DNA of 64,000 bases from Marinobacter sp. SS13-12 (lineage in GTDB: Bacteria; Pseudomonadota; Gammaproteobacteria; Pseudomonadales; Oleiphilaceae), in the NCBI RefSeq assembly GCF_030227115.1, contig NZ_JASSUA010000005.1:124001-188000 (forward strand), in the 5' to 3' direction. This document shows positions 1 through 64,000 of the stretch, piece after piece. The notes below the pieces were generated by a model. The model had not been told where the DNA came from, did not search any database, and saw only the letters and a list, made by a program, of their open reading frames with translations. Made by a program: the position numbers and the translations under genes. Position 1 is the first letter of the stretch, and each line of letters starts with the position of its first letter.

Positions 1-1459
1 GGCTGCCGAGTGCATCGATTCAGTGTCCCGAGCTCGCCGGCTGTGGGAGTCGAAAGACTTCGTAATGCAGGAAGAATCAGTGCTCGAAAAACCGATGCTG
101 ATTGCCTCCTTGCCGTTTGGCTTATATGACATCGATAAGAACATCAGTCTCTTGGACCGCCACTTTTACGCACCCCTGAGCGCGGTCGCCCGCTTCATGC
201 CAATTCAGGGAGATTTCAGGGGCTCCAGTGATCCTGCCCTGCTCTACGTGGGTCGCAAGGGGCAGTTAGTGGGAATGGATGTTTTCGACAAACGCGCACC
301 CAACCATAACTTCCTGATCGCCGCTGGCTCCGGTGCGGGCAAGTCATACACCCTCAACGACCTGTGCAAAAACTACTATGCTTCCGGGTCTCTCGTTCGG
401 GTGACGGACATCGGCTATTCGCTGCAAAAGCAGTGCGATATGGTCGGCGGTCGATTTATGGACTTTGGCAAAGAACGGATCACCATCAACCCCTTCAACT
501 CCAATTCCAAAGATGAAGATGATCGCAACGCGGATCTCATGACAACCGCGAACATACTCGCGGAAATGGCGTACTCGGCGTCTCGTCAGCCTCTCCATGA
601 AACCGAATGGACGCTGATCAAAGAGGCCGTTCGCTGGACCTCCGATCGAGGCGACATTGTAAATGGCATTGACGCGGTTCAGCATTACCTCAAGACCTAT
701 CCCAAAAACGCCAAAGAACAGGGCGAGCCGCTGGCGAGTGCCGTTGCCAAGGCACACGAGCTGGCTTTCAACCTCCACGACTTCACCACAGCAGGCGTCT
801 ACGGGCGCTTCTTCAACGGTGCCGGTGGCTTCGATATTTCCAATGACGGTTTTGTGGTCCTGGAGCTTGAAAAGCTCTCCGGACAGGCAGAATTGTTCAA
901 TGTAGTGATCATGCAAGTGATGAACTCTGTCACTCAGGATCTCTACCTGTCAGACCGCTCAGAACAGCGCTTCGTCCTGTTCGAGGAAGCCTGGCGCTAC
1001 TTCTCCGATTCACGGGGCGAAGAGAACAATCGCCTTGGCAACCTGATCGAAGAGGGATACAGAAGGGCAAGAAAATATTCCGGGGCCTTCGGTATCGTGA
1101 CCCAGAGCCCGTTGGATCTGCGGAAATTCGGGCCGGTTGGGCAGGTCATCAAGAACAACGCGGCCTTTAAGTTCTATCTGGAGTGCGAAGACTACGCAAA
1201 AGCCGTTGATGAGGGGGTTCTGGACTATGAAGGGTTGGCCGTCGATCTTCTCACCTCAGTGAAGGCCAACAAGCCTAAATACTCTGAGATCTTCTTTGAT
1301 ACACCTTTTGGCCGCGGCATCGGCCGACTCTCTGTGGATCCATGGAACCACTGGATTGCGACGTCAGACGGCAAGGAAGTTGCGAAGTACAACGCGCTGA
1401 TAGCTCAGGGAATGACCCCGGCCCAAGCTGTCTCCAAGCTCTCGGGAGTGCCATTGTAA
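1..1459 (+). CDS. traC: TraC, F-type conjugation ATPase (VirB4 family), 5' end outside window
   Basis: C-terminal part (about 485 residues) of the VirB4-family ATPase that powers pilus assembly at the cytoplasmic face of F-type secretion systems. The frame is open back to base 2 with no stop, so the gene begins before the window. A GTG at 23 is an internal codon rather than a likely start. Visible are the Walker A loop GSGAGKSY (bases 331-354) and a Walker B-type stretch RFVLFEEAWRYF (near 970-1005), followed by the conserved region with TQSPLDL. Family members are about 850 residues long, so roughly the N-terminal 40% is missing here. The stop codon overlaps the next start (TAATG), which implies translational coupling. 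First gene seen of the transfer operon reaching to 14424. Confidence 0.93.
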   Translation, partial: AAECIDSVSRARRLWESKDFVMQEESVLEKPMLIASLPFGLYDIDKNISLLDRHFYAPLSAVARFMPIQGDFRGSSDPALLYVGRKGQLVGMDVFDKRAPNHNFLIAAGSGAGKSYTLNDLCKNYYASGSLVRVTDIGYSLQKQCDMVGGRFMDFGKERITINPFNSNSKDEDDRNADLMTTANILAEMAYSASRQPLHETEWTLIKEAVRWTSDRGDIVNGIDAVQHYLKTYPKNAKEQGEPLASAVAKAHELAFNLHDFTTAGVYGRFFNGAGGFDISNDGFVVLELEKLSGQAELFNVVIMQVMNSVTQDLYLSDRSEQRFVLFEEAWRYFSDSRGEENNRLGNLIEEGYRRARKYSGAFGIVTQSPLDLRKFGPVGQVIKNNAAFKFYLECEDYAKAVDEGVLDYEGLAVDLLTSVKANKPKYSEIFFDTPFGRGIGRLSVDPWNHWIATSDGKEVAKYNALIAQGMTPAQAVSKLSGVPL

Positions 1460-3339
1460 TGAAGCGCTGGCTCCTGGTTGGTTTGATCACGCTGGCGCCT
1501 TCGATCGCACCGGCCGATCCTGCATCCGTGACCACGGCCGAAGATACGGTCAACAACGCCCGGAGTAGCTACGGGAGCGCCGAATCGATCCAACAAAACT
1601 TCACAACGCCCCTGATGTCTGCCGACTCCATGAAAACCTTTGACGGCAGCAGCTTCACTTCTCAAATCGGTTGCTCCGGGTCCCAGAAGTTCCTAGAAAT
1701 TTTCGTTGCGCCTGCTACTGGAGGAGATATCGGCACACTTACCGTCTCCCAGGATGTCGATCTTGATGGCACTACCGACAACATTTTTGCGCCATCCGTC
1801 CCTATTTCCGGAGTCTGTGCCAACGGCGCGCTGTCCTGCGACCCGGGAACCTGGGATAACTGCAACGCCCTTGCCTGGAACGTAAACGGCTCGGGAGAAA
1901 TTGGCATGGTGCCAACGGCGCTTGAAAACCTGGGCGGGTGTTATTGCGTTAACGATAGCTGCGGCACCGGTCTGGTAATGAGTAATCTGGATAAAGTGCT
2001 TAACGACTTAGGAGGCGGTGCCACCGGAGCACTGACCTCCCAGCTTGATTATCTGACCGTATCCGAAGTCGGTGTTACAGGACCAATGATCAAGTTTTAC
2101 GCTCAGAAAGCGGGTGGCTGCGCCGCTGGATCTCCGATGCTAAAAGCCTACAACAGCAGCCCGGGCAGCATCGCCAGTGACGCCTTTGCGGCGTCTAGCA
2201 CTGATTCTAACTTCACAATGATCACCACATCAGCAGCAGCCACAGCGAATACATCTTCGCTCGCAACCTGCAACATCGAGCGGTCCATGACGCTCACCGA
2301 AACAGTTTCCGATAGTTATTTTGACGTGAAAATTGCGTCTCAAGGCAGGAACTATGTGACCATTGAGTTCGATCTCAAAACAGGCACCTGGAGCAAATCC
2401 AGTCCCAGCGACGGCACCAACCTCCAAGCAATCGTTCCAACACTCGACTACGACGATCTGTGCGTGACCAAAGGAGTCTCAATCAGTGCCGCCGGCTACT
2501 CACTCTGGAGCGGCGCGACAGGCATGTGGGGAAATTTCGACACCACAGTTAGCTTTAGTATTCTTCAAGCACCCACCTGCCTTAATGACATGGTAGGTCG
2601 AGTTAAAATCCAGGACACGGCATGGAGCAGCAGCGCCAAATATTGGCTTGGCGGAAATTTCCGCTTCAAAACTCTCGATGTCCAATGTGATATCTCACCG
2701 GACAGCATTAGCGATGGATGCGTCGTGTATCGCGACGATCCTGCTTGTGATCTGAAAAATGAAGATGCTGATTCGGTAAACACGATTAACGAATTTGTGA
2801 GCACTGGCCTCTCTCCGTTGCCATCGACGCGAACGTTCACAGCCAGCTACTGCAACGTACCTGTGACCCGCGATTGGTGGGAGAAGAGCCGTACCTACGA
2901 ATGCAGCACTCCAGCGTCATACAATTTTGACGATGCTTTAGAGAGAGTCGATAACGTCCAGACAACCACCAGTTCGACAGGCTACCAGGATTACCTAAAA
3001 CAGCCGGGCGGCTCGGTTCTTACGCCGTCGGGCTCACTCTCCACGCTTGAAGAGGTAGCGGTGGACTCCTGCACTCAAGCGTGTAAAACCCGCAAACCCA
3101 GGCTTGCCAACGACGCGGTTCAGGATGGTGTTGTTCGAGAGAACCGCACCAGCCCGACCACATTTGATTACTTCTATCACGAATGTTCGAGCGGCACCTG
3201 CCCTGCCGGCCCCGGTGAAACCGTGGTCCAGGCCTGCGGGTGTCTCAACGAGTTTAATGAAGCGGCCGCCACAATTCAGGCTGTTCGCATGGCCGGAAGA
3301 GACACCATATGCACAACTGGTATTCCAAGCTCACCCTAA
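1459..3339 (+). CDS. Secreted cysteine-rich TraN-like paralogue in transfer operon
   Basis: A 626-residue exported protein starting MKRWLLVGLITLAPSIAPAD, a clear signal peptide. It starts at the ATG overlapping the traC stop. It is rich in paired cysteines, so it is probably periplasmic or outer-membrane with disulfides. A central segment (about residues 320-430: a GTWSKSS-type strand, a PTLDYDDLC box, then APTCLND and VKIQDT) aligns by eye with the N-terminal half of the TraN encoded next door (GTFSSAP, PTIDFDSVC, APNCGNG, VQITDT). It lacks the TraN C-terminal signature. I infer a TraN-derived or TraN-partner mating-pair stabilisation protein. Its exact role is unknown. It overlaps traN by 31 nt. 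Confidence 0.7.
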   Translation: MKRWLLVGLITLAPSIAPADPASVTTAEDTVNNARSSYGSAESIQQNFTTPLMSADSMKTFDGSSFTSQIGCSGSQKFLEIFVAPATGGDIGTLTVSQDVDLDGTTDNIFAPSVPISGVCANGALSCDPGTWDNCNALAWNVNGSGEIGMVPTALENLGGCYCVNDSCGTGLVMSNLDKVLNDLGGGATGALTSQLDYLTVSEVGVTGPMIKFYAQKAGGCAAGSPMLKAYNSSPGSIASDAFAASSTDSNFTMITTSAAATANTSSLATCNIERSMTLTETVSDSYFDVKIASQGRNYVTIEFDLKTGTWSKSSPSDGTNLQAIVPTLDYDDLCVTKGVSISAAGYSLWSGATGMWGNFDTTVSFSILQAPTCLNDMVGRVKIQDTAWSSSAKYWLGGNFRFKTLDVQCDISPDSISDGCVVYRDDPACDLKNEDADSVNTINEFVSTGLSPLPSTRTFTASYCNVPVTRDWWEKSRTYECSTPASYNFDDALERVDNVQTTTSSTGYQDYLKQPGGSVLTPSGSLSTLEEVAVDSCTQACKTRKPRLANDAVQDGVVRENRTSPTTFDYFYHECSSGTCPAGPGETVVQACGCLNEFNEAAATIQAVRMAGRDTICTTGIPSSP

Positions 3340-4772
3340 TTGCGGTGCTCCTGATCGTTAGACCCGCGAGCCTTCAAGCCGCCAATTGGGCGTGCGGCCA
3401 GGACCTCAATATGGATGGGGAACTAAACACTGCCGGCGAAACAGCGTCGTGTTTTAGCTCACCTGGTGGCGAGCTGTGTCCGATCTCGGCAGTTGATTGT
3501 TCCTCAAGCAATACGATGGTCTGTAACAGTCCTGTTCCGATGACATTTGATGTTAAAGCCGCCAAACAAACTGGCACATTCATTCTGAACTTCGATTTAG
3601 TTGCAGGCACCTTCTCCAGCGCTCCAGGCGTTACAGCAGAAATCCCAACAATCGATTTCGACAGCGTTTGCACGAACAGCAACCCTGTTAATTTTACCGG
3701 TGCCACCGTCTGGAATTCTCCCAGCCTGGCAGGCACGAACTTTCCGGGCGCTACAGCTCTTACCGTTCTCACGGCACCGAATTGCGGCAACGGCCTCCAA
3801 GGTTCCGTGCAGATCACGGACACTTATGCCGGAGCAATGACCACTCAAACCGGCGGCCAATTTTCCTTTTCAACGACCTCAGAAACCTGTGCTCTTGAGA
3901 CTGCCTACGCTTGCCCATTGGGTAACACCTATTCCTGCATGGCTAATTCATCTGGCACGCAACAGTGCAGCCCTAATGCTTGCGTCGATCTCGATACTAG
4001 CCCACCGCTGGCCGACGATATCGACACTGGCGTTTACTCAAACGATGGCAACGTGGCGGCTGACGGGACTTGCCTAAGCCAGGTGATGATTTTTGCAGGA
4101 AGATCGATGCGCTGTGACAAGGCGGGAGTTAGCACGGCGTTCCAAAATTGCTGCAAAGCTACGGACAAGATTTTATCCGACGACACGGGGGGTTCCGGCT
4201 CCCCCACTCAAGCCATTACGCAGCTTTTCGATGCTGTCACACAGGGCAAATCCGAATATGAGGCAGCCCTAGCCATTGGAGCGCCAACGCTGGTTGCGGG
4301 CAATGCCGCAGCCGAGAAAGTCAGTGACGTAATGGGCGATTACGGGGCTCTGATCGATCCAATGGCAATGGCCGGTGCAGTGATGGACTACTTCACGCAG
4401 TCTTGTGACCAAACCAGCACCGAGACTGGAATGCTAAACGGATCAGGGTTCTGCTACGAGGTTGGTGAGTTCTGCCGGGAGGAATGGGCTTTAGTCGGCT
4501 GCGTTCAAAAGTCAAAAAGCTATTGCTGCTTCAACAGCAAGATGGGTCGCATCATTCACCAGCAAGGCCGAGCCCAACTCAGCACAATTTCAGGATTCGG
4601 CACCTCTGAAAATCCAAACTGTCGGGGCCTCACGCCTGAAGAATTCCAATCCATTGATTTTTCCAAGATCGATTTCAGCGATTACTACGGCGATTTGGTA
4701 CCAGACACAATGACTCAAATAGAAGGAAAGGTTTCCGATGGCATTACGGACTTTTACGATAATAATAAGTAG
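3309..4772 (+). CDS. traN: TraN, mating-pair stabilisation outer-membrane protein
   Basis: A 487-residue exported protein. The N-terminal signal peptide ends near LQAANWA. TraN sits in the donor outer membrane and stabilises contact with recipient surface proteins. The diagnostic C-terminal block is present: VQKSKSYCCFNSKMGRI, IHQQGRAQL, then PNCRGLTPEEFQSIDFSKID, matching the conserved end of TraN proteins. The N-terminal half is variable and cysteine-rich and shares a domain with the upstream gene product. Shorter than F TraN (about 600 residues). The start at 3309 lies inside the previous gene, and the 3' end overlaps traW by 35 nt. The variable N-terminal half is where recipient specificity would be expected. 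Confidence 0.92.
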   Translation: MHNWYSKLTLIAVLLIVRPASLQAANWACGQDLNMDGELNTAGETASCFSSPGGELCPISAVDCSSSNTMVCNSPVPMTFDVKAAKQTGTFILNFDLVAGTFSSAPGVTAEIPTIDFDSVCTNSNPVNFTGATVWNSPSLAGTNFPGATALTVLTAPNCGNGLQGSVQITDTYAGAMTTQTGGQFSFSTTSETCALETAYACPLGNTYSCMANSSGTQQCSPNACVDLDTSPPLADDIDTGVYSNDGNVAADGTCLSQVMIFAGRSMRCDKAGVSTAFQNCCKATDKILSDDTGGSGSPTQAITQLFDAVTQGKSEYEAALAIGAPTLVAGNAAAEKVSDVMGDYGALIDPMAMAGAVMDYFTQSCDQTSTETGMLNGSGFCYEVGEFCREEWALVGCVQKSKSYCCFNSKMGRIIHQQGRAQLSTISGFGTSENPNCRGLTPEEFQSIDFSKIDFSDYYGDLVPDTMTQIEGKVSDGITDFYDNNK

Positions 4773-5316
4773 CCTTCTCGCTGGTCTTGTGGGTGCAACG
4801 GAGACACAGGTTCTCGGACGAACCTATGAAATCGTTGAGCCGGATGCACTCGTTGAAATCGAGAACAAGGTTGCAGCGGTAGATTGGCAAGCTGTTATGA
4901 GCGATGGGGTAGCTCGAAATGCCGCTGCAAAAGCGGTTTCACTGCCTCGAGCGCAAGAGGATCGAGCCCGGTACCACATTCCGTATTACGTGGCTGAGTT
5001 TGATGTTAAAGACCAGAACGGCCGCGTCATTTATCCCAAGGGATTCCAGTTCAATCCGTTGGAGCACGTTCGCTTGCCTCAACGCCTGGTGTTTATTTCA
5101 GATAAGGATTTGGAGTGGGCTCAAGGCAATCTCAAAGCAACAGATATGGTCATGATCACATCAGGCGACTACCGCGATATAGCGGTGGCGCTCCAGCGTC
5201 CCGTTTTTATCCTGACGCCTCCGGTTCGTGACCGACTGGCTCTACAATACGTCCCATCAATCGTGACCCAGGAGGGCAGTACCCTCCGAATCGAAGAGCA
5301 TTCGATTAACCTCTAA
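4738..5316 (+). CDS. traW: TraW, F-type pilus assembly protein
   Basis: A 192-residue protein with an N-terminal hydrophobic signal (FTIIISSLLAGLVGATE). TraW is a periplasmic component of F-type pilus assembly and works with TraU and TrbC. Matches to the family are the early YEIVEPDALVEIENK segment, the central NPLEHVRLPQRLVFI stretch, and the terminal pattern PVFILTPPVRDRL followed by YVPSIVTQEGSTLRIEE. A Shine-Dalgarno-like AAGGAAAGG precedes the ATG inside the end of traN. A 72-nt AT-rich gap (5317-5388, with TATAGTGCTATA) separates it from traU. This is the largest break in the left operon up to traG and could hold an internal promoter or processing site. Confidence 0.9.
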   Translation: MALRTFTIIISSLLAGLVGATETQVLGRTYEIVEPDALVEIENKVAAVDWQAVMSDGVARNAAAKAVSLPRAQEDRARYHIPYYVAEFDVKDQNGRVIYPKGFQFNPLEHVRLPQRLVFISDKDLEWAQGNLKATDMVMITSGDYRDIAVALQRPVFILTPPVRDRLALQYVPSIVTQEGSTLRIEEHSINL

Positions 5317-5388
5317 ATTCATATAGTGCTATATACGTGCATATACTTTTAGGCTAGACTGACGGAAAGTTTCCGGACGTCTTTTGCC

Positions 5389-6375
5389 ATGATGATCTCT
5401 CGTATAGTTGCGCTGTGTTCTCTCCTGTTTCTGGGCACATTATTGCCCCAGGCCGCACTTGCATCGAAATGCCCGTCCAGCATGTTGAACCCGATATCGG
5501 ATGTTTCCTGGCAGTGCATCTTTCCGATTCGGATCGGCGGACTCAGCATTGGCAAAGGCGATTCCGGTATGCCGGATCCCGGCTCAGACACGCCCTCCCC
5601 GCTTTGCACTTGCACCACAGGTGCTATCAATCGTTATGGCATAGGGATTTCTATGTGGGAGCCTGCCCGTCTGATCGATACGGTTTCCGATCCCTACTGC
5701 ATGATGCCTTTGGGATTCAAACTGATGAACACCGGCGGCAAGCTGGGCGGCGCTCACATGCAGGAAGATGGGCAGTCGAAGACGTTCCAACAGATGCACT
5801 ATTACTTCTTCCCGGCGTTCAGCATTTTAGGCCTCTTCTACGACATACCCTGCATTGCCGAAAGAGAATTTGATGTGGCGATGATGACTGAGCTCGTCCC
5901 CACCTGGAACAACGAAATTCTCTCTCTGATGATTCATCCCGAATCCTTGTTGTTTGCAAACCCTGTCGCACAAATGGCTTGTGCGGCCGATTCGGCAGGG
6001 GCTCTGGTTGGAAGGCCCGTTAACTCCCTTTTCTGGTGCATGGGCTCTTGGTCAGGGGCTTACCCACTGGCCGGATCCATCACCGGCACGGATTATGTCA
6101 CGGCCAATGCCGGGATTGCTGCGCGAGGGATTTACTTCATGGCCCGCATGGGCCTGCTCAAAGAATCGTCATCCGACGGCTGCTACACAGCTCCCGTACC
6201 CATCTGGTCCAAAGACAAATACAAGCTTCAGCTGATGAAGCCCGTTCGGGACGATAGCTGTCGGCCCATCGGGCAGACCGGCCTGTTGTGGAGTCATTAC
6301 AAGCATCCGCCTGCCGGCGGCGACAACTTTTCATGGATGGTGTTCAGGAGGCTCAACTGCTGTGTTTCGTACTAA
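5389..6375 (+). CDS. traU: TraU, F-type conjugal transfer protein
   Basis: A 328-residue exported protein (signal peptide through QAALASKCP). TraU is a periplasmic, cysteine-rich protein required for DNA transfer more than for pilus formation. Strong family features are PISDVSWQCIFPIRIGG, the CTCTTGAINRYGIGISMWEPAR block, the MHYYFFPAFSIL segment, and a C-terminal domain with CMGSWSGAYPLAGS and a terminal CC pair. Length is close to F TraU (330). The next gene begins inside its last codons. The preceding gap lacks a good ribosome-binding site, so expression may depend on readthrough from traW. Confidence 0.95.
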   Translation: MMISRIVALCSLLFLGTLLPQAALASKCPSSMLNPISDVSWQCIFPIRIGGLSIGKGDSGMPDPGSDTPSPLCTCTTGAINRYGIGISMWEPARLIDTVSDPYCMMPLGFKLMNTGGKLGGAHMQEDGQSKTFQQMHYYFFPAFSILGLFYDIPCIAEREFDVAMMTELVPTWNNEILSLMIHPESLLFANPVAQMACAADSAGALVGRPVNSLFWCMGSWSGAYPLAGSITGTDYVTANAGIAARGIYFMARMGLLKESSSDGCYTAPVPIWSKDKYKLQLMKPVRDDSCRPIGQTGLLWSHYKHPPAGGDNFSWMVFRRLNCCVSY

Positions 6376-7129
6376 CGCTGATCGTTGCCTAGTGCTGGCC
6401 TTGAGCCTGACCGCATCGATGGTCATGGCCAACGAGAAAGAAATCCCAACGTTGCCAGACCAGATCGATATTCCAGAAGAGTACCTGGCGGCCGCCAAAC
6501 GCGCGAAAGACCAAGCAATGAACTCCGAGGTTATGCGGTCTCGGGTGTCTGATGTGATGGAAGAGGTAAAAAGTGAACAGTGGCAAGCCCGCAAAAACGA
6601 ATTTCTGAGTCTTTTGAGGGCCGATGCCGGACTGGATCCTGTCGAGTCTGACGACCCAGATAGCGAAGGACCAAGCTCTCGCCCACTGCTCTTTATTTCG
6701 AGCTCAATGCCCGAAATCACTCTCCGCAATTACGCCCGCGATCTTGAGAAGGTCGGCGGCGTGATGGTTATGCGGGGCATGATCGGGGGGCTTGAAAGAA
6801 CACAACCCACGATGGAATTTATCTCCAAGGTGCTTCGCAGAAACCCCGCCTGTGAAGGCCCTCAATGCGTGATGCGCTCTCTCGATGTGGTGGTCGATCC
6901 CATCCAATTCAAAAACCACGGCATTACGAAAGTGCCAGCACTGCTTGTTGAACCCGAATTCGATTTTCAAAGCTACTGCGAGAAAGGGGCGACCCCTCCA
7001 GGCATGGGCGTTCCTGTGGTTTACGGCGACGCCAGTCTTCGAAGTCTGTTGGAGCATCTGACCATGATGGACGGTGGCACACCAGCCAAGCCACTGCTGG
7101 CCCGAATGGAGAATCAAAATGCTCAATGA
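6362..7129 (+). CDS. trbC: TrbC, F-type pilus assembly protein
   Basis: A 255-residue protein with a signal-like N-terminus (LVLALSLTASMVMANE). The start is a GTG at 6362, chosen because a strong AGGAGG lies at 6346-6351 and no ATG is suitably placed. It overlaps the traU stop. The family core is clear: RPLLFISSSMPEITLRNYA, then GGVMVMRGMIGG and the later VDPIQFKNHGITKVPALLV. F TrbC is a periplasmic partner of TraW, and in some plasmids the two are fused. Here they are separate genes. The last codons overlap the start of the peptidase gene at 7119. Confidence 0.9.
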   Translation: MFRTNADRCLVLALSLTASMVMANEKEIPTLPDQIDIPEEYLAAAKRAKDQAMNSEVMRSRVSDVMEEVKSEQWQARKNEFLSLLRADAGLDPVESDDPDSEGPSSRPLLFISSSMPEITLRNYARDLEKVGGVMVMRGMIGGLERTQPTMEFISKVLRRNPACEGPQCVMRSLDVVVDPIQFKNHGITKVPALLVEPEFDFQSYCEKGATPPGMGVPVVYGDASLRSLLEHLTMMDGGTPAKPLLARMENQNAQ

Positions 7130-7586
7130 AAAAGCGAAAAACGTCATTCTGACAGTAGTGGTCGGTATTCCACTCGCTATAGGCGTTTCCTACGCCTGGG
7201 ATCACATCAACGTCACCACATCAGAATCCCTCGATCATCGCGTGTTCTGGCGCACTTCGGAGCGTCCAGGCCCCGGTGACTATGCGTCTTTCCTGCTGAC
7301 CCACGAACTGGCCGGACCAGAGCCGGTTTTGATCAGTAAGAAATTGGCCTGCTGGGCTGGTCAGGAGATCTCTCAACAAGGCCGCGAATTCTTTTGCGAC
7401 GGCGAGCCGTTGGGGCGAGCAAAAACAAAGACGCTCACGGGTAAGGCGCTGCCCCTATTTGCTTTTTCTGGACCAATTCCAGCCGGGAAAGCCTGGGCCT
7501 ACGGCTCTCATCCGGACTCTTTCGACAGCCGTTATTGGGGCTTGGTGGACGTGTCTGCCGCGAAGCGCCTGAAAGCCATTTTCTGA
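7119..7586 (+). CDS. S26-family conjugation signal peptidase (TraF of RP4 / TrhF type)
   Basis: A 155-residue inner-membrane serine peptidase related to RP4 TraF and TrhF, which mature or cyclise conjugative pilins. I take the ATG at 7119, which overlaps the end of trbC, rather than an in-frame ATG 45 nt upstream. One N-terminal TM helix (about residues 8-26) is followed by a catalytic serine box (TTSESLDHRVFWR, Ser37) and a lysine region (VLISKKL, Lys74 or Lys75). The C-terminal box SFDSRYWGLV is typical of S26 peptidases. Its substrate is probably the pilin, which is not in the window. The usual Ser-Met/Pro dipeptide after the nucleophile is Ser-Leu here. Confidence 0.85.
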   Translation: MLNEKAKNVILTVVVGIPLAIGVSYAWDHINVTTSESLDHRVFWRTSERPGPGDYASFLLTHELAGPEPVLISKKLACWAGQEISQQGREFFCDGEPLGRAKTKTLTGKALPLFAFSGPIPAGKAWAYGSHPDSFDSRYWGLVDVSAAKRLKAIF

Positions 7587-7596
7587 GGAACCAATC

Positions 7597-8427
7597 ATGA
7601 AACGTAATTTGGCGCTTTTGGCTCTCTGTCTAATCGGTTTCTCCGCAATGGCGGTTCAGCAACCGGACCAAGATACCCAGATCAAGGGGTACCACTGGTA
7701 TGAAGAGCCGGTTAAGCCCTCTGAGTCTGAGGATCCAGAGAAAGCGGAGCGACAGCCGCTCCCACCGCCGCCATCGGCCTCGGAAATGATGGATATGCAC
7801 CCCGATGATCTCAAAGCCATGCTTGAAAACTACTTGAAAGAAGCGGTCTGGCTCAGGACACCTGAAAGTGTGTTGTCCTATTACCGAATTCAGGACGTTG
7901 TTCGCCGCAAAGCAGCCGGTTTCACGGCCGTCTCGAACATGGTCATGTTGCAAAACCCGCAGCTCAATGGCGCATCGCAGTATCCAATCACCGCACCAGG
8001 TCGCAAAGCAGAACTGCAACAACGTGCGAGTAATCAATCGAAGTACCTCGGGAATTATCGAGGACAGTATGCGTTGGCACTGTTCTCAACCGAAGAGTGC
8101 CCTTATTGCTCTCCGCAACGGAACATTCTCAAACTTGTCTCTGACCGCACGGGCATTGAAACGACTGAGGTGAACATCAACAGGAACCCGTCCGCTCAAG
8201 CACGCTTTGACGTTCAAGTAACGCCGATGGTGATCCTAATTGAGAGGAACAGCGAGAGATGGATGCCAGTGGCTGTGGGTGTCGAGTCGGCGGCAAAAAT
8301 TACTGCCAACGCCTATCGTGCGATCCGTTATTTACGCGGTGAGACGACGCCAGAACAGTTCCTGACGCCCGAATATCGTCAGGGTGGATTCTTTGACCCA
8401 GGCGCGCCAAAAGAAGGGGCATTATAA
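7597..8427 (+). CDS. traF: TraF, thioredoxin-fold F-type conjugation protein
   Basis: A 276-residue periplasmic protein with a signal peptide (LALLALCLIGFSAMAVQQ) and a C-terminal thioredoxin fold. The sequence FSTEECPYCSPQR places a CPYC redox motif at about residue 167. F TraF itself often lacks the cysteines, so an intact CxxC suggests real disulfide isomerase activity on the many disulfides of TraN, TraU and TraH. A cis-proline-type VTPMVIL follows. GAGGAA precedes the ATG. The stop overlaps the next start (TAATGA). The acidic, proline-rich segment after the signal peptide is probably a flexible linker. Confidence 0.9.
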   Translation: MKRNLALLALCLIGFSAMAVQQPDQDTQIKGYHWYEEPVKPSESEDPEKAERQPLPPPPSASEMMDMHPDDLKAMLENYLKEAVWLRTPESVLSYYRIQDVVRRKAAGFTAVSNMVMLQNPQLNGASQYPITAPGRKAELQQRASNQSKYLGNYRGQYALALFSTEECPYCSPQRNILKLVSDRTGIETTEVNINRNPSAQARFDVQVTPMVILIERNSERWMPVAVGVESAAKITANAYRAIRYLRGETTPEQFLTPEYRQGGFFDPGAPKEGAL

Positions 8428-9809
8428 TGAAAAAGCTTATTCTCCCAGGCCTTGTTTTGGCGCTTTGCGCGCCGCCCACAGCGATTGCTGATTGGACTGA
8501 TGACTGGTTTGCATCGTCCACGTCCAGTGGCGCATCGAGCTACAAGAACCAGCAACGAGGCTTCTACTCTGCAGGGTCCTACTCTGCCCGATTCAACGTT
8601 TCAACGGACCCTCTTCTCACGATCTCTCCCCCCAGGGTCTCTGCAGGCTGCGGTGGTGTGGACGTGTTCCTTGGCGGGATGACGATGCTGGACCCGGATT
8701 ACCTCGTCGATAAGCTCCAGAACATGATTGCGGCCGCTCCCGCAATAGCCTTCGACACTGCCATGAAGGTGATGAGCAAAGAGCTTTCCGAAACCATGAA
8801 GAGCTTCGAAAAAATCATCAACGATCTAAACGGCATTCAAATCAATGACTGTCAGTTTGCCAAAAAACTAGGTGAGCCAGTTGGTGATTTTATTGGCAAT
8901 GCTGCCAGCAACAGACTACGAACACTGGATGCGAAGGTGGGAACCGCACTGGGCTCGGTAACAAGCTGGTACGAGACCACAGAAAATCAAACCGCTTCCA
9001 ACCAGGAACCGACCGAAGATATAAAGCAGCTTACTGCAGACTGCCCAACCCAGTTTAAAAACATCTTCACAACCGGCTCACTACTACAGAACGCAGCCGA
9101 CGAATTCGGGTTCGCCTATGTCGATACCATGCGTGGATTCGTGGGCGATGTAATGATTAACGCAACAGCCGCCGTCAAAGCACCGGTTATAGAGCCAATT
9201 AGCTCTTGCCCGAACAATGACGAATCCAGTGTCGATGATTTTGTAATTGGTAATGCAGAAAAGAAGGTGCAAACCGCCGGCGGACCTGTTTGCGAGAAAG
9301 ATTCTGCTACACCGGGCGGTCTTCTCGCCCTGGTAAGCAACCAGATGAATGCCATTGCCACCAAAATCGAAACTAAAACGGCTTTGACGCCCGCCGAGCA
9401 AGCATTCCTGACCTCATCCCCCATTCCCATTCTGCCCATCATCGTTGATTCCATCGCCTTGGGCGATAAGGCCATGGCGATCGCTCTCACCGAGGAAGTC
9501 GTGGCCTACGCCTATGCCTTCTACATGGTTGACGATTTGTACAACACCATCGACAACATGATGCGGGAAATAGATGCGGTTATGAATAATACCGGCGCTA
9601 CCGGACCGCAATGCGATCGAACGGTCTATGCCGAGGTATCCGATCATCTTACGGGTATCAAGAAGGACGCCTACCAATTCCGCATGGCGGCTCGAAATAG
9701 CTACCTGAAAAAGACCGAAGAACAGATGGCACACATTGCCTTTACAGCGGCTCAAGCAAAACGCCAGGAAGAAGTCCTGCGCCGGAACGCTGAGGACATT
9801 ACCCAATGA
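8427..9809 (+). CDS. traH: TraH, F-type pilus assembly protein
   Basis: A 460-residue exported protein (signal peptide through AIADW) of the TraH family, a periplasmic protein needed for pilus extension in F-type systems. Diagnostic features are the conserved SPPRVSAGCGGVDVFLGG segment near residue 70, the following LQNMIAAAPAIAFDTAMK helix, and a C-terminal coiled-coil-rich region. Length matches F TraH (458). The start overlaps the traF stop, and the stop overlaps the traG start (ATGA), so the three genes are translationally coupled. Confidence 0.95.
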   Translation: MKKLILPGLVLALCAPPTAIADWTDDWFASSTSSGASSYKNQQRGFYSAGSYSARFNVSTDPLLTISPPRVSAGCGGVDVFLGGMTMLDPDYLVDKLQNMIAAAPAIAFDTAMKVMSKELSETMKSFEKIINDLNGIQINDCQFAKKLGEPVGDFIGNAASNRLRTLDAKVGTALGSVTSWYETTENQTASNQEPTEDIKQLTADCPTQFKNIFTTGSLLQNAADEFGFAYVDTMRGFVGDVMINATAAVKAPVIEPISSCPNNDESSVDDFVIGNAEKKVQTAGGPVCEKDSATPGGLLALVSNQMNAIATKIETKTALTPAEQAFLTSSPIPILPIIVDSIALGDKAMAIALTEEVVAYAYAFYMVDDLYNTIDNMMREIDAVMNNTGATGPQCDRTVYAEVSDHLTGIKKDAYQFRMAARNSYLKKTEEQMAHIAFTAAQAKRQEEVLRRNAEDITQ

Positions 9810-12800
9810 AACGCATTCTCCCGCTTCTGGCTTTAATGTTCGCCGTTGCGTTGCCCAGCACAGCACTTGCGCTCGATATGGATTTCTACACCTACGATGG
9901 GTTCACTGAGACGGTAAACGCATTCAAGCGAATATCTTTGGTTTTCGCCAATAACCAGTACACCACCTTGTTTGCTGTTGCAGTGGTCCTGGGCTTGCTT
10001 CTTGGAGGCTTGTTCACGGTTGGTAAAGGAATCATTAACTTCCAGCAGTCGGCAACTGGCCTCAGCCTGGCATGGCTCATGACTACTCTGATCGGCGTCG
10101 CTGTCTTCAAGGCCTTGATCACACCAACCGGCACTGTCCACGTGTATGACCCTGTTCGCAACGCTTACGAGGCCGTTCCAGATGTTCCAGATCTGATCGT
10201 TCTGGTGGCCGGAATGACCAACAAAGCAGAGCGGGCCGTTCAGGAAATAGTCGATGCTTCCGCTGCGCATCCTTATGGTACAGAAGGGATGGGGGTAGGT
10301 TTCGAGCTCCTTCTCAACGCCACCACCGACAAAACGTTTTCGTCGGACTATTACCTTCAAAAGTCCATTCGTCAGTATTTCAAAGATTGCTCGAAGCTGG
10401 CGTTAGTTCTTCCCAGTTATGCCGTTGATCTGGCCGAAATCAAAAGCGGCACCGACAATCTTTTGAATCAGCTAGAAGATATGAAGTCCCCCGCCATGTT
10501 CACAACCATGTACGCCGCTGGCGCATACAAAGCCGGCACCGTCATGAGCTGTACCGATGCCTTTGACAACGTGTTACAACCAGCCCTAAATGCTGCTCCT
10601 ACTTTCGATGAGCATCTTAATTCGGTCTGTACCAAAAGCGGCTTTGACGTTGCTGTTCCCGCCCAGAAAACCGCTTGTGAGACCAAGATTCAGAACATGA
10701 ATCTTAATGTCTTCGGGGCGGCTGCAGCACCACCTACCCAGCTGCTACGCAACGTTGTGATAAGCAATGCGATCGCCAGCGTTATGCTCGATGAAAACCC
10801 CGATGCGGGGATCCGGGCACTTACGAATCGCTCGATGATGAACAACGGCCTGGGTATTGCGGTGAGCGCCAACGAATGGATGCCGAAAATTCGAGCCTCA
10901 GTGACAGCAATCGTATTGGGTCTGATTCCAATTCTGGCTTTGTTCATCGTCACCCCACTTTTCCCAATGGCCCTGAAACTGATCGTGGCACTGCTCGGAT
11001 GGATCATGCTGTGGGGCGTTATGGATGTGATTCTTGCGCAGATCGCTGTGGACCAGGCTTACGATGCGGTAGACGAAATAAAACGCCACAACATGGGTCT
11101 TTCCGCGATATTTCTCGCACCAGAGAGCGCGACACAAGCCCTATCTCTGTTTGGGAAGGCCCGCGGCATGGGCATCACCATTTCCGCCTTTATTGCAGCA
11201 ATGCTCTTCAAGATGTCGCCCTACGGACTTACCTCGCTGGCTGGCAATTGGTCCGGCCATGCCGATTCGGCTGGCGCTGATGCCGCCGCCAAAGGCCAAT
11301 CGCCTGTCGAGAGCATGAACCATCTGAATGCCCTGGCTAGTGCTCGCGGATCTGCGAATCTGATGGCTGAAGCTGGATGGGACAATGTTTCTTCTGTCCG
11401 AGAACTAGATCAATCTCACCAACACTATCGAAGCGCTGAAGTAATGTCTCAGCTTCGAAGCATGGGTTACAACACCCCCACTGATGGCGGTAAAGGTTGG
11501 GGCGCCATAGATGGTGGAAAGATCTCCGGTGAGCTTGAAGGCACGGCAGAAGTTGCAGGCGGAAGCTCGCCGGGACAGTTAGCTCAACGTTCCTCAGACA
11601 CAGCTAGACTCGGCACCCTCAACACGACAGGTTCTGCAGATGGAAGAGACGAAGCCGCTCAAAAGCGCGGGATGACAACGTACTCACAAGCTGTGATGGA
11701 TACCACATACGGTGTGATGAATACAGGTTCGGAGCTTTCCACAATGGCAAGCATGGCCGACCGCATTCAGCAAAATCACGAAGGAATGAGCGATGGACAG
11801 GCGTGGATGGCTCTTTCCATAGCTAAGAACGCGGGGCTTTTAGGCCAACTTGGTGCTACCGATTGGCATCCAGTCCAAGTCGAAAAAATGGCGGAAATCA
11901 CATCCTCCATGAATTACGCCCAGACAACCGGCGTCATGGAGTACATGAGGGATAACAACCTGTCAGTGGATGAAGTCTACGAATCTCTTGGCGCTATGCG
12001 CGCCGCAACCGCTCACGGCGATCATGCAGCTCTTCAACATATTACTCCCGAACAATTTGCTACCGCTCGTGGATTTGAAAACGCGAAACATATGGCGAAT
12101 ACCTCGGCTGAAATGGGCGCAAGAGCCGAAGTTGCTTCGGCAACAGGGCTTGATCTCAACGAACAAGTATCCCGCGAACGCTTGGCCAATCTTGGAACCT
12201 ACTCTTTTACGCAAGATGAGATGCAGGAACTAGTGCAGAAAGGATGGTTTACTCAGGAGCAAGTAGACGCAAGCCCGAATGGAACCAGAGTGCAAATGTC
12301 TCTGGACTCCAACGGAAATGTCGTCCATAGCGGAGCACTTTCCGGCCACAGCGCGACTAGCAACAATTCAATTACCGAGGACAGCCGACAAACCAAAACA
12401 GATGCTAAAACCATTGATGTCGGCGAGAGAGTGGTGATCCCGAGCATTGGCAAACTGGCAATGAGCAAAGATCCCGAAGACACCAGACATCTGGCAGATG
12501 TCCTCAAAGAACTGAAGGGTGATGGTCAAGAAGGCGACCGATTTAATGTAATTGGCCAGTTAGCCCAAATGTTGAGCTCCGTGAATTCTAGTTCGATAAG
12601 TGGAGATTTTGGAATTGGAACCCGCGGAGAAGCAGGTGTATCAACCGGCGTGCTGGAAAACGTTGGCTTAACAGGCTCGCTTGTTGGGTATACCAATAAA
12701 GGTGTCCAAGAATCTGAAAGTGCAGACATGCAACGAGAGCGAATTTCTCGGATGGCCGAACAAACCTTTGACATTCTCAACGGAAAGGAAGTTCCGCCCG

Positions 12801-12976
12801 GCGAAGACACTTATATGGCCGCTGCAAAGCACGTCCAAAGCGAATTCCAGACATACTATGGCGAGGAAAAAGCTGAGGCCGATACTGCATTCAAGTTCCT
12901 CTCGGAACTTGATAACCCCGAGTCGCCATACCCCGAAAAGGATAACGGCGTTGATAGGCGGGGAAGAAAGCGATGA
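9806..12976 (+). CDS. traG: TraG, mating-pair stabilisation / entry-exclusion target protein
   Basis: A 1056-residue inner-membrane protein. The N-terminal half carries a signal-like helix and several TM segments (around residues 45-75, 85-105 and 360-430). The long C-terminal half is hydrophilic, low in cysteine and rich in Ala, Gly, Ser and Gln, as in F TraG. In F the N-terminal domain acts in pilus assembly, and the C-terminal periplasmic domain acts in mating-pair stabilisation and recognises the recipient exclusion protein TraS. Somewhat longer than F TraG (938). I see no traS or traT entry-exclusion gene next to it. It overlaps both neighbours by 4 nt. Confidence 0.92.
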   Translation: MKRILPLLALMFAVALPSTALALDMDFYTYDGFTETVNAFKRISLVFANNQYTTLFAVAVVLGLLLGGLFTVGKGIINFQQSATGLSLAWLMTTLIGVAVFKALITPTGTVHVYDPVRNAYEAVPDVPDLIVLVAGMTNKAERAVQEIVDASAAHPYGTEGMGVGFELLLNATTDKTFSSDYYLQKSIRQYFKDCSKLALVLPSYAVDLAEIKSGTDNLLNQLEDMKSPAMFTTMYAAGAYKAGTVMSCTDAFDNVLQPALNAAPTFDEHLNSVCTKSGFDVAVPAQKTACETKIQNMNLNVFGAAAAPPTQLLRNVVISNAIASVMLDENPDAGIRALTNRSMMNNGLGIAVSANEWMPKIRASVTAIVLGLIPILALFIVTPLFPMALKLIVALLGWIMLWGVMDVILAQIAVDQAYDAVDEIKRHNMGLSAIFLAPESATQALSLFGKARGMGITISAFIAAMLFKMSPYGLTSLAGNWSGHADSAGADAAAKGQSPVESMNHLNALASARGSANLMAEAGWDNVSSVRELDQSHQHYRSAEVMSQLRSMGYNTPTDGGKGWGAIDGGKISGELEGTAEVAGGSSPGQLAQRSSDTARLGTLNTTGSADGRDEAAQKRGMTTYSQAVMDTTYGVMNTGSELSTMASMADRIQQNHEGMSDGQAWMALSIAKNAGLLGQLGATDWHPVQVEKMAEITSSMNYAQTTGVMEYMRDNNLSVDEVYESLGAMRAATAHGDHAALQHITPEQFATARGFENAKHMANTSAEMGARAEVASATGLDLNEQVSRERLANLGTYSFTQDEMQELVQKGWFTQEQVDASPNGTRVQMSLDSNGNVVHSGALSGHSATSNNSITEDSRQTKTDAKTIDVGERVVIPSIGKLAMSKDPEDTRHLADVLKELKGDGQEGDRFNVIGQLAQMLSSVNSSSISGDFGIGTRGEAGVSTGVLENVGLTGSLVGYTNKGVQESESADMQRERISRMAEQTFDILNGKEVPPGEDTYMAAAKHVQSEFQTYYGEEKAEADTAFKFLSELDNPESPYPEKDNGVDRRGRKR

Positions 12977-13440
12977 ACCTGCTTCGCGTATCGCCTCTTC
13001 TGATTCTTGCGATGACAGCATCTACAGGCTTTGCTTCGCCAAACATCGAGCAATGTTTTTCGGAGGCGGCGGGACGCTATCAGGTCCCAACTCGTCTTTT
13101 AAAGGCAATCGCTCTGGTTGAAAGTAACAACCAGACCGACGCTATTAACGGCAACAATAGCGACGGTTCCAGAGATTATGGGTTGATGCAGATCAACTCC
13201 CAGCATTTAGAGCGGTTGCGCCCCTACCGCATAACCGCACCCGTTCTGGTTCGCGATCCTTGCGCCAATATTCATGTTGGCGCCTGGATCCTTGCCGAAA
13301 ACCTCGTCACCACAAAAGGCAACCTGTGGGCCGCTGTCGGAGCCTACAACGCCGGATTCTCAACCAAACCAAAAGTACAGCGAGCTCGCCTGAATTATGT
13401 GGCGAAAGTCCGTAATGCACTTCAACGTATCGGAGAATAG
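12973..13440 (+). CDS. Lytic transglycosylase of transfer operon
   Basis: A 155-residue exported SLT-type lytic transglycosylase with a signal peptide ending near FASPN. It would locally open peptidoglycan for the secretion channel. The catalytic glutamate is Glu50 in AIALVESNN. The downstream family motifs GLMQINSQH and AVGAYNAGF are present. Size and domain match the small conjugation transglycosylases (TrbN, P19, F orf169). The ATG overlaps the traG stop. The next gene follows after 3 nt, so both belong to the tra transcript. Confidence 0.93.
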   Translation: MNLLRVSPLLILAMTASTGFASPNIEQCFSEAAGRYQVPTRLLKAIALVESNNQTDAINGNNSDGSRDYGLMQINSQHLERLRPYRITAPVLVRDPCANIHVGAWILAENLVTTKGNLWAAVGAYNAGFSTKPKVQRARLNYVAKVRNALQRIGE

Positions 13441-13443
13441 AAA

Positions 13444-14424
13444 ATGGAACCGGAAAAAAGCACGGAGCAGACCTTGATTGAGGCCTTTACGCAGCAGCAG
13501 CGGGCGTTCGCGGACGCAATAATGACCGAGACGCGAAAGACTCGCCGAAGTGCAAACTGGCGAACTTTCGCGTTCGTTCTAGTGGTTGTGTCTATCTTTG
13601 CCACCAATATGCTTTACAGCACCGGGATCGTTGGTGGTACCACCATCCCCAAAGACGGCAAATATGTTTCCCTCGTGCGCCTCGATGGACCTATCGAAGC
13701 AGGACAGGCCAATTCATTCCAACAAATCGAAAACCATCTCTACCAGGCATTTCACGACAAAGAGGCTAAAGGCGTTCTTCTGGTCATCAACTCACCCGGC
13801 GGTACGCCTGTCCAATCCCACAAACTCTACAAGTACCTGCTCGATCTAAAGGAAGAGACCGGTAAACATTTGGTAGTCCTGGGGGATGACATGCTGACTT
13901 CAGGCGCATACATGGTCGCAGTCGCAGCCGACAAGATCTTTGTGAATCCTTCCACACTCACCGGATCAATTGGTGTATTCCAGCAATCATTTGGCTTCAA
14001 AGATCTCGCCGACAAAGTAGGCGTTCATGCACGGACTATCGTTGCCGGAGAAAATAAACGCAGACTGGACCCTTTCCTTGACACCGATCCAGAAGATCTA
14101 CAAAAGGTTCAATCGGTACTCAACGACATTCATCAACAGTTCATTGCTGTGGTGAAGGATTCTCGTGCAGACAAGCTAACCAGCGATCAAAATTTGTTTA
14201 CAGGAGATTATTGGACGGGACACGAAGCTGTCGAGCTAGGATTAGTAGATGGTATCGAAACCTATCACGGAGTTCTTGAAAGCGAGTTCGGTGCTCAACA
14301 TGCGTTGGACTACACCCAAAAACCGGGACTTTTTTCGAGGCTGCCAAGGGTTGCTGAGGCATGGCTGGAAGATGCCACGCTGAACATTCTCAACAGCGCT
14401 ACTAACTCAATACCACGCCTTTAA
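13444..14424 (+). CDS. SohB/SppA-like S49 peptidase at the end of the transfer operon
   Basis: A 326-residue membrane-anchored serine peptidase. One TM helix lies at about residues 40-58. It is followed by an S49 domain with VLLVINSPGG, the nucleophile in TSGAYM (Ser153), TGSIGVFQ and a candidate catalytic lysine in AGENKRR (Lys205). The 52-residue Ser-Lys spacing is what S49 peptidases use. GGAGAA precedes the ATG. S49 peptidases cleave membrane or signal-peptide remnants. Placement as the last gene of the mating-pair operon suggests it processes pilin remnants or controls tra membrane proteins, which is inference. Confidence 0.88.
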   Translation: MEPEKSTEQTLIEAFTQQQRAFADAIMTETRKTRRSANWRTFAFVLVVVSIFATNMLYSTGIVGGTTIPKDGKYVSLVRLDGPIEAGQANSFQQIENHLYQAFHDKEAKGVLLVINSPGGTPVQSHKLYKYLLDLKEETGKHLVVLGDDMLTSGAYMVAVAADKIFVNPSTLTGSIGVFQQSFGFKDLADKVGVHARTIVAGENKRRLDPFLDTDPEDLQKVQSVLNDIHQQFIAVVKDSRADKLTSDQNLFTGDYWTGHEAVELGLVDGIETYHGVLESEFGAQHALDYTQKPGLFSRLPRVAEAWLEDATLNILNSATNSIPRL

Positions 14425-14612
14425 TCACCCTTGCCAGTTGCAGGCCTCACACAAGTGCGGCCTGACACGTCCGATTGCGTCACTATCGGTTCAATGTTTT
14501 TCCCATCGCCAGTGACCGAAAAGGGAATTATCGAATGGTCGTGACACCATAAATTGGCCGCTCGGGTCGCAAAGCGGACATTCAGATCAAAGGCCGAAGG
14601 GCTCGCTTTGAG
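14425..14612. repeat. Gap between convergent genes with one arm of a dispersed short repeat
   Basis: A 188-nt region between the convergent sohB-like and lysE-like genes. It contains GGTCGCAAAGCGGACATTCAG at about 14566-14586 (shared with sites near 22822, 27042 and 28083) and a related GCTCGCTTTGAG at about 14600. The CAGGCC/GGCCTG inverted pair at about 14443-14466 could end the tra transcript but lacks a clear T run. I see no gene here. It marks the junction between the transfer module and the cargo. Confidence 0.5.
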
Positions 14613-15218
14613 TTATGTTGATTTGGAAGCCAACACACCAGCTGCGCCCAAGTAGAACGACGCGACGATCTTATTGGCCCATTTGCTCCCCCGCAAATGC
14701 TTGCCCAGCTTGGATGCTCCCACTATGTAGGTCGCGTATATGGAAAAAGAAATCGCCATTGCGACTGCCACCAATGCTACCGCTTGAGAGATATAAGTGC
14801 CGGAAGACTTGATGAATAGCGGGTAGATCATCAGACTCGCCAGCAGTGCTTTAGGATTTGTCAGTGAGACTGCCATTGCGCTTAGCATCATTTTGCTTAC
14901 GGTCATTGTCTGAGAGGAAACGGTTACAATATTTACCCCGGACCTGAACGCCTTTATGGCGAGATACGTCAGATAAGCAACCCCACACCACTTCAGCAGT
15001 ACCAGTGCGCTTGCATGGCGTTGTATCAGTACGCCCAATCCGGATAACACAAGTATCCCGTGGACGCAGGTTGCCAGCATAAAACCCACTGCGACTGCCA
15101 GCGACTTCCGTGCGCCATACTTAAGGGACTGTCCTACGGCAAATGCAGCGTTCGGCCCAGGCAGAGCCAGGATTGACGCGAAGGTTGTAGCGAAAGTGAT
15201 TAAAAGTCCCCAATCCAC
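14613..15218 (-). CDS. LysE/RhtB-family amino-acid exporter
   Basis: A 201-residue inner-membrane transporter of the LysE/RhtB superfamily, which exports amino acids such as homoserine, threonine or lysine. About six TM helices are visible. The family signature is present near the N-terminus (ILALPGPNAAFAVGQSLKYG), as is the SLTNPKALLASLMIYP motif. The start is GTG, supported by GGAGG about 7 nt upstream. It lies 55 nt beyond the DapA-like gene on the same strand, so co-transcription is plausible. This is a chromosome-type metabolic gene in an otherwise mobile setting. Confidence 0.88.
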   Translation of the reverse strand: MDWGLLITFATTFASILALPGPNAAFAVGQSLKYGARKSLAVAVGFMLATCVHGILVLSGLGVLIQRHASALVLLKWCGVAYLTYLAIKAFRSGVNIVTVSSQTMTVSKMMLSAMAVSLTNPKALLASLMIYPLFIKSSGTYISQAVALVAVAMAISFSIYATYIVGASKLGKHLRGSKWANKIVASFYLGAAGVLASKST

Positions 15219-15273
15219 TCAAAACCCTCCGCTTTTAACCCGTTGTATTGACCGTCGTGGAGCGACATTTGCG

Positions 15274-16167
15274 TCACGATAAATCCAGCTCATCAATCAA
15301 GTTCGCCAGTCGTCGACGCCCCTCTTTATCAAGGGTTTTGAGCGGCAGCGGTAAACACGGAGACTCGGCAATTCCCTGCAATTCCGCAGCAGCTGCGACA
15401 ACCCGCAGGCTTCCTCCAGATTCGTTGAACAATTCCCATAAGGGCTGTAATCGTTTCGATAAACGTGTCGCTTCCTGCGCGTTCCCGGCCTGAGCTGCGC
15501 GGGTAATCGCAAGTGCTGCAGCGGGAAACACACCCCCGATTACTGAGTACCAGGCGTCACATCCGGCATTCAGACCAGTCGCGGCGAAGGCATCTCCGCT
15601 TACACCCAAAGTGACATTTGATGGAATGCGTGCTCGAAGCGCTTCAACCCGCGACCTTGCTTCAGTCGGGTCCTCAGGCACTCCGGGAATCTTAATTGAC
15701 GCCACGTTCGGAAGAAGCGCGATTTGTCCGTGGAGCTCGTCGCTGAAATGAAACTGCGTAGTGCCCGGATTGTCGTAAACACAAAGCGGCACCGACAGCG
15801 CCTGCGTTACCGTTTCATAGAGGCCAAAAACTTCGTCAGGAAGCAGTTTCTGATAGGACATAGGCGCTAGCAGTACGCCGTTGACGCCAGCAACGTCTGC
15901 ATCTTCAGCCAGTGTAAGTACATCGCGCGTACGCAGTGCACCAATACCGGCCATCACCGGAACATTCCCTGCGTGCTCTACAGCGAGCCTTACTACACGC
16001 GCACGCTCAGCCATGGTCAGATAGGCATAGTTCCCGGTGGAGCCCAACACGCCTATCGAATCGACGTTGGCAGTAACGAGCCGTTCGATTAATCGAACAA
16101 ATGCCACCTCGTCCAAACCGCGCTCATTCATAGGGGTTAAAGGAAATGCGCTGAGGCCCGAAAACAC
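15274..16167 (-). CDS. Dihydrodipicolinate synthase-family aldolase/lyase
   Basis: A 297-residue class I aldolase of the DapA/N-acetylneuraminate lyase family. Seen are the GVLGSTGNYAYL substrate loop (DapA has GTTGE), the catalytic tyrosine in CVYDNPGTT, and the Schiff-base lysine in ASIKIPGV. The changed loop argues against true DapA and for another 2-oxo acid lyase or hydrolyase. The substrate is not predictable. The GTG start is supported by GGAGG at 16175-16179 (minus-strand reading). The exporter downstream may handle its product or a related amino acid. Confidence 0.8.
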   Translation of the reverse strand: MFSGLSAFPLTPMNERGLDEVAFVRLIERLVTANVDSIGVLGSTGNYAYLTMAERARVVRLAVEHAGNVPVMAGIGALRTRDVLTLAEDADVAGVNGVLLAPMSYQKLLPDEVFGLYETVTQALSVPLCVYDNPGTTQFHFSDELHGQIALLPNVASIKIPGVPEDPTEARSRVEALRARIPSNVTLGVSGDAFAATGLNAGCDAWYSVIGGVFPAAALAITRAAQAGNAQEATRLSKRLQPLWELFNESGGSLRVVAAAAELQGIAESPCLPLPLKTLDKEGRRRLANLIDELDLS

Positions 16168-16351
16168 AATGAATCCTCCGAAGTCGTGGAAAAGGCGGAT
16201 GCCTTCCTCTTTGAATCAGCCTAGCAGAATGGAGGTCAATTAGTGCACATCCGCTAGTTCAAATGCGGCCTGCTGGAATGAACCCTACAAACCGGTGCTT
16301 TCTCTGATCCTGAAAAGAGGCGTTTGGTCCCCATCCGTTATGAACGTACGA

Positions 16352-16570
16352 TCAAACGCCATCAAGCACTAAATGCACAATAAGCATCAGAATTCCAACA
16401 AAAGAAGCGGTGAACAGAAGCCCTCCCAGAATAAAGGGAAGCGGGCTACCGCTGTTGAAATCTTCCTGATAACGGTGACTTGATTGGACACCGATCGCCG
16501 CTCCAAGGATACTTTGTAGAAGCTTTAAAGGCCTGACGCCATTTCTTCGCTCATGATCTCTGCCAGTCAT
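16352..16570 (-). CDS. DUF2970 small membrane protein
   Basis: A 72-residue protein with the DUF2970 pattern: a basic N-terminus, LLQSILGAAIGVQSS, a short polar stretch containing DF, then PFILGGLLFTASFVGILML forming one TM helix. DUF2970 proteins are small inner-membrane proteins of proteobacteria with no known function. It starts inside the last codons of ccoG (4-nt overlap), so the two are coupled. That suggests a role near cytochrome oxidase assembly, but only by association. Confidence 0.8.
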   Translation of the reverse strand: MTGRDHERRNGVRPLKLLQSILGAAIGVQSSHRYQEDFNSGSPLPFILGGLLFTASFVGILMLIVHLVLDGV

Positions 16571-17958
16571 TGTATTGCCCCCGTAAATTTACTGTTTTCG
16601 ACGAGTTTCAGTGCCGGATCTTCCACTGATTGGAGATGGAAACGGATAGTATTGGCCTCAGTCTTCAGGGACTCAGGGGCAACTGATACAGAAACCGGTA
16701 ACTCGACCCTTTCTCCCGAACCCACGGATCCTGTGGCGGTGGAGCTCAGTTGCAATCCATCCAGACCTGACACACTCACGTTGTAGCTCTGGCTTTGTTG
16801 GCTTTTGTTGAGAACTTTCAGGACGTAACTGTTCTCAATCTGACCTTCCGCGTTGTATCGAAACAGACCACGATCCTTCGCAATATCGAGGGTGACCAGA
16901 GGTCTGGATAGAATGGTCAGGGATAATGCCGCGACCATGGTGAGCAGAGCGACGCCGTAACCGATCATTCTTGGCCTGAGGATACGCCGGCCACCACCCT
17001 CCAACTCTCTTTCACTGGTGTAACGAATCAGACCCAGGTCGTACCCCATCCGGTCCATGACAGAGTCGCAGGCATCGATACAGGCCGCACACCCTATGCA
17101 CTCCATCTGCAGGCCATCGCGGATGTCGATACCGGTAGGGCACACCTGAACGCACATCTGGCAGTCGATACAGTCACCCAGCCCCTCCGACCGATGATCC
17201 GCCCCCCTCTTCCGGGCGCCTCTGGACTCGCCGCGGGCCGCGTCGTAAGTGATAACCAATGAGTCCCGGTCCAGCATTGATGACTGGAAACGTCCATAAG
17301 GACACATATGCAGGCACACTTTCTCCCGGAGCCAGCCCGCGTTTATGTATGTCGCAGCCGTGAAGAAAAAGACCCAGAAAAGAGCCATACTTCCTATGTC
17401 CATGGTAACCAGGTTGGGTACCAGTTCCCGAATGGGTGTGAAGTAACCAACGAACGTCACAGCTGTTACAAGGCTGATCATTAGCCAGAGGCTATGCTTC
17501 TGCACGCGTTTGAGAAACTTGGCGGAGCTCATGGGTGCCTGGTCAAGCTTGATGCGCTGGTTTCGGTCGCCCTCGGAGACTTTTTCTGCCCACATGAAAA
17601 TCCACATCCATACACTCTGAGGACAGGTGTATCCGCACCAGACCCGTCCTGCCAACACGGTCAAAAAGAACAGCCCGAATGCGCATATGATCAGGATTGG
17701 GGACAGGACAACCAGATCCTGAGGCCAGAAGGTACTGCCAAATATGTGGAACTGTTTATCAGAAAGGTCCCATAACACGGCTTGGCGATCGCCCCAGCTC
17801 AGCCATGCCGTTCCGAAATACAGCGTAAAGAGAATTACTCCGCCAAGGATTCTTAGTTGCCTGAACGATCCCTTAAAACTACGAGTATGAATTTTATCCA
17901 TTATCTGGGAGCGGCCAGAGCCGGTATCGATATTGCGAAGCGGTATATTCTGGCTCAT
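16567..17958 (-). CDS. ccoG: CcoG, cbb3 oxidase assembly ferredoxin (FixG/RdxA)
   Basis: A 463-residue inner-membrane iron-sulfur protein that supplies reduced copper during assembly of cbb3-type cytochrome oxidase. TM segments lie near residues 38-55, 80-105, 155-175, 190-210 and 335-355. Cysteine motifs are CGYTCPQSVWM and two 4Fe-4S clusters (CIDCQMCVQVCP and CIGCAACIDACD). The C-terminal Ig-like domain is present. The ATG at 17958 is preferred over an upstream GTG because AGGAGG lies 6 nt before it. It overlaps the DUF934 stop. No ccoNOPQ or ccoS is in the window, so CcoG is away from its usual partners. Confidence 0.93.
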   Translation of the reverse strand: MSQNIPLRNIDTGSGRSQIMDKIHTRSFKGSFRQLRILGGVILFTLYFGTAWLSWGDRQAVLWDLSDKQFHIFGSTFWPQDLVVLSPILIICAFGLFFLTVLAGRVWCGYTCPQSVWMWIFMWAEKVSEGDRNQRIKLDQAPMSSAKFLKRVQKHSLWLMISLVTAVTFVGYFTPIRELVPNLVTMDIGSMALFWVFFFTAATYINAGWLREKVCLHMCPYGRFQSSMLDRDSLVITYDAARGESRGARKRGADHRSEGLGDCIDCQMCVQVCPTGIDIRDGLQMECIGCAACIDACDSVMDRMGYDLGLIRYTSERELEGGGRRILRPRMIGYGVALLTMVAALSLTILSRPLVTLDIAKDRGLFRYNAEGQIENSYVLKVLNKSQQSQSYNVSVSGLDGLQLSSTATGSVGSGERVELPVSVSVAPESLKTEANTIRFHLQSVEDPALKLVENSKFTGAIQ

Positions 17959-18485
17959 CACTCACCTCCTCTGCGGCGAAAATGCGGCTCTGGCGTTGCT
18001 ATGGAGCGCGCATAAATCATGTCGAAACCGGCCAGCCCTTTCAGGGCATCTTTCGCCGACTTGTCCTGACGAACCGCGAAGGAGGTAAATCCGCACTGGC
18101 GCATGGCGGCCAACTGGTCTCGAAGTACCTCCCCCACCGCACGCAAATCACCGCTAAAACCCATCCGCTCACGAAGCAGGAAGGCTTGCGAATAAGCGCG
18201 GCCATCACGAAAACTGTGAAACTGAAGGGCAATGAGCGGCAACGTCTCTATCCATTCCGCCAGTACTTCCGGATTATCCTCGGGATCAAGCAAGACAGCG
18301 GTTTGTACTTGCTGGCAATCGGCTGTTTTGCTTCGCTGAGGGTTCTCCAGCCAGGCTGCCAGTGGCAGTATCCGGTGGAGCTTCGTCTGGCTGCCTGATA
18401 AGTGTTTGCAGTTCTCCACGATTTCCCAAGGGTCGTCGTCGATTAACGTCGCCTGTCCATCAATGAGGCCAATCAGATTGATCAT
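17958..18485 (-). CDS. DUF934 protein paired with sulfite reductase
   Basis: A 175-residue soluble protein of the DUF934 family, usually encoded directly after CysI-type reductases and sometimes called an oxidoreductase. Conserved features seen are the LIALQFHSFRDGRAYSQAFLLRER block and GFSGDLRAVGEVLRDQL. Function unproven. Linkage suggests help in sulfite or nitrite reduction, perhaps electron delivery. The start overlaps the cysI stop by 4 nt, and the stop overlaps ccoG. Confidence 0.85.
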   Translation of the reverse strand: MINLIGLIDGQATLIDDDPWEIVENCKHLSGSQTKLHRILPLAAWLENPQRSKTADCQQVQTAVLLDPEDNPEVLAEWIETLPLIALQFHSFRDGRAYSQAFLLRERMGFSGDLRAVGEVLRDQLAAMRQCGFTSFAVRQDKSAKDALKGLAGFDMIYARSIATPEPHFRRRGGE

Positions 18486-20164
18486 GAGCGGGCCTCCGGT
18501 TTTTTTGCGGAAGTGCCGTAGACACTTTCTTTGAATGGGGCGATGCCCAGCCTCTGCACCGCTTCGTTGAAGGGCTCGTCAACCTCGCGATAATCGAGAT
18601 AGGTGGTCAGCAGGCGCTCGACAACACCAACCACCTCTTCACTGCGGAAGGAAGGGCCAATAATCTTACCAAGTGCGCTGCTGTTCCCTTTGGAGCCTCC
18701 GATGGTGACCTGGAAATACTCCTCCCCATTCCGGTCCACACCCAAAATGCCTATGTTTCCAATGTGATGATGCCCACACGCGTTCATACAGCCGGATATG
18801 TTGAGGCTGAGATCACCGAGGTCGTGTAGGTAGTCCAGATCGTTGAAGCGCTCCTGGAGTGCAGAAGCCAGAGGAATGGAGCGTGTGTTCGCCAGACTGC
18901 AATAGTCGCCACCCGGGCAGGCTATGATGTCTGTCAGAAGGCCGATGTTGGGCGTCGCCAGGTTCTGTTCTGTCAGAGCCTTCCAAAGCCGGTACAGATC
19001 CTTTTTCCGGATATCCGGTAACACCAGATTCTGCTCATGTGCAACTCGAAGCTCCCCAAAACCGAATGTCTCCGCTAGCCCCGCGGCTGCTCGCATCTGC
19101 TCCGCGGTAATGTCACCGGGCGCTGTGGTACCGCCGGACTTAGTGGACAGCACGACGCACATGTAACCCGCCACCTGGTGAGGTCTGGTGTTGTTTTCAA
19201 GCCAGCGGGCGAAGTCTTTATCACGGGCAAGCCACGCCCCCATGTCGGGGTCCAGTGCGTCCAGCCTTTCATAATATGGTGCAGAAAACGCACCGGCGAC
19301 TCGCTGGTATTCCTTCTCCGTAAGCTGAGCACTGCTGTGGCGGACTTTTTCCCATTCTCTATCCACTTCATCCCTGAAGGCCTCCAGTCCCAGGGAACGG
19401 ACCAGAATCTTGATGCGGGCTTTGTACTTGTTGTCTCTACGGCCATGCCGGTTATAGACCCTCAGAACAGCTTCGACGTAACTGAGCAAGTCCTTCCAGC
19501 ACAGATCCTCACGGACAACCTGCCCAAGAATAGGGGTGCGACCCAGTCCGCCCCCAACAATCACTCTTAACCGCTGGCTACCCTGGGCGTCCAGATACAG
19601 ATGCAACCCAATGTCGTGGGCCTTCGTTGCCGCCCGGTCCTGCTCGGCCGAAGCAATTGCAATCTTGAACTTACGGGGTAGAAACAGAAACTCCGGGTTG
19701 ATGGTTGACCATTGCCTTAGTATTTCTGCCAGCGGACGAGGGTCCATCACTTCATCCCGCGCAACCCCGGCAAACGCGTCAGTGGAGATATTGCGCACAC
19801 AGTTGCCGGATGTCTGGATCGCATGCATCTCATGGCTGGCCAACCATTCCAGGATATCCGGCACCCGTTCGAGTTCTACCCAGTTGAACTGGATATTCTG
19901 CCGCGTTGTAAGGTGCCCGTAGCCGCGGTCATAGCGTTCAGCGACGGTAGCAAGTGCCCGGAGTTGCTTGGAAGATAGGGTGCCGTAGGGAATTGCCACC
20001 CGGAGCATATAGGCGTGGCGTTGCAAATACACACCATTCTGAAGCCGCAGCGGCAGGAACTCTTCTTCTGTCAGCTCGCCGTTGAGCCGTCGTTTAACCT
20101 GGTCCCTGAATTGATCAACCCGAGCCTTAACCAGCTCACGGTCGTAATCATCATACTTGTACAC
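18482..20164 (-). CDS. cysI: Sulfite (or nitrite) reductase haemoprotein, CysI type
   Basis: A 560-residue sirohaem and 4Fe-4S enzyme that reduces sulfite to sulfide for cysteine synthesis. Two ferredoxin-like half domains are recognisable (GYGHLTTRQNIQFNWV in the first). The cluster and sirohaem ligands are ACPGGDYCSLANT and ISGCMNACGHHHIG. Length fits the one-protein NirA/CysI group. GTG start after a purine-rich site. DUF934 follows with overlap, the common proteobacterial pair. Nitrite reductase activity cannot be excluded from sequence alone, since the two families share this fold. Confidence 0.9.
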   Translation of the reverse strand: MYKYDDYDRELVKARVDQFRDQVKRRLNGELTEEEFLPLRLQNGVYLQRHAYMLRVAIPYGTLSSKQLRALATVAERYDRGYGHLTTRQNIQFNWVELERVPDILEWLASHEMHAIQTSGNCVRNISTDAFAGVARDEVMDPRPLAEILRQWSTINPEFLFLPRKFKIAIASAEQDRAATKAHDIGLHLYLDAQGSQRLRVIVGGGLGRTPILGQVVREDLCWKDLLSYVEAVLRVYNRHGRRDNKYKARIKILVRSLGLEAFRDEVDREWEKVRHSSAQLTEKEYQRVAGAFSAPYYERLDALDPDMGAWLARDKDFARWLENNTRPHQVAGYMCVVLSTKSGGTTAPGDITAEQMRAAAGLAETFGFGELRVAHEQNLVLPDIRKKDLYRLWKALTEQNLATPNIGLLTDIIACPGGDYCSLANTRSIPLASALQERFNDLDYLHDLGDLSLNISGCMNACGHHHIGNIGILGVDRNGEEYFQVTIGGSKGNSSALGKIIGPSFRSEEVVGVVERLLTTYLDYREVDEPFNEAVQRLGIAPFKESVYGTSAKKPEARS

Positions 20165-20203
20165 TGTCTCTCACCCACAATGGTTCTATTTGGGGAAGAG
20201 GTT

Positions 20204-20220
20204 ATCCAGTTCCTCTGGAT
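20204..20220. promoter_or_regulatory. Palindrome upstream of cysI, candidate operator
   Basis: Perfect inverted repeat ATCCAG-TTCCT-CTGGAT, 40 nt upstream of the cysI start. The minus strand carries a -35-like TTGAGC shortly before it. A 6-bp dyad here suits a regulator binding site, possibly for the adjacent MocR protein, but no binding data support this. Confidence 0.35.
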
Positions 20221-20266
20221 CGGTGCAGGCTCAATTTTTTTAATTTTGATAGGGACAGATGGGTAA

Positions 20267-21715
20267 TCAGGTTAGATTCAGTAACTCTGGCAGCTGATTC
20301 AGGGCGCGAATCCTTCGATCGTCCCATGGGTGGGAATAGCTTATCCTAAGGCAATTGGCGAATTCGCCAGATGCGGAAAAAAGCGGACCAGGCGTTATTA
20401 CAACGCCGGCCTCAAGTGCCTTGCGGTAACACGCCAGCGTGTCAACGGTTGACGGCAGCTCCAGCCAGACCGCCAAGCCGCCCTGGGGCGCCGTCACTCT
20501 TACTGGCACCGGCCAGGCATGCAAGGAGGCCAGCAATCGATCGCGCTGTACTCTCAACAATTTCCGTTGCCGGCGCAGATGTGCAGACAGCTCCCCTTCT
20601 TTCATATACTCGGCCACGCCTTGCTGTAAATAACGGCTGCTCGCCAGCTGAGTCACCATCTTCAGATGCAGTATCCGTTGGTGCCAGCGCGCCCCCGAAA
20701 TCCAGCCCAGGCGCAGGTCCCTGGACAACACTTTGGAAAACGAACTGCAGTGGATCACCCGGTCTGTCTCATCCAGGGCCTTGAGCGTGTCGGGTACCTG
20801 GTAAAATCCTGACTCGGCGTATATATCGTCTTCGATAACCGCCAGGTCGTGCTTTTCGGCCAATGCCATCAGGCGTTGGCAAGAGGCATTAGACATCAAG
20901 GCCCCGCCGGGCGTGGCGAACGCCGGTGATACGATGCAAGCCTGAATGTCCCAGCGCCCCAGCGCTTCTTCCAGGGCGTCAAGGTCCATTCCGGTTGACG
21001 TGGAGGTTGGTATTTCCAGGACCTGCAAATCAAGCTGTTCCAACAACTGCAATACGCCATAGAACCCGGGCGATTCCACCGCGACAATATCTCCAGGCCG
21101 GCAGCAGGCCATAAGCGCCAGAAACAGGGCATGTTGACAACCAGACGTTATGCACAACTCGTCCGGGCTAACCAGCCATCCTCTTTTGGCCAGCAGAAGC
21201 CCAAGCTGCTCCCGTAACGCAAGGTCGCCGGCAGGCTTATCGTAATATTGAAAGTCTGCACCACGCTGCCGCCGGAGTGCCCGCCCAATCGATCGGTTAA
21301 GGCTAACGATGCCAGGTGGTAAATCGCCGGCATGCAGTTCTGGTAAAAGGTCGAACGCGGCACTTCGGCCCATGATATCCAACAATAGATCACTGACGTT
21401 GACGGGACGTGGCGCCTCGATACGGGAGGTCATCCTGGGCGGTTCAGTGGTTTTAGGTACCAGGGTAACGAAATGGCCTGCCTTTGGCCGGACTTCCAGC
21501 AGTCCCTGTGCCTCCAGTCGCTGCAGGGCATGCTGAACAGTCGCCTTGGACAGCCCCTGCTGCGTGCAGATCTCACGGATGGATGGCAAGCGATCACCGA
21601 GCTTCCAGCGCCCATCAATGATGCCCTGCAGCAACCATTGTTCCAGTTGCTGGTAGCGGTAAGTTTCTTCGCCCAACAAAACTCTCCCACAGCACTCGGT
21701 TCGTGTCTGTTGCAA
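20267..21715 (-). CDS. MocR-type regulator: GntR helix-turn-helix fused to PLP aminotransferase domain
   Basis: A 482-residue MocR/PdxR-family regulator. The N-terminal winged helix is clear (LGDRLPSIREICTQQGLSKA, then ALQRLEAQGLL), followed by a fold-type I aminotransferase domain with the PLP-lysine box SSFSKVLSRDLRLGWI. Such proteins sense PLP adducts or amino-acid derivatives. The N-terminal start is uncertain: the longest frame begins at TTG, while a TTG about 40 nt later sits closer to GGGAGAG. Upstream of and codirectional with cysI, so it may control that operon or the DapA-like/LysE pair. The target is an inference. Confidence 0.85.
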   Translation of the reverse strand: MQQTRTECCGRVLLGEETYRYQQLEQWLLQGIIDGRWKLGDRLPSIREICTQQGLSKATVQHALQRLEAQGLLEVRPKAGHFVTLVPKTTEPPRMTSRIEAPRPVNVSDLLLDIMGRSAAFDLLPELHAGDLPPGIVSLNRSIGRALRRQRGADFQYYDKPAGDLALREQLGLLLAKRGWLVSPDELCITSGCQHALFLALMACCRPGDIVAVESPGFYGVLQLLEQLDLQVLEIPTSTSTGMDLDALEEALGRWDIQACIVSPAFATPGGALMSNASCQRLMALAEKHDLAVIEDDIYAESGFYQVPDTLKALDETDRVIHCSSFSKVLSRDLRLGWISGARWHQRILHLKMVTQLASSRYLQQGVAEYMKEGELSAHLRRQRKLLRVQRDRLLASLHAWPVPVRVTAPQGGLAVWLELPSTVDTLACYRKALEAGVVITPGPLFSASGEFANCLRISYSHPWDDRRIRALNQLPELLNLT

Positions 21716-21776
21716 ACAACTTCAAGGCATAGTGTCGCAATGCCACTCGTCTGGTTGAAGTCAGGGAAAACTTAGA

Positions 21777-22670
21777 TCACGGTTTAGCTTTCACCAGATG
21801 ATCTACTAAGTGACGAGCTACCACAGGAAGATCCTCGTAACTGCGCATACCAATGACAAGCTCGCGATGTGCCCATTCGTCCGCCAATGGGATCAAGTGC
21901 AGGCGGAGGCCACGTAAATCCCGATAGAGGGTTCGTTCTGGGAGAATTCCGATACCCATACCATAGTGAATCATCCGGCATATCGCATCGAAACTACGGA
22001 CTTGGATGCGCATTCTCAGAGGTCTACCGGTTTGATTAGCTTGAATATGAATCAGTGAATGAAGAGATGTATCCTGCTGGAGACCAATGAAATCATATTC
22101 AATAGCTTCGTGAAGAAACACCTGATCTTGACCTGACAACGGATGATTTTCGGGAGTGACTAACATCAACTGGTCACGCTTATAGGGAATTATCTCCAGG
22201 TCGCTTGAATCCACGTGCTTAGCGAAAATTCCGATATCGGTGAGGCCATCTCGAACGGCTGTAACAGCTTCTGTACTCGTTCGTTCCTGTAGATCGATTT
22301 TTGTCTGCGAATACTCACGAGTAAAGGTGCTCAAATCTTCGGGTAAATATGCAATGACGGCAGAAGTGTTTGAGTGGATACGTACGTGCCCACGAACACC
22401 TTCTTCATATTCATTGAGTTCAGCGTCCAGACGAGCAACATTTTCGAGAATGCACCGAGCGTGATGAAGCAGTGAGTGGCCCTCAGGAGTGAGTTCAACA
22501 CCTCGCGACTTTCGGTAGAGTAGTTTTGCACCAACCAATGACTCTAAGTCACTGACTCGCTTGCTTACAGCGGCCAGCGCTAAATGCTCTCTGTCGGCAG
22601 GTGCAGTCAGTCTCCCTTCTTCAGCAATAGTGACAAAAAGCCTCAAAGTGACGAAATCAAAACGTCGCAT
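21777..22670 (-). CDS. LysR-family transcriptional regulator
   Basis: A 297-residue LysR-type regulator. The start at 22670 (MRRFDFVTLRLF) removes 12 unlikely residues of the longest frame. The N-terminal helix-turn-helix reads TLRLFVTIAEEGRLTAPADR and SKRVSDLESLVGAKLLYRKS. The remainder is a LysR substrate-binding domain. The subtype resembles regulators of small-molecule catabolism, but no inducer can be named. It is followed by the MocR gene on the same strand, with a 61-nt gap. No divergently transcribed target gene sits next to it. The flanking DNA at 22.78 kb belongs to the dispersed repeat family. Confidence 0.88.
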   Translation of the reverse strand: MRRFDFVTLRLFVTIAEEGRLTAPADREHLALAAVSKRVSDLESLVGAKLLYRKSRGVELTPEGHSLLHHARCILENVARLDAELNEYEEGVRGHVRIHSNTSAVIAYLPEDLSTFTREYSQTKIDLQERTSTEAVTAVRDGLTDIGIFAKHVDSSDLEIIPYKRDQLMLVTPENHPLSGQDQVFLHEAIEYDFIGLQQDTSLHSLIHIQANQTGRPLRMRIQVRSFDAICRMIHYGMGIGILPERTLYRDLRGLRLHLIPLADEWAHRELVIGMRSYEDLPVVARHLVDHLVKAKP

Positions 22671-22781
22671 ATTTTCGTGGCTCCGTAGCAACAACGATAT
22701 ATGCATTCTATAACGCGCTGGCTATAACATAGTAGCGGTAAAGTGGAAGGCCAGATTTTCACGGATGTATTGCTAAAGGCA

Positions 22782-22846
22782 AATGTTCGCTTTTGTTTAG
22801 CTGAGGCCCTTGGGTAGCCTTGGTCGCAAAGCGAACGTTCAGATTT
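22782..22846. repeat. Dispersed palindromic element, copy at 22.8 kb
   Basis: Left arm ATGTTCGCTTTTGTTTAGCT and right arm GGTCGCAAAGCGAACGTTCAG form an imperfect inverted repeat around GGCCCTTGGGTAGCC. Related copies occur at about 27008-27068 and 28047-28106, with single arms at 14566 and 50068. It lies in the 274-nt gap between the LysR gene and the first orphan gene, in which I see no coding sequence. Confidence 0.6.
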
Positions 22847-22944
22847 TGGGATAACGCCCTGGTTTAGCAACATCTATGGAGCGCAGTGAAATGGGAATCC
22901 GGTGAAGATGCTAGCGTCCTACAACAATTTGTTTAATTTCCAAC

Positions 22945-24393
22945 CTAGCGAGCCTGTGAGTTTTGCTTGATGAATAGTGCGAAAGCTTCCACTGCTGCAT
23001 TAGTGTATGGCTCAATTTTAAACATCTGAATCAGAGAACCAGACTGCATGCGTTGAACCGATGTTTCCGTTATCCGAACCATCAAGCAATCACAAACTGC
23101 GGCAAGCGAGCCATTGGCAATAACCTGTGAGGCGTCATTTTCAGCGAGAGCCAACTGAAAGGAAGGGACGGATTGCTCTGAAAAAATCATCATTGACCCT
23201 CTAATTTCCTGCAACTTCCCCTCAATGTTTCGTGTTGGCATCACCAGTGTGTCGACCTCATCATGAGAGATTCGGCCGTTTTGCAAATCAGTCAGAACGT
23301 CGGAGATACCTCCCGTGAATAGCTGATAACCATCGCTTTCAAGACTGTTCAAGACTGCGCCGAGAAGCTCTGAATGCCTCTCTTCCATAGCACCTTGACG
23401 CTCGATTACCTTTCGTTTTTCTTCAACTAATGACTTTAACTCATTTGATTTATTTTGGTAGTACGTTAGGTAACTGCCACTATCCTGATCCAAGGCACCA
23501 AGAAGACGTTTAAAATCGACTGTTGAATAACCTTTATATTTATCTCCAGAGGCTTTCTGAGATAAGTCGTCATAATCCTTAGTGATATCAAACAGCGAGC
23601 TTCTGTCAATATCAATAGTGCCGTCACTAGCGATTCCCCTACTTTGGATGCTGTTTTTTATTAAGTTGAAATAGCTCGGTAAAAACGACGCGCCATCACA
23701 AATGGTCTCATCAACCAACGCGGACGATTTTTCACATTTCTCGTGAACAGAGTTACTTTTCAATATATTGAGCGCCTTCTGAGCGGTCGATAGATTCAAG
23801 GCATTTAAGGCAGATTTCGCAGCATCACTCAGCGGAGGGGCAAATGTTGACAATCTTGAATTCAACTGTTGTATCTCCATTACTGGTTCGTAGCAAGACC
23901 AGCTCCTGCCAACAGTAAACTGGTTCTGATTCGAGCGATTGGTCAGAGAGCAATCGGAACGAACAAGTTCAAGTAACTCCATGTACTCCTTAACGGCAGT
24001 CGAACATGCATCTGTGGAGCAGCTTCTCTGAAGATAAACTGCCTGGTTTGAGGGCTCATAAGGATTTAACTTGCCGCTTTCCAGACCCTCTTTCATCTCC
24101 TTCAGTTCCGTGAGTTTTGGTAGATAAGACTCAAAGCTCTCTAGAAACTTAACGCCTTCTTTTTTTCCTGACTGGCGAAGTGCATCTTTGCATGCATCGA
24201 GAGTATGTTTGCCGTAACAGGTCATATGGATAGCGCCCAAATTCATTGCACCTTGACGCAATTCCGAAGGCGCACTTGGTCCTTGCATATAAGCCATGTA
24301 TTCGTTCAAAGTACGCATGGAAATAGGTTCTGCAATAACGCTTGACGTAAAAAAGTAAAATAATGCGATAAAGATAAATTTTTTAATAAACAT
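22945..24393 (-). CDS. Exported protein of unknown function, cysteine-containing
   Basis: A 482-residue protein with a strong signal peptide (KKFIFIALFYFFTSSVIAEP). I do not recognise the family. It has scattered cysteines, several in short pairs (CSTDAC, CDC), and is predicted largely helical with a coiled-coil-prone stretch (residues about 310-350, NKSNELKSLVEEKRKVIER). It is probably periplasmic. It is AT-rich compared with the metabolic genes upstream, and stands alone between repeat-bearing gaps with the same orientation as the next four orphan genes. Confidence 0.7.
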   Translation of the reverse strand: MFIKKFIFIALFYFFTSSVIAEPISMRTLNEYMAYMQGPSAPSELRQGAMNLGAIHMTCYGKHTLDACKDALRQSGKKEGVKFLESFESYLPKLTELKEMKEGLESGKLNPYEPSNQAVYLQRSCSTDACSTAVKEYMELLELVRSDCSLTNRSNQNQFTVGRSWSCYEPVMEIQQLNSRLSTFAPPLSDAAKSALNALNLSTAQKALNILKSNSVHEKCEKSSALVDETICDGASFLPSYFNLIKNSIQSRGIASDGTIDIDRSSLFDITKDYDDLSQKASGDKYKGYSTVDFKRLLGALDQDSGSYLTYYQNKSNELKSLVEEKRKVIERQGAMEERHSELLGAVLNSLESDGYQLFTGGISDVLTDLQNGRISHDEVDTLVMPTRNIEGKLQEIRGSMMIFSEQSVPSFQLALAENDASQVIANGSLAAVCDCLMVRITETSVQRMQSGSLIQMFKIEPYTNAAVEAFALFIKQNSQAR

Positions 24394-24437
24394 TTAAAAC
24401 CTACACGCCATGTGACTAGTTAAATTATAGATCATCG

Positions 24438-25127
24438 TTACTTCGATTCAGGCTGATCGTGAGGTTTTCGCAGTGTCTGTTTTAGCAACTGTTGTTGTAG
24501 TAGTAAGTTTGACGCTTCAGTATTGAAGTTTATTCTATGAAGATAAGACATGGCCACTGTCACGGAGAAGAAGAAAAGATTTGTTAATACGGCAGCTGCC
24601 AAAATAATTGAGGTCATTTCCGTTGATAGATATCGATAATCAATGCTCACTAAATTAATCAAAGTGCCTAGTGCAACAAAGCCGGAAAACCATCCCAGCA
24701 CGGTAACCACTAAAGGTGTTTCATAAGTGGGAAGAGAAAATCCTAATCCAGACTGGGAATTTTTTATTTCCCTTTGTTCTGGGGATTTACCTAATGAAGT
24801 AACCGCTTCACTCGAGGTGTATGATGTACTTAGCTGAACCGGAGGTTTTAATATCTGGCCTTCGTAGGAAGGAGCCGCATCGCCACCGACATCGATAGAT
24901 AGTTCAGACTGTCCAGGATGTGCGTTAATATCATCGTCTGACACTGGTTCTCCTTCAACAATCACCCAATTATTACCAGTCAAAACATTCGTGGAAACGA
25001 GGCGCTCCTGAGACTCTATGATACCGCTCGCTATTTCCCTGGCAGTAGGTAAAGACTTTGCTTTGACGCCCAAGGCATATAGCTGAGGCCTATCTGGCGA
25101 TGACAAGACGAATCGGTAAGTCGCCAT
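24438..25127 (-). CDS. Two-TM membrane protein of unknown function
   Basis: A 229-residue protein. I place the start at 25127 (MATYRFVLSSP), where GTGGAG lies about 6 nt upstream, rather than six codons earlier. The N-terminal half is a soluble alpha/beta region with VIVEGEPVSDDDINAHPGQ. The C-terminal part has two TM helices (about residues 145-170 and 180-205) and a basic, glutamine-rich tail. Family not recognised. It could form a pair with the exported protein downstream (45-nt gap, same strand). Confidence 0.65.
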   Translation of the reverse strand: MATYRFVLSSPDRPQLYALGVKAKSLPTAREIASGIIESQERLVSTNVLTGNNWVIVEGEPVSDDDINAHPGQSELSIDVGGDAAPSYEGQILKPPVQLSTSYTSSEAVTSLGKSPEQREIKNSQSGLGFSLPTYETPLVVTVLGWFSGFVALGTLINLVSIDYRYLSTEMTSIILAAAVLTNLFFFSVTVAMSYLHRINFNTEASNLLLQQQLLKQTLRKPHDQPESK

Positions 25128-25261
25128 AGAAACTCCACGTTGCAAATGTAAAATGAATGTTGATTATGAGAGACTTTAGTCGTTTATTGGCGAGAATGCC
25201 GCTTTCGTGATGCGAGCCAGCTCCAGGTGCTTCTGGAACCCCAATGAGTGGTTCAGTGATT

Positions 25262-25270
25262 GGGGGGGGG
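25262..25270. repeat. Poly(G) tract of nine
   Basis: Nine consecutive G (plus strand) in the intergenic region between two orphan genes, about 135 nt upstream of the 24438-25127 gene. Such homopolymers are length-unstable and can modulate promoter spacing. No promoter is clearly positioned around it. Confidence 0.5.
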
Positions 25271-25327
25271 CAGGTCACTAGATACCCGGTCAATTTTCCG
25301 AAACGATAGTAATCTCAATCTTGCAGT

Positions 25328-25819
25328 CTACCGAGCACGAACGCCTCTAAAATTTTTCGAGCTTGAGCTTCCATCTGAAAAAATCTGGCGAATAATCAGC
25401 TCGCCTCGGTTTGGCTGGTAAGACCACAAAATCTCAGCGTCTCCGTTTCTTGTCCGCCACGGCCCATCCTTCGTCGCCCAAACAACCGAATCTCCTGATA
25501 TTTTGCAGCGAAACTCCCAAAGGGTATTGTCTGACGGCCTAACATATGAAAGCTCAGTGATACCAAAGCTATTAGTGCCTCCACTACTGATGCTCGAATG
25601 GTATGGTTTCCCCATAACTGCTGCGATTGTGCCTTTACAAATATTAGCATCAGATATGATAGAGCGCCGCTCATTCTCGATGATGCCGCTGACAACAAAA
25701 TAAAACGCACCAATGATCATAGCGCATACGATAATGGTCAGACCAAAGAACTTGGGCCATGACAACTCTCCAAGTGCGTCGACGATACCGCGCTTATCTC
25801 CCGTTTCTTCTTCCGACAT
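25328..25819 (-). CDS. Single-TM protein of unknown function
   Basis: A 163-residue protein starting at the ATG at 25819 with AAGGA upstream (the longer frame begins one codon earlier at TTG). A short cytoplasmic acidic N-terminus is followed by one TM helix (about residues 23-45, FFGLTIIVCAMIIGAFYFVV). A polar extracytoplasmic domain with two cysteines and a tryptophan-rich beta pattern (LWEFRCK, VVWATKDGPWRTR) completes it. No family recognised. Single-gene unit on the minus strand like its neighbours. Confidence 0.65.
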   Translation of the reverse strand: MSEEETGDKRGIVDALGELSWPKFFGLTIIVCAMIIGAFYFVVSGIIENERRSIISDANICKGTIAAVMGKPYHSSISSGGTNSFGITELSYVRPSDNTLWEFRCKISGDSVVWATKDGPWRTRNGDAEILWSYQPNRGELIIRQIFSDGSSSSKNFRGVRAR

Positions 25820-26116
25820 CAAAGCTTCCTTCTAACTATCAAATTTCCCCGACCTCAATCAGCACGATGATGGCCTTGACTCAAGAGTTCCAAGAAAGCC
25901 TAACACTTAAGCATTTAATGGTCGTGCGCAGCATGACCTTTAAACGTCTGTTGGACTAAACCCAGTCGGTGGTTTCAATCTAGACCTGAATCACAGTGCG
26001 AACCCTTTTGGCCTTTTAACTCGCTGAGGGCTGGCATTCTTCAGGCTCCTTAATAAAGCCCGCATTTGCGACTGGTTTGGAGCGTAGTGGGAAATCGATC
26101 CTATAACATTCGCTTG
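25820..26116. other. Non-coding gap between orphan genes
   Basis: A 297-nt spacer without a convincing ORF. Near 26080 it has GGAGCGTAGTGGGAAATC, resembling GGAGCGCAGTGAAATGGG near 22876. It ends in CTTGTTAGC (about 26113), close to the core-site style of integron recombination sites. This supports, weakly, a repeated spacer type around the orphan genes. Confidence 0.4.
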
Positions 26117-26749
26117 TTAGCAGCCATGATAGGCGACCCCCCAGAGCTTTTCTTGAAACTCTGTATTTGGTGTGCTGAGAATGAGATTTTCTATCATGGC
26201 CTCTACAGTGGTAAAGGCCCATAGGGCTACGCTTTTCCTTAATAGTAAATCGATCGAATTGCAGTTGAAATCGTTTGTTTTGATTACCTTGGCAGCGACG
26301 AGATGTTGAACAAATTTAGGATGTTCATCTTTTCCCCTACTCTTAGGAGAATACTTTATTTGGTGTTGTGTGACGTAGGTATCCGGCTTATTATGCAAAA
26401 CGAAGTTTCGAATGCTAACCAAGACTTTAAAGTTTTGATATGGCTGTTTGCCTTTATGCTCCGAAGATCCAGTTAGATGCAGTAGGGCGCTATGATATTT
26501 GCATTCGATTGACTTTCTATTTTTTACCATTCTTTTCATCATCTCCGCATATTTTATGAGATCTTCGTGGTTTCCTTTTAGGTAATGAACTATTTCATAG
26601 GACTCATTTATAAAAACCTCAAGTGCCGCACTGCTGAACATTATAGTAATCAAAGAATCATGAGGACTATTTTCTGAGTTTTCGAGTGATGACTTGGCAA
26701 TATCAATGAGAATATTGGTATTTGGATTAAACGATCTTGTTATTGCCAT
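26117..26749 (-). CDS. HEPN-like protein, possible RNase
   Basis: A 210-residue, helix-rich soluble protein starting at 26749 (MAITRSFN). Near residue 112 it has VSIRNFVLHNKP. The R-x4-H spacing (RNFVLH) is the catalytic signature of HEPN domains, which are metal-independent RNases in toxin-antitoxin, Abi and CRISPR effectors. The first helices (SAALEVFINESYEI) also fit HEPN. There is no MNT antitoxin neighbour. Likely a solitary defence or stress gene, or a non-catalytic HEPN protein. It is flanked by the 290-bp repeat on its upstream side. Confidence 0.5.
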   Translation of the reverse strand: MAITRSFNPNTNILIDIAKSSLENSENSPHDSLITIMFSSAALEVFINESYEIVHYLKGNHEDLIKYAEMMKRMVKNRKSIECKYHSALLHLTGSSEHKGKQPYQNFKVLVSIRNFVLHNKPDTYVTQHQIKYSPKSRGKDEHPKFVQHLVAAKVIKTNDFNCNSIDLLLRKSVALWAFTTVEAMIENLILSTPNTEFQEKLWGVAYHGC

Positions 26750-26783
26750 AATAATAACCACTCTAATATTTGCAACTGGTAAT

Positions 26784-27070
26784 AGTAATTGCGCAGCGTG
26801 CTTTATCATTGCAGAAATTTAATTGAGTCATTATCACTGAGGCTGATTCATCAATCGCGTTGCACACAAATTTATAAAACAAGAGCTTAGTCGAGCATGG
26901 CCATCTCTGCCACGTAATCATTCCGCGCCTGCAATTCGCTTCGCCATCCAATGTGGATGGAATGGCTGTACTTGGCCTGAGGCCCTGGCGGAAAGCCCTG
27001 ACTCGAATGCTCGCTTTTGTTTAGCTGGGCCCGGAGTATGCCCTGGTTGCAAAGCGACGTTCAGGTTGGA
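26784..27070. repeat. Long intergenic repeat, copy A
   Basis: About 290 nt that align by eye along their length with 27806-28110. Shared landmarks in order are GCTTTATCATTGCAGAAAT, CTTAGTCGAGCATGGCCATC, CCATCTCTGC, GTAATCATT, GGAAAGCCCTGACTCGAATG, then the palindromic element with CGCTTTTGTTTAGC and the GTTGCAAAGCGACGTTCAG arm. It fills the 372-nt gap between the HEPN-like gene and the next orphan gene. No coding sequence seen. Confidence 0.7.
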
Positions 27071-27083
27071 GGGTACCGCCTTG

Positions 27084-27092
27084 TTAGGCGCC
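27084..27092. repeat. Inverted 9-mer GTTAGGCGC, partner at 27797
   Basis: GTTAGGCGC here and its exact reverse complement GCGCCTAAC at 27797-27805 bracket one gene (27122-27772). GTTAGGC/GCCTAAC matches the GTTRRRY/RYYYAAC core of integron attC sites, so the gene may be a cassette. The intervening spacer is longer than classical attC, and no integrase is in the window. Confidence 0.45.
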
Positions 27093-27121
27093 TGCTCGGA
27101 CCAGAAAGTCGGGAGGCCGCT

Positions 27122-27772
27122 CTAACCCTCGCCCTTTTGCACCGCCTGTTCGGCTGCTTTTTTTTTGTGCCAATCAGTAATTAGGTGCTCAGGCTCATCT
27201 GATAGGCCAAGGTTTTTCATAATTTTCTGGTAAATTTCATCATCACTTTCATTTTTACAAGAGAACTTATCTTTTTTATCCTTCAGAATTCTCGCGGTAT
27301 TTTTTAATATGCAAATACTCTTAAGCAACCCCAAGTAATCTCCAGGGTTTTCATTGGTTTCAATTCCGTGTCTTTGTCTAAGCATGTTTATTTTCTGATT
27401 TATAAATTGAACGGAAACCAAAATGTACTTTAATGCTTTTCGCTCTTGACTACTTACTTTTGGAAATATTTCGACGTAGTGTTTTTCGAGAACATAGAAT
27501 TCTATTGGCCTAACGATTTCAACCGGAGATATATCGTTAACAGTCGCCAATTTTGCATGGCACGAAACGTAAATTTTCTGATAGCCTTCATATGTTTTTG
27601 AAATGTAATAGCTTGACTCATTGATAAAGTCGTCGAGCTCAAGATACACATTTTCAACCATTATTCTGACTCTCGCGGTATCTTTTCGATTCTCAATCCA
27701 CGGGGCTAAGTAAGCTCCAATTAATACTCCGAGAATTCCAACGCCGTACTTTAGTAGTATTTCCAACTCCAT
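27122..27772 (-). CDS. Membrane-anchored protein of unknown function in cassette-like unit
   Basis: A 216-residue protein. I choose the ATG at 27772 (MELEILLKYGVGIL); earlier in-frame codons run into the repeat. One N-terminal TM helix (about residues 8-26) is followed by a helical cytoplasmic domain with a basic C-terminus (DWHKKKAAEQ). The TM-plus-helical layout resembles small membrane effectors of phage-defence cassettes, but no family is recognisable. It is tightly bracketed by the 9-bp inverted repeats. Low GC compared with the transfer genes. Confidence 0.65.
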   Translation of the reverse strand: MELEILLKYGVGILGVLIGAYLAPWIENRKDTARVRIMVENVYLELDDFINESSYYISKTYEGYQKIYVSCHAKLATVNDISPVEIVRPIEFYVLEKHYVEIFPKVSSQERKALKYILVSVQFINQKINMLRQRHGIETNENPGDYLGLLKSICILKNTARILKDKKDKFSCKNESDDEIYQKIMKNLGLSDEPEHLITDWHKKKAAEQAVQKGEG

Positions 27773-27796
27773 ACTCCAAATGTCTGTGCTACACAT

Positions 27797-27805
27797 GCGC
27801 CTAAC
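27797..27805. repeat. Inverted 9-mer GCGCCTAAC, partner at 27084
   Basis: Upstream boundary of the 27122-27772 gene. Exact reverse complement of the 9-mer at 27084-27092. On the minus strand it reads GCGGTTAGGCGC, directly before the gene, as expected at the start of an integron cassette. Confidence 0.45.
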
Positions 27806-28110
27806 CGCAATTCGGCAGCGCGTTTTATCATTGCAGAAATATGGCTGCATCATGATTACTGACTTTTAACTATCAGTCGCACTGCGCATAAATCAATAAA
27901 ACAATAAAACAATAAAACAATAGCTTAGCTGATCATAGCCATCTCTGCTATGTAATCATTTAGTGTCTGCAATTTGCTCCGCCAATCATACTGGATGAAA
28001 TGGCTGTGATTAGCTTGGAGACTCTGGATGAAAGCCCTGACTCGAATGTTCGCTCTTGTTTAGCAGAGTTCAGAGGATGCCTTGGTCGCAAAGCGGACAT
28101 TCAGATTGGA
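27806..28110. repeat. Long intergenic repeat, copy B
   Basis: Second copy of the element at 26784-27070, with the same order of landmarks (CGTTTTATCATTGCAGAAAT to GGTCGCAAAGCGGACATTCAG). It carries an extra direct repeat of about 8 bp (CAATAAAA, three units) at about 27893-27916. No ORF of interest. Confidence 0.7.
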
Positions 28111-28639
28111 AAATCATCCTCGATGCTCAGCGGCCGGTTTGGAGGCGCTCTACGCCGGAAGACCGGTCCCGTGGAGGTCCGTTAGGGGCAGAGCCGAAAT
28201 TTTCCAATTCTGGACGGATCTGAAACGGGGTCAGGGTCAGAATTTAAAAGTTGGCGGGCCAAAAATCTCGACGAGTGGCCTATTGCTTGTGTCTAGATTG
28301 TGTCTACGATGTATCTCTCTCAAATCATGCTAAACGATAATCCCAAAGAAACATCACGAATTCACCGCGAGAAATCAAATAAACTCACGACTGGAAAAGA
28401 CACGGACACCCCTCCAGAATGCCGCCCAGGCCATTCGAGCGATACAGAAAAAAACGCGATTTCACAATGCCTTACAAACCTGTATGAGATAGTTGTGTAG
28501 CCTTAATAGCTACATGGTGGCCACAAGCTTTTAAACATGAAAACAGGCCCGTGAGAGTCCAGAACATCTCACGCTGCCCCCGAACAAAGGGCGATCATGC
28601 TGTGGCCAACAAAACAACGCGAGGGAACGGTAAAAGAAC
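28111..28639. other. Non-coding gap with a scattered-repeat remnant
   Basis: About 530 nt without a convincing gene. CTGAAACGGGGTCAGGGTCAG (about 28220-28240) resembles the REP-like sequence often found beside Y1/REP-associated transposases in gammaproteobacteria. No transposase is present, so it is probably a remnant. TAGCCTTAATAGCTA near 28498 is a small hairpin. The promoter for the lipoprotein gene at 28640 should lie in the last 150 nt. Confidence 0.4.
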
Positions 28640-29590
28640 ATGTGGCAGACCAAAGAGAACACGTACAGAGGTGCTGCATGCGCGCTCTCGCTACTGGCAA
28701 CTCTGACGCTATCTGTAACGGGATGCGGTGGTGGGGGTGGTAGCTCGCCAGAGGCCAGCCAAAACAGCTCGCCAGTCGTCCAACCATCACTCGACAAAAA
28801 CTACCTCTCGATTGGTGAAGGTGTCACAACATTACTTTCGGGAAGCCTGGAAGAAGCAACTCTTGAGAGCTATGACGCAGGCTCGGACCTTGAGCTCAAC
28901 GTTGCTTTAGTGCCTGAGAGAAACGGACTTAGCATCGAGGCTCCTCATGTTGATTCGCCCAGGGTGGTAACCCTTTTGCTGGTTTTTGCGAATGGCGACT
29001 CCACATTCCATGAGGAAGTGTCCGTTCATATCCGCAACACTTCGGCTCAACAGCTTGAGCAGCAAGTCCGAAACATTATTAATGACAGTTTATCGCTTCT
29101 TGGTCTTGAGCAGGACCTCGCGCTTTACCAGTTCTCAATCGATTTCGCGTATCTTAACGGCTTGATTCCGAACTCAGAAAAGACCCAGCTGCTGAATGCG
29201 TTCACGCCAGAGCGCTCACCTGCGCATCTCTTATTGAAATCAGAGCTTTCCAAACTCGCAACAAGCTACTCGGATTACTCACAGGGACTGCTGAAAGACT
29301 CTGAACTTGAACAGACAGTAGAATCAATCAATGAACTCGCCAGGCAGCATGGCCGTTACGGCATCGACCAGCTCGCCAGGGTATCGCACTTCAGCGAGGT
29401 CATAGTCCCGACCCTGACCTCCGGCTCCATGGTCTTATCTGACGAAGCCGGTTTTTTCTCTCGCTTTGTCGGCAACCCTGAGTACGGGACATGGCAGGAC
29501 GACCGTTTCGAGCTCACCCCTCCCTACGACAAAGTTTCCAGTCTGATAAGAAGCAAACTTTCACAGGACATTCGCTGCGATGCCATTTAA
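28640..29590 (+). CDS. Lipoprotein coupled to a secreted subtilisin
   Basis: A 316-residue lipoprotein: signal peptide with lipobox LSVTGC (Cys about 29) followed by a GGGGG and serine-rich spacer typical of outer-membrane lipoproteins. The rest is mostly helical with a leucine- and glutamine-rich segment (QQLEQQVRNIINDSLSLL). I do not recognise the family. Its last codons overlap the start of the subtilisin gene by 11 nt, so the two are made together. It could anchor, chaperone or inhibit the protease, by analogy with lipoprotein partners of autotransported subtilisins. That is inference. Confidence 0.75.
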   Translation: MWQTKENTYRGAACALSLLATLTLSVTGCGGGGGSSPEASQNSSPVVQPSLDKNYLSIGEGVTTLLSGSLEEATLESYDAGSDLELNVALVPERNGLSIEAPHVDSPRVVTLLLVFANGDSTFHEEVSVHIRNTSAQQLEQQVRNIINDSLSLLGLEQDLALYQFSIDFAYLNGLIPNSEKTQLLNAFTPERSPAHLLLKSELSKLATSYSDYSQGLLKDSELEQTVESINELARQHGRYGIDQLARVSHFSEVIVPTLTSGSMVLSDEAGFFSRFVGNPEYGTWQDDRFELTPPYDKVSSLIRSKLSQDIRCDAI

Positions 29591-31247
29591 CTCCCTATTG
29601 CGGTCACTGGGTTTACTGTTTTTTTCACTCACCGTCAGTGCCAGTGACGCACCTCGTCAGGTACATAAAGATTCTCAAGTCCAACAACAGACCGACGAAA
29701 AAATCTCATTTGTTGTTCGTTATGCTGAGGGCGAACTTTCAGCCCAGAGCGTTGGAAAAAAGAAGCGAACCAACGTGGTGTCCGTTTCCCCCGAAGATGC
29801 TGATGGGTATGCCGCCTACCTTGAGCAGCAACCCGGCGTGCTTTCTGTCGAAAGGGATCTGCCCGCCTCAAATCCCCGAATGCCCAAAGCACCGATAACG
29901 CTCCCGCCTGGCGTGATGAGCGCGCAATCAATAACAGATTCACCTAATGACCCGGGATTCTCAGATCAATATGCCTGGCAAGCACCGACAGATGCTTACC
30001 CTGGGACGCACGACATCCTTGCCGCCACGCAGAAGTCCATTCAGACCCGAAAGGTTCGCATTGGGGTAGCAGATTCCGGTTTTCACCAGGTCTCTGACCT
30101 GATCTACGCCGGAGGATACAATTTTTCAGAAATTGACGGTCCCGGAGCGGACTTTTACACCCCACAAATTGACCCGTCCTGCACTAACAGCCACGGAACA
30201 GCCGTGGCGGGAATTATTGCTGCAACGACCAATAATTTTAATGGCGTTGCTGGCATTGTAGATACCGAGCTTTATGCCGCTCGGGTGATGAGCTGCGGAA
30301 GCGGCTATCTGAGCGATCTCGCTTCCGGTATCTATTGGCTTGCAGGTCAGCCTACTGGCTCCGCTCCCACGCTTGCCGAACCGGTTGATATTATCAATGC
30401 TTCCATGGGTTCTCAGAGCTCAACCTGTCCTGCCTACCTTCAGGATGCTATCGATTTCGCAGTGTCCAGAAACATTCTGGTTGTTGTGGCCGCGGGCAAT
30501 GAATCGATGGATGCAAGCAATTACACACCAGCAAATTGCAGAAACGTCGTTAGCGTTGGCTCCATCGACCGTAGAGGCAACCAGTCCGATTTCTCAAACT
30601 ACGGAGCTGAAGTCGACGTTGCAGCGCTGGGTGAATTAGTTCGCACGTTGAATGGTGAAGGGAAGATCAGCCTCTGGTTTGGAACATCATTTGCGACTCC
30701 AAACGCTGCCGGCATTGCAGGCTTGTTGAAACAGCAGTCACCAACCCTGTCTCCCGATAGACTCGCCCTTCGTCTCAAAGAGGCTACCCGCTACCCCGAA
30801 GTCTTGAGCAGCAGCTCCTTCAAAGGCGGAATAATCGATGCAAATTTAATGATTACACAGTTCCAGCGAGAACTTTCCGAGACAATGCCCGATTTCAAAC
30901 CTGCTCTGGCAAAGGCAGAGCGGTGCCATCGGTCAGCCTACCTTGATACTTCACCCGACCCAACGAAGCTTGAAGCCCTTTACGAACTAACCGCCGACAA
31001 TCTGACACTGAATAATGATGACGAGTACTTTACGGTTTTTCAGTATTCCAAAAACCAACTGATCGAAGATGCAAAGGTTGTTAATTCGTCACGGGAATCA
31101 AAATTCCTGGTTCAAAACGTAAATCCTGGCGAAAACCGCTATCTGTTTGATATCTGCCAAAAGGATGGCACTGGCTGCGTATTCGGGCGTTCACTTGAGC
31201 TCATTACCGATGGAACAACGACTATGGCCTCGGCATGCGGCTCATGA
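29580..31247 (+). CDS. Secreted S8 subtilisin-like serine peptidase
   Basis: A 555-residue exported subtilase. A signal peptide (LGLLFFSLTVSAS) is followed by an inhibitor-type propeptide region (SFVVRYAEGEL, YLEQQPGVLSVERDLP), then a peptidase S8 domain. The catalytic triad is visible: Asp in RIGVADSGFH, His in NSHGTAVAGII, Ser in GTSFATPNAAGIAG, plus the oxyanion Asn in AAGNES. A C-terminal domain of about 140 residues with several cysteines follows. It is expected in the periplasm or outside the cell. It shares an operon with the upstream lipoprotein and converges on the histidine kinase gene. Confidence 0.93.
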   Translation: MPFNSLLRSLGLLFFSLTVSASDAPRQVHKDSQVQQQTDEKISFVVRYAEGELSAQSVGKKKRTNVVSVSPEDADGYAAYLEQQPGVLSVERDLPASNPRMPKAPITLPPGVMSAQSITDSPNDPGFSDQYAWQAPTDAYPGTHDILAATQKSIQTRKVRIGVADSGFHQVSDLIYAGGYNFSEIDGPGADFYTPQIDPSCTNSHGTAVAGIIAATTNNFNGVAGIVDTELYAARVMSCGSGYLSDLASGIYWLAGQPTGSAPTLAEPVDIINASMGSQSSTCPAYLQDAIDFAVSRNILVVVAAGNESMDASNYTPANCRNVVSVGSIDRRGNQSDFSNYGAEVDVAALGELVRTLNGEGKISLWFGTSFATPNAAGIAGLLKQQSPTLSPDRLALRLKEATRYPEVLSSSSFKGGIIDANLMITQFQRELSETMPDFKPALAKAERCHRSAYLDTSPDPTKLEALYELTADNLTLNNDDEYFTVFQYSKNQLIEDAKVVNSSRESKFLVQNVNPGENRYLFDICQKDGTGCVFGRSLELITDGTTTMASACGS

Positions 31248-31413
31248 CAAATCTTCCGGGCTTTAAATGTTTAAGGCCGCAATTTCGAGTTAAATTTTCC
31301 AAGCGCGAGCGGCGATGTTCGGCCACATCCAGACTTTATGCAACGGAGTGAATGTCCAAAATCAGACACGGAGGACTTAGCATTGCTGCACCCCCTCTTG
31401 ATTTTAAACGTTA

Positions 31414-34400
31414 TTAATCAGCCAACTCCTTACTCAGGCCGCGTATAATAGCCTCTAGATCAGAGACGAAGCTGCCAAGTGTTTCAGGCTGCAAAGTCTT
31501 TCCGGAACCCGCAGCATTTTCAATATCATCTGCCATTCGTGCAACTTCGTGACTTCCAAGCGCCTTTAGCGCTGATTTGAGGCGATGTGCAATTTCACTT
31601 ATTCGATACTTATCAGACTGTTCAATTGCTGCGTCAAGCGCATCAATATCTTGCCTCGTGGAATCGATAAATCCGCTAACCATGGGATAGACCGACTCTC
31701 TGTCACCAAATAAATCAATCATCTCCGAAAGATCATAAAGTCGGCCGTCTTCATGATGTTCGCTCCCGGCTTCTGTCATTCCCCCTGTGTCTTGTGAGAT
31801 ATGTTCGGTTCGATCGAATTTCCTGCTTTCAGGCAGGTACCGCGTGATCATGCCTTTCATCGTTTGCAGTTCCACGGGCTTCGACAGGTAGTCATCCATT
31901 CCAGCTTCTTTGCATTTTAGGGCTTCACCAGAGAGCGCATTGGCTGTTAGTGCGATAATGGGGGTGCGATCCATATCTTCCTCTTTTTCCTGTTTCCTGA
32001 TCGCACTCACCAGCTCATAGCCATCCATTATTGGCATATGGATATCCGTAAAAACGAGCACATAATCGCCGGTCTGCCAAGCAGTGAGACCTTCTCTACC
32101 GTTCTCAGCAATTTCACAGAAATAGCCAAGAAGCATCATCTGCTGTTTGATAACTTGCTGGTTCACCGGATGGTCTTCGACGACAAGGATCAGTTGCTCG
32201 CACTTAATAGCTTCAGCCCGGTTCGCAGGAACAAGAGCACCCTCGGAGGCAACTTTGACTTCAGTGTCTTCAGATACCGCCCAGCCTGCCACGTCCTGGA
32301 GCGCACGAACGACATCGCTGGGGAGAAGTGGATTCCCGGAGAGGTTGAAAACGTCCCTACTGGGTGCCTCTCCACCCCATTCTGGGAGATCTTGCAAGAG
32401 CAGTGTTTTCCCATTGCGATTCTCACTGATCCAATCGGCCGCAGAACCCTGAACTTCGTAACGTGTTTTGAGAAGATGTTCCGAGATGAGGATGACATCA
32501 GAAGAGTCAGTCTGAAAAATCCCAAGCAATGCCTGCCTATCTTCGGCTTCTGCTGTCTTGTTGACACATTGCACACCCCACCTCTGGAAGTAAGCCGTTA
32601 TAACTTTGCAGGTGAAGGGACTATCGGCGATGAGCGTTACCATCATGAGTTCGGGAAGCCTGGGGGCGGAAGCTTCTTCCACAACATCTACCACATGCCT
32701 GAAGGTCACCGTCGTACCCTTCCCTTCAACACTGGTCATACTGATTTTCGCGTTCATTAGCTCTGCAAGACGTTGACAGATAACCAGCCCCAACCCGGTG
32801 CCGCCAAATCTCCGCGTTGTTGACTCTTCAGCCTGGACAAAGGGCTGGAAAAGCTTCTTCTGGTTGGCCTCGGAAATACCAATACCTGTGTCGCTTACCC
32901 GGAGTTTTATAATCTGCTGTCCGCTGGCGTCTATAGGACCGGCCTCAGCAAACACTGAAACGTGCCCGGACTCGGTATATTTTATGGCATTGCTGATCAG
33001 GTTTGACAGGATTTGTCTGAGTCGAACCTGATCTGTCTTGGCAATGCGGGCAAGGCCCGGATCGATCCAGACCCTGAAGCCGAGCCCTTTGTTGTGAGCC
33101 GCTATCGCCTGGGAGCTAATGGCGGATTCGACAATACTGGCGATATCCGTGTTTGAGTATTCAATGTCGAGTTTGCCAGCCTCAATCTTCGAGAAGTCCA
33201 GTATGTCGTTTATGATCTGAAGCAGAGATTTAGCGGATCCCTCGATGACGTTGATGATTCGCCGCTGTTCTTTTTTAAGCTCTGAATGGGTCAGTAGTTC
33301 AAGCATGCCAAGAACGCCATTCATTGGCGTCCGAATTTCATGAGACATGGCGGCAAGAAACTGGGATTTTGATTGGGTAGCTCTTTCCGCATCATTTTTT
33401 GCTTTCTCAAGATCCAGAGTTCGTTTTTTCACCTCAAGCGCCAGGCCCTCACGCCTCCTTTGCTCCGAGATCCTGAGCCTCTTTTCCTGCTCGCGAGCGT
33501 ACTTCTCATTCTCCGTGGACAGCCTTTCTGCTTTCAGGCGCTGCGTTCGTTCCTGATTTATCCGGTCAGCCAGACCTGCTGAGAACAGCAGCAGTTCCAA
33601 TATGGTCCCGACTTTCATGATGTTCGGAGCCATTGAGTAGTCCACCAGAATGTCACGAGCACCCAGGGACGTCGCAAGCACTCCCATTAATAGGGTACCC
33701 ATACCTGTCACGAAAAATATGGCGGGCCGATACCCTTGCCGCCACCTATACAAACCGACCAGAAGGACACCGAAAGCAGCAATTCCGCTGCCAGTCGTAA
33801 AAATTCGCGTAACCATCTTTATGTCCATAAACAAAAAGGCGACAGACAGCACTGCGAATGAATAGAACATCAGGTCAAGCAGCCGGGACAGGCGGGGATT
33901 TGTTTTCCTGACCTCCAGGTAGTGCACACTGAAGTGAGTCAGAAACGCGGCCATGATAAAGCCGAAAACGTATATCCGTTTGTTCTGCCACTCGAGACCT
34001 GCTGAAAACAAAGGACTCAGAAGCCCATCCAGAGAGGCCATAAACAAACAGTTGAACAGCACATAAGCAAGATACTTAATGTAGATGGCATCTTTGATAA
34101 AAAAGTACAAAAACAAGTTATAGAGAAACAGACCGAGAGCGATGCCGTAATAAAGGCCCATCCATAACTGCGACATGCTCGTCTGCTCAATAAATTCAGA
34201 CGTTGAGTAGACGTACATGGGTATAAGCAGCGAGCTTGTTGACCTGACCTTCATCAGGACTTCAACCTGCTCTCCCTGATCTATCAAAATCTCGAAGACA
34301 TGGTTTCTTGTGCGGAGCGAGCGGTCATCGTATGGATACCTGTCGCCGCTTGCCAAGGTTTGCCTGACGGTATCACCAGAAATCACGAACACGTCAAGAT

Positions 34401-34719
34401 AATCTAAGGGCGGATAGGGCACTTCCAATATTATTCGATCGGAATTTGATCTGTTGAAGACTGGAAAATAAATCCAGTACTCACTGTCTGAATATCCAAA
34501 TTGAAATCGCGTACCTGTGGATTTCTTAAAGCCGTCACGCCGCTTAATTGCGAGAGCATCCTCCGGCGTGAGTGATGAAGAGCTGTTTTCATAATAAAAA
34601 GCATCGACGGCGACATTCTGCCTTTCGCCGTCAATTTCGACGGCCTCTACCTCCAAACTAAACGGGAGAGACAGAACCACCAAAATCCAGAGACAATGCG
34701 CAGACAATCTGTTCCGCAT
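31414..34719 (-). CDS. Hybrid histidine kinase, 7TMR-DISM sensor with REC and Hpt domains
   Basis: A 1101-residue membrane sensor kinase. Order: signal peptide, periplasmic 7TMR-DISM extracellular domain (about 28-170), seven TM helices (about 180-390), coiled coil (390-450), HisKA with [11 protein letters not shown] (His about 460), HATPase ([28 protein letters not shown]), a degenerate receiver-like segment (about 690-800), a true receiver ([14 protein letters not shown], Asp about 893), and Hpt ([14 protein letters not shown], His about 1043). The BarA/GacS-like phosphorelay is complete. It lies 29 nt after the REC-EAL gene, so the two probably form one signalling unit. Confidence 0.93.
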
Positions 34720-34748
34720 GAGTGACCCTCAAACTGGTAACGGTAGCG

Positions 34749-35921
34749 TTATCGGTTGAGATACCACTCGATCGAATCCTTTCCCTTCATCGGCCTGCCG
34801 GTGTAGAAACCCTGGCAAATATCAACGCCCATACTCTTCATCAAGTCCCACTGTTCCTTTGTTTCAACGCCCTCGGCAACAGTCTTCATTTTAAACTGGC
34901 GAGCAAGACTTATATTGGATTCAACAATTGCTCGGGCATTGGGATTGCTCACGCTATCCTGAACGAAGCTCAGATCAATCTTCAGTTCGTTAAAGGGAAT
35001 TTTGCTTAACTGCTGGATCGACGAAAAACCGGTACCAAAGTCATCAATTGAAACATTCACGCCGTTCATCCGGAGACGAGCTAAACATTCAGTCACCTTC
35101 TTTGTGTCGCTGGATACTGCGCTTTCCGTAACCTCTACAGTTATCAGTTCCGGTGGAACGCCATACCAATCAAGAAGTCCCATGATGCGCTTAGGGAGGT
35201 CAATGTCCGTCAGGTTACGCACAGAGAAATTGACTGCGACATTCACTCTTTTACCGATGTTCAACCAGGCCTTGCACTGGCGCACCGACTTTTCAAAAAT
35301 GGCCGCCATCAGAAGATCAATTTCGGAAACGGTTTCCAGCAGGGGTATAAACGAGGCTGGGTTGATCATTCCGTGGGTGGGCGAATCCCAGCGGGCCAAG
35401 GCTTCTGACCCCACCCAGTCCCCGTCATCAAATCCTACCTTGGGTTGAAACCAGGGGGTAATTTCATCGTTCTCTAAAGCGGAAATTATCTGGTCAAACG
35501 TAAAGATCTCTGCATCTTCAAGTACTGCCGTACGGGCTTGGTCTTCACTAGCTGCAAGTATTTTTTTAAGGGCTTCCAGTTCAACTGGTTTCTCCAGCTT
35601 TCCCAGGACAGTAAAGCCGTAGGATCTGGCCATGCTCTCAACAGAGCTAACTATTCCCGCATCAAGTGCACTGGTAAATACAAGACTGGAAAAGATGCCT
35701 TGTTGGCTGGCATGTCTGATGAATTCAACGCCATCCATGCCTTCCATTTTCAAGTCACAGAATATAATGTCAGGCTCCACCTCTTTCAACAGATCCAAAG
35801 CCTGCCTCCCATCAGCTGCTTCCCAGACCTGCTCGATGCCAACTTTTTCCAACGCTTTCCTGAAATACTTCACCTGAAACTGATCGTCTTCAAGTATCAG
35901 CACCTTGGAATCCTGCATCAT
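34749..35921 (-). CDS. REC-EAL response regulator, cyclic-di-GMP phosphodiesterase
   Basis: A 390-residue two-domain protein. The receiver has Asp56 in FCDLKMEGMDG. The EAL domain keeps the catalytic motifs: SEALARW, ITVEVTES, IDDFGTGFSS, KIDLSFV and KTVAEGVET. So it should hydrolyse c-di-GMP when phosphorylated. The partner is the hybrid kinase encoded 29 nt downstream, whose Hpt domain could pass phosphate to this receiver. Two adjacent ATG codons (35921 and 35918) are possible starts. Likely output: motility or biofilm behaviour of the host. Confidence 0.93.
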   Translation of the reverse strand: MMQDSKVLILEDDQFQVKYFRKALEKVGIEQVWEAADGRQALDLLKEVEPDIIFCDLKMEGMDGVEFIRHASQQGIFSSLVFTSALDAGIVSSVESMARSYGFTVLGKLEKPVELEALKKILAASEDQARTAVLEDAEIFTFDQIISALENDEITPWFQPKVGFDDGDWVGSEALARWDSPTHGMINPASFIPLLETVSEIDLLMAAIFEKSVRQCKAWLNIGKRVNVAVNFSVRNLTDIDLPKRIMGLLDWYGVPPELITVEVTESAVSSDTKKVTECLARLRMNGVNVSIDDFGTGFSSIQQLSKIPFNELKIDLSFVQDSVSNPNARAIVESNISLARQFKMKTVAEGVETKEQWDLMKSMGVDICQGFYTGRPMKGKDSIEWYLNR

Positions 35922-36906
35922 AATTTTCGTCCTTTTACGTCGGCCTCAATTGTGGCAATTTTTGTCGTGATCCTGTGAGTGGCCTAACTATTGCAGCGTC
36001 GCTGCTAAGATCATACTTTTTGCAATGCAAACATTTGAGGATATGACCTTTTTAGGTACTCGTAGCTTTTCGATGTTCAATTTAGCGATACCGGAAGAGC
36101 CTAGTGGAGCCGAGTGGCCCTGTCACCACGACATTGCATCGTTTTATGTAGCTTTTTTGTATCGAAGGCTTCGGAGCAATTTTACTTTTGACGCACAAAT
36201 GTTTGGAAAGTAGACGCTGTAAACGCGATAGATCGTTGGGCCTCCCTACCGTTAACACGAAAACACAGCGGCTACCTTCGAGTGGTTACGAAGCGGCCGC
36301 GCAAAGAACGTCCGGCGGCCACCGGCCGCGAACTGCTGCGTTTCGTCAAAACACGATTCCTCGGCTTGAGAAAAATCCTATCTTGATCCGTCGGTTATCT
36401 CTTACCAGTTCAAGACGAGTTTTTCGTCCAAAACGCGGCTAGGTATGTCCGGCGGTATCGCCGGTCTGCCGGTCCTACACGAGACCTTGTAGCTTTCACA
36501 TTTCGACATCTTTGTCTTCACCAACTGCCGAGCAACCATTTCACAAACCGGAAATCGACCTCGCCCTATTTAAGAGCCAACGATGTGATGTTTTGCCAAA
36601 GCTCACGTGGATTTGGCACCCGCTCACTCACACACTTAATTGACCCAAGCTCATTCTCATTCGTTTGAAACTAACAGATATCTTCAACATTCGGGGCTGT
36701 CGATCCGAGAGCTGAGGCAGGAGGCAGGAGGCAGGAGGCAGGGAAAGCTTACACATAGGAGGATGAAGGGTGGTCATTACTAGAAAAATATGGTTACAGA
36801 ATAATTCCTCGTCTTTACAGATGGTTGGCGATTGATCTGCTCTAATTCAAGAACAGAAAAACAAACGCTTTGTTGGGATAGCAAAGAAACTGGCGCTGGA
36901 GCTTTT
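35922..36906. other. Long intergenic region with GC-rich patches
   Basis: 985 nt with no convincing gene. The track holds short ORFs, but none has a ribosome-binding site or recognisable protein. A GC-rich patch near 36290-36340 (GCGGCCGCGC, CCGGCGGCCACCGGCCGCG) contains short inverted repeats. The 36714-36741 tandem repeat sits about 165 nt before the downstream lipoprotein start. A promoter for that gene should be in the last 200 nt. Confidence 0.5.
36714..36741. repeat. Tandem repeat (GAGGCAG)x4
   Basis: Four exact copies of a 7-bp unit. Such units are prone to slippage and could change the distance between upstream elements and the following lipoprotein gene, whose product looks surface-exposed. 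Confidence 0.7.
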
Positions 36907-39900
36907 ATGCCGAAATTAAAGTACTCAATCAAATTGATGCCATTCTTGATGGTACCCTTTCTCGTAGCCTGCGGCGGAGGAAGTTCAAGTACAGCGACAG
37001 ATGATCCGACTTCGGATGCTGTCACCATTTCAGGCCAAGTCATGGATGGATATCTTCAAGATGCCAGGGTTTTCCTCGATTTGAATAACAATGGACTGCG
37101 TGACGCCTCAGAACCCGAGACTCGCTCAGGGGAGAATGGCGAATTCAGCTTTTCAACGACAGAAACCATTCCAGACGATGCTACTTTGATTGCAGAAGCA
37201 ATTGCTGGTGTTACGATTGACCGGGATGACGATCAGGCGGTTCCCCTCGGTTACACTTTGCGATCGCCACTGGTCACAAATCCGGATGTGGTCTCCGCCC
37301 AAAATGCGAATGATGCCCAAGACATAGATTCCTATACCTCAATCATTTCTCCTCTGACCACCCTGATTAGTAGAGAAATGATCGCCAATGGCAGAACCTT
37401 CGAGGCGGCTGCTGATAAGGTCTCTGCCGATCTTGGGCTCAGCATCGCGCCAGAAAAAAATTACATGGAGCTGAAAGCCAGCGACGATCCTGAAATTGCA
37501 GGCAATGCCGAGCGCGCTCACCGCATTTCCCAGGTATTAGCACGCATTCAGGCAAAGCAAGAGGCCCAGTTTTCCGGATTTGATTTCACCATTGGCGGAG
37601 CGGACAAACTCTCTTTCCTCAATACGCTCACCGAAAACATACAGGCCGTTATTTCTTCGGTAGTCGCTGATGTAAACCTCTCGCTTCAGTCAGAAGATCC
37701 TTTCGATCCGGATTCTTTAGCAGAGCAATCAGGTAGTCAGCTGGTCACCACCATCGTTGCCGGTCCCGATACCTCATCGAATATATACAGCGGTGAGGTG
37801 ACGTATGTCGGCTTCGTTAAAGGCGCTACAGTCTTTGTCGACCGCAATTTAAACGGTGAACGTGATGCCGGCGAGCAGTTCACGGTGACAGATGAAGACG
37901 GCAAATTCGCCTTCACGACCGGACTTGTACTCGCGGGAACTGAGATCGTTGCCAGGATCTCCCCGGAGACCAGCATCGATTCGACCGGAGCGCCCATCCC
38001 TGGCGAATTCACGCTCTACAACCCCATAGGGCTTTATCTGGATAATGACGCGTTCGAGTCTGGTTTAGGGATGCTCATTAATACCCAGCTCAGCCCGGCT
38101 TTAAACCTTGTTCCTCGCAACCCGGACCTGGAGGCTTCTGAATCTCAGTTTGCGGAGGCTGTTGGCACCGATCGGCAGAGTCTTCTCTTTTATGCTCGGC
38201 AGGCCCTTAGCCCTGATCGAGAAATTGCTGATGAAGGTTGGAAAGTGAGCCGAATCAATGCCGAAATCGCCGAGCTTTTTGTTCGTCTTGATGACGTGTA
38301 CGGCGAAATCGATCTTGAAGCCAATAACCTGACGGACAATCAATACAGACTTACCCTTCGCTCTTATGTCACGGAAAACCTGCCTGAAATAGTGTCGTTT
38401 ATCGAAACTTCATCGGTTGAACAGGTTGTGCCGGGCGAAGTTCTGGATTCGATAAACCTCGACCTGATTATTCCGGGTCTCTATGAACTCATTAATCCAG
38501 AAGATCCAGGAACTGAAGATCCCGTAGACGAAGAACCGGGCAATGAAGACCCAGGCAACGATATCGTACGTCCGGATTACACTCCCGGGCTCCGCTTATT
38601 TGCCTTGAGTACTGATTTCACGCAATCGTGCGCTGTATCTGGCGAGCGTGTTGACATCCATGATGGCGAAATGAACCTGGTAGAAACGCGCAGGACGGAC
38701 AGCTCCGGAGCCGTTGATTTAAGTGATGTTCCGCAAAGTCAGTACGTAACGGTGTACGGTGCATCTGTTGGAACCGACAACGTACTTGTAACTTACAGCT
38801 CCAGCTATGAAATGAGCTTTATCGACGCCCCCCATACCCTCCAGCTTCAAGCTGAGCGTTTGTATGATGGTTCGCTGACAAACTGCGAGCCACTGCTCCT
38901 CGCACCGCCTGAAAATCCTGACAACTTCGAATTTGATATCAGTGTTTCCAACGGTGGAAGCTTTGACTTCATCGAAGGGTCATCCTCTCCTAATGGTTAC
39001 GTGGGCTTTTCACAACAACCGACAGATGGCGTTCTTCTGGCATCGGCCGCTCAAAGCAGCGTTGCAACCATCCTGCTCTTGGGCAAAGAAGTCACAGACG
39101 GCAGCTTTAACAGCCTGCCAACTTCCTATTTCTTTCAGGAGGATGTGGATATCAGTGACGGACTGGTTCAGGCGACGATTGCTAACCCGGTTGAGAGCAT
39201 CACCAAGCCTATCGAGCCGACCCTTACTCAGATTTCTTCTATGTTGAAGCCTCTTGATTCCAGGCCACTTCTTAGCTCACTTTTTACTTTTACGGGGGCT
39301 GAGGAGGCCAGCACAAGGATCTCCATACCCACGGTCATTCAGGGTCAGGGTATACTCCAGATTACGCGCCGCTACCGAGAGGATTCATTTCCCAGCACTT
39401 GGGTAAATCAGGTGTATGAGCCTCTCCTTAACGATGGAAGATCACTGACTGCTAGTGCCTACGCTGGTCTGAGTCCATTCTCACAGGTCGGCTCAGACTC
39501 CGATGCCAATGCCATGAGTTACAGCATAGGAGATGTTCCGTTCGATGCCTTTGCTCTTCGGTTAAACAGATCAGATGACGTTTACCCGTCAGCCGACTCA
39601 GATTTGGCGAACCGTAGCGAGCGATTTGAGCGGTCGGTTGTCACGAGCAACATGAGTGGCACGATCAACTTCCCCGACATCGTTACGGATGATGTTTATC
39701 TGGGAACGAGTATGGTTTTAAGCGTATTTTCAGCCGAGAATGCCAACAGTCTTCCCTACCCACTGGCTGAGCAATACGGCATAACATCAGGCGTCATGCC
39801 TGTGCTCGGCCTGGATCTGGAATACGCAGAGCAGCCAGAGTACCGAGGTCAGTCCGACTACAATGACTTGACCCAGGCCTTTTTAGAACGCCGATTCATC

Positions 39901-39957
39901 GAGTCATCGTTCCAGAAACTTAATTACAACGATCCGCTCGTATTTAATGCTCAATAA
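36907..39957 (+). CDS. Large surface lipoprotein with repeated prealbumin/SdrD-like domains
   Basis: A 1016-residue lipoprotein. I start at 36907 (MPKLKYSIK), not 25 codons earlier, because the lipobox FLVAC then lies at a normal distance. Two beta-sandwich domains of SdrD-B/CNA-B style carry a calcium-loop pattern: DLNNNGLRDASE (about residue 55) and DRNLNGERDAGE (about residue 315). An acidic, proline-rich linker (EDPGTEDPVDEEP) separates the N-terminal part from a C-terminal part of about 450 residues with no family I know. It fits an outer-membrane-anchored adhesin or matrix protein. Followed by a terminator at 39971. Confidence 0.75.
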   Translation: MPKLKYSIKLMPFLMVPFLVACGGGSSSTATDDPTSDAVTISGQVMDGYLQDARVFLDLNNNGLRDASEPETRSGENGEFSFSTTETIPDDATLIAEAIAGVTIDRDDDQAVPLGYTLRSPLVTNPDVVSAQNANDAQDIDSYTSIISPLTTLISREMIANGRTFEAAADKVSADLGLSIAPEKNYMELKASDDPEIAGNAERAHRISQVLARIQAKQEAQFSGFDFTIGGADKLSFLNTLTENIQAVISSVVADVNLSLQSEDPFDPDSLAEQSGSQLVTTIVAGPDTSSNIYSGEVTYVGFVKGATVFVDRNLNGERDAGEQFTVTDEDGKFAFTTGLVLAGTEIVARISPETSIDSTGAPIPGEFTLYNPIGLYLDNDAFESGLGMLINTQLSPALNLVPRNPDLEASESQFAEAVGTDRQSLLFYARQALSPDREIADEGWKVSRINAEIAELFVRLDDVYGEIDLEANNLTDNQYRLTLRSYVTENLPEIVSFIETSSVEQVVPGEVLDSINLDLIIPGLYELINPEDPGTEDPVDEEPGNEDPGNDIVRPDYTPGLRLFALSTDFTQSCAVSGERVDIHDGEMNLVETRRTDSSGAVDLSDVPQSQYVTVYGASVGTDNVLVTYSSSYEMSFIDAPHTLQLQAERLYDGSLTNCEPLLLAPPENPDNFEFDISVSNGGSFDFIEGSSSPNGYVGFSQQPTDGVLLASAAQSSVATILLLGKEVTDGSFNSLPTSYFFQEDVDISDGLVQATIANPVESITKPIEPTLTQISSMLKPLDSRPLLSSLFTFTGAEEASTRISIPTVIQGQGILQITRRYREDSFPSTWVNQVYEPLLNDGRSLTASAYAGLSPFSQVGSDSDANAMSYSIGDVPFDAFALRLNRSDDVYPSADSDLANRSERFERSVVTSNMSGTINFPDIVTDDVYLGTSMVLSVFSAENANSLPYPLAEQYGITSGVMPVLGLDLEYAEQPEYRGQSDYNDLTQAFLERRFIESSFQKLNYNDPLVFNAQ

Positions 39958-39970
39958 TGAAAGTTGAAGG

Positions 39971-39997
39971 GCCAGCCTTCCGGGGCGGCTCTTTTTC
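39971..39997 (+). terminator. Rho-independent terminator after the large lipoprotein gene
   Basis: GCCAGCC-TTCCGG-GGCGGC stem with a bulged A, followed by TCTTTTT, starting 14 nt after the stop codon. Separates the lipoprotein gene from the next two-gene operon. Confidence 0.75.
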
Positions 39998-40041
39998 CTT
40001 GATACAACATATATCTTGCACGGTGTGCACCTGGAGAAAAA

Positions 40042-40215
40042 ATGACCTCCGAATCAATTGACAAACTCGAAGTAAAAGCCGACTCGCCTGACTTCTTCGA
40101 CAAAATCAATCAATCTGCCAACCCTCGGAAATTTTTATTAACCTTTATATCTGCCACGCTTTCAACATTTATTCTTACAGGCGGATTAATCTACTTAGCC
40201 TTCACTTATAATTAA
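40042..40215 (+). CDS. Small single-TM protein (57 residues)
   Basis: A short ORF with GGAGAA directly upstream of the ATG (5-nt spacing). It encodes a polar, acidic N-terminus (MTSESIDKLEVKADSP) and a C-terminal TM helix (FLLTFISATLSTFILTGGLIYLAF). It ends 18 nt before the larger membrane protein, which has its own AAGGAA site, so the two form a small operon. No family recognised. It may be a subunit or regulator of the protein at 40234. Confidence 0.65.
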   Translation: MTSESIDKLEVKADSPDFFDKINQSANPRKFLLTFISATLSTFILTGGLIYLAFTYN

Positions 40216-40233
40216 TAAATATAAGGAAATAAG

Positions 40234-41370
40234 ATGTCATTTATTCCGAGACTAGAAGACTACAAAAATATTGATGAAGTGACGGTTAAGTCAGGCTCCT
40301 ATTCGAAAACCTATTACGGGCTGGATGCACAATACGCTGCCCTTGGAGATGCTCAGAGAACTACAGGGAAGCTCCTTGTCATAGTTATCGGATTCTGTCT
40401 TTATCTAATTTACGAATACATCCTCAAACCTATCCAGTCAGGCCTTGGTTACCTAGCACAGTTCAACGTTGAAACGCTGAGTGATGGCGCCTCATTTCCG
40501 ACTATTCCTGCATTTATCAACCTAGTTTTCATCTCGGCCCTCGCTTACTTTTTTATATGGGCTCTGTCTTTCTTCAATAAGTTCCCGAACTACGCATCAA
40601 GAAGCATCTTGGCGCTCTCAATCAGTTTCATTATAGCTCTGAAAGATTATTCATTTTCTCTTTCGATATTGGGACCTCTTGCATCAGGCTATGAAAATCC
40701 TGGACAGATCTTTGTGCTAATGGGATGGTTTGGAATTTTAAGCTGGACAGTATTCATTATCGTTCGATTTTTCCGTTTCCGCTCATCTACAACAAGAAAT
40801 CAGTCGAATAAAGAACAGTCAGATGACCTTACCAGCCCGGCAGATAAAGCCCGCAAACGGATCGCCATATCAGCGTTCTTAAATCGACGAATAACCCTAT
40901 TCTTTATTTACTTTTTATTACTAATAGCTATATTTGAACCTAACTTCTGGCCACACATCCCTTTCGAATCCATGTTTTGGTCGGGCACTGCGTATAATCC
41001 GGATTACAACTCAACAAAAGATCTGTACTATGCAAATCTAGACGCTACGCCAAGCATTATATTGCGAACCGTTGCATCTTATCTTTTCTTGCTGTTTCTG
41101 GTGATCACGCTTCAAATAAGGTCTGCACGCCCCATGCATTGGACCGCGGGCTATACTGGATATATACCCCCAAAATACATTTATGGTGTTGCTCTGATCG
41201 GTGGCTTTTGCGCGGCGGTTTTTGCATTTACTCCGTACAATTACCCGGGTGAACAGAGCCAGATATTCCAAGCAGTTCCACCTATTTTATTTATTGGATT
41301 TTCTCTCTTCCGAACCGGCAGACAGTATTATCGCTTCATGAAGTTGGCCAGGGCGCATCATGGTCATTAA
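40234..41370 (+). CDS. Polytopic membrane protein of unknown function
   Basis: A 378-residue protein with about eight predicted TM helices and a hydrophilic central loop (about residues 185-215, rich in Asn, Gln, Asp and Lys). Starts with AAGGAA upstream. No recognised family or catalytic motif; aromatic residues and YxxPxxY-type loops occur near the C-terminus. Low GC compared with the transfer genes. Its only obvious partner is the 57-residue protein upstream. It converges with the giant NTPase gene ending at 41516. Confidence 0.7.
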   Translation: MSFIPRLEDYKNIDEVTVKSGSYSKTYYGLDAQYAALGDAQRTTGKLLVIVIGFCLYLIYEYILKPIQSGLGYLAQFNVETLSDGASFPTIPAFINLVFISALAYFFIWALSFFNKFPNYASRSILALSISFIIALKDYSFSLSILGPLASGYENPGQIFVLMGWFGILSWTVFIIVRFFRFRSSTTRNQSNKEQSDDLTSPADKARKRIAISAFLNRRITLFFIYFLLLIAIFEPNFWPHIPFESMFWSGTAYNPDYNSTKDLYYANLDATPSIILRTVASYLFLLFLVITLQIRSARPMHWTAGYTGYIPPKYIYGVALIGGFCAAVFAFTPYNYPGEQSQIFQAVPPILFIGFSLFRTGRQYYRFMKLARAHHGH

Positions 41371-41515
41371 GGAATGCCGGTGGAGCAAGCATGTTGGTGC
41401 GCTATTTTCGTTGCGACTTGGCGTTCTATCTTTTCTGCAATCCTATGCAGCTGTCTCTAGCTCTGATATCGAGCCCTCAAGCCCGATACGCATTTCCAAC
41501 GGGCCACTGTAGGTT

Positions 41516-44500
41516 TTATTCAGTTAGTTTCTCAGCGGCCTCTATGTCTTCTCGAGTCAAATCCAGCGCGTCTCCAAGATCGTTAAGGTGATGATTGCAA
41601 ATGAGCTTTTCTGCCTCTGGCAAAAGAAGTTTTGCTGCTGGGAGGTCACCGGCCTCAACCAGGGTTGTTGCCCGAACGATGAGCAACCAAGCTCGGCGAG
41701 AATACCTTGCAGGGTGTTCTGCCTTATCCATTTCGATAAGTACCAACTCACCGTCATCCAACTCTATGCGTGCTTCCGGGTAACGCTCTAAAATCCTGAG
41801 CAAACGCGCGGACATGATCAGTGATTCGATTCGCAAGTCTAGCCGAGTTTCAGCCGGGAGTAGTGAAGGGTCAGCGGTAAGCTCTTTTGCTTCTCGCCAA
41901 AGCACAAGAGAATTCGAAAGGTCTTCAGCTTCCTCCAGGGTCTTAGCCAGATTACCAAGACTAATCGCGTAATCTTTTGCCCAACGCTCCGGGTCCAACT
42001 CATAGCCTTTGCGGCGGATCGACAGGGCTTGCTCGTAAAGCAGCAATGCCTCCGCTGCGAAACCTTGCTCGTCATACATAAACGCCAGGTTGTTCAGACT
42101 TGTTGCATAAGCTTTCGCCCAGCGCTCCGGATCTGCCTCGTAGCGCTCACGGCGGATTGACAAGGTCTCCTGGTGAAGAAGTAAGGCCTCTGTTTGATTG
42201 CCCAATTGCTCCTGGATATTCGCTAAATTGTTCAGGCTGTTAGCATAATCCTCCGCCCAGCGCAGCGGATTTGACTCGTAGCCCTCTTGGTAGATCGACC
42301 TGGCTTGCTCTTTCAGCGGCATTCCCTCCGCTGCGCGGCCTTGTTCATCATACGTAATCGCCAGATTGTCCAAGCTGCCAGCAAAAGCCTCGGCCCAACG
42401 GTCTGGATCCGATTCATAGCCCTCCCGGCGGATCGCCAGGGCTTCCTCATGCAGAGGCAGCGCCTCCGCGGCGCGGCCTTGTTGATTATACATAATCGCC
42501 AGGTTGCCCAGGCTGTTAGCGTAAACCTCCGCCCAGCGCTCTGGATCCAACTCATAGCCCTCTCGGCGGATCGAGAATGCTTGCTCATACAGCGGTAGCG
42601 CCTCCGACAGGCGCCCCAGCCTGTCATAGACAACGGCCAAATTATTCAGGCTGGTCGTGTAAGCCTCGTGCCAACGCTCTCGATCCGACTTATAGCCCGC
42701 ACTGAAGATCAACAGGGCTTTCGAGTACAACGGTAGCGCCTCCAACGGGCTACCAAGACTGTCAAGGGTAGAAGCCAGATTGTTCAGGCTGCTCGCATAA
42801 GCCTCCTCCCAGCGCTGAGGGTCCGAATCATAGCCCTCGCGGCGAATCGACAGGGATTGCTCATAAAGCGGCAGCGCCTCCGCCGTGCGCCCCAGCCTGT
42901 CATAAACAAAAGCCAGATTGCTCAAGCTGGTTGCGTAAGCCTCTGCCCAGCGTTCTGGATCTGCTTCATAGCGCTCACAGCGGATTGATAGGGATTCCTT
43001 GTGCAAGGGAAGCGCCTCCGACGAGCGACCTAGAGCATCAAGGGTAGAAGCCATATTGTTCAGGCCCCGTGCATAGGCCTCCGTCCAGCGATCCGGATCC
43101 GACTCATAGCCTTCACGAAAGATAGACAGGGTTCGTTCTTCCAGGGGTAGCGCCTTCGACGGGCGACCTAGCTTACTATGAGTAAAAGCTTGATTGTTTA
43201 GGTTCGTTGCATACCACTTCGCCCAGCGCTCCGGAGCTAACTCATAGACTTCGCTGAGGATCGACCCAGCTTCCTCATAAAGCGCCAGGGCATCCGACAG
43301 GCGACCCAAGCTGCTATAAACAGACGCTAAATTGTTTAGACTGCCAGCATAATCCTCCGCCCAGCACTCCGGATCCAATTGATAGCCCTCGCGGCAAACC
43401 GACTGAGCTTGCACGAGCAGCGGCTGCGCCTCCGACGGGCGACCAAGCCTTTCATATGTAAAAGCAACACTGTTAAGACTGCCTGCATAATCCGCGGACC
43501 AACGCTTTGGGTCCGCCTCATACCCTTCAAGGCGTATCGACCAGGCCTGCTTAGCCAGCGGCAGCGCCTCATAAGGGCGACCCATCATGTTAAGGGTATA
43601 GGTCAGATTATTCAGCCTGATCGCATATTGCATCGCCCAATCACCAAGCTTCGAAGTCCTCCCACGCATCAGCTGGTACCAGTAACGACCAAGAGCCACC
43701 AGAAACTTCCATCGCTCAATTTCCAGCGCACCTTTATCCGTATCACTGCAGACGCCAAGTTTGGACTGAGCAGAAAACCAGACGTTGCCGCTGGCTTCGA
43801 TTCGTTTAACCAGTTCACCAATCCCCTTTTCCAACTCCTCCGACGTCGGCCAGGCCTTGGTGACCAGCTGGGTAAACCGCTCCAGCAAAAACTGCTGCAG
43901 CAGGCTGTGTTGATGCACGTACCGGCTGGTGTTTTCCTCCAGCCGACGAATGATTTCATAGCCCCGTTCCAGCAGTTCATACTGAGCAGGCGTGAGACTG
44001 CCCTGCGCCTGCGCCTGAAGCTCTTGGAGGAAGGGTGCCAGATCCGGATGTTCCTGCATCGACATCTGCTGCAGGCTCTTGAGTACGTGCCCGACCAGGC
44101 CGGTCTGAAAAGGGCTACCTAGCAGGGGCGAGAAGAGCAGGCTGTAACGAGCGGTGCCGCCGAACTCCCCAAAGTATTGTTCAATCAGGTGCAGACGTTC
44201 TTCCAGGACCGCATAAGAGGCCAGATTGAACCGGGCGCCGCCAGCGTCCTGCCCGCTCTCAACCAGGTAGCTGGCCTGATAGGTGTCTGTGAGTTTTCTA
44301 AAGACCGTATCCAGAGACTCATTAAGGCCGGCGCTCTCTGGTGCTTTGAATTGATAACGATGGTTGCCCAGAGGTTCGATCAGCCTGGGCAGCTCGGGGT
44401 TACGCTTGTAGAACTGCGAATCGCTGATCACGTTCAGGGTTTCAATGGCGAACAAAGTGATAACGTCCGGGGCACTGTTTTCACCAGCCAGATTCCGGAT

Positions 44501-46510
44501 GACGCCACGCGCGAACTGATCGGCCTGCTCTCTGGTCATGCCAACGTAAGTAAGCTTTATGAGGTTGGCGAGCATGGGCTGGTCCATGCCTTTCAGATTG
44601 AGGTGGCTGGCCAGTAAGAGAACTTCTTGCGGATCTGTACTGAATGGAGCGGTATCGATCAGCCCCAGTTCTGCAAACAGCTGATTCCGATGGCGATTCA
44701 TCGCCGCGTGAGCTCCCGACTCCATCGCGGCGCTAAAGCTATCCGAGCCACGGGCAGTGGTAATGACGTACACCGGCAAGTCGGCCGGCCATTCGTTCAT
44801 CAGGAACTCGGCGGTGAAGTCATCCATCCACTGCAGGTCGTCAATTAACAGGATCAGAGGGCGTGGATGGCTCACCGGCTGGCCTTCCACTACTGGTGTG
44901 CACTTGAGCGCCAATTGGCATATTTCGTTAAGGGCCAGCCGCAGCAGTTCATACTGCTCTTCCTTGTGATTGGCCTGGGAAGATTGGCCAAAATCCTCCA
45001 GACGCAGGCTGAGCGTGTCGTCCTGCTCGCTCCAGGATTTGGCGCTGCGCGCGACTTCAATGGCCGAATCAACGCCCACCAGTCTGGAAATCATCCTCCC
45101 TAGCTTTGCCCGTACCCGCTTCTTGGCTTCCGGATCGTCCGACCGGGCATCATTTGCAAGGGCCTTGGTCCCTTCCTTTACCTCTCGGCCAGTTCTGGCA
45201 AACCAGCCAACGCTTTCCTCATAAATCAGGTTAAGCCGGCGAAGCTCATCCACAATTGAGTTCTTGAGCGAGGCCAGGCCTGTGGCCTGGGTACTGTGCC
45301 CTGTCTGGTTGAGCATTCTGAGGGTGGCAATGCTCAACCTGGCTGGATTACTGGTGTCGGAACGAACCTGCTGGATGAAGCGGTTGGCGAGGGCGGTTTT
45401 GCCGGTGCCAGGTTCGCCCTTGATCAGGGCCCAGGTCTGTGTCCCTAAGCTGTCTGGTTCCTTACATATCGCATTCCAGTCCTGCCACAGGCTATTGAGC
45501 TCGGCCTCCCGGCCCACGAATGTGCTGGCGCGGACGGCCGGTACGGGAATGTCGGAGTCCAGGCGTTCCAGAAGGCTATAACGGGAGGCCATCATGCGCA
45601 GTCTTGAAATAGCTCGCAGTTTTTCTTCGGTGGCGTTGTCTTCCACTGTGTCGTGGGGCTGTGGGCCGGTAAAGGTGAGCACCACGCTGATGCCAGCGGT
45701 CTGAACCCTGCTCTGTTCCAGATCATCCGTGTGGTTCACCTGACGCAGGTCTTTTTCCAGCGAGACGAGCATAGCCAGCAGAGCCAGGGAAGCGTCATCC
45801 AGTTGCAAGGGATCTTTAACCACAATGACTTTGGGCGCGCCATCGGTGGTCACCATAAACATTTGAAGTGCTAATTGCAGGACCTCGTGGCTGGTGACCT
45901 TTTCACTCAGGCGGGGTGCCAGCTCTTTCAGTCGCTTGCGGGCGGGCCGGGAGAGATACATCTCGTTATCCGAAGAGAAATGCCCAGTAACTGCTTCCGC
46001 GCCTGTTTCACCCACGGTTTCCAGAAGATCGCCACTCTGCTCGGCCACCGTTTCTATCCCCGTCTCAAAGGCGGAAGCCATGAAATCTGACGCACTGCCT
46101 GTCCACTCGGCCAGGTAATCCATCATTTTCTCGGCACCCACATTCAGGCTCTCGCCAACCGTATCTCCTAGTCCACCCCCCAGAGCCTGGCTCAGGCCAA
46201 AGCCGGTCAGTTTTTCCAGTATTTCCCGTTTGTGGATGTCATCGAATTCCTCATCCAGGCTGTCAAGCAACGCGCTAAAAATGGATATGGGGCCCTGGCT
46301 TTCCGTTTCACCTACCACCAGAACGTTGGTTTTGCCGTCTTTCGCCCCGACATCAAAAACCTTGGCACTGGCATCACAAACCGTTCTGAACGCATTGGAG
46401 CCCTGATTCGACCAGGTAGCCAGATCACTTTGCAGAACTTCGATCAGCAGCGCCTGCTGCTTGGCCTTTGTGAGGTCTTTAACCAGGTTGGACAGACGGT
46501 TTTCAGGCAT
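41516..46510 (-). CDS. Giant STAND-like P-loop NTPase with twelve 46-residue TPR-like repeats
   Basis: A 1664-residue protein. Residues about 1-340: unknown N-terminal domain containing a glycine-rich amphipathic stretch (about 105-180, with GLGDTVGESLNVG and ETGAEAVTG) and an ATPase-like strand (PKVIVVKDPLQLDDASLALL). Residues about 345-720: AAA/STAND NTPase with FVGREAELNSLW, Walker A GEPGTGKTALANRF (about 364) and Walker B LILLIDDLQWMDDF (about 549). Residues about 970-1528: twelve TPR-like repeats of 46 residues with consensus LPLYEQALSIRREGYE, DPERWAEAYA, SLNNLA, YDRLGR. The shape (effector, NTPase, repeat sensor) matches antiviral STAND proteins and eukaryotic-type NLRs. GGAG lies about 8 nt before the ATG. 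Last gene of a six-gene operon. Confidence 0.85.
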   Translation of the reverse strand: MPENRLSNLVKDLTKAKQQALLIEVLQSDLATWSNQGSNAFRTVCDASAKVFDVGAKDGKTNVLVVGETESQGPISIFSALLDSLDEEFDDIHKREILEKLTGFGLSQALGGGLGDTVGESLNVGAEKMMDYLAEWTGSASDFMASAFETGIETVAEQSGDLLETVGETGAEAVTGHFSSDNEMYLSRPARKRLKELAPRLSEKVTSHEVLQLALQMFMVTTDGAPKVIVVKDPLQLDDASLALLAMLVSLEKDLRQVNHTDDLEQSRVQTAGISVVLTFTGPQPHDTVEDNATEEKLRAISRLRMMASRYSLLERLDSDIPVPAVRASTFVGREAELNSLWQDWNAICKEPDSLGTQTWALIKGEPGTGKTALANRFIQQVRSDTSNPARLSIATLRMLNQTGHSTQATGLASLKNSIVDELRRLNLIYEESVGWFARTGREVKEGTKALANDARSDDPEAKKRVRAKLGRMISRLVGVDSAIEVARSAKSWSEQDDTLSLRLEDFGQSSQANHKEEQYELLRLALNEICQLALKCTPVVEGQPVSHPRPLILLIDDLQWMDDFTAEFLMNEWPADLPVYVITTARGSDSFSAAMESGAHAAMNRHRNQLFAELGLIDTAPFSTDPQEVLLLASHLNLKGMDQPMLANLIKLTYVGMTREQADQFARGVIRNLAGENSAPDVITLFAIETLNVISDSQFYKRNPELPRLIEPLGNHRYQFKAPESAGLNESLDTVFRKLTDTYQASYLVESGQDAGGARFNLASYAVLEERLHLIEQYFGEFGGTARYSLLFSPLLGSPFQTGLVGHVLKSLQQMSMQEHPDLAPFLQELQAQAQGSLTPAQYELLERGYEIIRRLEENTSRYVHQHSLLQQFLLERFTQLVTKAWPTSEELEKGIGELVKRIEASGNVWFSAQSKLGVCSDTDKGALEIERWKFLVALGRYWYQLMRGRTSKLGDWAMQYAIRLNNLTYTLNMMGRPYEALPLAKQAWSIRLEGYEADPKRWSADYAGSLNSVAFTYERLGRPSEAQPLLVQAQSVCREGYQLDPECWAEDYAGSLNNLASVYSSLGRLSDALALYEEAGSILSEVYELAPERWAKWYATNLNNQAFTHSKLGRPSKALPLEERTLSIFREGYESDPDRWTEAYARGLNNMASTLDALGRSSEALPLHKESLSIRCERYEADPERWAEAYATSLSNLAFVYDRLGRTAEALPLYEQSLSIRREGYDSDPQRWEEAYASSLNNLASTLDSLGSPLEALPLYSKALLIFSAGYKSDRERWHEAYTTSLNNLAVVYDRLGRLSEALPLYEQAFSIRREGYELDPERWAEVYANSLGNLAIMYNQQGRAAEALPLHEEALAIRREGYESDPDRWAEAFAGSLDNLAITYDEQGRAAEGMPLKEQARSIYQEGYESNPLRWAEDYANSLNNLANIQEQLGNQTEALLLHQETLSIRRERYEADPERWAKAYATSLNNLAFMYDEQGFAAEALLLYEQALSIRRKGYELDPERWAKDYAISLGNLAKTLEEAEDLSNSLVLWREAKELTADPSLLPAETRLDLRIESLIMSARLLRILERYPEARIELDDGELVLIEMDKAEHPARYSRRAWLLIVRATTLVEAGDLPAAKLLLPEAEKLICNHHLNDLGDALDLTREDIEAAEKLTE

Positions 46511-46536
46511 GGGTGCGCTCCGGCGTCTATTACCTA

Positions 46537-46965
46537 TTAATCGATCGAGGCGGTTTGGAAGTCATCATAATCAAGGCTCTTGACGGCGGCGTTCACACTA
46601 TCGTCAAGCTCTGGAATTTGAGGAAAAAGAGCCTCAACAAGCTCGAACATCGCAACTCTTTCGAGCTGATTGACCATAAAACCGCGGGCGAGTGATTTGA
46701 GATCAGCACCATTGAGTTGCTTTGGTCCCTGGATCTGCTGCGCCAACTGGAACGCTGGCGTTGAAATGCCGGAACGCATAATGCCCTCTGCACTAAACAT
46801 CCAGTCTGCAGAGCCCAGAAAGGACTCTGGAACAAAGCCCCACTCCGAGTCAGGTTCCGGTATAGCAAATAGCGTACAATTGGAAGTTCGCTTAACTCTC
46901 AAGGCCTCTGATGCGAGCGCAAGGGCTTGCTGGTCAAATTTCATTTCGCCTTTATCCGTTCTCAT
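46537..46965 (-). CDS. Unknown 142-residue protein of the NTPase operon
   Basis: A soluble protein with an acidic, helical C-terminus and no TM helix or recognisable motif. The central part includes PDSEWGFVPESFLGSADWMF, suggesting a compact alpha/beta fold. Its ATG overlaps the stop of the AbiC-like gene by 14 nt, and it ends 26 nt before the giant NTPase. This tight linkage to the NTPase suggests an adaptor, inhibitor or activator. No function can be named. Confidence 0.7.
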   Translation of the reverse strand: MRTDKGEMKFDQQALALASEALRVKRTSNCTLFAIPEPDSEWGFVPESFLGSADWMFSAEGIMRSGISTPAFQLAQQIQGPKQLNGADLKSLARGFMVNQLERVAMFELVEALFPQIPELDDSVNAAVKSLDYDDFQTASID

Positions 46966-47794
46966 GCTTGTCGTCCCAGCCGTAGCTCATGATTTTTGGA
47001 TGATTTTTAATAAACTCCAAAGTTTCTGCGTCATTATTAAAGCGTCCAGTTTCATAGATAAGGTCCAGAGCTCTCGATATTCTCAGAAAGTTAAAATCAT
47101 CATGGAAGTCTTTAATTTCTGGATGAGCTTCGACCCATTGCTCCTGGGTTATAGCTAGCAGCCAAAACAGCGGACGCCACCAAGCATAGAAGAAATCACA
47201 GTTTTTGATAATATCCTTGCTATTTACTTTGAACGTGAGAATTGAGAAAAAGTTGACAAGTTCATCCAGTTTAAACCTGGCTTTCTGCTCTTCTTTTTTA
47301 AAATCTTCCATCGATTCACATTGAAATATGTCATTTAGCGAATCGTAAAATTTTTCATCAAAAGGAATTTGACCAACAACGAAGAGCCTGCTTACAACGA
47401 AGTCGCAGTAGCGTTTATCTCGAACACACCCTATCAAGACCTTCATTGAGTAGCTTTTGATCGTTTGAAAATATTCACTGCAGAATGTCTGATACAGGTC
47501 GAGGACGGCTTTCTCTTTGGAATCTGCAGCCATCATCTGGTTTGCTTCTGAGGTTCGACTCAGCTCTTCCCTTGTGTCTTTAAGCTCCTCGATCTGAAGG
47601 TAGACAGTGATAATCACGCCACCAAAAGCCAGGCCGGCAAAAAGAGCGTTCAGGCTATTAAATACATCGTTGACAGGCTGATTTGTGAATTGACTGATCT
47701 CCGGTGTAAGTGAAAAAAACCACCCACCAATCCATATCCCCAGAATTATGAAGATGACTGGAAAAGCAATTTTGTACCCTGTCTTTTTATCCAT
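46952..47794 (-). CDS. Two-TM AbiC-like (putative phage abortive infection) protein
   Basis: A 280-residue protein. Two N-terminal TM helices (about 7-30 and 45-68) are followed by a coiled coil of the form LQIEELKDTREELSRTSE and a helical cytoplasmic domain. That beginning (NALFAGLAFGGVIITVYLQ then IEEL, EEL) is characteristic of the putative AbiC family of membrane-anchored abortive-infection proteins. The C-terminal domain has several Trp-rich helices. The family is linked to phage defence only through distant homologues, so activity is inferred. A 141-nt gap before it could hold a second promoter. Confidence 0.65.
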   Translation of the reverse strand: MDKKTGYKIAFPVIFIILGIWIGGWFFSLTPEISQFTNQPVNDVFNSLNALFAGLAFGGVIITVYLQIEELKDTREELSRTSEANQMMAADSKEKAVLDLYQTFCSEYFQTIKSYSMKVLIGCVRDKRYCDFVVSRLFVVGQIPFDEKFYDSLNDIFQCESMEDFKKEEQKARFKLDELVNFFSILTFKVNSKDIIKNCDFFYAWWRPLFWLLAITQEQWVEAHPEIKDFHDDFNFLRISRALDLIYETGRFNNDAETLEFIKNHPKIMSYGWDDKHENG

Positions 47795-47935
47795 TTCTTA
47801 AACCAATCCCTTAGTTCTTTGCAATTTAATAAAATTGAGTCAAGAGTCTCTGACTTGCTGCCTCCCAATCAGTAAGCCAACCACTGCTTATTAATGTCGG
47901 CGAACAGGTCATCAGTCATCGGATTTCATGCCTCG

Positions 47936-48106
47936 CTATTGTTTTTGTTGCGGCTTCGGCGAGTCGCTGCGACTCAACTCGTCTTTCAGGCGCTGCTCCT
48001 TGAAAGCCAGCATCAGACTCTCATCTCTCTTGCCGGTTAAATGGCAGCACAGCTTTCTAATCTTCAATTTCCACAAGTCGCTGCGGTTGCTTTTAAGTCG
48101 AGACAT
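47936..48106 (-). CDS. Small basic protein (56 residues) of the NTPase operon
   Basis: Starts at an ATG whose A is the last base of the preceding gene's stop (TGATG), so translation is coupled. Sequence MSRLKSNRSDLWKLKIRKL, then CCHLTGKRDE and a polar glutamine-rich end. It is strongly basic with a CC pair. I see no family. Too short for standard gene callers, but coupling and reading-frame position support it. Confidence 0.55.
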   Translation of the reverse strand: MSRLKSNRSDLWKLKIRKLCCHLTGKRDESLMLAFKEQRLKDELSRSDSPKPQQKQ

Positions 48107-49110
48107 CAGAATTTTCCGTGTTTGGCAGGACGAGGTAGTGCACCGGAATTCATGACCAGGCTCACCTGGGCCTGATGCTCATCAACTAACTCCTGATAGA
48201 TTTCACTCAGTTCTGCCTGGGTTATCTGTCGATCGCGAAGGGCGTTGCTTATTTTTTCTGCCGTATCCGCCTGCCGCGACTCCAGTTGGGAATAGGATTG
48301 GATAAGGTCCTGTTTCTCTGGCTGCCAATCCAGTATCGGAAGCGGCCCCAACCGATACCCGAGACTTTCGGCAAATGCTTTTGCTAAGCCGCGGCTCTGG
48401 TCCAGAAACAACAGCTTGAGGAAGTTCGGAACTGACAACAGGGGGCATCGATCGGATTCCAGGGCAGCGCCGAGCACACGGTGAGAAAGGCCGTTGAGAG
48501 ATGAACCCTGCTGCCTCAGGTTTTGCAACTTTACTCGGACATTACACTGAAAAATTTCATAGCGTTTCCTCCAGTCTGCATCGGCATCAACAATGCCGCC
48601 CCCCTGCCTGGCGAGACACGCCTGCTCAAGCTTGAACAATAGCGAGAGGCTTTCACAAAAATCTTCGTAGATTTCTCTGAGTAAAGATTGGCGGGCACCA
48701 TCGACCGTCTCCTTCGTTGTCCTGTTGATAACCGACACAAGAAGGTGTTGTGTTTCAGCTAGTTCACCGTTGCGATCACTGAAAGCCCCGAGCAAGTCCG
48801 CCTGAGGATCCTCGGTGAACAGGGGCAGTGGTGCAATCAACAAATCCAGTTGCCGGCAGATCGAATGGAGTACAGGTTTGTTATTGATGAGATCCAGAAC
48901 ACTCCAGAACTCGTCCAGTCTGAGGTGATGAGTATCGGTGGAAGGAGTGAGTGCATTTTGAAAAGAACCGGCAGAAGTTCTTACGGGCCGCCCTTGCTGC
49001 AACATATCCCGATGTAACGCCGCAGCCTTCCGACCACAAGAGTTCAACGCGGTTCTAAGCTCCAGAGATACCTGATAATGCCATTCGTCCAGCGTAGCCC
49101 AGGTAAGCAT
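48106..49110 (-). CDS. Unknown 334-residue helical protein of the NTPase operon
   Basis: A soluble, predominantly helical protein with many leucines and several cysteines spread along its length. No TM helix or catalytic motif is evident. A C-terminal coiled-coil-prone segment (SQLESRQADTAEKISNAL, then ITQAELSEIYQELVDEHQ) suggests protein-protein contact. It follows the TerB-like gene by 8 nt and overlaps the small basic protein's start. Family unknown; a scaffold between the TerB-like protein and the rest of the system would be a reasonable guess only. Confidence 0.7.
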   Translation of the reverse strand: MLTWATLDEWHYQVSLELRTALNSCGRKAAALHRDMLQQGRPVRTSAGSFQNALTPSTDTHHLRLDEFWSVLDLINNKPVLHSICRQLDLLIAPLPLFTEDPQADLLGAFSDRNGELAETQHLLVSVINRTTKETVDGARQSLLREIYEDFCESLSLLFKLEQACLARQGGGIVDADADWRKRYEIFQCNVRVKLQNLRQQGSSLNGLSHRVLGAALESDRCPLLSVPNFLKLLFLDQSRGLAKAFAESLGYRLGPLPILDWQPEKQDLIQSYSQLESRQADTAEKISNALRDRQITQAELSEIYQELVDEHQAQVSLVMNSGALPRPAKHGKF

Positions 49111-49118
49111 AGGTACCC

Positions 49119-49619
49119 CTATTTAGTCCTGGGTAGAAGTTCAAATACCTGCTCTATATACCTTCGTTCCGCGTCCACGATCCGGCGGGCAAACATTTCA
49201 TTTGCCCCATTCCCCATGTCAGCAGGACACGTGGCAGCAATTTCCAGGCATGCCTGGAAAAGCTTCTCCCTCTGGTAAAGAGAATCGGTTGTTGCCTTTT
49301 GCTCATTATTGCGTCTGCTAAGTAGCTCACTAGCCACCTCAAAAAAGGGCCAGAGTGTGCTCGGATCCGGTTTTTGCGCGACAAATGTTCTGTCAAAAAT
49401 GTCGATATCTGCCTGTGAGACGACTTCCATTCCTTCAGCGAGTTCAGCAAGCGCGCGGCAGTGCTCCTGTATGATCACCTGAAGCTTTGCCCGCTCGGGG
49501 ATCTGATTTCGACCATCTGCCCACATAACCTGAACAACAGGAATAACCGGGGCAAGGTAGATCAACGAGGGAGGGAGGTCGTGCTGCGACAGCAACGCTG
49601 CAAAACGGGACTGCGGCAT
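49119..49619 (-). CDS. TerB-like protein, first gene of the NTPase operon
   Basis: A 166-residue helical protein. VVQVMWADGRNQIPERAKLQ near residue 28 fits the TerB-like signature (ADG followed by a conserved Glu about five residues later, which helps bind metal). Downstream helices also fit. TerB-domain proteins occur in tellurite-resistance and stress or conflict gene clusters at the membrane. AAAGGA lies 9 nt before the ATG. An inverted repeat TTAAC-GAAG-GTTAA at 49664-49677 lies in the promoter region and could bind a regulator. Confidence 0.6.
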   Translation of the reverse strand: MPQSRFAALLSQHDLPPSLIYLAPVIPVVQVMWADGRNQIPERAKLQVIIQEHCRALAELAEGMEVVSQADIDIFDRTFVAQKPDPSTLWPFFEVASELLSRRNNEQKATTDSLYQREKLFQACLEIAATCPADMGNGANEMFARRIVDAERRYIEQVFELLPRTK

Positions 49620-50160
49620 TCGTGAATTCCTTTGTGAAACTGGCCAACCCTAATCGCACTTGATTAACGAAGGTTAACACTAGAGCACATAAGCTCCATT
49701 TCAAAGCTGAAATCCTGTTCTTTTTCAAAAAACTACAATTCGAATAAAAATTTTGACCAACTTCCTTTCTGAAAAATTGAATGGTATTTCAACACCAGAA
49801 AGCAAAGAAGTCATATCCTCCTGCCGGACTACCTCGAAAATGGCGAATAGAGGCCCTTCGTCATCCAACAAAAGACAGTCGCATGTTTTGGATCTATCGC
49901 TAGGAGGGCCAAATGAGCCGGACTCTACCCCGTTACTGCTCCCTTCTAAACGTGCCACGGGTTCTACCCCGTTCCCACGGACGGTTTTAAAACGGGACTT
50001 CCCATCGTGGGGCAGTACAAAGGTCCGCTTTCCAATGAAGCGTGCCTCTTTAGCGCGGGCTTACCAATGTTCGCTTTTGTTTAGGTGCGGACAATTTATG
50101 GTCACACTACCACGAAAATAACGGCAGACTCCCTTGGCCGACAGGAGGAGGCGAGGGGCA
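49620..50160. other. Gap between cargo and relaxase module
   Basis: 541 nt. It holds the promoter side of the NTPase operon: the inverted repeat at 49664-49677 sits about 45 nt upstream of the TerB-like start. Near 50068 it has AATGTTCGCTTTTGTTTAG, one arm of the dispersed repeat also seen at 22782, 27008 and 28047. A 77-residue minus-strand ORF (49725-49958) lacks support. The GC-rich right end leads to the transfer module. Confidence 0.45.
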
Positions 50161-50529
50161 CTAACCTTTCCACTCACAGGCTTTTTTTAGATGGGGGATC
50201 GACCGTTGCATAGCATCCGTTTCCTTCCAATCACGCTCGTAGAGAATTTCAATTTCTACCGCTTTATATTCACGATAACTAAGAAGGTCCCCAAGTTCGT
50301 AAACAACACAGGTGCAAATCTGTTGGTTGACCATTTCTTCGATGTCATTCTCAAACTCTAATTCAGCCAGGCAAACTTGAGCTAATTTGTACATGCTCGT
50401 AACCTCCCTGACCGTCTGCATATCATAATGAACGTCGTTATCGACAATATTCGCCGTACGGCCAAGACTAGGCACTACCGCGGTTCCAAAAAAAAGAGAC
50501 ACTACCGCAGCTTTCATAAGATATTTCAT
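50161..50529 (-). CDS. Exported protein of unknown function downstream of the relaxase
   Basis: A 122-residue protein with a signal peptide (LMKAAVVSLFFGTAVVPSLGR). The mature part is acidic and contains a CTCVVYELGDLL stretch with nearby cysteines and a C-terminal CEWKG. Unknown family; the small, cysteine-bearing, periplasmic profile recalls plasmid-encoded exclusion or regulatory proteins, but nothing identifies it. Its ATG overlaps the stop of the membrane-protein gene upstream (4 nt), so it belongs to the relaxase operon. Confidence 0.65.
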   Translation of the reverse strand: MKYLMKAAVVSLFFGTAVVPSLGRTANIVDNDVHYDMQTVREVTSMYKLAQVCLAELEFENDIEEMVNQQICTCVVYELGDLLSYREYKAVEIEILYERDWKETDAMQRSIPHLKKACEWKG

Positions 50530-50999
50530 AGTGAATTCCGCTCTTTTTTCGATTCCTTATTGACCGCATCCTCAAGCGTGACTTGAACAATGCCACGAAG
50601 CACACCACCCTGAGTGGCCAGAATTTCTCTCGGGAAGATCACGGGCCAAAAACAAAATCCGAAAAATCCTGCGCCAATCACCATAATCATTGGTGGTAAT
50701 ACCACTTCAACGCTTCCTACCATGAATTCAGGATTGTTGTCGGCGCTAAGCTCAGGCGTCACGAGCAGAATCGTCAAAACTGCGGCAATGACGCCTACCG
50801 CACGGATAAAGCCGCTCGCGTAATGGCAGAAAACACTAAATCCTAACGCCAGCGGTACTGCCAAAAACACACCAACCACAGCCGCTTCATTAATCCTCAG
50901 GCTTGGAAACAGCAACGCATCGGTCACAAACCACGCCCAGAGCGCCATCCCCAAGGTCGGAGCGATAACACATTTCATGAATCCCAGTGTGTAAAACAT
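50526..50999 (-). CDS. Polytopic membrane protein downstream of the relaxase
   Basis: A 157-residue protein with about four TM helices (GMALWAWFVTDALLF, VVGVFLAVPLALGFSVF, AVGVIAAVLTILLV, PPMIMVIGAGFFGFCFW). The hydrophilic C-terminal tail ends KESKKERNS. It starts 15 nt after the relaxase stop, so it is probably co-transcribed with it. It is not a recognised Tra protein. A role in entry exclusion or regulation of the coupling complex is possible but unsupported. Confidence 0.65.
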   Translation of the reverse strand: MFYTLGFMKCVIAPTLGMALWAWFVTDALLFPSLRINEAAVVGVFLAVPLALGFSVFCHYASGFIRAVGVIAAVLTILLVTPELSADNNPEFMVGSVEVVLPPMIMVIGAGFFGFCFWPVIFPREILATQGGVLRGIVQVTLEDAVNKESKKERNSL

Positions 51000-51014
51000 C
51001 GTTTAAATCTCCCT

Positions 51015-53804
51015 CTAAAGCGACAAGCCCTTATCTGGTCCGCCTTTTCCTCGTCCCAGAGTCTTGTCGACAATTTCCTTAACTTTATGCGTAACCTTTT
51101 CCATTCTGGTCTCTTTCACCAGTCCATCCGCCGCAAACATTTTGTCGACGCTCACATTGCGGCCTTCTAGCGCACTGGTCTTCTCACCAGTACGTTCCTC
51201 GATGCCCTTGCTCAGTTTCGCTTTATCATCAGTGTAAATCCGAGCATCTTCTTTCGCTCGTGACAGGCCCACATAAAACGACTTCTGATTGATCAGATTC
51301 CGACGCCAACTTTCTGCTAAAGCCATAGCCGATCGATACGTCTGACCCTGGGCCGAAACGATCGTGCTGGCGTAGCCGTGATCCCAGTGCTTCTCTTTGT
51401 TCAGATCCAGGGTCATTCGGCGGCCGTCCTGAAATTTAACAATAGCCGTCGAGCCTTCCATCCGCTCTACTTCGCCCTTGGCACCATTTTTCAAATCCCG
51501 ATCCTTGTCGGTTTTTGTCAGCCGGATTTTGTCGCCTTCAGCGAGCTTCTTTTCCTCTTCACGATAGACCTCGACACCATGTTTGGCGCGACCGGCAACC
51601 TTATCGGGTCGCCATTCGACTTCTCGCCCCTCTTTGTTCTGATATACCACTTTTTCGCCTTCAACACGGAGGACTTTCACCACATCATTGCGCTCAACCT
51701 CAAGGGTTTTGAAATCACGGGAAAACTGCACCAGGTCTCCTTTCTGATAACCCCGCGAACTTCCCTTCTCCATCCGTGTCAGGCCCAGACTGACCAGCGC
51801 CTTGAATTCAGCCTTGTCCTTACCAAGCTCACCGTTTTGTTGCAGCTTCTCTCGGATCCCCTGGTTAACCACACCACGGGTTTCGTTATCGGGCACCATC
51901 AACAGAGTCTCGGAACGATCTTTGGCACTCATGCCGGCATAGTCATCGATAACGCGATTAACCAACGCTCCTCGGTCAGCCTCTTCGTGAATCCGTCCTG
52001 CGACGTTCTTCATGGCCTTGGCCGCATGGCCTATCATCGCGTCTTTCACGGCCTGCAGGAGCAACGGACTGTTCTTCTGCCGCTGAATCTCTGTCATCTG
52101 CGCCGTCTTCATTCCACCTCGCACCAGCTGGGCAAATGGCTTACCCCACTCCACGGCTCCAATCTGAGCATGGTCACCAATCAGCGCGACACGAGCGCCT
52201 TCTTTTCTCGCAAAGGTCAAAAGATCGGCCATCTGATTCGCGTTCACCAGAGAGCCCTCATCCACTACCCAAAGCTTCTTCTGATCAAGACCCTTGCCGC
52301 CCTTACCCTCTTCCTCTCTGGCCATCGTAAACAAGTGGCTGGCAAGCGTTTGGCTTCGAATTCCCGAGCCCTCCATTAAAGAGTCACTGGCTGAGCCAGT
52401 TGGCGCGAAACCACGAACCGAATAACCTTTGTTTTCGGCAACCTCTCGCACCGCAGACAGCATGTAGGTCTTGCCCGTCCCGGCATAACCCTGCACCCCT
52501 ACAACCCGATCTTTGCCATTCAGGATCGTCTCAGCGGCCTCCTGCTGGCCCTTCGTGAACCCCAGAGACTGGCCAAATTCCTTCACTGCCCCTTTACCGG
52601 AAATCGGCTTTAATTCGTTCTGACCCGTCTTCACCAGATCTACTATGTACCGCTCTTTCTTCAGCGCCTGTGGCGTCGTCAGATAGGCCTCGTCCTTATC
52701 AATGCCGGTGGCATGAAGCAGCACTTTCTCCTGCTTTAAATCGACGATCGCTTTCTCAACATCCTTAATACTGTGATGGCCAATACCCCACGCCAGCGTC
52801 ATTTTTGTGAGCTCACCCTGAGAAAATACCGCCTCGCGCTCAGCCAATTTCTTATAGGCAAAAATGGCGTCGTCCTTGGCCCTTTCCAGTGGTGCCTTAT
52901 CCAATTCCACTTTGGCCTCCGGTATTTTCGGAACGGATAGGCCCGCTTCCTTCAGCTCCCCGCTCCAACGATCCTGCAACACATCCTCTGTGGTCGATTG
53001 CTTGGAATCACGAGTCATCAATGACGCTTGATCCATCGCTTTCGCGCCCTCAAGGCCGCGCTCTTTGGCGGCTGCCTCGATGTCTTTGCGTCGTTTGGAG
53101 TAAAGATCTCGCAATTCCGGAGAGACTTCTGCGAGCTCAAACGTGCCGTTCTTACCAGGAACGACGGTGTAACCCAATTCATCCGCCTTGATGGCAAGCT
53201 CCGACCGATAGACCTGACCTGCCGCAACGTTCGGGTCATACATCTTGCGACTCTCAATGGAGCGCCAGAGCCCATCGTCTCTTAACGTGGCATTCAGAAT
53301 CACACTATGGGTGTGCAATTGCGGATCCAGAGCGCGACTGGTGGTGTGGGTAAACGTCGCCGCCGCCAGGTTCTCGGTACGCACAAACTGTGACACGCCA
53401 TCAGCCGTATTCCTCGCCCCAACCAACTTGTCTTCCACGTAGCCAAGCGCGGTTTTAACCGCATCTTTGTGCGCTTCCATCAGGCGCTCATCGCCGCCCA
53501 TTAAAGCCATGATCGAAACGGATTTTGGTGCCGAAAACGTAAAATCCCAACCAGGCTTATGCTCTAATCCACCATTGCCGTCAGATCGCCCCAGCACATC
53601 GCCAGTGGGCAATCGCCCTTCCAAGGCGTTCTGGAATACTTTTAAATCCACCTCGCCTTCCAGGCCCATTAAAGCCGCTCCTTTACCGACCCATTCGCTC
53701 GGGATCGCCTCCTTTTCTCCATTCTCATCTTTGCCGTAGTAATCGGCATCCTTGTAGTAAGAACCGGCTTGTTTCGCGCTTCCTAGCGCCTTGATAGAAA
53801 GCAT
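51015..53804 (-). CDS. traI: TraI/TrwC-like MobF relaxase-helicase
   Basis: A 929-residue relaxase that nicks oriT and unwinds the transferred strand. Catalytic tyrosines lie near the N-terminus (GSYYKDADYYGKD). The metal-binding histidine triad is FTHTTSRALDPQLHTHSV (near residue 155-170). The helicase half has Walker A GYAGTGKTYML (about 445) and Walker B WVVDEGSLV (about 511), plus superfamily I motifs to the C-terminus. Size and order match R388 TrwC (966 residues), not the long F TraI (1756). The 1-nt overlap with traD (TGATG) couples them. Symbol given in the F convention; trwC would be equally correct. Confidence 0.94.
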   Translation of the reverse strand: MLSIKALGSAKQAGSYYKDADYYGKDENGEKEAIPSEWVGKGAALMGLEGEVDLKVFQNALEGRLPTGDVLGRSDGNGGLEHKPGWDFTFSAPKSVSIMALMGGDERLMEAHKDAVKTALGYVEDKLVGARNTADGVSQFVRTENLAAATFTHTTSRALDPQLHTHSVILNATLRDDGLWRSIESRKMYDPNVAAGQVYRSELAIKADELGYTVVPGKNGTFELAEVSPELRDLYSKRRKDIEAAAKERGLEGAKAMDQASLMTRDSKQSTTEDVLQDRWSGELKEAGLSVPKIPEAKVELDKAPLERAKDDAIFAYKKLAEREAVFSQGELTKMTLAWGIGHHSIKDVEKAIVDLKQEKVLLHATGIDKDEAYLTTPQALKKERYIVDLVKTGQNELKPISGKGAVKEFGQSLGFTKGQQEAAETILNGKDRVVGVQGYAGTGKTYMLSAVREVAENKGYSVRGFAPTGSASDSLMEGSGIRSQTLASHLFTMAREEEGKGGKGLDQKKLWVVDEGSLVNANQMADLLTFARKEGARVALIGDHAQIGAVEWGKPFAQLVRGGMKTAQMTEIQRQKNSPLLLQAVKDAMIGHAAKAMKNVAGRIHEEADRGALVNRVIDDYAGMSAKDRSETLLMVPDNETRGVVNQGIREKLQQNGELGKDKAEFKALVSLGLTRMEKGSSRGYQKGDLVQFSRDFKTLEVERNDVVKVLRVEGEKVVYQNKEGREVEWRPDKVAGRAKHGVEVYREEEKKLAEGDKIRLTKTDKDRDLKNGAKGEVERMEGSTAIVKFQDGRRMTLDLNKEKHWDHGYASTIVSAQGQTYRSAMALAESWRRNLINQKSFYVGLSRAKEDARIYTDDKAKLSKGIEERTGEKTSALEGRNVSVDKMFAADGLVKETRMEKVTHKVKEIVDKTLGRGKGGPDKGLSL

Positions 53805-55651
53805 CAGAGAAGTGCTCCATCCACATAGTTATTGGGCTTCGGCTTGCCCGTAGCTTTCGTCTCTGCGTCCTCAATCAGATCTATCTGACCCGATTCCACC
53901 TTCGCCGCCGGTACTGCAACCGGTATCGGCCTCAAGTCCCTCGGCACAAAGCCTTCAGCAATCTTTTTGTATGCCTTCCTCTTGAGCTTGAACTGCGCCA
54001 CTGGGAAAGACCGACCAAGCTTCAAATAACCAACAAGATCCGGCAAAAACTGAATCTCTGTGGGCAAGACAATCGGTCGAACATGGCGCTGGCGATTCAG
54101 TGATACCCCGTCCCGAATGTCGTTCACACCGTAAGAAATCCCCTCATTTGTCTCCAACTGCTCGATGCTGCCCAGGCCGAGACTGGCCCACTTCGCGGAA
54201 CGTTCTTCATTGAATCGGAAGACCGCCCAGGTGGAGCACATACCGGCCAGCGTATCGGCCTCATCCCGCCCATAAATCGAAACCATCTGCGGGTAACTTT
54301 GCACCCCCAGCACACCGCACCCGCCAAACTTCCTCGACTGCGCCAGGGTGTCGGTAATGGTGGGCAACCGGTTCAGACTTGGAAGCTCATCAATGAGCAA
54401 CCAAATTCGCCTGTCCCGACACGGCTCCATCGACAAAATCGCGGACGATGCTGTATCCAACCAAGCCGTGATCAGCGGCTTTACTACGTCCTTCTGATCG
54501 TCTTTGCGCGTGATGAAGATCCACTGGTCCCCGTCATCGTTCCTGACCCATTCCTTGATTGAAAAGGTATTACCGCCGTCCTGCAGGTATTTTAGTGGCC
54601 GCGTGTAGGTCGCCAAGACAGCCCGGACAGATGACGCCATTTTTTCAGCCCCTTCAGACAGAATTGACGCACCCTCAGTCCCTTTCAAAAAGCCTATGAT
54701 CTCGTCCAGATCAGTGTTTAGAATCTTATCCACGAGCAACTTGTTAGACCGCTGTGGGTGATCAGCCAGCTTTCTCGCAATGGCCGCAAATACAATTCGC
54801 GCCGCAGTCGCCCAGAACGGATCGTTAGACTTCTGATCCGGAATGAACGAGGTCGCCAACTGATCAAATTCGTAATCCTCTTTACACTCAGTCCAGACAT
54901 CCCACGCTCGGCCCCGTGCATCAAATGGACTAAGAATGACGTCATGCCCCTCTCGGTAGAATGTCTCCACCATCTGACCGGACGGGTCATACACAATGGC
55001 CCGCTGGCCACGCTTGCGAATGACCTCTCCCATTTCGTTGTAGGTCACAGACTTGCCGGTACCAGGCGCACCGACAATCAGAAAATGCGCCGGCTCCGAC
55101 TCTTTCGGAATGGGAATTCGCGCAACCGTCAGCCCATCCGTTTTGGCGCTCCGCTTGATCTCTTTTGTGAGCTCTTTGGGATCCACCAATTTGCCGCCCC
55201 GCACAAATTCCTCGTTGGCAAAGTCCTCTCCCGTGCTATTCAAGAATCGCCAAACCACCAGGCCAAAAATAGCCAAGCCAAGAACCCCGAACACGACGCC
55301 ATACGCCAGCGCCGTGGTGCTTTGATCGAGCGCCCGATGTATCTCTGAATTCCGCAGAAAACCCACCGCAGGGATCGCTCTTCTCCGGCCATCCGGATAA
55401 GTAATCGAGACGGTCGCATCCTCGATCTTCAGGCCTTCATATTTCACATAGGCCTCCATATACCCCACCGCTAGAGATCGCTCTATCGGTGTCGTCTTCA
55501 TCCAGTAAGTCACTGCGAGAGTCGTAATGAACAGAATCACGCACAGCCTGGAGAACTGGACTACGACCTGCCAGATCATCCGGAAGTAATGGATGGTGGT
55601 CTGACCGCCCCGCGTAAAGTTGCCGATATTCGAGCCCCTGAAAATACTCAT
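53804..55651 (-). CDS. traD: Type IV coupling protein TraD/TrwB
   Basis: A 615-residue membrane ATPase that links the relaxosome to the secretion channel. Two N-terminal TM helices (about 30-50 and 115-135) are followed by a RecA-like domain with Walker A VGAPGTGKSVTYNE (about 200) and Walker B IWLLIDELPSLNRLP (about 416). The LGVQSYPQM motif is also seen. The C-terminal tail is short compared with F TraD and resembles TrwB. It begins right after the stop of the ribbon-helix-helix gene and overlaps the relaxase gene. Confidence 0.94.
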   Translation of the reverse strand: MSIFRGSNIGNFTRGGQTTIHYFRMIWQVVVQFSRLCVILFITTLAVTYWMKTTPIERSLAVGYMEAYVKYEGLKIEDATVSITYPDGRRRAIPAVGFLRNSEIHRALDQSTTALAYGVVFGVLGLAIFGLVVWRFLNSTGEDFANEEFVRGGKLVDPKELTKEIKRSAKTDGLTVARIPIPKESEPAHFLIVGAPGTGKSVTYNEMGEVIRKRGQRAIVYDPSGQMVETFYREGHDVILSPFDARGRAWDVWTECKEDYEFDQLATSFIPDQKSNDPFWATAARIVFAAIARKLADHPQRSNKLLVDKILNTDLDEIIGFLKGTEGASILSEGAEKMASSVRAVLATYTRPLKYLQDGGNTFSIKEWVRNDDGDQWIFITRKDDQKDVVKPLITAWLDTASSAILSMEPCRDRRIWLLIDELPSLNRLPTITDTLAQSRKFGGCGVLGVQSYPQMVSIYGRDEADTLAGMCSTWAVFRFNEERSAKWASLGLGSIEQLETNEGISYGVNDIRDGVSLNRQRHVRPIVLPTEIQFLPDLVGYLKLGRSFPVAQFKLKRKAYKKIAEGFVPRDLRPIPVAVPAAKVESGQIDLIEDAETKATGKPKPNNYVDGALL

Positions 55652-55933
55652 CTATATAACCCCCATCCTTGCGAGCATGGAGCGCGCATCTTCTCGCGCC
55701 TCCTCAATAAGACTTTCACTTTGGTTGCCGGCAACCCTCTGAGTAAGACACAGCGCCTGCACACCAATCTTGATTAACGCATCTATCTGGGCCTGGGTGC
55801 CTTCACTGGCAGCAACGCCACGCTCAATGAGGATCCGCCACATTTCAGCTTCGGTGGCGATCCCTCGCCTTTTGGCTTCCTGTTTAACAAACGCAATCGT
55901 GTCTTCAGACACTCGAATAGAAACAGCTCTCAC
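55652..55933 (-). CDS. TrwA-like ribbon-helix-helix relaxosome protein
   Basis: A 93-residue DNA-binding protein. The N-terminus AVSIRVSEDTIAFVKQEAKRRG is a ribbon-helix-helix (RHH) unit. The C-terminal half is a helical multimerisation region. In R388, trwA precedes trwB-trwC, binds oriT, stimulates nicking and represses its own promoter; same order here. The start is GTG at 55933, supported by AAGGAG 8 nt upstream. The inverted repeat TTTATAT/ATATAAA immediately upstream (55953-55980) is a plausible binding site. Confidence 0.8.
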   Translation of the reverse strand: MRAVSIRVSEDTIAFVKQEAKRRGIATEAEMWRILIERGVAASEGTQAQIDALIKIGVQALCLTQRVAGNQSESLIEEAREDARSMLARMGVI

Positions 55934-55952
55934 GGTAGGGGCTCCTTATAGC

Positions 55953-55980
55953 TTTATATCTTTTCATATACTAATATAAA
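55953..55980. promoter_or_regulatory. Inverted repeat upstream of the RHH gene (candidate operator)
   Basis: TTTATAT (55953-55959) and ATATAAA (55974-55980), 7-bp arms with a 14-nt spacer, 20 nt before the GTG start. Position and AT content fit autoregulation by the RHH protein and may overlap its promoter. Confidence 0.5.
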
Positions 55981-55989
55981 GCCCGTATG

Positions 55990-56130
55990 CGCGCCAGCAC
56001 TACTGAAATCAGGGCACGTACTCGGAAGTGCATACCGCATCGCCCGCAGGGCGTATGCGCTCCATCCCTTGTGCCACAAGGGATGGAGTAAAGCAGCGCA
56101 AGCTGCGTAGGGTGTGACGAAACCACGGCG
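55990..56130 (+). other. Candidate origin of transfer (oriT)
   Basis: Between the RHH gene and a divergent gene. Perfect 12-bp palindrome CTCCATCCCTTG-TGCCA-CAAGGGATGGAG (56060-56088), then GCAGC-GCAA-GCTGC hairpin (56093-56106) followed at once by GTAGGGTGTGACG. F oriT has a hairpin followed by CGTGGGGTGTGGTGC, with nic in GGTGTG. By analogy nic would be near 56114-56118 on the plus strand, so the leading region would be to the right. The other arms (GCGTATGCGC, ACGTACTCGGAAGTGC) may bind accessory proteins. nic itself is inferred. Confidence 0.55.
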
Positions 56131-56235
56131 ACCGCGTCGCTGAGGCCAAACCCCTGCTCCGTCCTGGTGTTTTAGGCATCAGGATCAAAATCAGTAAACC
56201 ATGGGTAAACCACAGGTAGACCAGGAGAGTCCGAA

Positions 56236-56517
56236 ATGAGTAAGAATTCAGTATTTATTAAGTCACGGGAAGACACCGTAACGGTATCTGCAAAGGTGCC
56301 CCGCTCCCTCAAACTAAGGGCCGATAAATTACGCGACAGTATCCAGGAGATTGACGGCGAACTGTCGTTTGATCTGGCAATGCTGATCCGTGATGCCGTA
56401 GAAGAGGCCGTGGAAAAAGGCGAGAGAGAACTAGCCAGGTTACGAAAGACGGTAAAAGAAGAGACAGGCGCAGCATTCGGATCCGCAAACAAAGAACCAT
56501 CGGCGGAATCCCTATGA
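56236..56517 (+). CDS. Small RHH-like protein beside oriT (StbA/TraY-like position)
   Basis: A 93-residue protein with AGGAG 8 nt upstream of the ATG. N-terminal pattern DTVTVSAKVPRSLKLRADKLRDS fits an RHH or similar small DNA-binding domain, and the remainder is a charged helix (AVEEAVEKGERELARLRK). It faces away from the trwA-like gene across oriT, the position of stbA in R388, which works with oriT-proximal repeats in plasmid stability. It may bind oriT flanks. Identity unproven. Followed by a terminator at 56572. Confidence 0.6.
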   Translation: MSKNSVFIKSREDTVTVSAKVPRSLKLRADKLRDSIQEIDGELSFDLAMLIRDAVEEAVEKGERELARLRKTVKEETGAAFGSANKEPSAESL

Positions 56518-56571
56518 TCGGCGCGGCCGCCGTCCAGGTGGTCGCGCCCCGCTATAAATTCAGACACAAAA

Positions 56572-56591
56572 AAAGGGCCTTTCGGCCCTTT
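56572..56591. terminator. Bidirectional rho-independent terminator
   Basis: AAAGGGCC-TTTC-GGCCCTTT; on the minus strand it is followed by a T7 run, so it should end the ardC transcript. It also lies 55 nt after the plus-strand gene, whose transcription it may stop less well. Confidence 0.85.
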
Positions 56592-56604
56592 CCTCTTCGC
56601 CCAT

Positions 56605-57468
56605 TCAGGCGGCTTGCTCCTCCTTCTTGCTCTCATGCTCGGCCAGGTACTCAAAGCACAAATCGTGGGCCTTCTGGGCCAGAGTCGCGGCCTTAAAAAG
56701 CGCCTTCTTATCGAAGTCCAGTATCCGGATCCAGTGCGCCAGATAACTTTTATGTTGTAAATCACCCTGTAAACCAATGCGACTACACATCATCCAGCTA
56801 CCCAGCTCGGCCACAAGCTCTTCAAAGGCGTAGGCATCAGAACCAAACTTACCGATCAGCTCCCGATCTAGCCGGCTCTTGTGACCAGTCGCGTGAACCA
56901 TTTCATGCAGTCGGGTGCAGTAGTAGTCTTCGCCCTTGGCAAACTGCTCACGGGTCGGCATTTTGATGATGTCCAGCGAAGGGATGTAGCAGGCCTGATC
57001 ACCGCCGTGGCGGGTCTCAATTGGAAACGCCTGACAGATCGCCTCTGCATCTTCAATCGGGGCCCAGGTTGGCTCTGCCTGTGGCGCTTCAAAGCCGTCG
57101 AACTGCTCACGGTTGAACACGGTGAATGCATTCATAACGGCGTAAGATTCTTTCTCGCCAGTGTCGCGGTTTTCCTTTTCCATCGGCTTGAAAAAAATGC
57201 AGGTGGTGCCCTTCTCGCCCTTGCGAACAAAAGCGCCTTGTTGCTTGCCCTGCTGAAAGGTCATCCACTCGTTTGAGCGATAGCCCTCTGCGCGTGCGCG
57301 CATGGCCAACAAAAGAACGTTCATACCGTTGTACGGCTTGCCTGTTGTGCCATTTACCGGCATCGCAAAACCGTTAGAGGTCCACGGACAAACCCATGGT
57401 TTGGTGCCCTCTTTCAGAGCCGCCAGAAACTCAGAAGTGATTTCTTGATAAAGATCGCGCTTTGCCAT
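56605..57468 (-). CDS. ardC: ArdC-family antirestriction protein (ssDNA-binding domain plus zincin)
   Basis: A 287-residue protein of the ArdC family: N-terminal ssDNA-binding domain (DLYQEITSEFLAALKEG, KPYNGMNVLLL), then a zinc-peptidase-like domain with HExxH-type LHEMVHATGH (His-Glu near 185). ArdC of IncW plasmids protects incoming single-stranded DNA from restriction. It is the first recognisable antirestriction gene right of oriT. A TTGACA-17 nt-GATAAT promoter (57541-57569) and the shared leader precede it. Translated from the minus strand, so the incoming T-strand (plus) is its template. Confidence 0.92.
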   Translation of the reverse strand: MAKRDLYQEITSEFLAALKEGTKPWVCPWTSNGFAMPVNGTTGKPYNGMNVLLLAMRARAEGYRSNEWMTFQQGKQQGAFVRKGEKGTTCIFFKPMEKENRDTGEKESYAVMNAFTVFNREQFDGFEAPQAEPTWAPIEDAEAICQAFPIETRHGGDQACYIPSLDIIKMPTREQFAKGEDYYCTRLHEMVHATGHKSRLDRELIGKFGSDAYAFEELVAELGSWMMCSRIGLQGDLQHKSYLAHWIRILDFDKKALFKAATLAQKAHDLCFEYLAEHESKKEEQAA

Positions 57469-57470
57469 GG

Positions 57471-57569
57471 TGGGAAACTCCTAACTCGCCTCGAAATCCG
57501 GCGGCGAACCCGGTGCCAGTTGCTTACTGACCATGTGATAATTATCGGTTTTCTCTGGCCTTGTGTCAA
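57471..57569 (-). promoter_or_regulatory. ardC promoter and shared leader (operator-like inverted repeat)
   Basis: Minus-strand -35 TTGACA (57564-57569) and -10 GATAAT (57541-57546) with 17-nt spacing, near consensus. The leader contains TCGCC-N12-GGCGA, then GTTAGGAG before the start codon. A closely similar leader and promoter precede the ArdB-like gene (59342-59442), and a weaker version precedes the 44-residue gene, so they form a regulon within the leading region. Confidence 0.75.
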
Positions 57570-57630
57570 TCTCTTTGTATACTTCTAAAAGACTAAAAAC
57601 CGATAAGAATCAGCACTCTTTGTGCATCTT

Positions 57631-58166
57631 CGTCTAAGGCTTCGCTTGTCTTTTGCACTGTGATGATCTTGATTGTCCGGAGACCGCCGGGATCGGGCAG
57701 AGCCCGACTTAGATTTAGCGCGGCTCTGCCGCCACATCGTTGCTGAAGTCTGACCAGGCCTCCCCCTGTCGTGAGATCCCGACCGCCCATCAACCGCACC
57801 CGTCGAAGCAGACGCCGGGGCGAGCCTTGCAAGGTGGAACGCAGCGCAGCGAGTAGACCTTGTAAGGATCGTTCCGGTGTCTGAGGGTGCAAAAAGGTTG
57901 ATGGGGGGTCGGGATCGATCTGCGGGAAGCACTTCACCCCGCTTTAAGAGCGTGTGGCACAGCCACTCGCTCCTGGAGGATCGGTAAACAGTCGCGCAAG
58001 CGTCTGTTGATCCGACACCGGGAGCCCGCTTTCAGCGGGCATCCTTCACCGGCCGGAGGTCGGAAGCGCGAGGGATATGGAGGGCGCCAGTCCCGCAACG
58101 CGGGATGAGCGAATAGCGAACCCGGAGAAGCCCGCCCCGAAGGGCGCGCCCAGGTTTACGCCTTAC
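57631..58166. repeat. 536-nt structured repeat, copy 1 (single-stranded promoter candidate)
   Basis: Matches 59986-60521 at a constant offset of 2355 with about 11 mismatches and no indels seen. Contains many hairpins, such as CCCGCTTTCAGCGGG and CGCAACGCG, and the arms GTCGCGCAAGCGTCTGTTGATCC. Two overlapping ORFs (57585-57937) lack ribosome-binding sites and both are translations of the same repeat, so I treat it as non-coding. It lies upstream of ardC and downstream of the 58176 gene, all on the minus strand. Confidence 0.85.
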
Positions 58167-58175
58167 TGAGAATGG

Positions 58176-58496
58176 TCAGTCACTGGCAAGATAAGCATCC
58201 ACCCCCTCATCGAGATAACTCGGCAAACGATCCTCGGCCTGTTCCTGGAGTAAATCATTCTCCAGAACTTCATCGTTTGCACTAACAATCCGAAAATTCG
58301 GAATCACTTCCACATTCGAACTGTGAGACTTCCACTCACCGAATGCAGCGTCCTCGATGGTCAGCAGAAACTTGCCCCCCTCTAACGGCAACTCCCGAAT
58401 CACGGTGCCCCGTTTCAAAGGCATATCGCCAACAACCTGCCCTGTGTCCCGCAGAAATCTTTTGGTAAACCGAACCTCTTTCCCTCGAAAACTCAT
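58176..58496 (-). CDS. Leading-region protein of unknown function (106 residues)
   Basis: A soluble acidic protein beginning MSFRGKEVRFTKRFLRD with a beta-strand-rich centre (VIRELPLEGGKFLLTIED) and an acidic C-terminus. Unknown family. Its ATG overlaps the stop of the 46-residue gene (ATGA), so it ends a four-gene coupled operon with the ArdB-like gene first. This is followed directly by repeat copy 1, which makes its transcript end uncertain. Confidence 0.7.
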   Translation of the reverse strand: MSFRGKEVRFTKRFLRDTGQVVGDMPLKRGTVIRELPLEGGKFLLTIEDAAFGEWKSHSSNVEVIPNFRIVSANDEVLENDLLQEQAEDRLPSYLDEGVDAYLASD

Positions 58497-58633
58497 GCCG
58501 CTGTCTCCTTACGTTGTTGAATCTGGGCCACCAAAGCCCGGAATTGTTTGCCAGACATCGGCCCTAATCGGGCCGGTTTCTGCTTCTTGAAGGCTCGAAT
58601 TACCGTTCTTGCCAGATGATCACAATGACGCAT
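58493..58633 (-). CDS. Small basic protein (46 residues) of the leading-region operon
   Basis: Overlaps the stop of the 85-residue gene upstream and the start of the 106-residue gene downstream (ATGA), so coupling supports it although it is below usual gene-calling cutoffs. Sequence MRHCDHLARTVIRAFKKQKP with a later PMSGKQFRALVAQIQQRK, basic and helical. Possibly nucleic-acid binding. No family recognised. Confidence 0.55.
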   Translation of the reverse strand: MRHCDHLARTVIRAFKKQKPARLGPMSGKQFRALVAQIQQRKETAA

Positions 58634-58877
58634 GGCGATCCCTCCCCGCCCCTCGCACGGCCTCCATACCACGCTTCAGGTCTCGCGTGCTTTCGCACAA
58701 ATCGAAAAATAAATAGGCGTAACGGCGAGTCACAAAATCACCTAGACTGTCGCGGCGCTTTCCGGCCATACCGAACACCGAATAAGTCGTTGCGGTTTCA
58801 CTACTGATCGTCACCAACTCGAAAGAGTCGTACATAGCCAGATCCTGAACGCTCCGCAGATAAATCAACGTATCCAT
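58620..58877 (-). CDS. Leading-region protein of unknown function (85 residues)
   Basis: Starts MDTLIYLRSVQDLAMYDS. Has a SETATTYSVFGMAGKRRDS segment and a basic end. No TM helix or family recognised. Lies 47 nt after the ArdB-like gene and overlaps the next small gene by 14 nt. Small proteins with this profile in F-type leading regions often modulate host SOS or restriction, but nothing here proves that. Confidence 0.65.
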   Translation of the reverse strand: MDTLIYLRSVQDLAMYDSFELVTISSETATTYSVFGMAGKRRDSLGDFVTRRYAYLFFDLCESTRDLKRGMEAVRGAGRDRHASL

Positions 58878-58924
58878 TGGAATCTCCTTACCCGCGAGGC
58901 AATGCCTCGCGGGACGCGGTGGGT

Positions 58925-59341
58925 TCAGGCAATGAGCCGTTTAATGTCTTTGGCGAACGGCGAATCCATGGCGTCGAGCCATAGCCGGTTGTAGGCGGTG
59001 TAGAACACCGGATCACCTGTGAAACAGGCGAGGCGGGTAAACGCCACCAGCGACAGCGCCATCCCTGCGGTGGCCGCATTAGCTCGAACAGCCCCCAGAT
59101 TGCGCGGGTTGAACAGCTTCACCCGCTCGGTGATTACCGGCTCCATAAAAAACCCTGCGGAGTCAGTGCCAAGATAGAGCCACTGCGCGCCACGAAATTG
59201 AGGTTGCCATTCGGCCATAACCGAAAACACGGTTTGCTCGATTTCAGCGCGGTACGCGCTCAAGTAATGGGGAAAACGGGTCTTGCGGAATTTGAACACG
59301 GACGCCGGAGCGTCTGACAAACAGGGTGCGATTGCACTCAT
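58925..59341 (-). CDS. ArdB/KlcA-like antirestriction protein
   Basis: A 138-residue protein resembling the ArdB/KlcA family: GTDSAGFFMEPVIT corresponds to the family's NGGFYMAP, and VRANAATAGMALSLVAFTRL to SADAAGIVATL. Typical length is about 140. ArdB blocks type I restriction in vivo. Placed first in a four-gene minus-strand operon with its own TTGACA-17-GATAAT promoter and the leader shared with ardC. Antirestriction proteins of two families in one leading region suggest strong pressure from host restriction. Confidence 0.7.
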   Translation of the reverse strand: MSAIAPCLSDAPASVFKFRKTRFPHYLSAYRAEIEQTVFSVMAEWQPQFRGAQWLYLGTDSAGFFMEPVITERVKLFNPRNLGAVRANAATAGMALSLVAFTRLACFTGDPVFYTAYNRLWLDAMDSPFAKDIKRLIA

Positions 59342-59442
59342 GGTGGGTATCTCCTAACTCGCCTCGAAACCGCCGGCGAAACGCGGGGACCAACACTCGT
59401 TGACCACCCTCTAATTATCGTTTAACGCGCTTACATTGTCAA
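59342..59442 (-). promoter_or_regulatory. ArdB-like operon promoter and shared leader
   Basis: Minus-strand -35 TTGACA (59437-59442) and -10 GATAAT (59414-59419), 17-nt spacing. Leader with TCGCC-N11-GGCGA and GTTAGGAG, almost the same as before ardC. The inverted repeat lies just after the expected transcription start, the place for a repressor operator or a translational control hairpin. Confidence 0.75.
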
Positions 59443-59458
59443 CTTTTCAAGCATCTTT

Positions 59459-59653
59459 TCAGCGTGTTAATTGTCGGTGTGGAATCTTTCCCGCCACCAA
59501 TGTAATCAGCGGATTACTCATGCTCCTGGGCCACTCCAGGTGCAAATAACTGTTTTTAACTACCGAAACCCGAACGTCCAGTTTTGAGGTAGCTACAAAG
59601 GCTGTACCGATGACAGCAAGGCTGATCCCGACCGCTTTCATTTCTTGTTTCAC
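59459..59653 (-). CDS. Small membrane or exported protein, paralogue 1
   Basis: A 64-residue protein. I choose the GTG at 59653 because AAGGAGAGG lies a few nt upstream; the longest frame begins ten codons earlier. N-terminal hydrophobic helix (VGISLAVIGTAFVATS) then KLDVRVSVVKNSYLHLEW. This second half matches the 44-residue protein encoded next to it (VDFRFVSKDWTLELHIK), so the two are paralogues. Unknown function in the leading region. Confidence 0.55.
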   Translation of the reverse strand: MKQEMKAVGISLAVIGTAFVATSKLDVRVSVVKNSYLHLEWPRSMSNPLITLVAGKIPHRQLTR

Positions 59654-59701
59654 AATTCCTCTCCTTGAGAAAGTGGGGGCCAAACATCGGCCCCCGAAGG
59701 G

Positions 59702-59836
59702 TTACTTGATGTGGAGTTCCAGCGTCCAATCCTTAGACACAAACCGGAAATCCACCTCGGAACCCAAGATGGTGGCCAACAGCAGCACGGCGATAATCCA
59801 TTTTCCGTACTTGACCAGTTGCAGCTTGGTGTTCAT
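59702..59836 (-). CDS. Small membrane protein, paralogue 2 (44 residues)
   Basis: Sequence MNTKLQLVKYGKWIIAVLLL with a hydrophobic helix, then SEVDFRFVSKDWTLEL and HIK. Related to the neighbour at 59459-59653. The shared leader (59845-59878) precedes it, which supports expression. Below the usual size cutoff. The pair are 48 nt apart in the same direction. Confidence 0.55.
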   Translation of the reverse strand: MNTKLQLVKYGKWIIAVLLLATILGSEVDFRFVSKDWTLELHIK

Positions 59837-59844
59837 TTTTGTTA

Positions 59845-59935
59845 CCCCATCGCCTCGAACCACCGGCGAGCGTGGCGCTTAGACTATTCCCTAAGTGCAC
59901 GATAATAATACCATTATTTTGTTTTATACGTCACT
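59845..59935 (-). promoter_or_regulatory. Third copy of the leader with weak promoter
   Basis: TCGCC-N10-GGCGA present at 59850-59871 in the minus-strand sense. Upstream are -10-like TATTAT (59905-59910) and -35-like GTGACG. Weaker promoter than the first two copies. It would drive the two small membrane-protein genes. Confidence 0.45.
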
Positions 59936-59985
59936 CTTTGTGTATACCTTTGAGGGATAAAAAACGAGCTTCCACGGCCCAATTC

Positions 59986-60521
59986 CGTCTAAGGTTTTGC
60001 TTGTCTTTTGCACTGTGATGATCTTGATTGTCCGGATGCCGCCGGGATCGGGCAGAGCCCGACTTAGATTTAGCGCGGCTCTGCCGCCACATCGTTGCTG
60101 AAGTCTGACCAGGCCTCCCCCTGTCGTGAGATCCCGACCGCCCATCAACCGCACCCGTCGCAGCAGACGCCGGGGCGAGCCTTGCAAGGTGGAACGCAGC
60201 GCAGCGAGTAGACCTTGTAAGGATCGTTCCGGTGTCTGAAGGTGCAAAAAGGTTGATGGGGGGGCGGGATCGATCTGCGGGAAGCACTTCACCCCGCTTT
60301 AAGAGCGTGTGGCACAGCCACTCGCTCCTGGAGGATCGGTAAACAGTCGCGCAAGCGTCTGTTGATCCGACACCGGGAGCCCGCTTTCAGCGGGCATCCT
60401 TCACCGGCCGGAGGTCGGAAGCGCGAGGGATATGGAGGGCGTCAGTCCCGCAACGCGGGATGAGCGATTAGCGAACCCGGAGAAGCCCGCCCCGAAGGGC
60501 GCGCCCAAGTTAACGCCTTAC
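59986..60521. repeat. 536-nt structured repeat, copy 2 (single-stranded promoter candidate)
   Basis: Near-identical to copy 1 and in the same orientation, upstream (minus-strand sense) of the two small membrane-protein genes and the ArdB-like operon. Between it and the plus-strand gene at 60670 lie 148 nt with no clear gene. ORFs inside it (59924-60292) are repeat translations, not genes. Confidence 0.85.
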
Positions 60522-60669
60522 GACAATTGATCAAACAGAGCCTGCTCTGTAGTCTCTGTTCACATAAACCTATCCGACACCAGTAAATAACTATGGCGTC
60601 AAGACAGATTGCTTCAACGTTTAGTTAATTAGTTGTGAAAGTTGAAGCGCAGCCACGGATGGACGACCA

Positions 60670-61551
60670 ATGAGTAGTTTCAAAATACCTTTTGGCCTCA
60701 GAAAAGAACGGCTAGTCGAGGTCGATGATGTCCCTTCAGGTTTAAGATGTGATTGCGTTTGCCCTGGTTGCAAAAGAGAGTTAATCGCAAGAAAGGGCGA
60801 GGTGAATGCCCATCATTTCGCCCATGCTCACGCCAAAGATAGTGATCTTTGCGAATACGGAACTGAAACCGCGATTCATCTGATGGCAAAGCAAATCCTC
60901 TGCGAAGAAAAAAGGATATTTGCCCCAGAGACCCTTATTGCAAGGAAAGACGTTGATGATCGAGGCAACAGCCACACGGCGTCTCGCGTAGCTCACAGCA
61001 AAGGTTTGCTTATCTTCAATGAGGTAATCAGTGAGAAATCGTTTGGCGGGACGATCCCTGACATCCTTGCAAACGTGGGTGGCGAACAGTTCATTATTGA
61101 GATCGCAGTCACCCATTTTTGTAACAAAGATAAGATTTCCACGTTTCGAGAAAAGCATTGCAACGTCCTTGAGGTCGATCTTCGATCATTCACGAAAAGC
61201 CTCCCGACCAAGGAGGATTTGCGATCCTATCTGGTGCAAGAAGAAGCTACCCGCGAGTGGCTCTCACTCAAATCGTATACAGATGTAGAAAAACAAGTAG
61301 AGGAGGAACTGCAAGATAGGATTTCGGCGGCCAATGAGCGAAATAAGGCCAAAACTGTGACCCACATTGAACGCCCGAAACTCACACCTCAACCACAAGG
61401 ACCCCACCATCGGTCCAAGCTAATTACTTACAACAAAGCCGATACAAAGAGTCGATGGTTCGCCTGCCCGACCTGTAAGAAAAATCAAAAAGCGTATCCA
61501 GATTGGCAAGATCGCCTGCCGGAAGAGGTTTTTCTGTTTTCTTGCTCCTAG
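60670..61551 (+). CDS. CoiA-like nuclease-domain protein
   Basis: A 293-residue protein resembling CoiA-family competence proteins: N-terminal zinc-ribbon-like part (CDCVCPGCKRELIARKG, then HHFAHAHAKDSDLCEYGTET) and a nuclease-like core (GGTIPDILANVGGEQFIIEI, with conserved D and ExA). The C-terminus has a second CPTC pair and a terminal cysteine. CoiA proteins act during DNA uptake and recombination. This is one of two leading-region genes on the plus strand, so the T-strand is its coding strand, and it would be expressed only after second-strand synthesis. Confidence 0.7.
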   Translation: MSSFKIPFGLRKERLVEVDDVPSGLRCDCVCPGCKRELIARKGEVNAHHFAHAHAKDSDLCEYGTETAIHLMAKQILCEEKRIFAPETLIARKDVDDRGNSHTASRVAHSKGLLIFNEVISEKSFGGTIPDILANVGGEQFIIEIAVTHFCNKDKISTFREKHCNVLEVDLRSFTKSLPTKEDLRSYLVQEEATREWLSLKSYTDVEKQVEEELQDRISAANERNKAKTVTHIERPKLTPQPQGPHHRSKLITYNKADTKSRWFACPTCKKNQKAYPDWQDRLPEEVFLFSCS

Positions 61552-61850
61552 CAAGAAGCGCCTTGGGAAGCAACTCAAGTTCCCTGTCCATTCTGCAGTG
61601 GGCTCGTCAGCATCCCATGAAAAGCGGCGGGGTGAACTGGGAGTATTATTGTCTAGACCAGTAAAGCGGACAGAGAATGGGAATAAGAAGCCGGCTTGCA
61701 GTATCCCCATCAAGCTTTTATACTCTCTGTGTGGTTTGCGATAGTCGGTGTCCCGTTAAAAAGGGTAGCAACCATGACACCAGTTACTAGTACTGGTTTC
61801 CACCATAGGTGGTCATAACCAAGATGCCCGGCAGTGATACTTATCAGCCA
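61552..61850. other. Gap with two small hairpins
   Basis: About 300 nt without a gene. ACCAGT-TACTAGT-ACTGGT at 61779-61797, followed by CCACC-ATA-GGTGG near 61801-61813, are tandem inverted repeats. They might terminate or process the plus-strand transcript or bind a protein. There is no T run. Confidence 0.4.
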
Positions 61851-61874
61851 AAACCCCGCTTATGCGGGGTTTTC
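61851..61874. terminator. Bidirectional terminator
   Basis: AAAACCCCGC-TTAT-GCGGGGTTTT, a perfect 10-bp stem. Ends the minus-strand gene that stops at 61881, and also suits plus-strand transcripts. Confidence 0.88.
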
Positions 61875-61880
61875 GCTTTT

Positions 61881-62441
61881 CTAGGGCTTGACTACGCCCT
61901 TTTTCTTGGCAAATTGCGAGAGCAGTTGACGAAATTTCTGCCCACCGTGGTTTCGAATGTCCACCGGGCGATTTTGGCGCCAATGCACGCTTCTGACCCA
62001 GAGTTCGAAGGCCGGGTCTTTCTTCTCCCGGTAATCCAGTCTCATACAGATATACCAACCATCGTGAGCGACTACCCCGCTTTTCTGTTCCTGCCGATAA
62101 ATAATTTCTCGGTCACCCGCGAGACACTTCTGCAAGCCAAGATTTTCGATGATCATTGGAAGCGCCTGGCAAAAATCCCACCGAAGTTTGCAGAAAACGC
62201 GTTCCTCGATGGTGCCGTCCCTTCTGTGTTGCGTGTCAATGATCTGGTTGGCAGGTTCGTCTTTTCGTTCGCGCGAATAGCAGTGGTTTGAAAAAATCAC
62301 CCTCACCGGAACGGAAAACGGCTCGGCCTCCTTGTCCGGTTTTATTTCGTAAGTCGTCACGAACGAGCTAAAGGCGGATAACGCATACGCCGTGTTGGTG
62401 TCCGGATCCGTCCAGGTTGTTTTATCGTTATTGAAGGCCAT
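61881..62441 (-). CDS. Leading-region protein of unknown function (186 residues)
   Basis: Start at 62441 (MAFNNDKTTWTDPDTNTAYA); the longer frame would read through the tRNA-like gene. A soluble alpha/beta protein with several conserved-looking tryptophans, histidines and cysteines: IFSNHCYSRERKDEP, VFCKLRWDFCQALP and HDGWYICMRLDYREKKDP. No family recognised. The C-terminus is basic (QLLSQFAKKKGVVKP). Lies 110 nt downstream of the tRNA-like gene on the minus strand. Confidence 0.7.
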   Translation of the reverse strand: MAFNNDKTTWTDPDTNTAYALSAFSSFVTTYEIKPDKEAEPFSVPVRVIFSNHCYSRERKDEPANQIIDTQHRRDGTIEERVFCKLRWDFCQALPMIIENLGLQKCLAGDREIIYRQEQKSGVVAHDGWYICMRLDYREKKDPAFELWVRSVHWRQNRPVDIRNHGGQKFRQLLSQFAKKKGVVKP

Positions 62442-62550
62442 CAGAGCGCCTTTTGATTCCTGCCTTGTTGGGTGTCCCTTAGCCGTGCATAGCCCGACAG
62501 CCAGGGGTGATGCAATCGACGGATAGCTTCCCACCCGTCTCATGAAAGGG

Positions 62551-62659
62551 AGTGACGGAGGGACTTGAACCCTCAACCTCTCTGCCCATACGCTAGTCAA
62601 TGTCAGTTAACTCTCGCGTGTCGAAAACAGAACGCTCTGTCCGTTTGAGCTACGCCACT
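62551..62659 (-). tRNA. tRNA-like gene with an insertion in the anticodon loop
   Basis: Minus strand. Acceptor AGTGGCG/CGTCACT (one G-T pair), TA, D arm GCTC-AAACGGACA-GAGC, then anticodon stem TTCTG pairing with CAGAG across a 43-nt loop (7 expected, so about 36 extra nt), variable AGGTT, T arm GAGGG-TTCAAGT-CCCTC. All other arms are perfect. The inserted stretch has its own hairpin (AGTTAA-CTGACA-TTGACT). If T33 is followed by TTC, the anticodon would be glutamate-like, but the 3' loop end GGG is unusual. CCA is not encoded. Could be an intron, a pseudogene or a decoy. Confidence 0.6.
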
Positions 62660-62672
62660 GAAAACTCGTTGT

Positions 62673-63281
62673 TCAGGCTTGTTCTTGCCTTCCGGATGGG
62701 GCTGGAGGCGCCGGCACTTCGTTCGCCTGCTCGGCTTTCTGCCTCTCCCTATACGCGTGAAAATTCTGGATATCACCGTAAGCACCAATCTCAGTTACTC
62801 GGTCGATAAACCGTGCGTAGAGCTGGTCTTGCACCTTGTTCTGGGACCACATCCATTCAACCGCTGCGTTCGGATTAGTCAGAAGCACGTAGTGGTAATC
62901 TCCGGATGGACCATTCTTGGGCAACAGAAAGTTAAGATCGGCCAGTATCTTCATCTTTTTGCGCCATGTATGAACAGCTCGCTCCCCGTGGAATCCGGCT
63001 TCACTGGCGAAGGTGTTCGGATTTTCAATGGTCACCAAAGGATGATCTGGCGACCTCGCCCACAGACAAAACAACGTATGGCCTGCTGGGGTCCCTTTGG
63101 TCTGGTTATCGATTGCCTGCATGGCAATCGGCAAAGTTCGCGGTACGGTGCTAAAACCGTCGTTCCTGCCACGCATCCAGATCAACTCCGGCGGTATGTT
63201 CGGAAACAATACGTCCATTTGCCGTTGCGCTCTTTCCGCCATCTTTGGGCGCCTTGCGCTTGCTTGCTTTTGATTCGCCAT
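62673..63281 (-). CDS. Leading-region protein of unknown function (202 residues)
   Basis: Start at ATG 63281 (MANQKQASARRPKMAERAQ); the longer frame uses TTG. Basic N-terminus, then DVLFPNIPPELIWMRGRNDG and several hydrophobic stretches; the C-terminus is proline-rich and charged. It could be a DNA-binding or replication-associated protein (winged-helix-like RAVHTWRKKMKILADLNFL), but no family is certain. It lies just upstream of the tRNA-like gene, so both may share a transcript. Confidence 0.6.
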   Translation of the reverse strand: MANQKQASARRPKMAERAQRQMDVLFPNIPPELIWMRGRNDGFSTVPRTLPIAMQAIDNQTKGTPAGHTLFCLWARSPDHPLVTIENPNTFASEAGFHGERAVHTWRKKMKILADLNFLLPKNGPSGDYHYVLLTNPNAAVEWMWSQNKVQDQLYARFIDRVTEIGAYGDIQNFHAYRERQKAEQANEVPAPPAPSGRQEQA

Positions 63282-63759
63282 CGCTGTTTTCAACCTTGTT
63301 TGTCATCGAGTAATGCCATTGTTGGCTTATCCTTCAGCGACTACAACGAGTGATTAAGAGCATTATCCAACCACCACTGAACCACCCGAATTGACAATAC
63401 ACTATTTTTAATAAGCACCATATGATGTATTTCTATCGCGGTAAATGTCTGTTATATGAGTGGCTAGATTTAGAAATATTTCATTTTTTCCAGAGACTTG
63501 AGCCAACAATGCGGTGCTCCCCGTCCTCGCGTCCCTTGTACTCAATGTGCTCACCGTGCTCAAGGGGTTGTTAGGGGGCGCGGGACCTGCTCAAGAAGAA
63601 GCTTTCCAAGCTACCTGTCCGGATTCAAATGGATCCGCTACAGAACTTAATCGTTGCCAATGCCTGTTGAACCACAGATCAATCAGGTCAACGACGGCTA
63701 CCCATTGCAACCATAAAAAATGGATAAGAAGAGGTGCTCGCCAGCTACCTGCCGCCGGC
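63282..63759. other. Gap before the truncated repeat
   Basis: About 480 nt with no convincing gene. AT-rich around 63390-63480 (CACTATTTTTAATAAG). The promoter for the minus-strand gene at 63281 should be here, but no clear -35/-10 pair is visible. Confidence 0.4.
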
Positions 63760-63919
63760 ATCGATCTGCGGGAACCACTTCACCCGCTTTGAGAGCGTGT
63801 GGCAACGCCACTCGCTCCTGGAGGATCGGCAAACAGTCGCGCAAGCGTCTGTTGATCCGACTCCGGGGCTCCGCGATCAGCGGGGATCCTTTACCGGCCG
63901 GAAAGGCGTGTCCAGGTTA
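63760..63919. repeat. Truncated third copy of the leading-region repeat
   Basis: Corresponds to the middle of copies 1 and 2 (CATCGATCTGCGGGAACCAC through the GTCGCGCAAGCGTCTGTTGATCC arm and GGGATCCTTTACCGGCCGG). A block before the terminal GTCCAGGTTAA is deleted. Same orientation as the other two. More diverged, so probably older. Confidence 0.75.
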
Positions 63920-64000
63920 AGTAGTATCAAAGACATTAATTGGCATCGAGGCTCTTGCAGGACTGACCCTTGTTGAACGACTGGGATTTATTGGGCCCAA

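Follow-up and report, generated by a model that had tools for sequence, protein, structure and literature searches.

The region analyzed here, which we call the window, is a 64-kb stretch (positions 124001-188000 of contig C5, G000:C5) of a Marinobacter genome of 4.64 Mb in 10 contigs. Six minus-strand open reading frames lie together in it and are read in the order P166, CII334, P56, TM280, P142 and NTP1664 (Table 1), with successive spacings of an 8-nt gap, a 1-nt overlap, a 141-nt gap, a 14-nt overlap and a 26-nt gap. These coordinates agree with a first-pass annotation made from the sequence, which had described six genes with overlaps or tiny gaps and a single gap of 141 nt. A scan of positions 41300-50200 for sigma-70-like sites found none, against 5.7 expected in shuffles. 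GC content is 51.9% in P166, 52.0% in CII334, 49.1% in P56, 49.9% in P142 and 55.6% in NTP1664, as opposed to 40.5% in TM280, which may, on this composition, be a recent insertion or late arrival in the operon. No repeats bracketing the genes were found in the flanks compared, where the longest common words were of 10 and 9 nt.

Table 1. Features of the operon and its surroundings, in transcription order (window coordinates)
Feature	Position	Strand	Basis or remark
MobF (TrwC) relaxase and TrwB coupling protein	51015..55651	-	plasmid context, outside the putative cassette
20-nt element AATTGTAGTTTTTTGAAAAA	49721..49740	-	identical copy in L024
P166, 166 aa, first gene	49119..49619	-	ORF list; homologue in L024
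CII334, 334 aa, phage-CII-family (Phage_CP76) putative DNA-binding regulator	48106..49110	-	Pfam, PHROG
P56, 56 aa, real small gene or debris	47936..48106	-	1-nt overlap with the CII334 stop
Gap between P56 and TM280, 141 nt	47795..47935	-	no sigma-70-like site
TM280, 280 aa, two-TM candidate membrane effector	46952..47794	-	hydrophobic stretches, relatives
P142, 142 aa	46537..46965	-	overlaps TM280 by 14 nt
NTP1664, 1664 aa, AAA_16-type NTPase with twelve TPRs	41516..46510	-	Pfam, repeat count

Contig C5 (191,632 bp) has ends that are identical over 121 bp and therefore closes into a circle of 191,511 bp, with a GC content of 52.7%. Because the window encodes the F-type transfer proteins TraN, TraU, TraF, TraH and TraG_N and an ArdC-type antirestriction protein in addition to the relaxase and coupling protein, C5 is a circular 191.5-kb conjugative plasmid of Marinobacter. 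The operon is situated beyond the relaxase, with two small ORFs (50161-50999) between them, and a megablast of window positions 38000-62000 against a plasmid collection returned no close plasmid backbone. Elsewhere in the window, two minus-strand ORF regions (57585-57937 and 59924-60292) appear by eye to be near-identical copies of a DNA repeat; small predicted ORFs occupy 58176-58496 and 58925-59341 between these copies, which flank the 58-60 kb interval.

The P166-CII334 pair and its upstream element

The 334-residue product had been listed among those of no recognised family, a description that does not hold: CII334 matches Phage_CP76/CII (PF06892) in Pfam at 1e-15 (58.3 bits against a cut-off of 26) and PHROG 101, "CII-like transcriptional activator", at 5.9e-16, with residues 207-318 as the best-matching stretch. 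It differs from the phage CII regulators in its length, 334 aa against a model of 146 positions. The protein search gave a CII334 family of 17 members including itself, and homologues occur in 2 of 124 genus genomes (own included), with no match among 50,697 phage records (E ≤ 0.01) or among 72,556 plasmid records (E ≤ 1e-5). P166 likewise has no match in the plasmid records, and is found in 2 of 369 class genomes, again counting its own. The same annotation had called P166 TerB-like. Pfam gives no TerB match to it at E ≤ 1, a search of the own genome with PF05099 (E ≤ 10) hit 6 places, none of them on C5, and hhalign of P166 with three TerB proteins of that genome yielded a probability of 0.3% from 3-row alignments of low power. 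The structural model of P166 is all-helical at low confidence (pLDDT 69). A distant relative (28%) lies at L025 9454-9936, in the genome of another family, between genes that look cold-shock-like and transporter-like by eye.

A second Marinobacter genome (G068, locus L024) carries homologues of both P166 and CII334, each 60% identical, in the same order and 9 nt apart. Both loci carry AATTGTAGTTTTTTGAAAAA unchanged, 101 nt ahead of the P166 start codon in the window and 95 nt ahead of that of its homologue in L024. In the comparison, which covered 400 nt upstream of P166 at either locus, this common word of 20 nt contrasts with a longest common word of 14 nt in 300 first-order Markov shuffled pairs, and the remaining upstream regions align poorly by eye. 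With up to 2 mismatches allowed, an 18-nt core of the element matches once in the window, against 0.00 expected; with up to 1 allowed, it matches once in the own genome. Across 83 genomes, a set to which G068 does not belong, the core was found in 2, the second being a one-mismatch site in G025; since a backwards control of the core also gave two matches (G100 and G115), only exact core sites are meaningful. The element is a candidate either for an operator, plausibly one for CII334, or for the edge sequence of a mobile cassette.

The giant NTPase and the smaller proteins

The 1664-residue product had been read as a P-loop NTPase with twelve repeats, and the profiles bear this out: AAA_16 matches residues 330-570 (1.5e-10, 42.3 bits against a cut-off of 32.6), and twelve TPR units of 46 aa fill residues 1004-1555 (TPR_10, 5.1e-72). 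NTP1664 thus begins with an N-terminal region (1-320) that has no Pfam domain among the best 25 of 32 families, continues into an AAA_16/Orc-Cdc6-like STAND module (about 320-750) and a helical region, and ends in the TPRs. In an alignment of 10 NTPases, GEPGTGK (G365-K371) is invariant at the listed residues except T369 (at least 90%), and DDLQW is largely invariant. The relatives keep the AAA part and some are fragments; their TPR-like units vary from 0 to 15 in a simple pattern count, as expected of a fast-changing recognition end. PADLOC matched the protein only with "TPR" (8e-13) and mad8 (4.9e-4), and matched P166, CII334, P56, TM280 and P142 with nothing at E ≤ 1.

NTP1664 shares its P-loop AAA_16 module, helical region and C-terminal TPRs with the STAND NTPases of AAA_16/Orc-Cdc6 type that carry TPR arrays, including Avs (AVAST). 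It differs from Avs proteins in that no Avs model matched it in PADLOC and no N-terminal effector domain appears among the best 25 of 32 Pfam families. In Avs5, the effector is a Sir2-like domain of Avs5 itself (PMC12931631); NTP1664 has no match to such a domain among the same best 25 of 32 families. Pfam recognises no effector domain on the chain among these families; an effector, if any, is probably a separate protein.

TM280 is a candidate membrane effector with two hydrophobic stretches and a coil, and its C-terminal portion belongs to no known family. Its earlier label as AbiC-like stands for the front of the protein, where the N-terminal two-TM and coil region, and this only, is 38% identical over 106 aa to one putAbiC member, P0175. 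The label fails for the putAbiC domain proper (PF16872), which lies at 178-257 in P0175 but has no match in TM280 at E ≤ 1 or in the 2 members of alignment A2 at E ≤ 0.01. TM280 belongs instead to a different family, a broad one of 125 proteins (120 of them listed). A class survey of 340 genomes found it in its own only, and an order survey of 174 genomes in 2, in the second case through the front part only. For the two smallest products the absence of a recognised family was confirmed, P56 having none in Pfam and P142 none in Pfam or PHROG. By tblastn P56 has no significant match at the 8 other loci checked, and P142 is present in 1 of 117 genomes searched, which is its own.

Linkage of the genes at other loci

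A tblastn check of 8 other loci (L007-L011, L024, L025 and L032) found none with the full set of six genes. Because only partial linkage of the parts is seen, the proposal of one six-gene system is unsupported; a fixed new system of this kind gives way to what looks more like a modular kit. The NTPase is present in 3 of 145 relatives' genomes including its own; a survey of 369 class genomes found it in that same genome only, and a contig scan added at least two further loci, L007 and L008. P166, CII334, P56 and P142 have no significant match at the other four NTPase loci (G022, G006, L007 and L008), and one of these four has any partner near the NTPase, namely a TM280 relative in L008. Locus L007, from Pseudoalteromonas, is a 10.5-kb contig on which the neighbours are partly visible. 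The copy in G006 (C13:287253-288803, L011) is decayed and contains stops, so that in this genus loss of the gene occurs alongside gain.

An NTPase with no partner detected nearby in G022, G006 and L007 is what would be expected if two or three independent modules had accreted side by side on the plasmid, with P166-CII334 as one unit, the NTPase as a stand-alone STAND sensor and TM280 as a stand-alone Abi-like gene, an account that we hold to be nearly as likely as the modular cassette set out below. It would also accommodate the 13-nt leader GCCGGAGCGCACC, common to the window and G022 directly before the NTPase start, the low GC content of TM280 and the breadth of its family, the gap between P56 and TM280, and the distant P166 relative in L025, a locus at which tblastn found no CII334, TM280 or NTPase. 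Such accretion fits less well with the recurrence of pairwise links among families found in few of the sampled genomes, and the overlap of TM280 with P142 and the 26 nt from there to the NTPase argue for one transcript from TM280 on.

The pairwise links involve a second kind of ATPase. In L024, the gene 57 nt downstream of the P166-CII334 pair encodes 1196 aa and has AAA_2, AAA and Peptidase_M41 domains, and tblastn found no NTPase, TM280 or P142 there; the ATPase that comes after the pair is thus an AAA-AAA-M41 protease in L024 and, after P56, TM280 and P142, the TPR NTPase in the window. The longest word common to the 141-nt gap and this FtsH-like gene is 12 nt. By eye, an extra stretch between the AAA domains of the L024 protease (7842-11432) reads receiver-like ("VLLIDDD..."); no receiver family is among the best 25 of its 27 Pfam rows. 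Locus L008, from Thiomicrorhabdus (T. chilensis), encodes a 940-aa AAA-AAA-M41 protein of the same make-up, 31-32% identical to the L024 protease in two aligned segments (448 and 352 aa). The TM280 relative in L008 (45% identical) lies 306 nt after this FtsH-like gene, and the NTPase relative, encoded on the opposite strand, begins at a distance of about 1.5 kb, a single 281-aa ORF intervening. A further FtsH-like gene, in G125 (L032), is without P166, CII334 and TM280. In L032 (8135-13848) it is followed by YbjN-like (below cut-off), 439-aa and 153-aa proteins, of which the 439-aa protein has an N-terminal two-TM look by eye; this is possibly another cassette of the same style.

A ClpB/FtsH-type protease, with its quality-control architecture, as alternative partner, together with the closeness of the operon to the relaxase and coupling genes, could be taken to mean that the genes serve plasmid biology or proteostasis (transfer control, exclusion, stability or membrane stress), CII334 and P166 regulating an ATPase with membrane or transfer proteins as its targets. 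We consider this rather improbable, given that the sister copy of P166-CII334 (G068) is on a 598,784-bp contig, the L008 NTPase relative is on a 2.4-Mb contig, and no transfer genes were seen by eye in the L008, L010 and L024 stretches.

Two NTPase and two CII334 homologues come from the same sources and have equal longest-contig sizes, 233,146 bp (both "Marinobacter sp.") and 20,431 bp, and therefore very probably share these contigs; on the 20,431-bp contig their distance would be less than 20.4 kb. Size matches of this kind can be accidental: an apparent pairing of NTPase and TM280 relatives on one 4,733-bp contig was rejected, both genes being too long to fit. The P166-CII334 pair, the FtsH-like protease, TM280 and the NTPase are joined in a chain of pairwise links; outside the window each link is supported by no more than two genomes or contigs, and each FtsH-like link by one genome.

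Functional readings and related systems

We favor, at a probability of roughly 0.4, a modular conflict cassette (probably anti-phage or anti-mobile-element) carried on a conjugative plasmid, in which the conserved pair controls exchangeable ATPase modules and a membrane effector. CII334 would regulate by binding DNA and, together with P166, hold the operon in a silent or primed state by way of the upstream element. The NTPase would rest in a closed state until its TPR array captures a protein that is foreign or made under stress, oligomerise on ATP, and signal to TM280 either directly or through P142; TM280 might then damage the inner membrane or stop growth. In the sister arrangement the protease would take the place of the NTPase as the ATP-driven output.

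Several observations count against such a cassette. The full set of six was absent from each of the 8 other loci checked; the NTPase relatives in G022 and L007, like the broken copy in G006, are without a detectable partner nearby, and the fourth has TM280 only; L024 and L032 each lack several of the components; and TM280 may be a recent insertion. The plasmid records gave no match to CII334 or P166, the phage records gave none to CII334, and PADLOC recognises none of the five proteins other than the NTPase. Co-location could also reflect a general clustering of accessory genes, size-matched contigs may be accidental, and the FtsH-like links each come from one genome. For the earlier proposal of a defence system, a conflict role remains plausible in view of the STAND NTPase with TPRs, the two-TM protein with its distant kinship to putative abortive-infection proteins, the plasmid and the patchy distribution, whereas PADLOC is silent on five proteins and two of the three family labels fail the profile test. 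In addition, the outcome that the first-pass annotation had itself named as refuting its proposal, absence of the joint set at other loci, was observed at all 8 of those checked.

The most interesting part of the locus is the P166-CII334 pair, with its upstream element and differing ATPase partners, rather than the giant NTPase. A bolder and doubtful extension of the modular cassette would see this pair as the controlling centre of conflict systems that form a family not yet described, combining a recruited phage CII regulator, a small helical partner, a private operator, interchangeable ATP-dependent outputs (a TPR-STAND NTPase or a ClpB/FtsH-type protease) and a shared two-TM effector class. 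If the modular reading holds, bacteria would have put a lysogeny-type phage regulator at the head of a cell-conflict switch, with a sensor NTPase or a protease as its swappable ATPase output, adding a layer of control to STAND-type immunity. The two-TM family of TM280 would gain a testable role as shared effector, and the cassette, residing on a conjugative plasmid, could act against competing phages or plasmids.

Exchangeable modules around an ATPase are also a feature of the NTP-dependent ternary conflict systems described by Kaur et al. 2020 (PMC7159879), which are ATPase-centred and module-swapping and include FtsH and inactive-STAND subtypes organised around MoxR and vWA. Neither MoxR nor vWA is found among the six operon proteins (for NTP1664, among the best 25 of 32 Pfam families), and the text of the paper uses neither of the words "CII" and "TerB". 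Shango combines a TerB-like protein, an ATPase and a DEAD-box helicase (PMC10250203). The operon resembles it in having an ATPase and a small first protein with an ADG motif that recalls TerB, and differs in that no helicase scores above cut-off among the six proteins and the TerB profile is unmatched.

Among the FtsH-like proteins, those of L024, L008 and L032 match IetA models with their second AAA domain, at best at 5.4e-32. IetAS is a pair of an AAA ATPase and a subtilase. The IetA match covers a generic AAA domain, the L024 and L008 proteins carry an M41 peptidase on the same chain, and the operon in the window is without such an IetA-matching FtsH-like protein.

Apart from the operon, and about 10 kb from it, the window contains a pair of genes for a lipoprotein-like protein and an S8 subtilase (28640-31247); the subtilase matches PADLOC "subtilase" at 1.9e-16 and IetS weakly. 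A related lipoprotein and subtilase pair is present in the Pseudoalteromonas locus L007 (1218-4961), about 1.8 kb from the NTPase relative. The two subtilases are 37% identical over 289 aa, and the C-termini of the lipoproteins agree at 12 of 40 residues (E 2e-5).
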